Assembly (NCBI RefSeq): GCF_027011145.1
Contig: NZ_JALVAO010000068.1
Location: 1 to 43,796, forward strand
Reading direction: 5' to 3'
Origin: Thermococcus sp.
GTDB taxonomy: Archaea; Methanobacteriota_B; Thermococci; Thermococcales; Thermococcaceae
Length of the DNA: 43,796 nt
Below are positions 1 to 43,796 of this stretch, piece after piece. Position 1 is the stretch's first letter, and every line of letters starts with the position of its first letter. The notes beneath the pieces were generated by a model. It was given only the letters and a program-made list of their open reading frames with translations. It made no database searches and was not told the origin of the DNA. Both the position numbers and the translations under genes were made by a program.

Positions 1-125
1 GGCACGGCGGCCATAGCGGCGGGGTTACACCCGGTCTCGTTTCGACCCCGGAAGTTAAGCCCGCCAGCGTTCCCGGGTGTACTGCCCTCCGGGAGGGGGC
101 GGGAAACCGGGAACGCCGCCGGCCA
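1..125 (+). rRNA. rrf: 5S ribosomal RNA
   Basis: The window opens with a 5S rRNA. The first bases (GGC, a bulged A, CGGCGGC) pair with the 3' end (GCCGCCG then GCC at 122-124), giving the closing helix I. The interior carries the conserved archaeal stretch around CCCGGAAGTTAAGCCCG and the G-rich helix IV/V region near 85-110. The length of about 124 nt fits archaeal 5S. No tRNA follows it, and no 16S/23S is present, so it is either a stand-alone 5S gene or the end of a unit to the left. The exact ends are estimated from pairing. Confidence 0.95.
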
Positions 126-154
126 CTAACTTTCTCTCGTAATCACCTACACAA

Positions 155-168
155 AAGCTATTTAAGAT
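155..168 (+). promoter_or_regulatory. putative TATA box for the coiled-coil gene at 199
   Basis: The A/T-rich CTATTTAAGA motif, preceded by an A/G-rich ACAAAAG stretch like an archaeal BRE, sits about 35-40 bp before the ATG at 199. This is the expected distance for a short leader. Confidence 0.45.
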
Positions 169-198
169 TCTGAGAGCTATTTTTTACGGTCGGTAGTT

Positions 199-1236
199 AT
201 GCTCAAGAAGTCATCAAAGGGCAGGCTTACATGGGACTACATTCGGGACAGACATTCCGAGGTTATTGAGGAGTTGAAGACCCTCCGCAACTGGGATGAG
301 GTTAAGTCGGCTATTCCCGAGTCTGAAACCATTGGTGACTACTCCCTTCTTGCTCTTGAGGCAATTTCCGCCGTTATAAGGGAGCTCAGGATTGAACGCT
401 CCTTTCTCAGCGAGAAAATCGAGAACTTAAGCAGAAAAATCGAGGAGCTTGGCACTTCACACAGGGAGCTAAGTTACTCCGTTGATAAAAGGTTGAAGGA
501 GCTTGAGGGAAGAATTTCCGAGCTCGAGCAGAGAACTCTCTTCCTTGAGGGAGTTGAGGCCATAGTCCCGAGAATGAACGAGCTGGAAGAAAAGCTTGAC
601 CGCCTTCCTGCAGAGCTCTTTAAACGAATCGAGGAAACCTACGGCAAAAAAGCTGATGAACACCTTCGCAAACTTGTTGAGGAGAAAGTTGAAGAGCTCA
701 GGGAGGAACTCAAGCGTGAGGTTTTTGGAATAAGCATTGACTTGGCCAAAGCCCTTCGGGAGCTCCAGGGACACTACGAGGAGCTCGTGGAGGAGAACGT
801 CCGGCTCAGGTCCCTCGCCAAAGAAAACGAGAAGCTCAGAAAGAGGCTCGTGGAGAGGGAGCGTGAACTTGAGGAGCTCAAGAAGAGGCTCGTGGTTTTC
901 CAGGAGATGGCCAAGCGCGTTGATGCACTCAGCGAGAAGATAAGCAAATACGAGGAGAAGCTTAAGGAAATCAGGACTATTGAGAAGGAGCTCGTCTCTC
1001 TAACCGGCGCAAAGGATGCCCTCTCTGCAATTGAAGTTATAAAGAGCGAGTTCATACCAAAATCAAAGTTCGAGAAGACACTAACTGAGATAAAGTCCCT
1101 TCTGGCTGAGGCTGAATCATTAAAGGACGAAAACGAACGTCTGAGACGTGAAAACGAGAAGCTCAAGGAGGCCCTCAAAACACTGCTCCAGGAGAAACTT
1201 GGGGAGGAGTCATCTCTCGAGCATGACGAGTCTTGA
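199..1236 (+). CDS. coiled-coil protein, function unknown
   Basis: A 345-residue, soluble, very charged protein. After about 60 residues that look globular (start MLKKSSKGRLTWDYIRD), nearly the whole chain is E/K/L-rich heptad sequence typical of long coiled coils (roughly residues 65-330). There is no signal peptide, membrane segment or catalytic motif. It could be a structural or scaffolding protein resembling the coiled-coil parts of SMC-like proteins, but no ATPase head is present. Its 3' end overlaps the convergent HEAT-repeat gene by 27 bp. I do not recognise a named family. Confidence 0.8.
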   Translation: MLKKSSKGRLTWDYIRDRHSEVIEELKTLRNWDEVKSAIPESETIGDYSLLALEAISAVIRELRIERSFLSEKIENLSRKIEELGTSHRELSYSVDKRLKELEGRISELEQRTLFLEGVEAIVPRMNELEEKLDRLPAELFKRIEETYGKKADEHLRKLVEEKVEELREELKREVFGISIDLAKALRELQGHYEELVEENVRLRSLAKENEKLRKRLVERERELEELKKRLVVFQEMAKRVDALSEKISKYEEKLKEIRTIEKELVSLTGAKDALSAIEVIKSEFIPKSKFEKTLTEIKSLLAEAESLKDENERLRRENEKLKEALKTLLQEKLGEESSLEHDES

Positions 1237-1953
1237 AAATCCCTCTTTAAGCTTTTTCTGAACTAGTTCACTTTTGTCGTCCGTTATCTCCCCGAGCTTT
1301 GACATAACTATTTTTCTCATCTTCTCGTTCTTCTCCCCGAGAGCAACTAGGGTCTCGACGGCACTCGCGCGCACGAGCTCGTTCTTGTCGTGAAGGAGAG
1401 CGAAGAGCTTTGGCAGGAAGGGGGTTATGTACTTCATCCCGTTCTCGCTCAAGGCGAGGATGAAGTTAAGGGCCGCGAGCTTATCGGAGGTTTCCTTTGA
1501 GGTGAGCATGAAGCTTATGTCCCTGAAAACGTTGCCGAGCAGGCTGGGCCTGACGCGCATTATCTCCTCCAGAACGTAGGTCGCGTTCACCTTTATTTTC
1601 GGGTCACCGACGCGGTAGTTGGCGAATATCACCGGTACTACCTTCGAAACTTTCTCCGGGGCCACATCTGCTAGGACGCCAAAGGCCCTCGCTATCTCTT
1701 GGGTTAATGGAACCGCCTCACTCTTCCTGAGCATGACCATGAGCTTTGTTATCAGGGAGTCGTGTAGCTCCGGCATGTCCCTGAGTACTTCAACGACAAC
1801 CTTAAGGGCGTTCTTCTGGACCGTCCAGAGATCATCATCAAGGAGCTCTATGACCTCCTTTAGAAACTCCTTGTTGACTGTTGCCCGCGCTATAACCTCC
1901 TGGAGCCTATCGCCCGTCGCCAGTGCCTCCCTAAGGTCGAACTCCTCTTCCAT
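1210..1953 (-). CDS. HEAT-repeat protein
   Basis: An all-helical protein of about 247 residues made of tandem HEAT-like repeats of roughly 38-40 residues. Recurring patterns such as DDDLWTVQKNALKVVVEVL, DPKIKVNATYVLEEIM and DKNELVRASAVETLVALGE are each a helix pair with the D/N-E-x-V-R/K turn. Such proteins are protein-binding scaffolds; the partner is unknown. An ATG at 1965 would sit almost at the predicted transcription start. The ATG at 1953, preceded by GGTGG five bases upstream, is therefore the better start. It converges on the coiled-coil gene at 199. Confidence 0.85.
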   Translation of the reverse strand: MEEEFDLREALATGDRLQEVIARATVNKEFLKEVIELLDDDLWTVQKNALKVVVEVLRDMPELHDSLITKLMVMLRKSEAVPLTQEIARAFGVLADVAPEKVSKVVPVIFANYRVGDPKIKVNATYVLEEIMRVRPSLLGNVFRDISFMLTSKETSDKLAALNFILALSENGMKYITPFLPKLFALLHDKNELVRASAVETLVALGEKNEKMRKIVMSKLGEITDDKSELVQKKLKEGFSRLVMLER

Positions 1954-1978
1954 TCTATCCACCATGAAAAATACCGCA

Positions 1979-1994
1979 AAGATTTATATAAGCT
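1979..1994. promoter_or_regulatory. shared palindromic TATA box between divergent genes
   Basis: The sequence TTATATAA at 1984-1991 is a perfect 8-bp palindrome lying between two divergent genes with starts at 1953 (minus) and 2023 (plus). Each start is about 30-35 bp away, so one TATA could serve both directions. No second convincing TATA is seen in the gap. Confidence 0.6.
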
Positions 1995-2022
1995 TTTCAC
2001 CACTCCTTTTTGGGGATTGACC

Positions 2023-3294
2023 ATGAAGCAGAGAGTTCCAGTGATTTTGGTAATTTTGGTGGCGTTTCTTTTCCTGGGAAGTGTCTCGGCGTCCGGCACG
2101 GTGATGTGGAAGGGAACCGTGTGTGAAAACGTTAAATACCAGAAAAGCATTGAAGCCGTTGCTCTGACAAATGATTCAGTATACGTTGCCTGTTCGTACA
2201 GGCAGGTTGTCAACTCATCTGGCCTTATAGAGGTGTATTATCTCGGTTTCCTTTCGGCATTCTCCCAGAACGGAACTAAGCTGTGGCAGAACTCCTCAGG
2301 ATATACCGTCAAGCTGGTTCCCTATAAAAATGGTGTTATAGCAGGGAGTTTTGGGGCACTGGTGGAGTTCAACAAGGATGGTCGGATTGTTAGTATGTAC
2401 AACCCGCTCGACAAGCTCTATGATTTTGTAATCTCAGGGGACGTTGCTTATGTTGGGGACGGCGATTTCTATGTGCAGAACGGTACTCACTACCTAAAGG
2501 GCCATCTCTACGCTGTGAAACTGGGGAAGAACTTCACCGGGATTTGGAACGTCACATTGAAGGACATGATTACCCGCGTTAGAGTTGGAAACGGGGTCAT
2601 CTATGCGAGCTCAGGCTTCCCGTCTGGCTATGTTGGAAGCTTCCAGTTCGGTTCCCTGTATGGAATTTCTCCCCAAGGAAAGCTTCTCTGGAACATTACC
2701 TTTGGCCACTGGGTCAGGGACTTGGAAACATGGAAGGGCAACGCCGTCCTTGGGACCGGCTGGGACAACTCGAAGGGCCGTCTCTATGTGGTTTCCCCGG
2801 CTGGAAAGGTGCTCCTCAACGAGAGCCTTTTCTACACAGAGGACATACTCGTTCTCAACGATACCGCCTATATTGGTGGCTTTAACGGTAAGAACGGGAC
2901 GCTCGTTGCCGTTGAGTTGCCCTCCGGAAAAGTCCTCTGGAAGAGGGAGTTCCCATACCGCGTGAAGGTCCTTGCATACACTGACGGCGTCCTTTTAGCG
3001 GGTATCGGAAAGTTCCAGAGCAAAACCGAGAACGGCACGACCTATGTTTACAGCGTCGGCAGTCTCTACGCCATCAGCCCTGAGGACGGAAAAACGCTCG
3101 GCGTGCTACCAAACACGGGCTACGTGAGGAGCATAGCGGTTAATGGCAACAAAGCCGTAGTCGGAACCGCCAGCTCAACTTTCTACGTGGTCGACGTTGA
3201 TTCCATGAAGGGGAGCAAAAACTCAAACTCGATTTGCGGGCCCGGGTTGATTGTCCTCCTGGCCATCGTTGTGCTGTGGAGGAGGCTCACATAG
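2023..3294 (+). CDS. secreted PQQ-like beta-propeller protein with CGP-CTERM anchor
   Basis: A surface protein of about 423 residues. The N-terminus (MKQRVPVILVILVAFLFLG) is a Sec signal peptide. The body has repeated blades of the PQQ/quinoprotein kind, with recurring 'ISPxGKxLW', 'GxLYxVSPAGKVLLN' and 'VELPSGKVLWKREF' units, and many N-x-S/T sequons. The C-terminus is SICGPGLIVLLAIVVLWRR: a CGP tripeptide, a hydrophobic segment and a basic end. This matches the CGP-CTERM signal of Thermococcaceae, which is thought to direct processing and lipid anchoring at the cysteine. The start at 2023 is chosen because a GGGG motif precedes it by 7 bases; a TTG at 2017 would sit on that motif. The substrate or ligand is unknown. 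Confidence 0.85.
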   Translation: MKQRVPVILVILVAFLFLGSVSASGTVMWKGTVCENVKYQKSIEAVALTNDSVYVACSYRQVVNSSGLIEVYYLGFLSAFSQNGTKLWQNSSGYTVKLVPYKNGVIAGSFGALVEFNKDGRIVSMYNPLDKLYDFVISGDVAYVGDGDFYVQNGTHYLKGHLYAVKLGKNFTGIWNVTLKDMITRVRVGNGVIYASSGFPSGYVGSFQFGSLYGISPQGKLLWNITFGHWVRDLETWKGNAVLGTGWDNSKGRLYVVSPAGKVLLNESLFYTEDILVLNDTAYIGGFNGKNGTLVAVELPSGKVLWKREFPYRVKVLAYTDGVLLAGIGKFQSKTENGTTYVYSVGSLYAISPEDGKTLGVLPNTGYVRSIAVNGNKAVVGTASSTFYVVDVDSMKGSKNSNSICGPGLIVLLAIVVLWRRLT

Positions 3295-4312
3295 AAACGA
3301 GGCCGTATTCGATTAGTTTGTTCACTATTTTTCTTCCCTCCCTCGTGAGGTCGACCACTTTTCTTATCATGACAATCTTGAGGAGTCCCTTGTCTATCAT
3401 CCTGTCGTAGATTTCCTCGATTTCCCTCTCGCTGAGGCCAAGGAACTGGTGTATCTCGAGTGGGTTGAGGCCGGAGTAGAGCGCCATGAGGATTTGCTTC
3501 TCAGTCTCGTCGAGGCTCTCCAGTTCCTTCAGTTCCTTCTCCATTACCTCCTTGAACTCCGCTTGGAGCGTCGGGAACTCCTTTGAGACCTTCATGATAA
3601 ACTCGAAGTAACCGGGAATGTACTTGAGCAGGTAGCGCAGGATAAAGAGCCTTGTCTTCTTCTCGGGAATGTAAAGGTACGACGTTACAGTCTCGTTTAT
3701 GTAGAAGTGTTTTATCTTCCAGGCCTGGACCTTCTTGCCGTCCATGTCAACTTCCTCAACGTCCATATCCTCGACGTCCGAGAAGATGGGAATCGGCCTC
3801 ATGTCAGGGTCAAGGACAACTATGTTTCTCTCAGTTGTTCCTTTCTTTGCAGACTTAACAGAGACTATCCTAAGGGAACCGTCCTGCCATTTGGATTCCA
3901 TGTTTATTGCCCCGCCCTTAATCCTCGCCAGCTGTATTCTCACGGCCTTTCCGTTTATGAGAGTCTCGAAAATAGTATGAACAAACTCCTTGAACTTCTT
4001 CTCGTCATAGATGAGAAGGTTATCTCCAATTGTCAAAATCAGTGTAAGCTCGCCCCTTCCAGGGACGTAAAACTTCATACCAAAATGTTCTTTTTCAGGA
4101 TTGAGCTTATAATTGTCGGGAACGTTAACTGCTAAATCAGAAAGACTCGAAAATGGAAAGCTGTCTTCACCAACTACTTCACCCATACGGAGATACTTCA
4201 AAATAACCCTGTCATGTTGAATAATTCCAAGTGCATCACGCCAGTTAATTCTACCCGAGCCTTTCCACGAGGAGATAATTGCTACTTTAACTCTTGTTTC
4301 TGTCACCGACAT
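3287..4312 (-). CDS. cheF: CheF, archaeal taxis protein linking Che system to the archaellum
   Basis: A 341-residue protein of the archaea-specific CheF family (DUF439). In Halobacterium, CheF proteins bind CheY, CheD/CheC and the archaellum accessory proteins, and connect chemotaxis signalling to the motor. The N-terminal two thirds (about 1-240) form the CheF domain, with beta-rich segments such as INWRDALGIIQHDRVILKYL. The C-terminal 90 residues look like a winged helix (ETEKQILMALYSGLNPLEIHQFLGLSEREIEEIYDRM and so on). It is the last gene of the che operon, 18 bp after the membrane coiled-coil gene, and its end overlaps the convergent propeller gene by 8 bp. An SD-like GGAAGTGA precedes the ATG. 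Confidence 0.9.
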   Translation of the reverse strand: MSVTETRVKVAIISSWKGSGRINWRDALGIIQHDRVILKYLRMGEVVGEDSFPFSSLSDLAVNVPDNYKLNPEKEHFGMKFYVPGRGELTLILTIGDNLLIYDEKKFKEFVHTIFETLINGKAVRIQLARIKGGAINMESKWQDGSLRIVSVKSAKKGTTERNIVVLDPDMRPIPIFSDVEDMDVEEVDMDGKKVQAWKIKHFYINETVTSYLYIPEKKTRLFILRYLLKYIPGYFEFIMKVSKEFPTLQAEFKEVMEKELKELESLDETEKQILMALYSGLNPLEIHQFLGLSEREIEEIYDRMIDKGLLKIVMIRKVVDLTREGRKIVNKLIEYGLVSM

Positions 4313-4330
4313 AGGCCATCACTTCCGCCC

Positions 4331-5071
4331 TCATGTGAGGGCCTGACATTCTTCAAGCTGTCTTTCTAGCTTTTCTACCTTCGCCCGGAGCTTCTCGCAT
4401 TCTTGAGATAGCTTTACTTCGAGAGGTGTTACCGCAGGGTTTCCCCCACGAGAGGCTATTAGTTCATCTAAAATACTTATCGCACTATTGATACTGCTTG
4501 TCATTTTTATAAGTGCCTCTTCTGGTGGAAGCTTTATAGTGCTTTTTCCATCTTTGCTCTTTATTGTAATGGGCAGTTTAGTTCTCGCAACATATGCAAT
4601 TGCTTGATTGAGTTTTTCTTTGTCTTTCGGACTTGGGAAACGTGCGAGCCATAGTCGCTTAAACTCGTCTAGCTCACCTAAAACTTTCATCAAAAATGCA
4701 TTGTATTCATCTTCACTTATGTAGCCGAGGGTATAGCCCCTAGCCACATCAAGAAGCATTAGTAGTCTTTCCTTTTTGTGCCTTGCTTCATCAAGAACTT
4801 TCTGAACCTTTTCGTCAATAACTTGCCGGAGCTTTTTTATAAGTTCATCTTCGTTAATCCCCGAGACGCTCATTTGTTTCTTTTCTTCCTTTGGGAGTGT
4901 TTTTGGTTCCTCTTTCCTTTTTACTGGACTTTCACTCTTAAGCTCTCGTTCCAATAGAGTTGCATAAAGCTCGCCTATCTGGTTACTTACTGCGTTTGTG
5001 ATTAGGTATGCTGTAATTACCATGCCGAGCAACACTACAATCGAGATAATTGCAACCATTATCCAGTCCAT
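4331..5071 (-). CDS. membrane-anchored coiled-coil protein of the che operon, function unknown
   Basis: A 246-residue protein with one N-terminal membrane helix (about residues 4-26, MVAIISIVVLLGMVITAYLI) and no cleavable signal. A charged linker (KSESPVKRKEEPKTLPKEEKK) and helical segments follow, ending in a short C-terminal coiled coil (CEKLRAKVEKLERQLEEC) flanked by two cysteines. It lies between the Cache MCP and cheF with a strong GGAGGTGA site before ATG, so it is co-transcribed with chemotaxis genes. It resembles no chemotaxis protein I can name. A membrane scaffold placing CheF or receptors near the motor is only a guess. Confidence 0.75.
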   Translation of the reverse strand: MDWIMVAIISIVVLLGMVITAYLITNAVSNQIGELYATLLERELKSESPVKRKEEPKTLPKEEKKQMSVSGINEDELIKKLRQVIDEKVQKVLDEARHKKERLLMLLDVARGYTLGYISEDEYNAFLMKVLGELDEFKRLWLARFPSPKDKEKLNQAIAYVARTKLPITIKSKDGKSTIKLPPEEALIKMTSSINSAISILDELIASRGGNPAVTPLEVKLSQECEKLRAKVEKLERQLEECQALT

Positions 5072-5112
5072 GTTCTCACCTCCGAAAGGTTAATGGGTAA
5101 AAATGAAAAAGT

Positions 5113-7356
5113 CTAAAGTCTGAACTTACTGATGATGCTTCTGAGCTGTTGAACAATGTTCTTGAGGTCATTGGCGGCTCTTTCAAGCTCTTCAGTAGCT
5201 GCGGTTTGTTCTTCAACTGCTGAGCTGACCTCTTCAGCAGAAGCTGTTGTTTCTTCAGCACTTGCAGCTAAGTTTTCCAATGCCCTTAGAGCCTTTTCCA
5301 CTTCTTCTTGGGTGCGAATAATCTGTTCTTTAACTTCTCCCATCCTGCCACTGGCTTCTTGTAAGAGATCGGCAATATTCGTGAGGTATGTTATTGTTTC
5401 CCTGAGTGTTTCTGCGCTCTCGCCAACAACTTGAACACCTTTCTCCGTGCTCTCTACCGCGTCTTTGATTTCTGCTGTAATCTGGTCTATGATATTCTTA
5501 ATGTTGTCCGCGGCCTGTTTACTCTCCTCGGCCAGCTTTCTGATCTCTTGAGCGACGACTGCAAACCCTCTACCTGCCTCTCCAGCACGAGCGGCCTCGA
5601 TAGCCGCATTCAAGGCGAGCAAATTCGTCTGCTCGGCAATGTTGGTGATAACATCAGTAATCTCCTCAATGCTCCTGCTCATCTCTGCAACCTTTGTAAC
5701 TGCATGCTCAATCTTGCTCATGGTTTCCTGTATACTCTCTATCTGCTGGGCTGAGATTTCACTCTTCTCCCTGCCTTCAGTTGCTATGTTAACTACCTCG
5801 CTTACAGCTCCCTCGAACTCCTCCATTGCTCTAACGCTTTCTGCGCTTGTTTCAGCGACAAAGCGCATTCCTTCGGTTATCTCGTTAATGCTCTCCTGTT
5901 GCCTCTGTGCTTCGATACTAACTTGCTGAACAGCTTCGTTTACCTGAGTGATGGCCTCAGTAACGTCCGAGGCAATCTTTGCCAGAACGTTGGCCCTCTC
6001 CTCAAGGGTGTCGGTGACCTGAACAATTTCCCCAATGAGGCTCTTGAGTTTGTGAGTTGTGTCCCTAAGGTCCTCTAGAATTTCCTTGAGTTCCCCTTTA
6101 GCTTCCATACTTAATCCGTTGCTTAAGTCACCCTCTGCCAAACGCTCGAGTTTTGTGGCGATTGTGTTCAAGGTCCCAACGAGGTCCTTGCCAACTGCTT
6201 CGAAGGCCTTGATAAGTGCTCCAATTTCATCATTCTCAAGGTACCTAACCTCTTTGAGTTTTCTGTTCACTTCGCTAAGTCTACCCTCGGCCAGAGCTTG
6301 AGCAACTTCACTGAGCTTCTGGAGGGGCTTGAGTGAACTGGATACCATTTTATAGGACAGACCAGCCAAGACTGCTGACATTGCAAGGATTATTATGGTG
6401 AGGTATATAGCCGATTTCTTTGTAGCTTCGCGCGTGTCGTCAACTGCTTTTATTATCCCTGCACTTATCTCATCGACGGGAACCTTGGCAAACACATACC
6501 ATCCAGTCTCTGGTATCTTGACTCCTCCTGCTACCGCTCTAACTCCCCTAAAGGTGTAGATTGTCGTCGCTTCTTTAACCCCACTTTTAATTATGTCAGC
6601 TACAGGTTTTACTGTGGAAAGATTGAAAACGTTGAGTTTCATCTCTATGTTTGGGTCTGGGTGCATTATGACGAGTCCATCTGGAGCAACAACATATGCG
6701 TATCCTGTTTCCCCAATCTTGACTTTCTTAATCTCTTGGGAGAGTGTGTCAATATAAACGTCCAAACCAACGACACCGATGAGTTTACCGTTGAGATACA
6801 CGGGGACTGCGTACGTTATTACCCATTTTCCACTAGATGCATCTTTATATGGCTTGCTCCAGACAGGTCCCTTTTTTTCAACGGCAGCCTGATACCACGG
6901 TCTTTTTCTAGGATCGTATCCTTGTGGAAGTTGCTGATTGGGATATATGTACATGTTGCCGTTTACATCTCCAAAGTAGACTGCGCTTAGATTAGGTTCA
7001 GCTTTGGCTATTGCTTGAAAGTCCTCCAAGAGAATAGGCCTCAACTTGTCGGAATATCCGGGTTCTCCAAACTTTACTCCCTCGCTGTTTAGCTCTTGAA
7101 CTGACTGCACAACTAATGTCTGAGTAGTTTTCCCGAGAACTTCAACTTCTCTCAAGAATCCACTGAACTGGTTTGCCAATGCTTGGGCCTTTGCCAGAAC
7201 CATTGCTCGAGCTTCCTGATCTATTTCTGGTGCTAATTTTTCCTGTATTATGTCGCTGGTGTGGTTTCCTGTGTAGAGCATCATTGCACTAGCTACAACT
7301 GTTACCAGCAACAAGGCCACAACGACGGTGCCCACAATTTTTGTCTTAAAGTTCAT
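5113..7356 (-). CDS. mcp: methyl-accepting chemotaxis protein with extracellular dCache domain
   Basis: A 747-residue transmembrane chemoreceptor. Order: TM1 (about 7-29), extracellular double-Cache sensor (about 35-305, with [20 protein letters not shown] and [12 protein letters not shown] typical of dCache), TM2 (about 313-335), HAMP region (about 337-455), then the helical signalling hairpin. The hairpin tip carries the conserved [22 protein letters not shown], which binds CheW/CheA. Glu/Gln-rich heptads on either side are candidate methylation sites for CheR/CheB. dCache domains usually bind small ligands such as amino acids; the ligand here cannot be read from the sequence. The ATG at 7356 is preceded by GGGGGTGG. 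Confidence 0.95.
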
Positions 7357-7381
7357 GAAACCACCCCCGTGATTTGTTGAT

Positions 7382-7873
7382 TTAATAGATCTTTTCGATG
7401 ACTTTTCCGTTTGATACCCTTCTCATTCTCACTTTACCTGTTGAAAGATCGAGATAGATTGTTCTTCCACCTTTTCCACCGGTGTCTTCTGCAACCAACT
7501 TGATTCCATATTTTCTTAGCTCTCTCTTTGCCACCTCAACGTTTCTCCTGCCTATCATTAGTTTTTCATTCGAGATGTTTGTGAACATGTGAGCACCCCC
7601 AAAGAGCTTTGCTTCAGCTCTTCTCGGGTTTCCACCGAGCTTCTGAATGTCTCTGATGAGCAACTGAAGGCCGGTATCGACGTACTTGGCTGGGTTTCCC
7701 TTGTTACCGTAGTAGCTTGCCTCTGGCAACAGGGCGTGGAGTAAACCACCAACTTTGGTGAGCCTGTCGTAGAGGGTTATACCGACACAGCTACCCAATC
7801 CATAGGTGCTGATTATCCCCTCCTTCTTTCCCACGGCATAGTCGCCGATACCGACCTTTATCTCCATGGGCAA
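7382..7873 (-). CDS. cheD: CheD, chemoreceptor glutamine deamidase
   Basis: CheD of about 163 residues deamidates receptor glutamines and binds CheC. The catalytic triad is visible: Cys in [13 protein letters not shown], His in [11 protein letters not shown], and Thr in [16 protein letters not shown]. The first possible start is TTG at 7873, six bases after a GAGGGT site; an ATG at 7867 gives [10 protein letters not shown], but with poor SD spacing. I therefore favour TTG. It begins three bases after the stop of cheC2, which implies translational coupling and fits the known CheC-CheD partnership. Confidence 0.95.
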
Positions 7874-7876
7874 GGT

Positions 7877-8620
7877 TCAACCCTCTGTTTTCTCAATTTC
7901 TTGTTTGGTTTCGTTTGATCTCTCCGGAGAATTTTCAACTTTGCTCTCTCTAATTTCTTCTCCAGGCTCAAGAGTTTCTTCAGGAGGAATTTCGGGTTCT
8001 ATATCTTTTACTTGAGCCTCAAGCTTTCCAACAAGTTTGTCAAAGGCATCTTTGGTAGGCACAAGGTAAAACAGACTTTCTATTCCCGTGTCCTTTTGAT
8101 AGAACCTCGTCTTGAACATGATGACCTCGGTGACGTCCCTTAAGTCGGGCCTTGAGAGTTCCTTTTCGATATCGTAGAGACTTTCGGCGGGCTTGGGCGG
8201 ACTCAATGAGACGGGTTCCTCGATGAGCTTGGCCAGTATGTCTGTGTAAACCGAAATCAGGATGTTGCCTATCTCCATTATGGCTGAGCGCCCCATTTCG
8301 TCTATGCCTTCATCTCCAGTGTCCATTCCTAAGAGCATTGAAACTAGAGATTTGGCGCTTTCTTTTGGAAACTGAAGTATGGTCAACCCTCTTAATCCCT
8401 CAGTTATATCAAACATTACTACAAAGCTGTTTTGAATACCCTTACTGGCTATTTCATGGAGAAACTTTGCCCTTGGGATCACACTAACAGATGGTGGTTC
8501 CATCTCTATCTCGCCTATCATGTTCGATAATGCAGTTAGGGCGTGGCTCATCGCTATGTTAGATGCTTCCCTGAATATGTCCTGATACCATTCCGAAAAC
8601 CAACTCTTGTGCTTGCTCAT
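7877..8620 (-). CDS. cheC2: CheC family CheY-phosphatase, second copy, with acidic tail
   Basis: A CheC-type phosphatase of 247 residues that removes phosphate from CheY and docks CheD. Both active-site helices are intact: E-A-S-N followed about 21 residues later by PP, and E-I-G-N followed 22 residues later by P. The last 40 residues form a charged, Pro/Glu-rich tail (PEIPPEETLEPGEE and onward) that ordinary CheC lacks. The ATG overlaps the TGA of cheC1 (ATGA), so the two are coupled. Confidence 0.92.
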   Translation of the reverse strand: MSKHKSWFSEWYQDIFREASNIAMSHALTALSNMIGEIEMEPPSVSVIPRAKFLHEIASKGIQNSFVVMFDITEGLRGLTILQFPKESAKSLVSMLLGMDTGDEGIDEMGRSAIMEIGNILISVYTDILAKLIEEPVSLSPPKPAESLYDIEKELSRPDLRDVTEVIMFKTRFYQKDTGIESLFYLVPTKDAFDKLVGKLEAQVKDIEPEIPPEETLEPGEEIRESKVENSPERSNETKQEIEKTEG

Positions 8621-9249
8621 ACGAATCCCCCCAACAGCGTTTCAACAATCTTCTTCATCGATGAGGGTTGAGGAATAATTGTAAAATGCTCCTTAAACTG
8701 GAGGTTTTCGATTTTTATTGTCGTCTGGAGTAGCATTGTATAGTCACAATTTCGTCCTATATCCGCCAGTGCAAAGTCAAGAATTGCGGGAGTAAAGTCA
8801 ATTGCCATCTCCGGTGGTGTCTGGTTGATTTCTGTTCCTAAAAACTCGCTGAGAGCATTGGCGAAGGCCGATATTAGAATGTTGCCGGCCTCCATTACAG
8901 CTGACTGGACCATCTCGTCGAACTCCTTTGTCGTTCCCGGCTCCTGACCCATCATGAGGTCAAACATTTTAAGTGCATCATCAAAATCCATGAAGAAGAA
9001 CGCATGCCCTTCAAAACCTCCGCTCAAACCGATATAGACAGCTATCTTTACGTCCTCCCCAACTTTCTCAGGGACTGCTTTTATGGAGGTAATCTCTATC
9101 TCCGGGACGGTTATGTTTACAGTTAGTCCAGTCATTGCACTGAGCGTGTCAGCTGCTCTGGAGGCACCTATGTTGAAGGTCTCCACCAGGGCGCTCTTCG
9201 CTATCTCGTCGAGGTTCTTGATGTACTCCTCGTAGTTCTCAGATTCCAC
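8617..9249 (-). CDS. cheC1: CheC family CheY-phosphatase, first copy
   Basis: A CheC-type phosphatase of about 210 residues with both catalytic helices (E-T-F-N then P about 22 residues on; E-A-G-N then PP about 22 residues on). It is close to the usual CheC length. A GTG at 9258 lies inside the GGAGGTGG site, so the GTG at 9249 (protein [12 protein letters not shown]) is the better start. Its 5' end overlaps cheA slightly and its 3' end overlaps cheC2 by 4 bp. Two adjacent CheC copies probably divide work between free phosphatase and CheD-binding roles. Confidence 0.92.
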   Translation of the reverse strand: MESENYEEYIKNLDEIAKSALVETFNIGASRAADTLSAMTGLTVNITVPEIEITSIKAVPEKVGEDVKIAVYIGLSGGFEGHAFFFMDFDDALKMFDLMMGQEPGTTKEFDEMVQSAVMEAGNILISAFANALSEFLGTEINQTPPEMAIDFTPAILDFALADIGRNCDYTMLLQTTIKIENLQFKEHFTIIPQPSSMKKIVETLLGGFV

Positions 9250-11587
9250 CGCGTCCACCTCCGAGGAGACCGTTAATCTCTATAATCAAAACGACGCTAC
9301 CGTCGCCGAGAATCGTTGCCCCTGCGAACCCGCTGATGTGGGACAACATCTTGCCGAGGCTCTTGATGACTATGTCCTTCTTGTGGAGGAGCTCGTCAAC
9401 GCCTATCGCCACCTTCTGAGCGCCCAAATCAACGACCAGCGCCGGGAACTCCTCAAGCTCGGGCATTGGCAGGCCAAAGAGCTCGTGGAGCATTATGACC
9501 GGTATAATCTCGCCACGGAGAACTATTACCTCCTTTCCGCCGATGCTCTTGAGGTTCTCGCGCTTTATCTCGATGCTCTCAAGGATGTTGTTTATTGGAA
9601 CCGCGTAGACCTCGTCCTGCACCTTGATGAGGAGCGCCTGAATTATCGCCATGCTAACCGGCAACTTGAGGACGAATGTAGTTCCCTTTCCAACCTCGCT
9701 GTAGACCGCTATGCTCCCGTTGAGGCTCTTGACGACCTCCTTGACGACGTCCATTCCAACGCCCCTTCCAGAAACGTCCGTGACCTGGTCCTTCGTGCTG
9801 AACCCCGGCAGGAAGATTAGGTTTATAGCCTCCTCGTCGCTCATCTCCGCGGCCTGCTCCGGTGTGATGAGGCCTTTCTCTATTGCCTTCTTCTTGATTT
9901 TCTCCGGGTCTATACCCCTACCATCGTCCCTGACTATTATCTCCACGTGGCTCCTCTCGCGCTTCGCTATGAGTTCAAGTCTTCCTGTTCTCGGCTTGCC
10001 GAGCTTCTCGCGCTCCTCTGGAGGTTCAATTCCGTGGTCTATAGCGTTCCTGAGAAGGTGAACCAGAACGTCGCCGAGCTTGTCGAGTATCGTCCTGTCA
10101 ACCTCGATATCTGCGCCTTCAATGATGAACTCGACTTCCTTGCCCATCTTCCTAGCGAGCTCGCGGACCATCCTCGGGAACTTGTTGAAGACCTCTGCTA
10201 CGGGGGTAAGGCGCATCTCCATTATCTCGTCCTGCAACTCCGTGAGAAGCCTTGAGAGCGTCGATAGGGTTTCAAGGAGTTCCCTGTCGCCGAGCCTCTC
10301 GGCTATTTGCTCCAATCTTCCTTTGGTAATAACCAGCTCGCCAACGAGGTTCATCAGCCTGTCGAGGTGGCTGACATCGACCTTGATTATCTTGGAAATT
10401 TTGACCTTTGGGGTCTTCACGAGTGGTTTGGTGGCCTTTTTCTCCGGTTTCTTGGCTTTTTCTCTCTTCTCTTTCTTCTCGACCTTTGGCTGGGCCTCCG
10501 CCTGGGAAGTTGCTCCCTCGATTTCTCTAACGTCGGCGTTCTCAACGTCCGGGTGCTTGGTTATTATCTTCACAATGTCTTCCTTCTTGAGGTTGGTTCT
10601 AAGGATAACTCTGAAGTAATATCCTTCCAAAAGCTCACCGTTTTGAATATCGATTTCATTGGGTTCTGTCTTCTCGATGAATCCAACCTTCTGGAGGTCT
10701 TGGAGAACGAGGTAGGAGCGGACACCCTTTAGAGGAGCGTCTTTTTGAAGATATACTATTACCTCGTATCTCTTCTCACCACTCTCGGATTGAGTACCCT
10801 CACCGCTTGCGAGAGTCTCTCCACCAAGGGTCTGAATTTCTACCTTCTCAACCTCGGGATGCCTGGAAACGACAGTCTTAATCCTCTCGGGGTCTTCATC
10901 GGTCTCTATAACAAACTCGAGCACGTCAACGTCAGCTTTCCCATCCTCGATAATTTTTCTCTCCGGGTTTGTCTCGATTACGTTCCCGAGCTCATCGAGG
11001 TCAGAAAGGATGAGAAAGGCCCTCACTCCCCTCAGCGGTGCGTCCTTCTGGAAGTAAACCTTGACCAAATAGTGGTTGCCAGTTCCGGCTTCCGTTTCCT
11101 GCGGACCTTCCTCTTCCTTCCCCTCCTCGGGCTTTTCTTCCTCTTTCCTGGATTTTTCGTCCTTACCTCCGCCGGCCCCGGCCTGGTCAAAGAACTTCTG
11201 GGCCTTTTCGAAGAGAGAATCAACGTCGAAGTCGCCTTCCTCGCCCGTTTCCTCGATGTTGTCAACCATGGCCTCGATTATGTCAAGGAACTCAAGGAGG
11301 ACGTCTATCAGCTCGGGCGTTGGCTCTATCTTACCGCTCCTCACAAGGTCAAAGAGGTTCTCCATCTTGTGCGCCACTTCGCTCAGCTTCATGAAACCCA
11401 TCGTCGCGGCAGTCCCTTTGAGCGTGTGGGCATCTCTGAAAATCTGGTCTATCATGGCCTTCTTCTCTTCCTCACTGCCACCTTCCTTGACTATCTTTTC
11501 GAGCGTGAGTATGGCGTTGCTCAGGCTGTCTATCCTGTCTCTCGCGTCGGCAAGGAACTCATCAAGGTACTGTGAAAGGTCTTCCAC
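9239..11587 (-). CDS. cheA: CheA histidine kinase with two P2-like domains
   Basis: The central chemotaxis kinase, about 782 residues. Order: Hpt domain with the phosphorylated His in [13 protein letters not shown] (about residue 54); acidic linker (about 140-170); a P2-like CheY-binding domain (about 170-255) and a second one (about 272-355), each starting with a Y-x-QKDAPL-K/R-GVR signature; Lys-rich linker; dimerisation helices; an HATPase domain with [10 protein letters not shown] (N box), DDGRGID (G1) and GRGVGMDVV (G2); and a C-terminal CheW-like domain. All kinase boxes are intact. GTG codons occur at 11596, 11593 and 11587; I chose the last because GGTGGTGG precedes it. It overlaps cheB. 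Confidence 0.95.
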
Positions 11588-12674
11588 CGCCACCACCCCG
11601 CTTAATCTTGTTCACTGCCATCACGATGGTATCTGCGATTTTATCAAGCGGGACGATGTAGTCCACCATGCCCGTTTCGGCGGCGGCCTTTGGCATCCCG
11701 TAGATTATCGAGGTCTCCTTGTCCTGCGCTATGGTGATTCCGCCCTTCTTCTTGATGGCCACTATTCCCTGAGCGCCGTCGCGTCCCATACCCGTCATTA
11801 CAACCCCTACGGTTCGCCTTCCGAAAACTTCTGCCGCGGTAATCATCATGGGGTCTGCCGCTGGTCTAACTCCGTGTATCTTCGGCTTCTTGTTCAGCGT
11901 TATGACGGGCTTTCCGCGCCTTAGCTCGACCTCCATGTGGTAGTCTCCCGGAGCGACGTAGCCCCAGTCCTCTTCAATCGGCTCGCCGTCCTCTGCCTCT
12001 TTCACGTTGATTTTGCTCACGCTGTCGAGCCTTTTGGCGAAGGACCTTGTGAAGCCCGGTGGCATGTGCTGGACGAGGAGTATTGCCGCGCCGAGCCTCT
12101 CCGGGAACTTCGGGAACACCTTGAGGAGTGACTGGGGTCCGCCCGTTGAAGCCGCCATCGCGACGGCGATTCTCGCTGGAACACCTTTCCTCTTGACCTT
12201 ACTTTTCTGGGCCCTCAGCAGTCTCGTTCTCTTTAGCTCAAGGAACCTCCTCGGAACCTTCGCCGCTTCCTTGATTTTCGCTATTATCTCGTCCTTCATC
12301 TCCTTCATGCTGAGGGATATTGAAGAGCTCGGCTTGGGGATGAAGTCTATGGCACCGTACTCGAGGGCCTTTATCGTTGCTTCAGCTCCTTCCTGCGTTA
12401 GGGCGCTCACCATTATTACCGGCGTTGGGTTCTGCTTCATTATCACCCTCAGAGCGTCGAGGCCGTTCATTCGGGGCATCTCGATGTCGAGGGTAATAAC
12501 GTCGGGCTTGTGGAGCTTAACCATGTTTATGGCCTCGATTCCATCGCGGGCCTCACAACAGACTTCAAGCTCGGGGTCGGAGTTGATTATATCCCTGAGT
12601 ATCTTGCGCATGAACGCTGAATCGTCAACGACGAGTACTCTAATCTTTTTTCTGGGTGAGCTCAGGGGCATCAT
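11562..12674 (-). CDS. cheB: CheB, receptor methylesterase/deamidase
   Basis: About 370 residues: an N-terminal receiver domain ([12 protein letters not shown]; phospho-Asp in [15 protein letters not shown]), a linker, and a C-terminal methylesterase domain with catalytic Ser in [11 protein letters not shown], His in VQHMPPGF and Asp in [11 protein letters not shown]. It removes methyl groups from MCP glutamates for adaptation. Starts at GTG 12677, ATG 12674 and ATG 12671 are all possible just after GGTGAG; one of the ATGs is likely. It lies 8 bp after cheY and overlaps cheA by 26 bp. Confidence 0.95.
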
Positions 12675-12682
12675 CACTCACC

Positions 12683-13045
12683 CTAGCTGGACAGTACGCG
12701 GTTGATTTCTTCGAGGACCTTCGGGGCCTGGAAGGGCTTGACGATGTAGCCGGAAGCTCCGGCCTTGAGGGCCTCCATGACCTTGCTCTCCTGTCCAACG
12801 GCGGTAATCATAATTATCTTGGCGTTGGGGTCTATCTTCTTGATTTCGCGGACCGCTGTTATTCCGTCCATCTCCGGCATAACTATGTCCATAGTCACAA
12901 CGTCGGGCTTGAGTTCCTGATACTTCTGGACAGCTTCCTTTCCGTTGCTGGCCTCCCCAACAACTTGGTGGCCTCCCTGTGTTAGTATCTTCTTCAGGAG
13001 CATGCGCATAAAGGCGGCATCATCTACGACCAAAATTCTGGCCAT
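12683..13045 (-). CDS. cheY: CheY, chemotaxis response regulator
   Basis: A single-domain receiver of 120 residues. Acidic pocket D8/D9, phospho-acceptor D53 (in VVTMDIVMPEMDG), T81 (MITAVGQ) and K103 (VKPFQ) are all present. Phospho-CheY is the soluble messenger to the archaellum motor, in archaea via CheF. It overlaps the end of cheR by 26 bp and is preceded by GGAGGTGAAAA. Confidence 0.97.
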   Translation of the reverse strand: MARILVVDDAAFMRMLLKKILTQGGHQVVGEASNGKEAVQKYQELKPDVVTMDIVMPEMDGITAVREIKKIDPNAKIIMITAVGQESKVMEALKAGASGYIVKPFQAPKVLEEINRVLSS

Positions 13046-13883
13046 ACTTTTTCACCTCCAGATTCTTGCGATAAATCCTAGCGACGAGGTCGTACAATTT
13101 GAACAGCTTTGCTGCGTTTCCGAGTATCGTCTCGGTTTTACCCAGAATCAGGAACCCGTGGTCCTCGAGCGAATTGTACAGTTTAGCAAATATTTCCTCC
13201 TGGGCTTCCCTCTTGATGTAAATCAGCACGTTGCGGATGAATATAACGTCGAAACCCGTCGGGTACCTCGGGCTGAAGAGGTTGAACTGCTGGAATTTCA
13301 CGAGCCGTTTTATCTTCGGCGAAACGCGGTAGCGCTCCTCGCTCACTCTTGTGAAGTACTTGGGAATCATATGCCTCGGCACCTGCTTCTCGACGACGTC
13401 AACCGGATACTCCCCGCGCATGGCTACTGCAAGTGCCTCCCTGTCTATGTCTGTCGCGAGTATCTGAACCCTGAAGCCGCCGAGGTTCTCTCCCAGGGCC
13501 TCATAGAGTGTCATCGCTATTGAATACGGCTCCTGACCAGTAGAACATGCAGCGCTCCATATCTTGAGCAAAGAACTGTGTTGTTCTTTTTTTATTTTCA
13601 CGAGTTCAGGAATGACTTTCTTTTCGAAGGTTTTCCAAACGATTGGATCTCTGAAAAACTCCGTGACGTTTATGGCGACTGTGAGAAGTAACTCATCAAG
13701 TTCTTTCTTGTTCATCTTTATTAGTCGGTAGTATTCCATAAAATTTGTAATGCCGAGCTTTCTCATTCTTGCACGGATTCTTCTCATGAGATACGAATCT
13801 TTGTAAGCGTCACTACTAACCTTGAGATGTCTGAACAATTCTTCCTTAATTTTCAGGTAGCCCGGATCCTTGTACTCCATCAT
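13020..13883 (-). CDS. cheR: CheR, MCP methyltransferase
   Basis: A SAM-dependent methyltransferase of about 287 residues that methylates MCP glutamates. It has an N-terminal helical CheR_N domain, then the SAM motif IWSAACSTGQEPYSIAM, the downstream acidic ATDIDREAL, and VIFIRNVLIYI. An ATG at 13907 has no SD. The ATG at 13883 (MMEYKDPGYLKIK) has AAGGTG nine bases upstream and is preferred, though 13907 cannot be excluded. It is the first gene of the che operon. Confidence 0.93.
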   Translation of the reverse strand: MMEYKDPGYLKIKEELFRHLKVSSDAYKDSYLMRRIRARMRKLGITNFMEYYRLIKMNKKELDELLLTVAINVTEFFRDPIVWKTFEKKVIPELVKIKKEQHSSLLKIWSAACSTGQEPYSIAMTLYEALGENLGGFRVQILATDIDREALAVAMRGEYPVDVVEKQVPRHMIPKYFTRVSEERYRVSPKIKRLVKFQQFNLFSPRYPTGFDVIFIRNVLIYIKREAQEEIFAKLYNSLEDHGFLILGKTETILGNAAKLFKLYDLVARIYRKNLEVKKYGQNFGRR

Positions 13884-13971
13884 TTTCTCACACACCTTGG
13901 TGGACATTCGGAAATTTTGAAGGATTATTGGGTAGTCTGCGAAGTTCCCTACAATTTTATGGGCTGTTTCT

Positions 13972-13982
13972 CATAAAAAGCC
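13972..13982 (-). promoter_or_regulatory. probable che operon TATA box
   Basis: On the minus strand AAAGGCTTTTTATG resembles AAGGGCTTTATATT at the fla promoter. A second candidate, ATAAAATTG at 13960-13952, lies nearer cheR. The first implies transcription starting near 13950. Confidence 0.5.
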
Positions 13983-13986
13983 TTTA

Positions 13987-14016
13987 GTGTAGATGGTTGT
14001 GTAGGTGCATACGCAG
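13987..14016 (-). promoter_or_regulatory. EarA-type operator upstream of the che operon
   Basis: Read on the minus strand, perfect CTACAC boxes start at 14004 and 13992, exactly 12 bp apart, and a degenerate box (CTGCGT) starts 12 bp earlier at 14016. The spacer ATGCAC and both box positions match the fla operator at 18434-18463 at 25 of 30 positions. The element lies just upstream of the che TATA and is probably an activator site. Confidence 0.7.
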
Positions 14017-14064
14017 GTTGTTACGAATCCACTTGTTATTATTGTAACTCGTATCTTTGGTTAT

Positions 14065-14090
14065 TACATACATACGAAAGTCTTTTATCT
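14065..14090 (+). promoter_or_regulatory. promoter of the mcp2-cheW unit, with TACATA motifs
   Basis: TACATACATAC overlaps an ACGAAAG BRE-like stretch and a TTTTATC TATA at 14083-14089, about 40 bp before the mcp2 ATG. The CATACGAAA-TATA arrangement recurs at the earA promoter (17004-17022). Confidence 0.55.
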
Positions 14091-14127
14091 CTCAAATAAC
14101 AATAGATATCAGCCAGGGGGTGTGTCC

Positions 14128-15336
14128 ATGGGCAGGTCAGTGACTTTCGCTTCAGTACTATCGGTCCCAGTGGTTACTTTGGCAGGCTCTATGGTTTCTC
14201 TACCGGTTGGTGCTATAGCTGGCATTGGCACTGCTCTGGCAGTTGGCTTTTATCTCTCGTCCAAGAGGGATAGTGAGGACCTGCTCGGCGTTCTGGAGAG
14301 ACTTATAGAAGGCGAGCATGTTTCTCTCAAGGACTTAGACAGTGAGACCGCTTCTCGTCTTCTCAGGATAGCCGAGAGGGCTAAGTCAAAGAAGGAGGTA
14401 AGGATTGAAAGAACAAGCGTTCCGGGAGAAGTTCACGAAGCCCTCGAGGAACTCAGAAACGCTGGAGAAAAGGTTAACTCTCTCCTCCAGAGCGCTGATT
14501 TTGATGTTTCCCTTGACTCCAACAGTTTGCTTACGCTCATTCAGGAGGAGCGCTCTCGAGTTGCCGAGCTCGGCGATTACATACAGACACTGACCGCAGG
14601 CATAGAAGAGATGAACACACAGGCCCAGGCATTAACGGACTACGCCCTCGAAACTGCCAATATGGCCGAGAAGGGCAAACAGATTTCCGACAACGTTGCC
14701 CTCAACGTGGCGAGTATCAACGAAGTAAACCAGGACATGGAAAAGGCCCTTTCCCTTCTAGTGGAACACTCTCGCAGGATTGGTGAGATAGTCGAGGTCA
14801 TAGGCAACATCGCCGAGCAGACGAATTTGCTTGCACTCAACGCTGCCATTGAAGCCGCTAGGAGCGGGGAGCACGGAAGGGGCTTTGCCGTGGTCGCTGA
14901 GAACATCCGTGAGCTGGCAGATCAGTCCAAAAAGTCAACCGACCAGATTGCAGAACTCATAAGGAACATGCAGGAGAGTATTGACAAGGTTGTCGGCTCG
15001 ATAAAGAAGGAGTTCACGGTTACGGAGGAAATCAAGGACGCCGTTCAGGAACTCATTGCGGCATTTGATGACATAGCGAGGAGAGCAAACGAGACAGCCA
15101 ACATGATAAAGGAGCTCTCCGACAGCATAGAAGGCCAGGCTCAGTCCGTTCAGATGCTCATGGACACCCTTGACAGTGTTTACAAGGTTCAGGAGGATCT
15201 CTCGACGGAAATTGATGGCTTCACCTCCTTTGTAAGCGACGTGCAAATAAGGTTAGAAGAAATTGGAAATGCTCTAAAAGAGCTTGCTCAATCAATCTCA
15301 CGTTCACGTGAACTCCTTGAAAGGGTTAGGGGGTGA
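14128..15336 (+). CDS. mcp2: methyl-accepting chemotaxis protein without extracellular sensor domain
   Basis: A 402-residue transducer. Two adjoining hydrophobic segments at residues 6-43 probably form a membrane hairpin with almost no outside loop. A short linker region follows, then the MCP signalling domain with tip [22 protein letters not shown]. No Cache, HAMP or other sensor is evident, so it may sense through the membrane, from inside, or via a partner. The reading frame is open back to 14005, but the strong GGGGGTG before the ATG at 14128 fixes the start. The gene overlaps nothing and is followed 4 bp later by cheW. Confidence 0.93.
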
Positions 15337-15340
15337 TACC

Positions 15341-15781
15341 TTGGCGGAGATTCAGGTTGTGGCTTTCATGGTTGGCAATGAGGAGTTTTGCCTTGACATC
15401 TCCAAGGTTAGGGAAATTAAGGAGATGATGCCCATAACGAGAGTTCCAAACGCTCCTGACTTCGTTGAGGGCGTCATAAATCTGCGCGGTCAGATTACGA
15501 CGGTTGTAAACCTTAAGAAGCTCCTTGGCTATTATGAACCAGATGAAGACTTATCAAAGAAGAAGATTATCATAGCGGAAGTCAAAGATGAGATTGTTGG
15601 CATAATTGTTGATGCCGTTTCTGACGTCATAACCCTCACGGAGGACCAGATAGAACAGCCACCAAAGACCCTCGCCAGCAGGGTGGACATACGCTACATA
15701 AAGGGCATCGCCAAGATAAACGACGGCGAGAGGCTTCTCATAATGATTGACCTTGACAAGCTCCTTGGCGACGAGTTCTAA
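15341..15781 (+). CDS. cheW: CheW, chemotaxis coupling protein
   Basis: A CheW of 146 residues that couples MCPs to CheA. The family signature is clear: FMVGNEEFCLDISKVREI, then VPNAPDFVEGVINLRGQITTV and VDAVSDVITLTEDQI. It starts with TTG at 15341, because GGGGGTGAT lies five bases before it; upstream in-frame ATG codons lie inside mcp2. It is coupled to mcp2, whose stop is 4 bp upstream, and converges on the coiled-coil gene at 15778 with a 4-bp overlap. Confidence 0.95.
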   Translation: MAEIQVVAFMVGNEEFCLDISKVREIKEMMPITRVPNAPDFVEGVINLRGQITTVVNLKKLLGYYEPDEDLSKKKIIIAEVKDEIVGIIVDAVSDVITLTEDQIEQPPKTLASRVDIRYIKGIAKINDGERLLIMIDLDKLLGDEF

Positions 15782-16824
15782 AGAAGGTTAAGATCCTTCA
15801 GAATTTCCTCTATGTCATCTTTTTTCTCTTCCGGCTCCTTCTCAATCGCTCCTAATTTAAGCATGAGCTTCTGAACCTGCTCCTCCAGTCTTCTGAGTTC
15901 CTCAAACTGGTAGCGTAGCTTCTCGTAGAACTCCTTTTCCACAGGCGTCACCGGAACGGGCTCGCCAAGCATCTCGGCAATCCTGTCTATCTCGCCTGCC
16001 AGCTCGTAGGTTATCCTGTGTATCTCGATGAAGCTCTTCTCCGGGGACAGCTCCCTGTCGCCACGTTTCATTGGAAGTTCCAGGCGTTTTGTCTTGACTA
16101 TAACCTCGTTGAACTTGGAGTAGACGTTCTCGTCGGGAACGGAGACAATGGCCAGCTTCCTCAGGTTTTTGAGGAGTTCAACGAGGTTGCCCTTCAGCTC
16201 GTTGAATTCCCTTTGTCCCTTTCCAGTCAGGACGTAAACCTTGGCTATGTCCCTGAGCGAGAGAAGGGCACGTTTTGCTTCGAGAAGGCCCTCACGGAGT
16301 TTCTCCGGCTGGAGCGTTATCGCCGCCTTTATAACCTCAAGGAATTCCTCTACCTCCTCGTTCTTCCGCCTTTCGATAACCTCCTCGAGGTGCTCTATCT
16401 CCTCCTCAAGTTCCCTTATTATTTCCCCCTTGAGCTCCTCCTTTATCAGCTCCCTGCTCTCCTCGAGTTCTCTTTCGAGCTTCTCAACCCTGCCTTCAAG
16501 CCTCTCAAGGCCGTTCTTAACGCTCCCAATCTCGAACTCGAACTTTGTCTCGAACTTCCTGAAGTCTCTCAGAGACTTTTCAAGCGAAGTCAGCCTTTCC
16601 CTTATTTCCTTTAACTCTGTTATTTGAGTTAGACTTCTCTCTGAGCCCCTAAGTTCCGAGATTTTCTTTTCGATTACAGACCGAAAGTCTTTGAAGTTCT
16701 CCTCAAGTTCGATGAGATTATCTTTGAGCTCGAAGTACTTCGCTAGAACCTTACTAGTGACGTCCCTGACATAAAGAACGAGTGCCACTGTCACTACTGC
16801 CGTCACTGCAATGGCTTCCCACAT
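15778..16824 (-). CDS. membrane-anchored long coiled-coil protein
   Basis: A protein of about 348 residues with one N-terminal membrane helix (MWEAIAVTAVVTVALVLYV) followed by roughly 150 residues of E/K/L heptads, a partly globular middle (about 165-285) and a final coiled segment. No enzyme motif is visible. The ATG at 16824 is favoured over the GTG at 16833 because GGTGGT precedes it by five bases. It sits between cheW and earA but has its own AT-rich promoter. It shares its build (TM plus coiled coil) with the che-operon gene at 4331, without clear sequence similarity. Confidence 0.75.
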   Translation of the reverse strand: MWEAIAVTAVVTVALVLYVRDVTSKVLAKYFELKDNLIELEENFKDFRSVIEKKISELRGSERSLTQITELKEIRERLTSLEKSLRDFRKFETKFEFEIGSVKNGLERLEGRVEKLERELEESRELIKEELKGEIIRELEEEIEHLEEVIERRKNEEVEEFLEVIKAAITLQPEKLREGLLEAKRALLSLRDIAKVYVLTGKGQREFNELKGNLVELLKNLRKLAIVSVPDENVYSKFNEVIVKTKRLELPMKRGDRELSPEKSFIEIHRITYELAGEIDRIAEMLGEPVPVTPVEKEFYEKLRYQFEELRRLEEQVQKLMLKLGAIEKEPEEKKDDIEEILKDLNLL

Positions 16825-16868
16825 GATTACCACCCAATGTCAACAGGTGTAATATGATTTTTTCTAAT

Positions 16869-16881
16869 GCTTTAAATATTT
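16869..16881 (-). promoter_or_regulatory. TATA box of the coiled-coil gene at 15778
   Basis: On the minus strand AAATATTTAAAGC is the best TATA, about 50 bp before the ATG at 16824. An 8-bp inverted repeat lies just upstream. Confidence 0.45.
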
Positions 16882-16891
16882 TGTTGGAAGT

Positions 16892-16910
16892 TTTTGGATA
16901 AAATCCAAAA
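16892..16910. promoter_or_regulatory. perfect inverted repeat, candidate operator
   Basis: TTTTGGAT, three bases AAA, then ATCCAAAA: a perfect 8-bp inverted repeat in the earA/coiled-coil intergenic region, 10-20 bp upstream of the minus-strand TATA. The form is that of a dimeric winged-helix or Lrp-type site. Confidence 0.45.
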
Positions 16911-16941
16911 TTATAAACAAATCAACTAATTCTCCAATAGT

Positions 16942-16973
16942 ATTGAATTGTTACATAAAATTCTCAATTCAAT
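16942..16973. promoter_or_regulatory. second inverted repeat in the same intergenic region
   Basis: ATTGAATTG (16942-16950) and CAATTCAAT (16965-16973) are perfect 9-bp arms separated by 14 bp. Both arms are A/T-rich, so chance is a real possibility. Confidence 0.35.
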
Positions 16974-17003
16974 GTTGTTTATGTTGTATTAAAGACATTG
17001 TCC

Positions 17004-17022
17004 ATACGAAAATGTTATATAT
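17004..17022 (+). promoter_or_regulatory. earA promoter
   Basis: CATACGAAAATG (BRE-like) is followed by TTATATAT at 17015-17022. The expected transcription start is near 17042-17048, giving a leader of about 75 nt before the earA ATG. Confidence 0.6.
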
Positions 17023-17052
17023 CTTCCAATCATTATTACTACCACAATGCAC

Positions 17053-17070
17053 CTGCATGGCCAGCTACAT
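17053..17070 (+). promoter_or_regulatory. EarA-type boxes in the earA leader
   Basis: CTGCAT at 17053 and CTACAT at 17065 are 12 bp apart and preceded by the same ATGCAC spacer as in the fla and che operators. Here the boxes lie downstream of the TATA, a position that favours repression. Confidence 0.55.
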
Positions 17071-17119
17071 AAAGTCCAGAAGGGTACAATCAGCATCAAA
17101 AACCCGGGGTGGTGGAAAA

Positions 17120-17449
17120 ATGAACTCGGTGGTTATAGATCCACAGGTGCTACGCTCTTTGCACCGCAGTGAGCTCAGGAAGAAAATACTAATGTACCTG
17201 AACGAGATATACCCGTCAGCAACGTACCTCTCTGAGATTGCCAGAGTCGTGGGTTCTGATCCTTCCAATGTTAGAGGTGCTCTCGTTGGTCTTGGGAATC
17301 GTTACAACGGTGAGAGTTCCCTTGTCTATTTGGGTCTCGTTGAGGAGATAGCTAGCAACGGCTTCAAGTACTATCGCCTCACAGAATATGGCAAAAAGGT
17401 TGTAGATTATCTGAAGGAATATTACCGCTATTACAGACGATTCCTGTGA
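17120..17449 (+). CDS. earA: EarA-like winged-helix regulator of the archaellum operon
   Basis: A 109-residue winged-helix protein. The region from about residue 17 to 60 (SELRKKILMYLNEIYPS, SDPSNVRGALVGL) is the helix-turn-helix, and the wing follows near FKYYRLTEYGKKVVDYL. Size, sequence style and position next to fla match the euryarchaeal archaellum activator EarA, known from Methanococcus maripaludis to switch on fla by binding upstream of its BRE. An in-frame ATG at 17056 would add about 21 residues, but it lies within the operator-like boxes. The GGGGTGGTGG before ATG 17120 decides the start. It is 9 bp upstream of the methyltransferase gene and probably co-transcribed with it. Confidence 0.85.
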   Translation: MNSVVIDPQVLRSLHRSELRKKILMYLNEIYPSATYLSEIARVVGSDPSNVRGALVGLGNRYNGESSLVYLGLVEEIASNGFKYYRLTEYGKKVVDYLKEYYRYYRRFL

Positions 17450-17458
17450 GGTGGGGAG

Positions 17459-18415
17459 ATGTTGTCCTCCCCTGAACTAGTTGATACTAACATAGAGCAC
17501 ATGGTAAAGATTGCAATCCTTCATATTATTTCTCTTGGGACAAAACATGGGATATTTTCTCTTTTAGCTAAGGGGCCAACGCTTCAAGAGCTTATAGAGG
17601 GAGTTAATCTTCCAAACCGGGCTTTGCTAGTTAAGTTTGTTTCAACACTTAAGGATCTCCATATTGTTGAAGTCAAAAATGGACGACTTCATCTTAACGG
17701 TTTTTCATATATTCTGGAAGTTCCGCCTGTTAAATATAACCTTTTACTTCCAGATTGGGTCTCTATCCAAGAGGAAATATATCGAATGGTTGATTATGCT
17801 TTTATAACTCCGACTCACCCTCAGATTCTAATGGATTTTGATAAAGATGCCGATTTTTGGGATATGCGGATGAGCACATCGTTTTCTCAGGCTTATCGGA
17901 AGGTCATGGTTGATGTAGCTGGAATTAAACCAGGGTTCTCTGTTTTGGATATAGGGTGTGGGTCTGTTTCGCCAGAATTTTTTGGAAAAATTGTTGGCTA
18001 TGATGGGCTGTATATGGGTGTGGATTATTCTCCTGCTCTTCTTGAGATAGCCCGTTTAAGAGTTGAAGAAAAAAATCTTCCTGTGTCCCTTAAGGAAATT
18101 GATGCAAGATTAATACGGCCAGTTAATGAGTATGATGCTGTTTTAATGAGCTTTGTCTTAGAATACATGCCTGATCGGGAGAAAGTTCTTAAGAATGCCT
18201 TTGAAACTCTCAAACCAGGAGGAAAATTGATTATAGTTGAGCCATTTCGAGATTCCTTTGAGAACATTTCTGCTCTTGAATTTTTTGAGAGTCTAAATAA
18301 AGATTTTACAGGTTTTCCGTCAATTTCAGAAATAATAAGCATTTTTGAGAACATGGATATAGAATTTAAAACAAAACAATTCGGAAAAAGTATTCTGCTT
18401 CTTGAAAAGCTCTGA
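17459..18415 (+). CDS. SAM-dependent methyltransferase linked to archaellum genes
   Basis: A 318-residue class I methyltransferase. An N-terminal winged-helix dimerisation region (about 1-95, as in plant/bacterial O-methyltransferases) is followed by the SAM domain: motif I VLDIGCGSVSPEF, acidic MGVDYSPALLEIA, and [13 protein letters not shown]. It sits between earA and flaB1; Pyrococcus furiosus is reported to have a similarly placed flagella-associated methyltransferase. The substrate is unknown; archaellin glycans are one possibility. Its codons are visibly more A/T-rich (many TTT, AAT, GAT, AAA) than those of the neighbouring che and fla genes, suggesting a different origin. Confidence 0.85.
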   Translation: MLSSPELVDTNIEHMVKIAILHIISLGTKHGIFSLLAKGPTLQELIEGVNLPNRALLVKFVSTLKDLHIVEVKNGRLHLNGFSYILEVPPVKYNLLLPDWVSIQEEIYRMVDYAFITPTHPQILMDFDKDADFWDMRMSTSFSQAYRKVMVDVAGIKPGFSVLDIGCGSVSPEFFGKIVGYDGLYMGVDYSPALLEIARLRVEEKNLPVSLKEIDARLIRPVNEYDAVLMSFVLEYMPDREKVLKNAFETLKPGGKLIIVEPFRDSFENISALEFFESLNKDFTGFPSISEIISIFENMDIEFKTKQFGKSILLLEKL

Positions 18416-18425
18416 TTATTTTTTG
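18416..18425 (+). terminator. T-run terminator after the earA-methyltransferase unit
   Basis: TTATTTTTTGG directly after the methyltransferase stop is a U-tract like archaeal intrinsic terminators. It separates this unit from the fla promoter. Confidence 0.5.
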
Positions 18426-18433
18426 GCTAGTAT

Positions 18434-18463
18434 CTACACATGCACCTACATAACTATCTACAC
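18434..18463 (+). promoter_or_regulatory. EarA-type operator of the fla operon: three boxes at 12-bp spacing
   Basis: CTACAC at 18434, CTACAT at 18446 and CTACAC at 18458 repeat at exactly 12 bp with spacers ATGCAC and AACTAT. The last box ends 20 bp before the TATA box. The core TACAYA agrees with the TACATA-like sites I recall for M. maripaludis EarA. Confidence 0.75.
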
Positions 18464-18473
18464 TACCAACAAC

Positions 18474-18492
18474 AAAAAAGGGCTTTATATTT
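18474..18492 (+). promoter_or_regulatory. fla operon BRE and TATA box
   Basis: An A-rich BRE (AAAAAAGGG) is followed by TTTATATT at 18484-18491. Transcription would start near 18512, giving a leader of about 28 nt to the flaB1 ATG at 18540. Confidence 0.7.
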
Positions 18493-18539
18493 TCTGGGCG
18501 TAAGCATTACTGCAGAAACCCTATGGGGGTGCGTGGTGA

Positions 18540-19181
18540 ATGAAGGCCAGGACCAGAAGAGGTGCCGTTGGTATCGGTACCCTGATTGTGTTCATAGCCA
18601 TGGTTTTAGTAGCAGCAGTGGCCGCGGCAGTGCTCATTAACACGAGCGGATACCTCCAGCAGAAGGCTTCCAGCACCGGAAGGGAGAGCACGGAGCAGGT
18701 TGCTAGTGGCATACAGGTCATGCAGGTTACAGGATACTACGACAACAACAGTGGAGGAATAACCAAGCTCGCTATCTACGTTACTCCGAACGCTGGAAGC
18801 AATGGCATCGACCTGAACAACACCAAGATAATCCTTAGCAACGGCAATGTCCAGGGAATCCTCAAGTACGGAGGGCCGAACCTCTACAACAACAGCGTTA
18901 CTGGAAACATCTTCACGGCCGGTTCTGCTTGGCCTACAACTGGAACTGAGTTCGGTATCATCGTTGTCCAGGACTACGACCACAGCGTTAAGAACACCTC
19001 CCCGACCATGAACCAGGGTGACATCGTTATTCTCACCGTCAACGCCCAGGCTCTCTTCGGAAGTGCAATACCCGTCAGGACTCACATTACTGGTAAGGTT
19101 ATTCCTGAGTTCGGTGCTCCTGGAGTCATTGACTTCACCACACCCAGCACCTACACCACTGAGATAGTGAACCTGCAGTGA
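18540..19181 (+). CDS. flaB1: archaellin FlaB1
   Basis: An archaellum filament subunit of 213 residues. A short class III signal peptide (MKARTRRG, cleaved before AVGIGT by the archaeal prepilin peptidase) precedes the hydrophobic helix [20 protein letters not shown], which packs the filament core. A beta-rich surface domain follows, with N-x-S/T sequons for glycosylation, ending in the conserved [21 protein letters not shown]. It is the first gene after the operator-controlled fla promoter, so it is probably a major subunit. Bases 18567-18737 are identical to the same part of flaB2. Confidence 0.97.
18567..18737 (+). repeat. 171-bp segment identical to 19254-19424
   Basis: The coding sequence for the flaB1 N-terminal helix is identical, base for base, to that of flaB2 over 171 bp, then diverges abruptly. 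A second identical block of 88 bp links 19072-19159 to 20089-20176 (3' end). Confidence 0.95.
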
Positions 19182-19223
19182 TTTTCCCTACGTTTATTTA
19201 TCTTTTAGAGGAGGTGAGCGACA

Positions 19224-20198
19224 ATGTTTAGGAGGCTGAAGAAGAGGGGTGCTGTTGGTATCGGTACCCTGATTGTGTTCATAGCCATGGTTTTAGTAGC
19301 AGCAGTGGCCGCGGCAGTGCTCATTAACACGAGCGGATACCTCCAGCAGAAGGCTTCCAGCACCGGAAGGGAGAGCACGGAGCAGGTTGCTAGTGGCATA
19401 CAGGTCATGCAGGTTACAGGATACACCCCTGATAAAGAGAAGGTAACAAGACTCGCAATATACGTTACCCCCAACGCCGGTAGTGGTGGCATTGACCTAA
19501 AGAACACCAAGCTTATTCTCAGCAATGACAACGTCCAAGCCATGCTTACATACGCGGAGGGCCACAACTACACAACGGACATCGACTATGTCACAAACAA
19601 CACATACATCTATGCCAACGCGAGCCAGCTCTTTGCGGCCCTTGGAATCGACGTTGCTAAGGTCTACCCGAGCCTTGCCCCAGTGATTACCAAGTACTTC
19701 GTCAACATGAGTGCCCTTGAGAAGGCAGGAGTCGTGAAGTTTACTTACGACTCAACAAGCTACAAGATAACCTCAGTCTACGTCACCAACTACCAGTACG
19801 TCAGGGGTCCAGTTGATAACGTATTCCTTGACGCTCTCGGTGACTTGACAACTGCTCAGCTGGTGAATGGTACCGTCAACACAACCGCCCACACAATTGA
19901 AATTGACACCGCTGCTATAAAGACCGCCTCATGGCCCAGCTACATCTGGAGTGCTCTTGGAAACGACAAGTTCGGTATCATCGTTGTCCAGGACTACGAC
20001 CAGAGCGTCAAGAACGACTCCCCAACACTGAACAAGGGAGACATTGTAATCCTTGGAGTCAACACCGAGGCGCTCTTTGGAGGTATCACCGTCAGGACTC
20101 ACATTACTGGTAAGGTTATTCCTGAGTTCGGTGCTCCTGGAGTCATTGACTTCACCACACCCAGCACCTACACCACCGAGGTTATAAGCCTCCAGTGA
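19224..20198 (+). CDS. flaB2: archaellin FlaB2, long form
   Basis: A 324-residue archaellin. The signal peptide (MFRRLKKRG) and core helix match flaB1 at the DNA level. The surface domain is about 110 residues longer than in flaB1, with an extra Ser/Thr/Tyr-rich section (about residues 110-235) carrying several sequons (NNT, NMS, NGT, NTT). The C-terminus is again almost identical to flaB1. The larger surface domain should change the outer face of the filament. GAGGAGGTGAG gives a strong SD. Confidence 0.96.
19254..19424 (+). repeat. 171-bp segment identical to 18567-18737
   Basis: This is the second copy of the identical archaellin 5' block. The offset of 687 bp is constant across the block, with no gaps. 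Confidence 0.95.
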
Positions 20199-20245
20199 TT
20201 CTGTTCCTTCTCTTTCGTTCTTTGAAAATTTTTGGGGGTGATACC

Positions 20246-20911
20246 ATGAGGAGGGGAGCAATAGGCATTGGCACGCTGATAGTCTTCATCGCAATGGTAC
20301 TAGTGGCAGCAGTAGCAGCGGGTGTTATCATCGGCACAGCAGGCTACCTCGAGCAGAAGGCCCAGGCCGCTGGGCGACAGACAACCCAGGAAGTTGCGAG
20401 CGGTCTTAAGGTTATCAACATCTATGGCTACGTTAACACGACTCCCCCAAGTAAGGGGACCATAACTAAAATGGCAATCTTCATAGCTCCCAATTCGGGT
20501 AGTGAGGGGATTGATCTCAGCAACGTTAAGATAGTCCTTAGCGATGGGCTCAAACTCGTCGTTTACAACTACAGTGGCATCCTGTACAATGGAGTCATTG
20601 ACGACCTGTTCAACAGCTCGGAAATCAACACTAGAGTTTGGGACAACTCCTCATTAACTGATACAACCTTCGCAATCGCAGTAATCCATGACGGGGGAAG
20701 CAAAATGGACACCAGGCATCCGAATCTCGAGTGGGGTGACATGGTTGCGTTGCTAATAAAGACTACAATATTCAAAACTGAATCAGGAAAGAATGGCATC
20801 GGTCCTGCAACCAAAATAGTCGGAAAAGTTATACCCGAAGTCGGAGCGGCTGGTGTTATAGACTTTACAACACCCGCGACGTTTAACTACAACGTGATGG
20901 TGCTACAGTGA
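20246..20911 (+). CDS. flaB3: archaellin FlaB3
   Basis: A 221-residue archaellin with a minimal signal peptide (MRRG, cleavage before AIGIGT), a core helix with [20 protein letters not shown], a beta surface domain with sequons (NTT, NYS, NSS, NSS) and a C-terminal [21 protein letters not shown]. The frame is open back to 20195, but GGGGGTGAT before the ATG at 20246 sets the start. It groups with flaB4 rather than flaB1/flaB2. Confidence 0.96.
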
Positions 20912-20923
20912 GGTGATGGATAC

Positions 20924-21715
20924 ATGAGAAGAGGTGCAATTGGTATCGGTACGCTCATAGTCTTCATTGCAATGGTACTAGTGGCAGCAGTAGCAGCTGG
21001 AGTACTAATCAGCACTTCAGGATACCTTCAACAGAAAGCGATGGCTACTGGAAGGCAAACAACTCAGGAAGTTGCAAGTGGCATACAGGTGCTTAATATT
21101 TACGGCTACACTCCGGCAAATCCTCCCGGAAGTGGCAAGATAACGAGGATGGTAATTTACGTGAGTCCAAACGCAGGTAGCGGTGGCATTGACCTGTCGC
21201 ACGTGAGAGTAGTCTTGAGCAATGGCAAGGTAATGGCAGTTTACAGATATGTCAACCCAACTGAGGACAATGTCACTGAAGACTATTTCCTCTACAGTGG
21301 CGATGTGAACAATGTGTTTGCCAAGGTAGAGAACAGCAGTCTTGGAACAGTTAACGTGAGCGGGTACACCCCGCTTGTTGGGGCAAATAATACCGTGGCA
21401 AACCTCTGGAAGAACCTGTATTATGCCATGACTGCCCAAGGGAAGATGCTGTTTGGTATTATAGTCATCAGTGATTCGGACGGTAGCCTCGGTGACAGCG
21501 CCAACTGGCAGCATCCCAACTTAAACTGGGGAGACATAGCAGGTATTGCGATTTGGACAATTCCCTTCGACAACGATAACAATCCTAACGATGGCTACGG
21601 CCTTCCACCAGCGACAAAAGTCACCGGCAAGGTTATTCCCGAGAACGGGGCAGGTGGTGTCATAGACTTTACGACGCCAAGCACCTACACCGAGAACCTG
21701 ATGGAGCTCCAGTGA
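20924..21715 (+). CDS. flaB4: archaellin FlaB4
   Basis: A 263-residue archaellin with the same minimal MRRG leader. Its core helix is close to flaB3 (29 identical bases from 20969 match 20291 onward). The surface domain holds an acidic DNDNNPNDG loop and sequons (NVT, NSS, NVS, NNT). It ends [21 protein letters not shown]. It lies 12 bp after flaB3 with a GAGGTGATGG site. As the last archaellin it may be a minor or hook-like subunit, but that is inference. Confidence 0.96.
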
Positions 21716-21727
21716 GGGGGTGGGATG

Positions 21728-22204
21728 ATGGCCCTTGACTTCCTTTCATCTTTATTCAAGAAGAAGCCTAAAGAAGAACCCACCCCCGCCTCGGAGCCAA
21801 TGGAAGTTGAGGAACTTGAGGAAGAAATTGAGAACCGGCAAGAAGATGAGCAGATTACCCAGATACTAGAGAGGATAAATGAGATTGAGAACGACATCCC
21901 AAGGATAAAGATAAGCATTGATACCCTGAAAAAGCAGATTCAAGAGCTTCGTGATGACATAGACAGACTCGACAAGACAATCAAGGACGTCATGATGCTC
22001 TACGAGGTCATCAGCCAGGAGATAAACCCCTTCAAGGAGCAGATGGGGCAGGAAAACCCACTTACCAGCGAGATACAGGAGCTCAGAAAGGAGTTAGAAG
22101 ACTTGAAACTTGAGATTGCCCAGATAAAGAACGACATAAAGGTGCTCGCCGGCTACGGCGTTGACCTCGATTCGATAATCTATGAGGTGCTCGCGGAGGT
22201 GTGA
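21728..22204 (+). CDS. flaC: FlaC, archaellum accessory protein
   Basis: About 158 residues, cytosolic. A short amphipathic start (MALDFLSSLFKKK) is followed by an acidic stretch, a coiled coil of about 90 residues (ERINEIENDIPRIKISIDTL and so on) and a conserved tail, AGYGVDLDSIIYEVLAEV. FlaC/D/E form the euryarchaeal cytosolic ring below the motor, where chemotaxis proteins such as CheF act. ATGs occur at 21725 and 21728, both after GGGGGTGG. It ends 3 bp before flaD. Confidence 0.9.
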   Translation: MALDFLSSLFKKKPKEEPTPASEPMEVEELEEEIENRQEDEQITQILERINEIENDIPRIKISIDTLKKQIQELRDDIDRLDKTIKDVMMLYEVISQEINPFKEQMGQENPLTSEIQELRKELEDLKLEIAQIKNDIKVLAGYGVDLDSIIYEVLAEV

Positions 22205-22207
22205 CGC

Positions 22208-23611
22208 ATGGAGATGGCAAGGCTCGTCACTGAGGCCGACATCAACGCAAAGCTAGCCGAGCTGAAGGGCAAGGTTCCCAGCGTCATTATCAATGACCTT
22301 CGGGAGAAGCTGATAGCGAGGAAGGAGAATCTGACCTATGAACAGCTGGAGAAAATAATCCAGAAGGTCCTTGAAACCTACGGCAACCAGGCGACCAAGT
22401 ACGAACAGCTGAGCAGGAGGGTTGATGAACTCGGTAAGAGGCTCACTGACCTGAGCATGCAACTGAGCAGGCTCGTCGAGACCCTTGAGACCGCCAAGTT
22501 CGAAGTCCACGAAAAGAAGGCCGAGAAGGTTTCACAGAAGGTTGAAGAAGTCCACGAGAAGATTGGCAAGCTTGAAGAGCTTCTTGAGGGGGAGGAAGAA
22601 GAAAAAGAGACTCCTTCAGAGCTCGTTGAGAAGCTCAATCAGCTTCACAAAAAGGTTGAGGAGCTGGCAGAGAAAGTGGAGGAAAAAGCCACAAGCGAGA
22701 AGCTTGAAGAGGCGCAAGAAAAGCTTGAGGAACTCCAGGCCAAGCTCGAGGCTGGCGAAGAGGTAAGCGAGGAGGAGCTCGCCGCGGCCGAGCAGGCGGT
22801 TGCCGAGGCTCAGGCAGAGCTCGCCAGAGAGGAAGAGAAGGCCGAAGAGTCCGAGGAAGTTTCCGAGGCTGTTGAGGAGATAACCGAGGTCCCTGCAGAG
22901 AAAGTCGAGGAGCTTGAGGTTGAAGTTCCTGAGACCGTTGAGGAAACTGAGGCTCCTAGCGAAGGGCAGGAGGAGGTCGTTGAAGAGACCCAAGAAGTTC
23001 CTGAGGCCGAGAGTGTTGAGGAGCTTGAGACTCCCGAAGAGGTTGAGGTTATTGAAACCTCTGAAGCCGTTGAAGAAGTCACAGAGGTGTCCCCCGAAGT
23101 TTCGGAAGTTGGTGAAGTTTCGATTGAAGAGGTTCCCGCTCATGAGGTTGTTGAGGAAAAGAAGGAGGAAGGTGGTGTTGATATGTCTGAAAAACTTCAA
23201 ATTCCCGAGGACATTGCGAGCCTCCTTTTCGAGGAAGAACCAAAGAAGGCAAGGCTGGAGAAACTGCCAGAGGACATCGTTTCCACCATGATAGCCCTCA
23301 AGTGGCTCGGGTTCCTCATAGACAGGGTCGGGATACAGAACCTCGAGAGGGTTTTAGAGTTCTACTACGAGATAGGCTGGATAAGTGAGGAAGTGCTCAA
23401 CCAGTTGCTCCGCTATGCCAAGGGAACAAGACCGCACCACAGAGACCCCGAATGGAAGCCCGCTGAAAAGCTCACGGTTCAGGACCACCTCATAAGCCTG
23501 CTCTTCATCGAGAGGCTCAGGGGACTTAAGATAAACAGGAACGTCCTTGACAAGCTGGAAAGGGAAATCAAGATGCTGGAGAAGACGCTCGATGAGTTCT
23601 ACGGTATCTGA
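22208..23611 (+). CDS. flaD: FlaD, archaellum accessory protein with FlaE-like C-terminal domain
   Basis: 467 residues. The N-terminal part is alpha-helical and coiled-coil (about 1-210). A low-complexity E/V/P-rich acidic stretch (about 211-318, repeats such as VEEVTEV and EEVPEA) links to the conserved FlaD/FlaE domain (about 335-467; EDIASLLFEEE, STMIALKWLGFLIDRVG, ISLLFIERL). FlaD joins FlaC at the base of the motor. There is no separate flaE gene in this operon; an in-frame internal start at 23183 may supply one. GGAGGTG precedes the ATG. Confidence 0.93.
   Translation: MEMARLVTEADINAKLAELKGKVPSVIINDLREKLIARKENLTYEQLEKIIQKVLETYGNQATKYEQLSRRVDELGKRLTDLSMQLSRLVETLETAKFEVHEKKAEKVSQKVEEVHEKIGKLEELLEGEEEEKETPSELVEKLNQLHKKVEELAEKVEEKATSEKLEEAQEKLEELQAKLEAGEEVSEEELAAAEQAVAEAQAELAREEEKAEESEEVSEAVEEITEVPAEKVEELEVEVPETVEETEAPSEGQEEVVEETQEVPEAESVEELETPEEVEVIETSEAVEEVTEVSPEVSEVGEVSIEEVPAHEVVEEKKEEGGVDMSEKLQIPEDIASLLFEEEPKKARLEKLPEDIVSTMIALKWLGFLIDRVGIQNLERVLEFYYEIGWISEEVLNQLLRYAKGTRPHHRDPEWKPAEKLTVQDHLISLLFIERLRGLKINRNVLDKLEREIKMLEKTLDEFYGI
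23164..23611 (+). other. internal in-frame start in flaD giving a FlaE-like 142-residue protein
   Basis: Within flaD, an ATG at 23183 (protein MSEKLQIPEDIASLLF) is in frame and preceded by GGAGGAAGGTGGTG at 23164-23177, an unusually strong SD for coding sequence. The product would be exactly the conserved FlaD/E domain. Methanococcus voltae is known to make a short C-terminal FlaD form as well as the long one. Confidence 0.65.
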
Positions 23612-23631
23612 AGGCACTGGAGGGGCGGCCT

Positions 23632-24150
23632 ATGGGATTCAGTGTGTCAGCGAGTGCAGCGATAATCTTCATTTCATTTTTGATGGCCGCCAGCACATTA
23701 TACATAGCCTGGGACAATGCTTACACAGACGTTCAGGCCGCCCAAGAGTATTGGTCCAGTCTGAGAATTTCCCAGCTCAATACTTTGATTTCCCTTAATT
23801 CCAGTATCGGGACGTATAAAAACACATCAACATACTACAATGTTACCTTTCATATTCGTGACTTTGGTATTACAATGTATGTCCCCGATTGGAGTGGTGT
23901 TTATGATGGAAAACTAGTTACCCTGAGTAATGTTAAAGATGACAATGTAGGGTTCCTTAAGGATTACACCTATGTCATTCCTGGTGACGTCCTTTACCTT
24001 AATGTCACATATATCCCCCTTCAAAATGATACCCACAATCTAACCCTCGTATTTGGGAACGGTTGCTGGCTTAGACTTAGCTGGCAGTGGAATGGCAATA
24101 GGGTAGTACTTACCGGCCTTGATAGGGGCTGTCCAACGGAGGTGATCTAA
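23632..24150 (+). CDS. flaF: FlaF, archaellum stator-like protein
   Basis: 172 residues: an N-terminal membrane helix (SASAAIIFISFLMAASTLYIAW) followed by an extracytoplasmic beta-sandwich domain. In Sulfolobus, FlaF binds the S-layer protein and anchors the motor; together with FlaG it forms the stator. The sequence has the FlaF layout and length. It lies 20 bp after flaD with GGAGGGGCGG as SD, and its TAA overlaps the flaG ATG (TAATG). Confidence 0.92.
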   Translation: MGFSVSASAAIIFISFLMAASTLYIAWDNAYTDVQAAQEYWSSLRISQLNTLISLNSSIGTYKNTSTYYNVTFHIRDFGITMYVPDWSGVYDGKLVTLSNVKDDNVGFLKDYTYVIPGDVLYLNVTYIPLQNDTHNLTLVFGNGCWLRLSWQWNGNRVVLTGLDRGCPTEVI

Positions 24151-24638
24151 TGGGGGCAGGAGGACCAGCGAGCGAACTAATAATGTTCATCGTGGCAATC
24201 CTCGTTGCGGGTAGTGTCGCCGGTGCCCTTGCGTACGTCACTACCGACATAGCCCAGGGTATCAACGCAAGGGGAACGATGCTTGCAGACCAGCTTAGAA
24301 CCGACTTTGCCATAATAAATGATCCCAACAACATCCCCCACTCCAACCTTTCAAATTCCCCTGTTAACTACACGTTTTACATCAAGAACATTGGAAAGGA
24401 CACATTTCCCTTCACGGGCAGTTCCGTTCAGGTCATGATAAACGGTCTCTTGATTCCTCCCAGCAATCTTACCTTCCTTGATCCTCTAACAGGTGCCCAG
24501 ATAACTAGTCTCCCACCCTACTCGGTTGGTGCCATTAACGTTACACTAGGAACCCCACTCACGTCTGGAAAGTATTATACTCTAACAGTAGTGCTTGAGA
24601 ACGGTAAGAAACGTAGCTTTGTGTTCAAAGCACCATGA
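24150..24638 (+). CDS. flaG: FlaG, archaellum stator-like protein
   Basis: 162 residues: an N-terminal membrane helix (SELIMFIVAILVAGSVAGALAYV) that resembles an archaellin core helix but lacks the signal-peptidase site, then an immunoglobulin-like beta domain facing the S-layer. FlaG filaments capped by FlaF are proposed to link the motor to the envelope. The start overlaps the flaF stop by one base with GGAGGTGAT upstream. Confidence 0.92.
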   Translation: MGAGGPASELIMFIVAILVAGSVAGALAYVTTDIAQGINARGTMLADQLRTDFAIINDPNNIPHSNLSNSPVNYTFYIKNIGKDTFPFTGSSVQVMINGLLIPPSNLTFLDPLTGAQITSLPPYSVGAINVTLGTPLTSGKYYTLTVVLENGKKRSFVFKAP

Positions 24639-24677
24639 GGAAGCAAGCTAAAATAACGAGAGACGGTGGTGGTCACG

Positions 24678-25376
24678 TTGGTCGAGGAATTGCTTAAGAT
24701 AGAGCTCAAGGGCGATGAACTTCACAGGCGTCTTGGTGGCGGAATCCCCGCCGGAACAATAATGCTAGTTGAAGGTGACAGAGGTAGCGGTAAGTCTATA
24801 TTCGTCCAGAGACTCCTCTACGGTTTCCTTATGAATGGTTACACCGCGAGCTACATCTCAAGCCAGTACACCACCGTTGAATACATTAAGCAGATGGAGT
24901 CCCTTGGCTATGGGATAATCCCCTTTTTAATCAGGAAGAAGCTCATATTTGTATCCCTTTATCCCCTCCTGAGTGGGGTGAGTGAGAAGAGGAAGTTCCT
25001 GAGCAGACTCTTCGGCGAGCCCCGTCTCTGGGAGCCTGACATAATGATAATAGATTCATTTTCATCCCTCCTTTCAAGGGAGCAGGACCCAAGTGCTGTG
25101 AGGGACTTCCTGCTCTACGTAAAGAAGATGGCTTCCCTTGATAAAGTGATAATCCTCACAGCTAACACCGAGGAGATTGACAGGGATTCACTTTTCGTCC
25201 TTGAAGAAGCCTCGACGATGCTGATTAGATTGAGCGTCAAGGTCTTCGGTGGCGACCTGAAGAACTCTGCAACGATAGTTAAGTACAACAACGCTAAGGG
25301 TGTCTTTCAGAAGATTATCCCGTTCCGTGTTGAGCCGAAGGTGGGGCTGATAGTAGAGATTGCGGCGGTGGTGTGA
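24678..25376 (+). CDS. flaH: FlaH, archaellum motor ATP-binding protein
   Basis: A RecA/KaiC-like protein of about 232 residues that forms a ring under FlaI and regulates it. Walker A GDRGSGKS lies at about residues 33-40 and Walker B DIMIIDS near 121-127, with no catalytic Glu, as is usual for FlaH. The start is uncertain: GTG 24666, GTG 24669 or TTG 24678. The TTG is preferred since GGTGGT lies just before it and it gives MVEELLKIELKGDEL. Its stop overlaps the SD region of flaI. Confidence 0.93.
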   Translation: MVEELLKIELKGDELHRRLGGGIPAGTIMLVEGDRGSGKSIFVQRLLYGFLMNGYTASYISSQYTTVEYIKQMESLGYGIIPFLIRKKLIFVSLYPLLSGVSEKRKFLSRLFGEPRLWEPDIMIIDSFSSLLSREQDPSAVRDFLLYVKKMASLDKVIILTANTEEIDRDSLFVLEEASTMLIRLSVKVFGGDLKNSATIVKYNNAKGVFQKIIPFRVEPKVGLIVEIAAVV

Positions 25377-25377
25377 T

Positions 25378-27018
25378 ATGGCGCAGGTAATCAGTGATAC
25401 TCTTGATGAAGCCATGGCAAGGAACCCCCACCTTCGCAAGTATGTCGACCAGTTCAGGAAAAAGTATGGCAAAATGCCTGAGTTCCATGCCCAGCTCAGC
25501 AGAGACATGAAGGAGATAATGTATCCCAACATTTTGTATCCTGTAGGGGACCCAATATTCATTCACATCTTCGCCGACCCGGCAACAGCAGAGAAGCGCT
25601 ACATCGTTATTGAACCAAGGATTGAAAGCAGAGAAGAGGAAGAGAAGTACAACAAAATCCGAGATAAAATCCTCGAGATAGCTCCCACTAGGGATATTCC
25701 AGAGGAGCAGGAAGAATTTGAGCGCTTCCTCGATGCCCTATTCGATGAAGCCGTTCTTAGCTTGGTCAAATCCGGTAAGGGAAGTCCCTTTGGGAAAGGT
25801 CAGCGATTTGTTATAACCAAAGATGAGATGGAGAAGTTCCGTTATCTTATAAAGCGCGACATCATAGGTATCGGTCCCCTTGAGCCCCTCGCGAGGGACC
25901 CCTACATCGAGGATATCCACATCATCGGTGCCAACAACGTTTCCCTCGTCCACAAGATATTCGAGATGATGCAGACCAACATCACCTTCGGCGACGACGT
26001 CAAGCTCGCCGACTATTTCAAGAACATTTCGGAGCGTATTGGAAGGCCAGTCAGCGACAGGAACCCGATAGTTGACGGTGCGCTCCCTGACGGTTCACGT
26101 ATAAACATCATTTACTCCCCCGATGTATCTATCAAGGGCCCGAGCGCGACAATCCGTAAGTTCTCGGCGACGCCGATAAGCATAACCCAGCTCATAGCAT
26201 GGGGAACACTCAGCGCTGAAGTTGCCGCTTACCTCTGGATAGCCCTTGAGTACGGTATGAGTGTTTTCGTCTGTGGCGAGACCGCTTCCGGTAAGACCAC
26301 TCTCCTCAACTCAATCATTCCCTTCATTAAGCCCGGTTCGAAGATATTTACAGCGGAGGATACGCCCGAGGTTCAGGTGCCACACCCCGTCTGGCAGAGG
26401 CTTATTACCCGTGAACGTGGTCCAGAGGAGAGCAGGGTTACGCTCTTCGACCTCCTTAAAGCAGCTTTGCGTTCGAGACCGAACTACATCATTGTCGGTG
26501 AGATTCGTGGTGCGGAAGGAGCGATAGCCTTCCAGGCAATGCAGACTGGTCACCCTGTCATGGCTACCTTCCACGCAGGTGACATAAAGAAAATGATACA
26601 GCGTTTCACTGGTCACCCGATAAACGTCCCGATAACCTTCATTGACAACCTCAACATAGCCGTTTTCCAGCAGGCGGTTTATGTCAAAGGTAAGTTCCTG
26701 AGAAGGACCGTCAGCGTCGTCGAGATTGAGGGTTACTATGAGGAGCTCGGGGGAGTTGCCACGAGAAACGTCTTTGAGTGGGATGCCGTTGCAGACAAGC
26801 ACATATTTAGAGGTTTCAACAACTCCTACATCCTCGAGAGGAAGATAGCCGAGATAGCCGGTTACGAGGATCCAAAGGATATCTACAACGAGCTCTTTCT
26901 CCGTGCAAGGATTCTGCAAAGGATGGTCGAGCTCGGCATAACCAATTACTGGGACGTTTACAAGGAGATAAAGGCCTTCTACCTTAAGGGTCTTGAGGGC
27001 CTGAGCTTCAGGGTCTGA
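25378..27018 (+). CDS. flaI: FlaI, archaellum assembly and rotation ATPase
   Basis: 546 residues, secretion-superfamily hexameric ATPase. Walker A GETASGKTT lies at about residues 300-308, the Walker B region is IIVGEIRGAEG, and the His box near MATFHAGD is intact. The N-terminal half holds the variable crown domain. FlaI powers both filament assembly and rotation together with FlaJ. The frame is open from 25360, but GGTGGTGTGAT before the ATG at 25378 fixes the start. Confidence 0.96.
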   Translation: MAQVISDTLDEAMARNPHLRKYVDQFRKKYGKMPEFHAQLSRDMKEIMYPNILYPVGDPIFIHIFADPATAEKRYIVIEPRIESREEEEKYNKIRDKILEIAPTRDIPEEQEEFERFLDALFDEAVLSLVKSGKGSPFGKGQRFVITKDEMEKFRYLIKRDIIGIGPLEPLARDPYIEDIHIIGANNVSLVHKIFEMMQTNITFGDDVKLADYFKNISERIGRPVSDRNPIVDGALPDGSRINIIYSPDVSIKGPSATIRKFSATPISITQLIAWGTLSAEVAAYLWIALEYGMSVFVCGETASGKTTLLNSIIPFIKPGSKIFTAEDTPEVQVPHPVWQRLITRERGPEESRVTLFDLLKAALRSRPNYIIVGEIRGAEGAIAFQAMQTGHPVMATFHAGDIKKMIQRFTGHPINVPITFIDNLNIAVFQQAVYVKGKFLRRTVSVVEIEGYYEELGGVATRNVFEWDAVADKHIFRGFNNSYILERKIAEIAGYEDPKDIYNELFLRARILQRMVELGITNYWDVYKEIKAFYLKGLEGLSFRV

Positions 27019-27028
27019 GGTGATGGCA

Positions 27029-28756
27029 ATGGCAGACGAGAAAATCAGTATCTTCACGAAGGCCGACCTAAACATGGAGACATATATTAAGAAAATTTTA
27101 TTGCCTTACATGGGAATCTCAGCGGTGCTTTTTATAGTTATCGGTCTGATGACAAGGATTTTTCCAGTACCTGCAGGATTAAAGGCATTGATGTTTCTGA
27201 TTCCTCTCATTCTTATCGTCTACGCGGCCGTTTATCCCTACATCGTTGCAGATTCGAAGAAGATTTCCATAAACTCAAAGATGCCCTATTTCATCACTTA
27301 CTTTGCCGTTCTATCAACGAGTGAGATGGGCCGTTCCGACCTAATCAAAATCCTCGCCCAGGACCCCAAGCTTGGTGCCATAGCAAGCGAGCTCAAGAAG
27401 GTCCACACAATAGTTAACAAGCTCCACCTCTCGATGCCCGAGGCCTTTCGTTTCCTCGCGAGGAGGACGCCGAGTCAGATGTTCGCCGACTTTCTTGATA
27501 GGCTTGCCTACTCCCTCGACAGCGGTGTCGATCTCAAGGAGTATCTCTTTCAGGAGCAACAGACCGTTATGGACGACTATCAGACCTTCTATGAGGGAGC
27601 TCTCTACGACCTTGATATTTTCAAGGAAATTTACGAATCAATAATAATTTCCGTCGTCTTCATAGCTTCCTTCGTCATTATTGGGCCGATAATCACGGGC
27701 ATGGACATCGGCAGGATGGGCCTCTACGCGGTGGCGATGACCCTCGGTGCGGAGATAGGCATCCTATTGGTTGTTAAGTTTAGAATGCCAGAGGATCCAA
27801 TATGGGCAGACAGTAGGGGGATAAAGGATCCGCGCAGGGAGAGGATAAAACGCGCTGCAATCTACTCGGTCATGGGCATGATCATAACTGCCTTAGTTTA
27901 CGTCCTCATAATAAGGCCCCGCTTTGAGATTCCAACGCCCTTTGCCCTAGCTTTAGTTCTGACGCCCTTCTACTATCTTGGACGCGTAGTTGATAAAGAA
28001 GAGCAGTCTATATTTAGAAAAGATGAGAACTTTCCAGCATTCATCAGGAGTTTGAGCTCTTCCTTAGCTGCTAGCGGAGCTTCTCTAGTTCTTGTTCTCA
28101 AGTACCTCAGCGCCCACGATTTCGGCTCTCTGACAGAGGACATTAAGGCCCTTTACCGCCGTCTGGCAATTCGCGTCGACAGGGATAGGGCATGGGACTT
28201 CTTCATAGCAGGAACCGGGAGCTGGCTCATAGGGATATTCTCCGAGATATTCCGGGAGAGCCTTAGGATGGGTGCTGAGCCTGACTACGTAGGGCTGATT
28301 ATAAGCAGGAATTTTGAGAGGCTTGTCCGTCTCAGGAGAAAAAGACAGCAGAGCATTGCAAGCTTCATTGGTATCATCTACGGCCTAACCGGTGCCTTTG
28401 CGTTTTCCCTCGCAGCGTCGTTTCAGGTTGCCGTCTCAATAAGCAAGATGTTTTCTAACATGAACCTCAACATCGCGAACAACTACATAGGTAATCTCAT
28501 TCACATAATCCCCCCCTCTGGAATGACATTTCTAACCTACATAATGCTGACTCTGATGGTTCTCCATTCCCTCCTTGCGGCGATGGTTATCAAGCTCGCT
28601 GATGGAGGGCATATCCTTGGTTCTGCCAAGTATTTTGTAGTTCTAGTGTGGATATTCGCGGTTGGAATGTACCTTGGACAGAGCCTCATGGCGAAGATGA
28701 TGAACCTCGGAAGTGGAAACGCCGAGATCGTGACGTACCTTTTGGGGGTGATATGA
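27029..28756 (+). CDS. flaJ: FlaJ, archaellum membrane platform protein
   Basis: About 575 residues with two T2SF-like domains and about nine membrane helices grouped near residues 30-80, 205-265, 280-325 and 445-572. It is the platform on which FlaI acts. GTG 27020, ATG 27023 and ATG 27029 are possible starts; GAGGTG at 27017-27022 best serves ATG 27029. The stop TGA overlaps the next start region, implying coupling with the following surface-protein gene. Confidence 0.94.
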   Translation: MADEKISIFTKADLNMETYIKKILLPYMGISAVLFIVIGLMTRIFPVPAGLKALMFLIPLILIVYAAVYPYIVADSKKISINSKMPYFITYFAVLSTSEMGRSDLIKILAQDPKLGAIASELKKVHTIVNKLHLSMPEAFRFLARRTPSQMFADFLDRLAYSLDSGVDLKEYLFQEQQTVMDDYQTFYEGALYDLDIFKEIYESIIISVVFIASFVIIGPIITGMDIGRMGLYAVAMTLGAEIGILLVVKFRMPEDPIWADSRGIKDPRRERIKRAAIYSVMGMIITALVYVLIIRPRFEIPTPFALALVLTPFYYLGRVVDKEEQSIFRKDENFPAFIRSLSSSLAASGASLVLVLKYLSAHDFGSLTEDIKALYRRLAIRVDRDRAWDFFIAGTGSWLIGIFSEIFRESLRMGAEPDYVGLIISRNFERLVRLRRKRQQSIASFIGIIYGLTGAFAFSLAASFQVAVSISKMFSNMNLNIANNYIGNLIHIIPPSGMTFLTYIMLTLMVLHSLLAAMVIKLADGGHILGSAKYFVVLVWIFAVGMYLGQSLMAKMMNLGSGNAEIVTYLLGVI

Positions 28757-30678
28757 TGAGAAAACTCGTTGCACTGCTCTTCATCATGCTCCTTCCCCTT
28801 GCAGGTGCATCAACGTTCAGTGGCTACATTGGGGTTCCGTCTACAGTGGGCATTGGAAACTACACCGTGAACATCATGGACGTTTCGTTTGAAGATGGCT
28901 CCCTTCTGCTGGCTGTTGATTCGCCAAACTGGAGCGGAATTAAAAAACTCCCCCTTGGTGGGACCCTTTACCTCGGTGAGATGAACCTGACCTTCAAGCG
29001 GGTGTTCATAGGTTCCAACCCGCTTGTCCTTCTCTCGGCGAATTTCCCCTACCTACTGCCCGGCCAGAACGTAACCCTTGGACCGTATAGGATTGAAATA
29101 ATCTCGGTTACCCAGAACGGGGTTGAGGTAAAGGTCAGCTATGGAAACGAGAGCCAGACCTTCAAGTCCTCTTTCCGCTTTAAGAACCTCGTCGCCAACG
29201 TTTCTGGATTTTTCCCTGTTTACTCGGGTTATTTGAAACTCAACGAGAGCTTCTCCTTTGCGGGTAAAACCGTAACCTTCACAGGTGCCAGGGTCGAGAA
29301 CACCACGGGGGGCTTCATCGAGACTGTGTTCTTCTCCTATAACAACGAGACGTATCCAATTTCAGTTGGGAACGAGAGCAGGGTGGGGCCGTTCCTAGTT
29401 AAGGTTGAGGACCTCGTTGGGCTCAACTACACCAAAGTTGACGTCCACTTCCTCGGCGTTTCGATGAACCTTACAATCGTCCCAAACGAGGTATTTTCCC
29501 TCGCACCGGGCCAGACAAGGAACGTTGGTCCCTACGTCTTCCGCTACGACTATTACTTGGGCAACAAGCTCAAGGTTTCACTCCTCAACCCCTGTCAGGT
29601 TGTCCTCACATCAACTTCTCTGGTGGTTTCCAACGTATCGACTCTCCTCTATCACAAGGGCCTGACGGTTATTCCCTTATCAATTGACGCCAACGGAACG
29701 GCCCAGTTTGCGGATTTCATAAACCCTGAGGAGCTCCCATCTCTAGATAAGGTTGCCAACGTTCTCGTCTCATTGACGGACGGAAACGCCCGGCAGTACA
29801 TTCCAACGACCATCAGGATTCAAGTGGAGAACACGGGCAATGTTACTCTCTCAAACCTGACAATCAAGTTCGTTCCGGGGGATGTTAAGGTTTTATCGGG
29901 AAGGGAGTTCTTCCTGAAGTCCTTGAAACCCGGGGAAAAGAAAACCCTGGAACTGGTTGTCATTCCCATGAAATCGGGCAACGTTTCAGCGGGGAGGGTT
30001 ACGGTAACCGCAATGGCTCCCTATGAGCTTGCCTGCGGTGGTTACACCCTCCTCAAGTTCTCCTCCAACGAGCTAACCCTTCACGTCAGGCCCACTAAGG
30101 TTTCCTACTCCCTCAACGTTTCTGCCCCTGCCAACGTCTCCCTTTACAGACCGATTAACCTTACGGTCCTCGTCAAAAACACCGGGGAAGAAGCCTTGCC
30201 GGCTAACCTTACCCTTACCGTTCCGCCCGGTGTTGCGATGGCATCATCTGGCAGTATCTTCGCCAGCGGGAGCAACGTTGTTATACCACTCCAGCTGTCT
30301 CCTGGAAATGAGAGTTTGGTCACCTTCGTCTTAATTCCTTATACAAGCGGTGAGAAGTCCTTCAAGGTGGCAGTCGTTTCAGTTCCGGGCATTGTAAACG
30401 AGACGAGCTTTTCCATAAACGTCCGGGGTGGGGAGAACGAGGGCAACAAACAGCCTGCCCAAACGGTAACCATCACAGAGACCATGACGGAGAAAGCGAA
30501 CTCCACCGTTACGGTAACCGTCACCAAAACGCAGACTCAGGTCAGAACCGTGACAAAGACAACTACCTCGAGCGTTCCCTATACGCCCTTCAAGACAAAG
30601 ATAATCTGGCTGGTGGTTGGACTTATTGCTGGAGCGGGAATAATAATAGCCATAGCATGGTACCAGGCCAGGTCATAG
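28756..30678 (+). CDS. membrane-anchored surface protein at the end of the archaellum operon, unknown function
   Basis: 640 residues. Signal peptide (MRKLVALLFIMLLPLAGAS) is followed by about five related beta modules of 60-70 residues, each with a G-P/N-Y-x-V/I pattern (for example GIGNYTVNI, LGPYRIEII, VGPFLVKV, VGPYVFRY). Two CARDB/NEW3-like Ig domains follow (about 340-450 and 465-570; VENTGNVTLSNLTIKF, VKNTGEEALPANLTL), then a Thr/Val-rich stalk and a C-terminal membrane helix (IIWLVVGLIAGAGIIIAIAW). It has many N-glycosylation sequons. The frame runs back into flaJ, but GGGGGTGAT before ATG 28753/28756 sets the start. Coupling with flaJ suggests a role in the archaellum envelope passage. 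Confidence 0.85.
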   Translation: MRKLVALLFIMLLPLAGASTFSGYIGVPSTVGIGNYTVNIMDVSFEDGSLLLAVDSPNWSGIKKLPLGGTLYLGEMNLTFKRVFIGSNPLVLLSANFPYLLPGQNVTLGPYRIEIISVTQNGVEVKVSYGNESQTFKSSFRFKNLVANVSGFFPVYSGYLKLNESFSFAGKTVTFTGARVENTTGGFIETVFFSYNNETYPISVGNESRVGPFLVKVEDLVGLNYTKVDVHFLGVSMNLTIVPNEVFSLAPGQTRNVGPYVFRYDYYLGNKLKVSLLNPCQVVLTSTSLVVSNVSTLLYHKGLTVIPLSIDANGTAQFADFINPEELPSLDKVANVLVSLTDGNARQYIPTTIRIQVENTGNVTLSNLTIKFVPGDVKVLSGREFFLKSLKPGEKKTLELVVIPMKSGNVSAGRVTVTAMAPYELACGGYTLLKFSSNELTLHVRPTKVSYSLNVSAPANVSLYRPINLTVLVKNTGEEALPANLTLTVPPGVAMASSGSIFASGSNVVIPLQLSPGNESLVTFVLIPYTSGEKSFKVAVVSVPGIVNETSFSINVRGGENEGNKQPAQTVTITETMTEKANSTVTVTVTKTQTQVRTVTKTTTSSVPYTPFKTKIIWLVVGLIAGAGIIIAIAWYQARS

Positions 30679-30722
30679 TGAGCCTTTTATCTCCTTACTT
30701 CTAATTTGTCATGGGGGTTTAA

Positions 30723-31373
<651 letters not shown>

Positions 31374-31412
31374 GCTTTTAAGTACCCCTCCCTTTCATAA
31401 CCCGGTGATAGA

Positions 31413-32033
31413 ATGAGGCTCATAGCGTTTGACGTTGAGGGGACGCTCGTAAAGGCGCGTTCAAGCTGGGTTGAACTCCACAAGAGGTTCGGCACGTGGG
31501 AGAAAGGGAAGGAGTATGCCCAACTCTTCTTTGCCGGGAAGATTGACTATGAAAAATGGGCCGAGCTTGATGCATCCCTCTGGCTCGGCAGAAGCAGAGA
31601 AGAAATCCTTGAGTGGGCGAACTCGGTTGAATACAACGACTACGCTTTTGAGCTGGTGGAGTTTTTGCGCGAGAATGGTTTCAAAATAGCTCTCCTGTCG
31701 AGCGGTCTCATGTGCCTCGCGGGAAGGGTTGCGAGAGAGCTAAAGGCCGATTACGTTTTCGCTAACGAGCTGGTCTTTAAAGACGGCAAGGTTGCAGGGG
31801 TAATACCAAGGGTGGACTTTGAGGGTAAAGGGGTAATCCTGAGACAACTAAAGGAGCAGCTCAAGCCGGAACTGACAGTGGCTGTTGGCGACGGCTTCAA
31901 CGACCTCAGCATGTTCCGCGAAGCGGACGTGGCGATAGCCATAAACCCGCACGAGGGTGTTGAGGGTGACCACGTCGTCGAAAGCCTAAGAGAAGTGCGG
32001 GAGATAATCGAAGGCCTAATAGGGGGTCGGTGA
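31413..32033 (+). CDS. HAD-superfamily phosphatase, SerB/ThrH-like
   Basis: 206 residues. Motif I FDVEGTLV has Asp7 as nucleophile and Glu9 in place of the usual second Asp, a D-x-E variant seen in ThrH-like and some archaeal enzymes. Motif II is LLSSG, motif III Lys in GKG, motif IV VGDGFNDLSMF. The cap is small and helical (C1 type). The likely substrate is a small phosphomonoester such as phosphoserine; specificity is not readable. GGTGATAGA precedes the ATG. The stop codon overlaps a C/D guide RNA on the other strand. Confidence 0.88.
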   Translation: MRLIAFDVEGTLVKARSSWVELHKRFGTWEKGKEYAQLFFAGKIDYEKWAELDASLWLGRSREEILEWANSVEYNDYAFELVEFLRENGFKIALLSSGLMCLAGRVARELKADYVFANELVFKDGKVAGVIPRVDFEGKGVILRQLKEQLKPELTVAVGDGFNDLSMFREADVAIAINPHEGVEGDHVVESLREVREIIEGLIGGR

Positions 32034-32080
32034 AGGGCGTGGTCATCACGCCTCAGCAAAGCAAAAGCTCGTCATCCCCC
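32022..32080 (-). ncRNA. C/D-box guide RNA (sRNA A)
   Basis: On the minus strand: stem GGGGG (32080-32076), box C ATGACGA (32075-32069), 12-nt guide (32068-32057), box D' CTGA (32056-32053), GGC, box C' GTGATGA (32049-32043), 12-nt guide CCACGCCCTTCA (32042-32031), box D CCGA (32030-32027), stem CCCCC. Guide length, order and size (59 nt) are those of archaeal 2'-O-methylation guides. The second guide is complementary to TGAAGGGCGTGG, which resembles the conserved GAUGAAGGRCGUG region near the 5' end of 23S rRNA (from memory). Terminal boxes vary together (C and D both have C for U). Confidence 0.82.
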
Positions 32081-32142
32081 TGTCGGCCCGGCCGGAACCC
32101 CCGGTTCACGATTCCCCAGGGAGGGCGGGCGCCGGGCCGGGG
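32081..32142 (-). ncRNA. H/ACA-type guide RNA directly upstream of sRNA A
   Basis: On the minus strand, CGGCCCGGC (32139-32131) pairs perfectly with GCCGGGCCG (32092-32084) and is followed at once by ACA (32083-32081). Inside are a GC-rich 5' pocket strand, an upper stem CCCTGG/CCGGGG, and a loop GGAATCGTGAA with the GA/UGA pattern of a K-loop bound by L7Ae. The single hairpin of about 60 nt plus ACA is the archaeal H/ACA form. The target was not identified. It may share a transcript with sRNA A, which begins at the next base. Confidence 0.7.
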
Positions 32143-32157
32143 AAAAATTGGAAAAAC

Positions 32158-32166
32158 GCCTTAAAA
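32158..32166 (-). promoter_or_regulatory. putative TATA box for the guide-RNA locus
   Basis: On the minus strand GTTTTAAGG lies about 20-25 bp before the H/ACA 5' end, between the peptidase stop and the RNA. The position fits a dedicated promoter. Confidence 0.5.
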
Positions 32167-32168
32167 CT

Positions 32169-33386
32169 TTAGAGGCCCATCAGCTTGAGCTCGAGCCACC
32201 AGAATATGTCGCCGATGAAGTAGCTTATCAAGAAACCCAGGAATATTGCCGGAGCGAAGGGCATAGCCTTCTTTCTTAAAAACCTGTTCTCAAGTCTTCC
32301 CTCAGCGACAAGCCTCTTTAATTCCTCAATCTGCTCCTTCGTCAGGCCTTCGGCCGTTGGTGATGCGATGACCTTTCCATAGTCCGGCTTGAGGATTGAG
32401 AAATCAGCTCTCATGAGCGCGACCTTAAGCCTCTCGAAGGGGTCCGTTCTGTCGCGTTTTACTTCCCCGTCTTTCTCGAAGATTGTTTCACCCAGTATGT
32501 CCCACTCCCTGAGCTCTTCAACGGGAACCTCCTCGATGAGGACGTTCCGCCTTATGAACCTGACGAGGGCCAGGAAGATCTTGAAGGCATAGAGGAACGC
32601 GAGAAGCTTTATAAAGGCGATAACAGTGCTTTCCGGCGAGAGGTATACGAGATAGGCCAGGATGAGGGCACCAATAGCGTCTCCGATTTTCCCGAGCTTG
32701 CCGAAGACCGTTATGAGAACTATCGCGAGGAGCCAGCCCGCTATGGGGTTCAACTGGAGGCCGAGACCCCTTTTGAGGATAACCCGAACACCAATGGCCC
32801 CCATAATCCAGAGGGAAAGCTCGAGGGTAAGGCCCGCTCCGGAGACGAATATCTCCTTGAGCTCAGAGAAGCGCTTCCTAAGGAGTATAATGCCGAAGGC
32901 GTAGAGGAATATGAACGGAAACACCGCGATAAGGCTGTTGAGGAGAATTGCCACGGGATAAAGGGGATAATGGACGTAGTAAGGCGCAGTTATCTTGGCC
33001 GTATCGGGAGGATAGGGCAGGAGGGCTGAAAACCCCGCAAGAATTATGGCATCACCGCTCGCCCATGCCCCTATGTAAAACAGAAACAGGCCGAGGGCCA
33101 GACCCACGAAGAGGGCTATAATACCCGAAAGGGCAACTAAGAGATTTCCTTCACTCAGGCCTTTGTAGAGATAATACAGGATTCCGATTTCAACGGCCGG
33201 GACTGGTAGTTTAACGAGCCAGCCCGGAAGGTTAACCTCTTCTTCGCCTTCATCCCACCCCAGCAACTTCCCGATGAGGGCCAGAAGAACCGAGACGTGG
33301 TTGTCGAAGATGAAGCCGGTCTTCAGGTCGGTATAAGAAGTAACGAAACCCATAACTAGGCCCGCCAGAAGAGGTACGACTTCCAT
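32169..33386 (-). CDS. archaeal type IV prepilin/prearchaellin peptidase (A24 family)
   Basis: A 405-residue membrane aspartic protease that removes class III signal peptides. The two catalytic aspartates are D20 (SYTDLKTGFIFD) and D112 (GAWASGDAIIL). At least eight membrane helices are visible, and a cytosolic region (about 300-375) interrupts the C-terminal part. It is longer than FlaK (about 230 residues) and nearer to EppA-like enzymes. It is preceded 9 bp upstream by a small pilin gene with an EppA-type signal. Whether it also processes the archaellins cannot be told, but no other A24 enzyme is in the window. Confidence 0.85.
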   Translation of the reverse strand: MEVVPLLAGLVMGFVTSYTDLKTGFIFDNHVSVLLALIGKLLGWDEGEEEVNLPGWLVKLPVPAVEIGILYYLYKGLSEGNLLVALSGIIALFVGLALGLFLFYIGAWASGDAIILAGFSALLPYPPDTAKITAPYYVHYPLYPVAILLNSLIAVFPFIFLYAFGIILLRKRFSELKEIFVSGAGLTLELSLWIMGAIGVRVILKRGLGLQLNPIAGWLLAIVLITVFGKLGKIGDAIGALILAYLVYLSPESTVIAFIKLLAFLYAFKIFLALVRFIRRNVLIEEVPVEELREWDILGETIFEKDGEVKRDRTDPFERLKVALMRADFSILKPDYGKVIASPTAEGLTKEQIEELKRLVAEGRLENRFLRKKAMPFAPAIFLGFLISYFIGDIFWWLELKLMGL

Positions 33387-33395
33387 GCTTCCACC

Positions 33396-33560
33396 TCACA
33401 GATTTTCAAGAAGCTGAGCTCTCGTTTGGTTGATGTACTTGTTTATTGAGTTATTAATGGTCTGCATCGACTGGAAGATTGTCCTCGCTGCTATCAGTAC
33501 TAGAACTAAGACTGCGGCGAGCATGAAAAGGTATTCAATAGCTGTTTGAGCCCTTCGCAT
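33396..33560 (-). CDS. small type IV pilin-like protein (54 residues)
   Basis: Translating the minus strand from the ATG at 33560 (SD GGGAGG) gives a 54-residue protein. It starts MRRA and continues [20 protein letters not shown], then a helical tail ending LLENL. The Q-T-A-x-E-Y-L motif right after a short basic leader is the DUF361-type class III signal recognised by EppA-like peptidases. The stop is at 33396-33398, 9 bp before the peptidase start, so substrate and protease are adjacent. It is too short for usual ORF cut-offs. Confidence 0.85.
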
Positions 33561-33628
33561 GGTTCCTCCCAATAGAGTTACGGCCCAAAGGCTTTAAAAG
33601 TTTCCCCGAACTTTTTCCGGGAGTGAAG

Positions 33629-33967
33629 ATGAAGGTTTACAGGCTCTTTGTGAGAGATGAATACCTGGACTTCATAAAGTCTGGCCAGAAGAGGATTGAG
33701 GTGAGGGTTGCCTATCCCCAGCTTAGAAAAATTCAGCCCGGGGACAAGATTATCTTCAACGACTCGATTCCTGCAGTTGTGACCCAGGTCAAGCGCTACG
33801 AGACGTTTCGTCAGGTTCTGAGGGAAGAACCGATAAAGAAAATCTTTCCGGATGAACCGAGCTTTGAGAGAGCAGTAAAGAGGTTCCACAACCTCTACCC
33901 AAAGTGGAAGGAGAACCGCTACGGTGTTATAGCCATCAAGTTCAAGCTTATCGGTGAGGGGAGATGA
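33629..33967 (+). CDS. ASCH-domain protein 1
   Basis: About 112 residues, a single ASCH (PUA-like) domain: [55 protein letters not shown] domains bind or hydrolyse RNA/nucleosides. GTG at 33623 is possible, but GGAGTG before the ATG at 33629 favours the latter. It overlaps the next ASCH gene by 4 bp (ATGA). Confidence 0.85.
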
Positions 33968-34533
33968 AGCACCTTGAGTTCGACGGTCGCTACGCCGATG
34001 CCATACTTAAGGGTAGGAAGAGGGCAACCGTCAGGCTCGGAAGGCGACCAAACCTCAGGGAAGGGGATGAAGTTCTAATCCACGCCGGTGGATACGCCAT
34101 AGGTAAGGCCGTAATTGAGAGGGTTGAGAGCAAGACTGTCAAAGAGCTTACCGATGAGGACGCTTTTCTCGACGGGTTTTCGAGCAGGGAGGAGCTAATC
34201 AACGCTTTAAAGGAACACTACAAATGGGTGAACGACGACTCGAGGGCACACGTTATCGTTTTCCGCCTCGTGGAGAAGTTTGATAAACCCGTGATGAGCT
34301 CCGACTACGCCTACGAGGGGAACCTTCCGGTGGAGATAGCCGAGAAGGCCCTCAAATACCTCGACCTCCCAGAGGAAGATAGAAGGCTCATAGAACTGTT
34401 CCTCAAGACGGGAAGCCTGAGAAAAGCCGCTTATAGACTCGGTGGATTGAACAAGCGCTACCTTATAAGGGAAGCACTCAGGAGAGCATATGAAGAGCTC
34501 AAAAAGAGGGGAATCATGAAACCAAAGCTTTAA
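33964..34533 (+). CDS. ASCH-domain protein 2 with helical C-terminal extension
   Basis: 189 residues: an ASCH domain (about 1-110; [41 protein letters not shown]) followed by a helical tail of about 75 residues ([42 protein letters not shown]) that looks like a helix-turn-helix. It is translationally coupled to ASCH protein 1. A role in RNA modification or regulation is inference. Its 3' end overlaps the convergent RAM-domain gene by 20 bp. Confidence 0.83.
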
Positions 34534-34795
34534 CGCTTTCGAGGAACGCTACCGTCTCCTCGCCATCGACTTCCCTCTTAACTGCCGAGAGCTTAACGGG
34601 CATGAGCTTGAAGGTGTTTCCGTTGATTAGCCTCCTCAGGGTTTTCTCAAACTCCTCGAGTTCATCCTCACTTGCAAAGTCGACCTTGGCTATGAAGTCG
34701 TACTCACCGTAGAGCCAGTGCCCCTTAACTGGAATTTTTTCAAGGACTTCGTCCCTAACTCCCCATACGAGGAGTATTGCCTCGATTTCTCCCAC
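34514..34795 (-). CDS. stand-alone RAM (Lrp/AsnC ligand-binding) domain protein
   Basis: 93 residues resembling only the ligand-binding/oligomerising domain of Lrp/AsnC regulators (EAILLVWGVRDEVLEKI, HWLYGEYDFIAKVDF, LEEFEKTLRRLI), with no DNA-binding part. Such proteins may bind amino acids or partner with full-length Lrp proteins. The GTG start at 34795 lies inside a perfect AGGAGGTG, which is unusual: no ATG, GTG or TTG is correctly spaced downstream. Confidence 0.75.
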   Translation of the reverse strand: MGEIEAILLVWGVRDEVLEKIPVKGHWLYGEYDFIAKVDFASEDELEEFEKTLRRLINGNTFKLMPVKLSAVKREVDGEETVAFLESVKALVS

Positions 34796-34946
34796 CTCCT
34801 GGCAGGAAAAAGCGTTTTTCCTCGATAAAAGTCTTTCTCAATTTTTTCCGTCAAACCTTCAAATCCCCGAAAGATTTTAGGCCTCGGTTCGTCTCTATGG
34901 CGGGAAGTGTTTTAATGTCTCCTCCGAATCCAGAGCGGTGGTAGCT

Positions 34947-35648
34947 ATGAAGGCCGTGTTCTTCGATTTTGTGGGGACCCTGATAACAAAAGAAGGAGAA
35001 AACGTAACGCACCTCAACCTAATCCGCGAGATTCTCAGAAGGGCCGGAGCAGAGCTCAACGCCGAGGAGGTCTGGAATGCCTATGAAGAGGAGAGCTCAA
35101 GACTCTTCAGTGAGCTGGCCGGAAAGGAGGCGAAAAAAATCCGGGAGGTTGACACCGAGGCTTTAAGGCGTGTCGCCGAGCGCTACGGTTTCACCGTTCC
35201 TGATGACTTCTGGGAGATAAGCCTTGAGATGCACGCCCGCTATGGCAAACTCTTTCCCGATGCCGTGGAGACAATTAAGGCGCTCAAGAAAATGGGCCTC
35301 CACGTCGGAATCATAACGGACTCGGACAACGACTACATCAGGGCCCATCTGGAGGCCCTTGGGATTTACGAGCTCTTCGACAGCATAACGACGAGCGAAG
35401 AGGCCGGCTACTTCAAGCCCCATCCGAGGCCCTTCCTTCTGGCACTCGAAAAGGCGGGGATAAAGCCGGAGGAGGCCCTTTATGTGGGCGATAATCCTGC
35501 CAAGGACTGCGTTGGAGCCAAAAACGTTGGAATGCTCAGCGTCCTTCTCGACCCGAAGGGTGAAAAGAGGGAGCTATGGGCCAACTGCGACTTCGTCGTT
35601 TCAAAGCTGAGTGACGTTGTTGAGATAGTCAAGGGTCTGATGGAGTAG
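34947..35648 (+). CDS. HAD-superfamily hydrolase, haloacid-dehalogenase-like (subfamily IA)
   Basis: 233 residues. Motif I FFDFVGTLI (nucleophile D7; Val in place of the second Asp, as in some dehalogenase-like members), motif II ITDSDN, motif III FKPHPRP, motif IV YVGDNPAKDCVGAKNVGM. Helical C1 cap. Probable phosphatase on small metabolites, substrate unknown. GTG 34938 lies within GCGGTGG, so the ATG at 34947 is the better start. The stop codon abuts guide RNA B. Confidence 0.88.
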   Translation: MKAVFFDFVGTLITKEGENVTHLNLIREILRRAGAELNAEEVWNAYEEESSRLFSELAGKEAKKIREVDTEALRRVAERYGFTVPDDFWEISLEMHARYGKLFPDAVETIKALKKMGLHVGIITDSDNDYIRAHLEALGIYELFDSITTSEEAGYFKPHPRPFLLALEKAGIKPEEALYVGDNPAKDCVGAKNVGMLSVLLDPKGEKRELWANCDFVVSKLSDVVEIVKGLME

Positions 35649-35712
35649 GGGGTCGGAAACGGCAGGGCTCTTCATCGGTAGACCTCGCCTAGCGAAATTC
35701 TCGTCATCCCCC
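35648..35712 (-). ncRNA. C/D-box guide RNA (sRNA B), predicted 23S domain IV guides
   Basis: On the minus strand: GGGGG (35712-35708), box C ATGACGA (35707-35701), guide GAATTTCGCTAG (35700-35689), weak D' (GCGA), C' near CGATGAA (35677-35671), guide GCCCTGCCGTTT (35668-35657), box D CCGA (35656-35653), CCCCC. Terminal boxes are identical to those of sRNA A. Guide 1 complements UAGCGAAAUUC and guide 2 complements AAACGGCRGG. I recall both as conserved 23S sequences about 30 nt apart in domain IV (AAACGGCGG... and GGUAGCGAAAUUCC). Confidence 0.82.
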
Positions 35713-35718
35713 TCTTTT

Positions 35719-36288
35719 TCACTTCAGCCTCTGGTATGCAACGTAGAACCTCTGAACGACCGTTATCCACGCGAGGATTCCGACTATGTAAACGCCGTAC
35801 TCAACGTATCTGGCCCCAAGGAATGAGAAGACCATCAGGATTATCAGCCTCTCGGCCCTCTCTGCTATGCCAACTGCCAGCTTTCCAGAGCCAGCCAACT
35901 CTGCCCTGCAACGCTCGTAGCTCACCAAATAGCTCCCCATGAAGGTCAAAAAAGCAACTCTCCAGTCCACAAGGGAACCGAGGGCGATTCCAAACAGTAT
36001 TGCTCCGTCGCTTATCCTGTCAAAGGTAGAATCCAAGAAGGCACCAAAACGGCTGGTCTTTCCAGTTAATCTCGCCAGCGTTCCGTCGAGGGCATCAACA
36101 AGGGAACCGATTAGAAGGACTAAACCGGCTAACCTCGGCTCGCGGAGGTAGTAGAGGTATGCCGAGAAAAGGCTGAGCACAAGCCCTATTACCGTAACTG
36201 CGTTCGGTGTGAGGCCTGCTCTAGCGAGGGGCTTAACTATCGCCTCAAGATAACCCCTGACACTCTCGCGGTACCTGTTGAGAACCAT
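35719..36288 (-). CDS. CDP-alcohol phosphatidyltransferase, probable archaetidylinositol phosphate synthase
   Basis: A 189-residue membrane enzyme with the family motif D-G-x2-A-R-x8-G-x3-D-x3-D, visible in DALDGTLARLTGKTSRFGAFLDSTFDRISD (motif residues only). Five to six membrane helices. It joins CDP-archaeol with an alcohol phosphate in archaeal polar lipid synthesis; the exact head group (inositol phosphate being likely) is inferred from archaeal relatives. It starts right after trm56 ends, in the same operon. Confidence 0.85.
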   Translation of the reverse strand: MVLNRYRESVRGYLEAIVKPLARAGLTPNAVTVIGLVLSLFSAYLYYLREPRLAGLVLLIGSLVDALDGTLARLTGKTSRFGAFLDSTFDRISDGAILFGIALGSLVDWRVAFLTFMGSYLVSYERCRAELAGSGKLAVGIAERAERLIILMVFSFLGARYVEYGVYIVGILAWITVVQRFYVAYQRLK

Positions 36289-36830
36289 TTACCTCCCCTC
36301 GTCGAGCTGGATTACCTTCTTTCCCCTTTCCTGTGGGATTATCCTGAGCTTTGCCCCTTTGAACTCCTTCCTCAGGCCTTCGCCGTCAAGGAGCCTGTCG
36401 AGGAAGACCGCCAACGCGGCAACCTCGCTGTGGGGCTGGTTTCCTATCGCAACGTTGTAGTGGGCGAGCTCGTAAACCTCTCTAGGCACTTTTTCGGCGC
36501 CGACAACAACCAGAATGTTCTTTCCGGCCTTGAGCTCTTCCTTCAGCTTGGGCATCGCGTCGTCAACGTGAATTCCGTACATCGTCAGGTGAACGATTAT
36601 CCCCTTCTCGCGCCACTCCTTTAGGATCTTCTTCCAGCTGGGGTTGAACTCTATCTCAAAAGGCCCTCCCCAGCGTTTTACAACGTCTTCAACGCTCTCC
36701 TTAACGTGCTCGTCCTCCTCGGCGGCGATTATTATCTTCTCGGCCCCAAAGGCCCTCGCAGTCAAAGCGACATGGGTGGTAATTCGTTTGTCCCTCTCCG
36801 GCCTGTGGCCGAGTCTAAGCACCGCTATCA

Positions 36831-36831
<1 letters not shown>
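36289..36831 (-). CDS. trm56: tRNA (cytidine(56)-2'-O)-methyltransferase
   Basis: A 180-residue SPOUT methyltransferase that modifies C56 in the T-loop of archaeal tRNAs. Signatures: [27 protein letters not shown] at the start, [16 protein letters not shown], and the knot region [41 protein letters not shown]. The ATG at 36831 overlaps the stop of the upstream lipoprotein gene (TGATG), so the genes are coupled. Confidence 0.94.
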
Positions 36832-39839
<3,008 letters not shown>

Positions 39840-39876
39840 TTTCTTTTCTGCTCTTATTGTCTTTTAGCTTTTTAAC
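39840..39876 (+). terminator. T-rich terminator after nadM
   Basis: TTTCTTTTCTG, CTTTTAG and CTTTTTAAC in succession form the U-rich tracts typical of Thermococcales termination. Confidence 0.5.
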
Positions 39877-39964
39877 GCTTGGTTGCCAACTCAGATGTTT
39901 GGAAAGTTTTAAATCCTGACGAGTTCAGGTTTTCCACGCCACTTGTTCGGAAGGAGGTGGTTCT

Positions 39965-41197
39965 ATTTCCTTTTCCCTTCGCTCTTTCAAATCATTGAGT
40001 CCCGTCTCATGGAGAATGATTTTAGTTAGTGTTATCATCTTCTACAGCAGGAACGTCATAACGCCGGTTCTTACCGTTTATTTCAAGGACTTTCTCGGCC
40101 TGAACTATTCGCAGGTTGGTTATCTTTACTCGCTCTATCTTCTCATCATGTTCACTACCGACGTCTTCACAGGTGGAATCGCGGACAAGTATGGAAGGAG
40201 GAAAATCCTCACCCTCGGCCTGCTTCTTTACGGCCTCAGCATGGCCCTAATTGGTGCTTCCCACGGATTCCTCGCATGTGCCGTGGCCTACGGTCTTGCC
40301 GCCCTTGGGTCTTCCCTCCTGTCGGGCACGCTTCAGGCTTGGTACTTCACGGAGATTAAAGCTCAGAACTTAGGGAGAGAGGAGGCTAGAAAGGCCTACG
40401 GATTGCTTAGATCAATAAACAGTGCGAACTCGCTCCTGATTGGTCTCATTACTGCCATAATAGTTGCTTTCGGTGGAATGAGGAGTGTTTTCTACGTTGC
40501 GGCCATCTTAAATTTCTTTGGGGCATTTCTTGCAATTCTCCTCCTCAACGAGAACTGGGGAACTAGAGAAAAGGGCGTCTTGGCGATAGTCAGGGAGGGA
40601 ATTTCGTTGGTCCTCAGAAGTCCAATTCTGCGCTATCTCTTCATTGCAGACATGCTCTTCACTCTTCCTCACTTGCATTTTCTATACGTGTGGCAACTGT
40701 ATTTTACCGGCGTTCTCAGCCTCAAGGTGGAAACTCTTGGCCCGCTCTACTCCCTAAAATCTGCGATGGGAATCTTGGCAGGGTTCCTGATCCTCTGGAT
40801 TGGAATTGGAAAAAAAGAGAAGTCGCACGCTTTGCTTTTTAAGATTTCAATTTCCCTAATGCTACTCTCTTATCTTCTATTCGCTGGCGTGAGCGCTGAA
40901 ATTGTCGGAGTTCTGGCACTGGCTTTCTACTCCCTTGGGGAGGCTGTTTATTTCACCGGATACACTCTCTTAATCAACGAAGCCGTTCCCAACGAGTACC
41001 GCAGTACGATAATTTCGACGAGAATGAGCATTTCCGCCTCCGTTGGTGCCGTATTCTACGCCCTGATTGGCAGGCTGGTGGACTTTTCTGGACTCGCCGG
41101 AAGTTTTGTCCTCATGATCCCTGTGTTCGTTCTCCTTGCTCTCGTTTACGTGAAGGTTTTTGGTATGGTGGAATCCAGCGCGTTCTCGCATCTATAA
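39965..41197 (+). CDS. MFS transporter, possible ATT start
   Basis: About 400-410 residues with 12 membrane helices, Major Facilitator Superfamily. The loop 2-3 motif is GGIADKYGRRKIL. The substrate is unknown. TATA AGTTTTAAAT lies near 39905, and a strong AAGGAGGTGG at 39951-39960 stands before no ATG, GTG or TTG. The nearest in-frame codon at good spacing is ATT at 39965. Otherwise TTG 39995 or ATG 40013 would start without an SD. The frame is open back to 39920. Confidence 0.88.
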   Translation: MSFSLRSFKSLSPVSWRMILVSVIIFYSRNVITPVLTVYFKDFLGLNYSQVGYLYSLYLLIMFTTDVFTGGIADKYGRRKILTLGLLLYGLSMALIGASHGFLACAVAYGLAALGSSLLSGTLQAWYFTEIKAQNLGREEARKAYGLLRSINSANSLLIGLITAIIVAFGGMRSVFYVAAILNFFGAFLAILLLNENWGTREKGVLAIVREGISLVLRSPILRYLFIADMLFTLPHLHFLYVWQLYFTGVLSLKVETLGPLYSLKSAMGILAGFLILWIGIGKKEKSHALLFKISISLMLLSYLLFAGVSAEIVGVLALAFYSLGEAVYFTGYTLLINEAVPNEYRSTIISTRMSISASVGAVFYALIGRLVDFSGLAGSFVLMIPVFVLLALVYVKVFGMVESSAFSHL

Positions 41198-41282
41198 AAC
41201 TTCAGTTTCTCAACCTTGAGTTCCTGAAAGGCATAAATACGGGAGAGACAAACCAAAAGCGTCTGAATCTGGAGGCGAGACT

Positions 41283-41951
41283 ATGAAACTGGCCCGAGCC
41301 CAGCTCTGGGAGGAGGTCAAATTCACCGCGAAGCATATTGGGCTCAACCTTATTTCAATCCTCTGGTTAACGGCCACAGTATACTGGCTGTCTAGCTGGG
41401 TTCCAGTTTCAGGAGAAACGATTGTTGGAATAGCGAGCGTTTCACTCGCCATCGTGTTCTCGCTCTTCTTCAGCGGGGCAGTCTTTAGAGAGAAGCTCTT
41501 GGGCATTCATGAACTCCTCCTCTCGCTCCCGTTTCCTCCCGCGCGCCTTCTACTCCTCAAAACGATGGCCGGGTTCATAATAGAGGTCGCCGGAATACTT
41601 ATAGGAATTCTAGCCGGATTTTTTCTGGCCCATTACAGCGGGGCTAGTATTCCTTTAACGCTTATGTTCCTCGGCCTGCTGATTTCAATTCCCCTGCTCC
41701 TCACGTTCACCTTTTTTGTGATTCTGACAACGCTCCTCATTCATTCGGGGTGGTTCAACGCAGTCAAAGTCAGGATAGGATTCGTCGCCTTTATTGTTCC
41801 CTTCTACGTCCAGAAGTACTTTGGAAACGTTCTGTCTCTAAAGCTCGCTCTCCTAATTTCTTTAGTCCTCTCTGTTGGGGTTTTGATTCCATCGCTTCTA
41901 ATCTTAAGATTCCTCGGCGACCGGCTCGCCGAGAGAATACTGCTCGTCTGA
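41283..41951 (+). CDS. ABC-2 type transporter permease
   Basis: 222 residues, six membrane helices (about 22-40, 46-68, 93-117, 122-155, 165-185, 188-210). It has no catalytic motif. It belongs with the ATPase gene 9 bp downstream, and together they make a simple exporter; the substrate is unknown. A TATA (GCATAAATAC near 41230) and GGAGGCGAGA before the ATG support a two-gene operon. Confidence 0.85.
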   Translation: MKLARAQLWEEVKFTAKHIGLNLISILWLTATVYWLSSWVPVSGETIVGIASVSLAIVFSLFFSGAVFREKLLGIHELLLSLPFPPARLLLLKTMAGFIIEVAGILIGILAGFFLAHYSGASIPLTLMFLGLLISIPLLLTFTFFVILTTLLIHSGWFNAVKVRIGFVAFIVPFYVQKYFGNVLSLKLALLISLVLSVGVLIPSLLILRFLGDRLAERILLV

Positions 41952-41960
41952 GGTGGTCGT

Positions 41961-42845
41961 ATGATAGTCCTTGAGGACGTGAGAAAGACCATTAACGGAA
42001 GGGAAGTCCTTAGGGGGATAAGCTTGACCGTAAAACCGGGCGAGATTCACGCCTACCTCGGCCACAACGGGGCGGGCAAAACAACTACGTTCCGGCTTAT
42101 CCTCGGCCTTCTCGTGCCCGACTCGGGGAGGGTTGAAGTTCTTGGCCTTAGCCCTCTCAGGAATCCCGAGATAAGGGCGAGGATTGGCTATCTCCCGGAG
42201 TATGACCTCCTCTACCCGAACCTTTCGGTATGGGACAATCTAAGGCGCTACGCCCTGCTGAAGGGGGTTTTCGATGAAAGGGAGCTTAGAGACCTTCTGG
42301 AATTTTTTGAACTTGAGGAATACTCCAAAAAGAAGGTTTCCACCCTTTCAAGTGGAACTCAAAGGCGGGTTGCGATGGCGAGAACCTTTCTCGGAAGTCC
42401 CGAGGTTTTAATTCTGGACGAGCCGACGAAGGGCCTCGACCCGGAGTGGAGGCTGAGGTTCAAGCGCTTTCTCAAAGACTACGCGAGGAAAAACAACGCT
42501 TCCGTTCTCTTTTCGACTCACATACTCGGCGACGTTGATGAGGTCTGCAGGAAGGTTACCATAATAAGGAAGGGGCAAGTGCTGTTTTCAGGGACCCTTG
42601 ATGAGTTTAGAAAGAGCGTTCCGGCGAAGGGAGTTCTAGTTAAAGTTGGGGAACTGGAAAAGGCTCTGGCTGTTCTTGAGAAGGGTGGTTACACATTAAA
42701 GCTCTCCAAGGGTTACATACTCGTCGAAAACGCCGAACCCTCCGAGGTTAACGAACTTCTGGTCGGAGAGGGAGTAGCCGTTGAGGAGATAAAGCGCAAC
42801 GAGCTGTCGCTGGAGGAGGTGTATTCGATGATTTATGATAATTAA
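41961..42845 (+). CDS. ABC transporter ATP-binding protein
   Basis: 294 residues. Walker A LGHNGAGKTTTFRL, Q-loop region GYLPEYDLLYPNLSVWDN, signature LSSGTQRRVAMA (the C motif is LSSGT rather than LSGGQ), Walker B VLILDEPTKGLDPEWR, H-loop FSTHILGDVDEV. This is the DrrA/CcmA-like exporter class, paired with the permease at 41283. Confidence 0.93.
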   Translation: MIVLEDVRKTINGREVLRGISLTVKPGEIHAYLGHNGAGKTTTFRLILGLLVPDSGRVEVLGLSPLRNPEIRARIGYLPEYDLLYPNLSVWDNLRRYALLKGVFDERELRDLLEFFELEEYSKKKVSTLSSGTQRRVAMARTFLGSPEVLILDEPTKGLDPEWRLRFKRFLKDYARKNNASVLFSTHILGDVDEVCRKVTIIRKGQVLFSGTLDEFRKSVPAKGVLVKVGELEKALAVLEKGGYTLKLSKGYILVENAEPSEVNELLVGEGVAVEEIKRNELSLEEVYSMIYDN

Positions 42846-42852
42846 CGTGTTT

Positions 42853-43317
42853 CTATTTCACGACTTTCCTTGCCTCTTCCTCTACAAAACTTTCTATTTC
42901 CTCAAGAAACTTAGTATAGCTTATAAAATCCAAACCATACTTAGAAAATATTTCATACTTTTTTACATGTTTATCGTTTACGACAAGAAGGGACTCCGTC
43001 AGGAGTGCTGATGCCACGACTATTAAATCTGAAAAGTTTGGAGCAATGCCTTTTTGCACAAGGGCACCGCCTAGTTCTGCCATTTTTTTCATGAGATCAT
43101 CTGATGTCTCTACTATGTTAAAAACTTCCCTGAGTATCTTTAGTTCTTCTTCAATATCTTTCCCTAGTGCAATTTTTGTTATAAGATACGAGCTTACAGC
43201 AGGAACTGGTAAGTACACTTGGAATTCTGCTAAAATAAACTCTAGTATCTCTTTGTTTTGCTTTCGCGTTAGTTTTAGGAAAGATATGGGGTCGAGTGCT
43301 ATTTTCTCTGGGAGCAT
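42853..43317 (-). CDS. PIN-domain protein, VapC-like toxin
   Basis: About 154 residues. PIN residues: Asp in ALDPISFLKL, Asp in NFSDLIVVASALL, Asp in VVNDKHVKKY. PIN nucleases of the VapC class cut RNA. The ATG at 43317 is used; TTG 43323 is possible, and an ATG at 43359 would overlap the antitoxin. It lies 25 bp after a small partner gene. Base composition is more A/T-rich than the surroundings. Confidence 0.83.
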   Translation of the reverse strand: MLPEKIALDPISFLKLTRKQNKEILEFILAEFQVYLPVPAVSSYLITKIALGKDIEEELKILREVFNIVETSDDLMKKMAELGGALVQKGIAPNFSDLIVVASALLTESLLVVNDKHVKKYEIFSKYGLDFISYTKFLEEIESFVEEEARKVVK

Positions 43318-43342
43318 TCTCAAACTAAACCCTCCCCCACAA

Positions 43343-43546
43343 TTACTCTGAGTCTTCAAGTAGTGATATTATCATGTCGGCTTTGTCATCGTCGACAACG
43401 ATCTTCTCAGCCTTTAAGTCAAGTTCAACCGAATGCCAAACCTCTATGAGTTTTTTCAAAACTTCTGTGTATGATTTCGCATCAAGCTTGGCTTTGAGCT
43501 GTTTTATAGCTTTCCAAGTTTCCTCGTCAACGGCTATGGTTTTCAT
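43343..43546 (-). CDS. small antitoxin-like protein, VapB-type
   Basis: 67 residues, resembling a ribbon-helix-helix antitoxin: KTIAVDEETWKAIKQLKAKL (strand and first helix), SYTEVLKKLIEVW (second helix) and an acidic tail. The layout (small gene upstream of a PIN gene) supports a VapBC pair. Its start is 3 bp after the upstream GH1 stop, suggesting read-through from that gene. Confidence 0.8.
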   Translation of the reverse strand: MKTIAVDEETWKAIKQLKAKLDAKSYTEVLKKLIEVWHSVELDLKAEKIVVDDDKADMIISLLEDSE

Positions 43547-43548
43547 TG

Positions 43549-43796
43549 TTATCCCCCCTGCCCAACTTTAAACTCTTCGGCAAGTCCTTTTGTTGTTTCC
43601 CCGAATATTATCTTTTTGAAAATTTCCACACTTCTCTTTCTCGGTTTTCTTTCTTTTGTTATTAAGTTTACCTCATAAAGGCCAAAACGCATTCTGAATC
43701 CAAGGGGCCACTCGTAGTTGTCCGTTAAGGCCCAGTGGAGATATCCTTTGACTTCATGTCCTTCCTCAAGGGCCTTTTCAACCATGGCTAGGTGAG
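43549..43796 (-). CDS. glycoside hydrolase family 1 beta-glycosidase, C-terminal part (cut by window edge)
   Basis: The 82 C-terminal residues of a GH1 enzyme. Signature GYLHWALTDNYEWPLGFRMRFGLYEVN, with the conserved Trp/Glu-Trp of the sugar-binding site, followed by KERKPRKRSVEIFKKI. The frame continues beyond base 43796 (HLA before the apparent start Met), so the start lies outside. The catalytic residues lie in the missing part. Confidence 0.9.
   Translation of the reverse strand, partial: HLAMVEKALEEGHEVKGYLHWALTDNYEWPLGFRMRFGLYEVNLITKERKPRKRSVEIFKKIIFGETTKGLAEEFKVGQGG

Follow-up and report, generated by a model that had tools for sequence, protein, structure and literature searches.

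Do the swimming motor and the chemotaxis machinery of Thermococcus answer to one regulator? The question is raised by a window of 43,796 nucleotides (the whole stretch of DNA that was analysed), in which the chemotaxis (che) and archaellum (fla, or arl) promoters carry similar arrays of short boxes on either side of a gene described as earA-like. In Methanococcus maripaludis, fla transcription requires EarA, which acts at 6-bp sites lying just ahead of the BRE; strengthening the BRE makes EarA dispensable, suggesting recruitment of TFB (PMC5512572). In Pyrococcus furiosus EarA is essential for archaellation, and boxes of the form A(C/G)(C/G)TACA(T/C) lie upstream of arlB0 in Thermococcales (PMC10665913). 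According to Stockl et al. 2023 (PMC10665913), the inputs of EarA and its further targets, notably in species with chemotaxis, are still to be found.

The arrays and their gene neighbourhood

Both arrays contain three boxes at exactly 12-bp spacing, and all six CTACAY-type boxes were reproduced at the positions given in the preliminary description. Those of fla, on the forward strand, are CTACAC (18434), CTACAT (18446) and CTACAC (18458); those of che, on the reverse strand, are a degenerate CTGCGT (14016-14011) and two copies of CTACAC (14004-13999 and 13992-13987). The full arrays read CTACAC-ATGCAC-CTACAT-AACTAT-CTACAC at fla and CTGCGT-ATGCAC-CTACAC-AACCAT-CTACAC at che. As had been claimed, these 30-mers are identical at 25 of 30 positions and have the spacer ATGCAC in common, whereas the second-best non-overlapping 30-mer in the window reaches 18/30, and a TATA-like box lies downstream of each array (TTTATATT at fla, TTTTTATG at che; Table 1). 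The BRE preceding the fla TATA is A-rich and weak. In an alignment from other genomes, the first box and spacer form a 16-bp palindrome, ACCTACATATGTAGGT, in part of the fla promoters, and therefore the common “spacer” ATGCAC may represent a second half-site in degenerate form.

Table 1. Coordinates of the features discussed, in window positions unless a locus handle is given.
Feature	Coordinates	Strand	Basis or remarks
che operon	3287..13907	-	downstream of the che operator; Pfam and coordinates
che TATA-like box	13972..13979	-	TTTTTATG; begins 7 nt past box 3
che operator	13987..14016	-	degenerate CTGCGT and two CTACAC boxes, 12-bp spacing
Divergent MCP promoter	14064..14089	+	TTACAT/ATACAT boxes against BRE and TATA, CTTTTATC
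Divergent MCP gene	14128..15336	+	Pfam; followed by cheW, 15341-15781
earA-leader box-like element	17041..17070	+	ATGCAC-CTGCAT-N6-CTACAT = ATGCACCTGCATGGCCAGCTACAT
earA (winged-helix regulator, 109 aa)	17120..17449	+	PF07381
fla (arl) operator	18434..18463	+	three CTACAY boxes, 12-bp spacing; matches the fla model of other genomes
fla TATA-like box	18484..18491	+	TTTATATT; begins 20 nt past box 3
First archaellin gene arlB0, fla/arl operon	18540..19181	+	Pfam
ODP-family gene and MCP-domain gene	L200:484-2013 (G000:C48)		reverse-oriented boxes, strongly conserved

The gene between the two arrays does encode an EarA: its product matches the Pfam profile PF07381 with 115 bits against a cut-off of 22 (E=1.4e-33), and it is the one member of that family above the cut-off in the genome. 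A search of PDB sequences with EarA returned no solved homologue. The che operon comprises cheR, cheY, cheB, cheA, two cheC/cheX-type genes, cheD, a dCache MCP, an unknown ORF and cheF, which overlap or stand at most a few tens of bases apart. Elsewhere in the neighbourhood, a 351-aa protein (15778-16833), convergent to cheW and divergent from earA, has no Pfam match and weak coiled-coil-type NCBIfam matches. Between earA and fla lies a gene for a SAM-dependent methyltransferase (17459-18415), AT-rich by eye; the content of this stretch varies in other genomes.

The two remaining promoters of the neighbourhood look different, in that the BREs of earA and of the divergent MCP gene appear strong (CGAAAA and CGAAAG, respectively), and because of this neither promoter would be expected to need EarA. 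The divergent-MCP promoter is a weak, single-box candidate. The element in the earA leader lies downstream of the earA TATA, near the expected transcription start, and is possibly an autorepression site. A box pair with at most one mismatch is present there in 6 of 71 genomes, all close relatives; with so few earA leaders carrying one, we rejected autoregulation as a general property of earA.

Reach and conservation of the boxes

Box pairs with two mismatches number 16 in the window, against at most 12 in dinucleotide shuffles of it. As a second line of evidence, a sequence-only covariance model was trained on the fla operators of other Thermococcaceae (32 distinct sequences), leaving out che and the genome of the window itself, and was scanned across that genome. 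The fla array ranks first (32.1 bits, E=1.9e-7) and the che array second (27.3 bits, E=6.6e-6); the third match (E=0.003) is ~500-fold weaker than che. Because the shuffles fall below the observed count and a model that saw fla operators alone places che second, the similarity of the two arrays is not due to chance. Two other sites in this genome were set aside, one (C66:3443) falling within a coding frame and one (C62:5616) lying between threonine-dehydrogenase-like and MinD/ParA-type genes. Matches to the fla model (E ~0.001) also occur ~1.1-1.4 kb from earA at G030:C1:807814, G033:C1:823561 and G067:C27:32901.

Further exact box pairs in this genome lead to other receptors. One (C2) precedes an MCP gene, and another (C48) precedes an ODP-family gene that is followed by an MCP-domain gene. 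Five genes with an MCP signal domain score above the cut-off in this genome, and boxes precede the transcription unit of four of them: the che-operon MCP, the orphan MCP, the ODP-linked MCP and, weakly, the divergent MCP.

Conservation was surveyed across 94 Thermococcaceae genomes, among which CheR was found in 33 and EarA in 72; EarA is present in 32 of the 33 cheR genomes, the exception being G076. The preliminary description had looked to related genomes for the boxes, and in a search for two CTACAY boxes at 12-bp spacing the che operator proves to be kept: if up to two mismatches are allowed, 30/33 genomes have it before cheR, and 29/33 if no more than one is allowed; the corresponding frequencies in shuffled cheR upstream regions are 5% and 0.0% (rounding to 0.000). 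No such operator was found at the cheR of G002, G063 and G093, which are the most divergent of the 33 cheR loci and belong to genomes that hold EarA. Boxes of the published EarA motif occur in 61 of 64 fla upstream regions. With up to two mismatches, they also precede 27 of 30 ODP orthologs and all 25 orphan MCP genes examined, and they occur in one of 30 control regions upstream of ODP. Linkage is not a prerequisite for this conservation: the che operator is kept in genomes where che lies far from earA/fla, such as G024 (537 kb vs 31 kb), G028 (148 vs 699 kb), G005 (533 vs 1927 kb) and G030 (1159 kb vs 806 kb), and likewise in the genus labelled g3.

The ODP protein matches PF19583 with 231 bits (cut-off 27.2), and the next ORF encodes a 250-aa protein holding the MCP signalling domain (PF00015) alone; the pair is likely an oxygen-taxis operon. 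Close ODP orthologs were found mainly in che-bearing genomes. Nearly all of their promoters have the geometry RTGTAG-N6-RTGTAG-8 nt-CTTAAATA, that is, with the boxes in reverse orientation, as are those of the Thermococcus orphan MCPs. At two of the three ODP loci that lack boxes (L215 and L221), ODP directly follows an apparent MCP reading frame, by inspection.

Similar boxes were also observed at genes of other kinds. A DUF835 gene is preceded by a three-box array whose distance to TATA, ~8 bp, is che-like, in EarA-less genomes as well (L157-L162, L164, L171, L177, L186). Box pairs or palindromes lie between a DUF5658 gene and a divergent gene for a ~144-aa protein with no Pfam match, with a helicase gene adjoining (L163, L166-L170, L172, L174, L176, L178-L183, L185, L271). 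In three close genomes, CTACAC-N6-CTACAC stands 7 bp before the TATA of an AAA ATPase gene with a Vps4_C match (L195:2533-2554 in G000:C34, L192 and L193).

A common register and a proposed role for EarA

The gap between the last box and the TATA octamer measures 6–9 bp at che, mostly 7–8, with one outlier (L033) whose TATA call is uncertain; 8 bp at 25 of 27 ODP promoters and 7 bp at the others; and, at fla, 20 bp in 45 genomes and 32 bp in 13. It is 7 bp at the AAA gene, ~20 bp at DUF5658 and, by inspection, 8 bp at DUF835. These values follow 8+12n bp, within about one base. Pyrococcus arrays shifted by one window at arlB0 were described previously (Stockl et al. 2023, PMC10665913). Among Pyrococcus-like orphan-MCP promoters, four of eight have the 8-bp spacing; the arrays of the Thermococcus orphan MCPs sit further from TATA, by tens of bases, and are not simply accommodated by the rule. 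The preliminary description had equated the difference between fla and che in distance to TATA with about one helical turn. This part of it has to be revised, because the distances fall on 8+12n across species: the difference is 12–13 bp, one repeat unit of the array rather than 10.5 bp.

These observations support the reading of fla and che as one motility regulon, and we consider it probable that the boxes before fla/arl, che, ODP-MCP and the orphan MCP are operators through which EarA activates it. EarA suggests itself as the che regulator because it is the sole PF07381 protein of the genome, acts through the same type of box at arl/fla and co-occurs with cheR in nearly every case, and it is most likely the protein that binds and activates the che, ODP and MCP arrays. 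The regulon is probably wider than first proposed, taking in ODP-MCP and the orphan MCP and perhaps also the DUF835, DUF5658 and AAA genes. Some features speak against EarA as the common activator: the boxes of ODP and of the Thermococcus orphan MCPs are reversed, the cheR loci of G002, G063 and G093 lack an operator in genomes that hold EarA, and some EarA-less genomes, discussed below, keep boxes.

In mechanistic terms, EarA subunits would sit side by side on boxes with a 12-bp repeat (their cores CTACAY, in some cases forming the palindrome CTACAT-ATGTAG), and the array would keep a fixed register relative to the promoter, its last box ~8, 20 or 32 bp before TATA. EarA on the array would help TFB to load on a weak BRE and would so turn on motor, chemotaxis core and several receptors together; the che and ODP arrays, in the register closest to the BRE, would be activated in the way of Methanococcus fla. 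In its most general form, the proposal makes EarA a global activator of motility and chemotaxis in archaea, possibly also of aerotaxis (arl, che, ODP-MCP and orphan MCPs, perhaps with the DUF835, DUF5658 and AAA genes), working as an array on a 12-bp lattice that is phase-locked to TATA at 8+12n bp, with boxes in either orientation; in our judgement this has about an even chance of being correct. No 12-bp-lattice promoter grammar for archaeal activators was found described in the literature searched.

Alternative regulators and known systems

It is worth considering that a different regulator with the same DNA specificity might read the boxes at che, ODP, MCP, DUF835 and DUF5658, leaving fla alone to EarA. 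We think this unlikely, although several genomes give it some substance. G076 has cheR with a good operator, yet EarA, ArlB and ArlJ were all undetected. G020 and G042, also without EarA, have similar boxes at the non-motility genes DUF835 and DUF5658; the DUF5658 sites track the presence of the DUF5658 gene, and these two genomes, its sole EarA-less carriers, keep them. A fla-like motif upstream of the AAA ATPase gene points in the same direction. However, the second rank of che under a fla-only model and the want of another PF07381 protein above the cut-off argue against a separate reader, and nine further genomes without canonical EarA (G017, G027, G032, G039, G041, G057, G060, G073 and G087) have no fla-model site at E<=0.1. 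In addition, arlJ is decayed to a fragment in G020 (C1:471152-471655), although it is intact in G042 (C1:786077-787795), so that loss of the archaellum is possibly in progress in these genomes and their boxes would be relics, which would fit a recent loss of the locus. A last genome, G050, has boxed ODP and orphan MCP genes, but EarA, CheR, ArlB and ArlJ were undetected; since its ODP and orphan-MCP proteins are 95% identical to those of the genome of the window, these absences likely reflect an assembly gap.

A second alternative keeps EarA as the reader of the che and ODP arrays and reverses its effect: it would bind there as a repressor, those arrays abutting the BRE where the fla array leaves a gap. 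Indeed, ~8 nt separate box 3 from TATA at che and ODP, compared with 20–32 nt at fla, and a box lying against the BRE could also keep TFB off. Nonetheless, the activating EarA sites of Methanococcus lie immediately upstream of the BRE as well (PMC5512572), by inspection the BREs of che and ODP seem weak, not strong, and the promoter classes have the 8+12n register in common; opposite control of motor and steering would also be unusual. Repression at che and ODP therefore seems to us quite improbable. Finally, coincidence, or a local duplication of the fla promoter beside che, may be dismissed: both operators do lie within 4.5 kb in this genome, but che boxes persist in species with che and fla hundreds of kb apart, which rules out local duplication, and neither shuffles nor control regions reproduce the conservation.

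It is informative to set activation by EarA beside what is already known. The EarA boxes at fla are already published, and the fla array of the window is a member of the arlB0-upstream sites of Stockl et al. 2023 (PMC10665913), which likewise follow A(C/G)(C/G)TACA(T/C), occur in one to three copies and keep a set distance to BRE/TATA. Those boxes were reported upstream of arlB0 only and in the fla register alone, whereas here they also precede che, ODP-MCP and the orphan MCP, at further lattice positions and in both orientations. The M. maripaludis fla promoter (Ding et al., PMC5512572) is similar in placing several 6-bp sites just ahead of a weak BRE, four in number as opposed to two to three here; EarA is proposed to recruit TFB there, and the arrangement was described for the fla operon alone. 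TFB-RF1 (PF1088) of P. furiosus also activates by bringing TFB to a weak BRE (PMC5512572, PMC10665913), although it is another protein with another target promoter, and the analogy is one of mechanism only. The ODP-MCP of Treponema denticola (PMC7666581) likewise couples a gene for an ODP-family diiron protein to an MCP that lacks sensing and membrane modules; in contrast, the pair described here is archaeal, its promoter carries EarA-type boxes, and its oxygen sensing is predicted. In the open-access literature, to which the search was confined, work on EarA concerned arl/fla only, with no operators at che, ODP or MCP genes.

EarA is known from one target operon. The present analysis names che, ODP-MCP and the orphan MCP as candidate targets, with exact sites in many genomes, and the 8+12n spacing rule stands as a prediction of these data. 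If the proposal is true, the motor and the chemotaxis system of the Thermococcales would be co-regulated by one small activator, an arrangement comparable to the flagellar-chemotaxis regulon of bacteria but built on TFB/TBP promoters.
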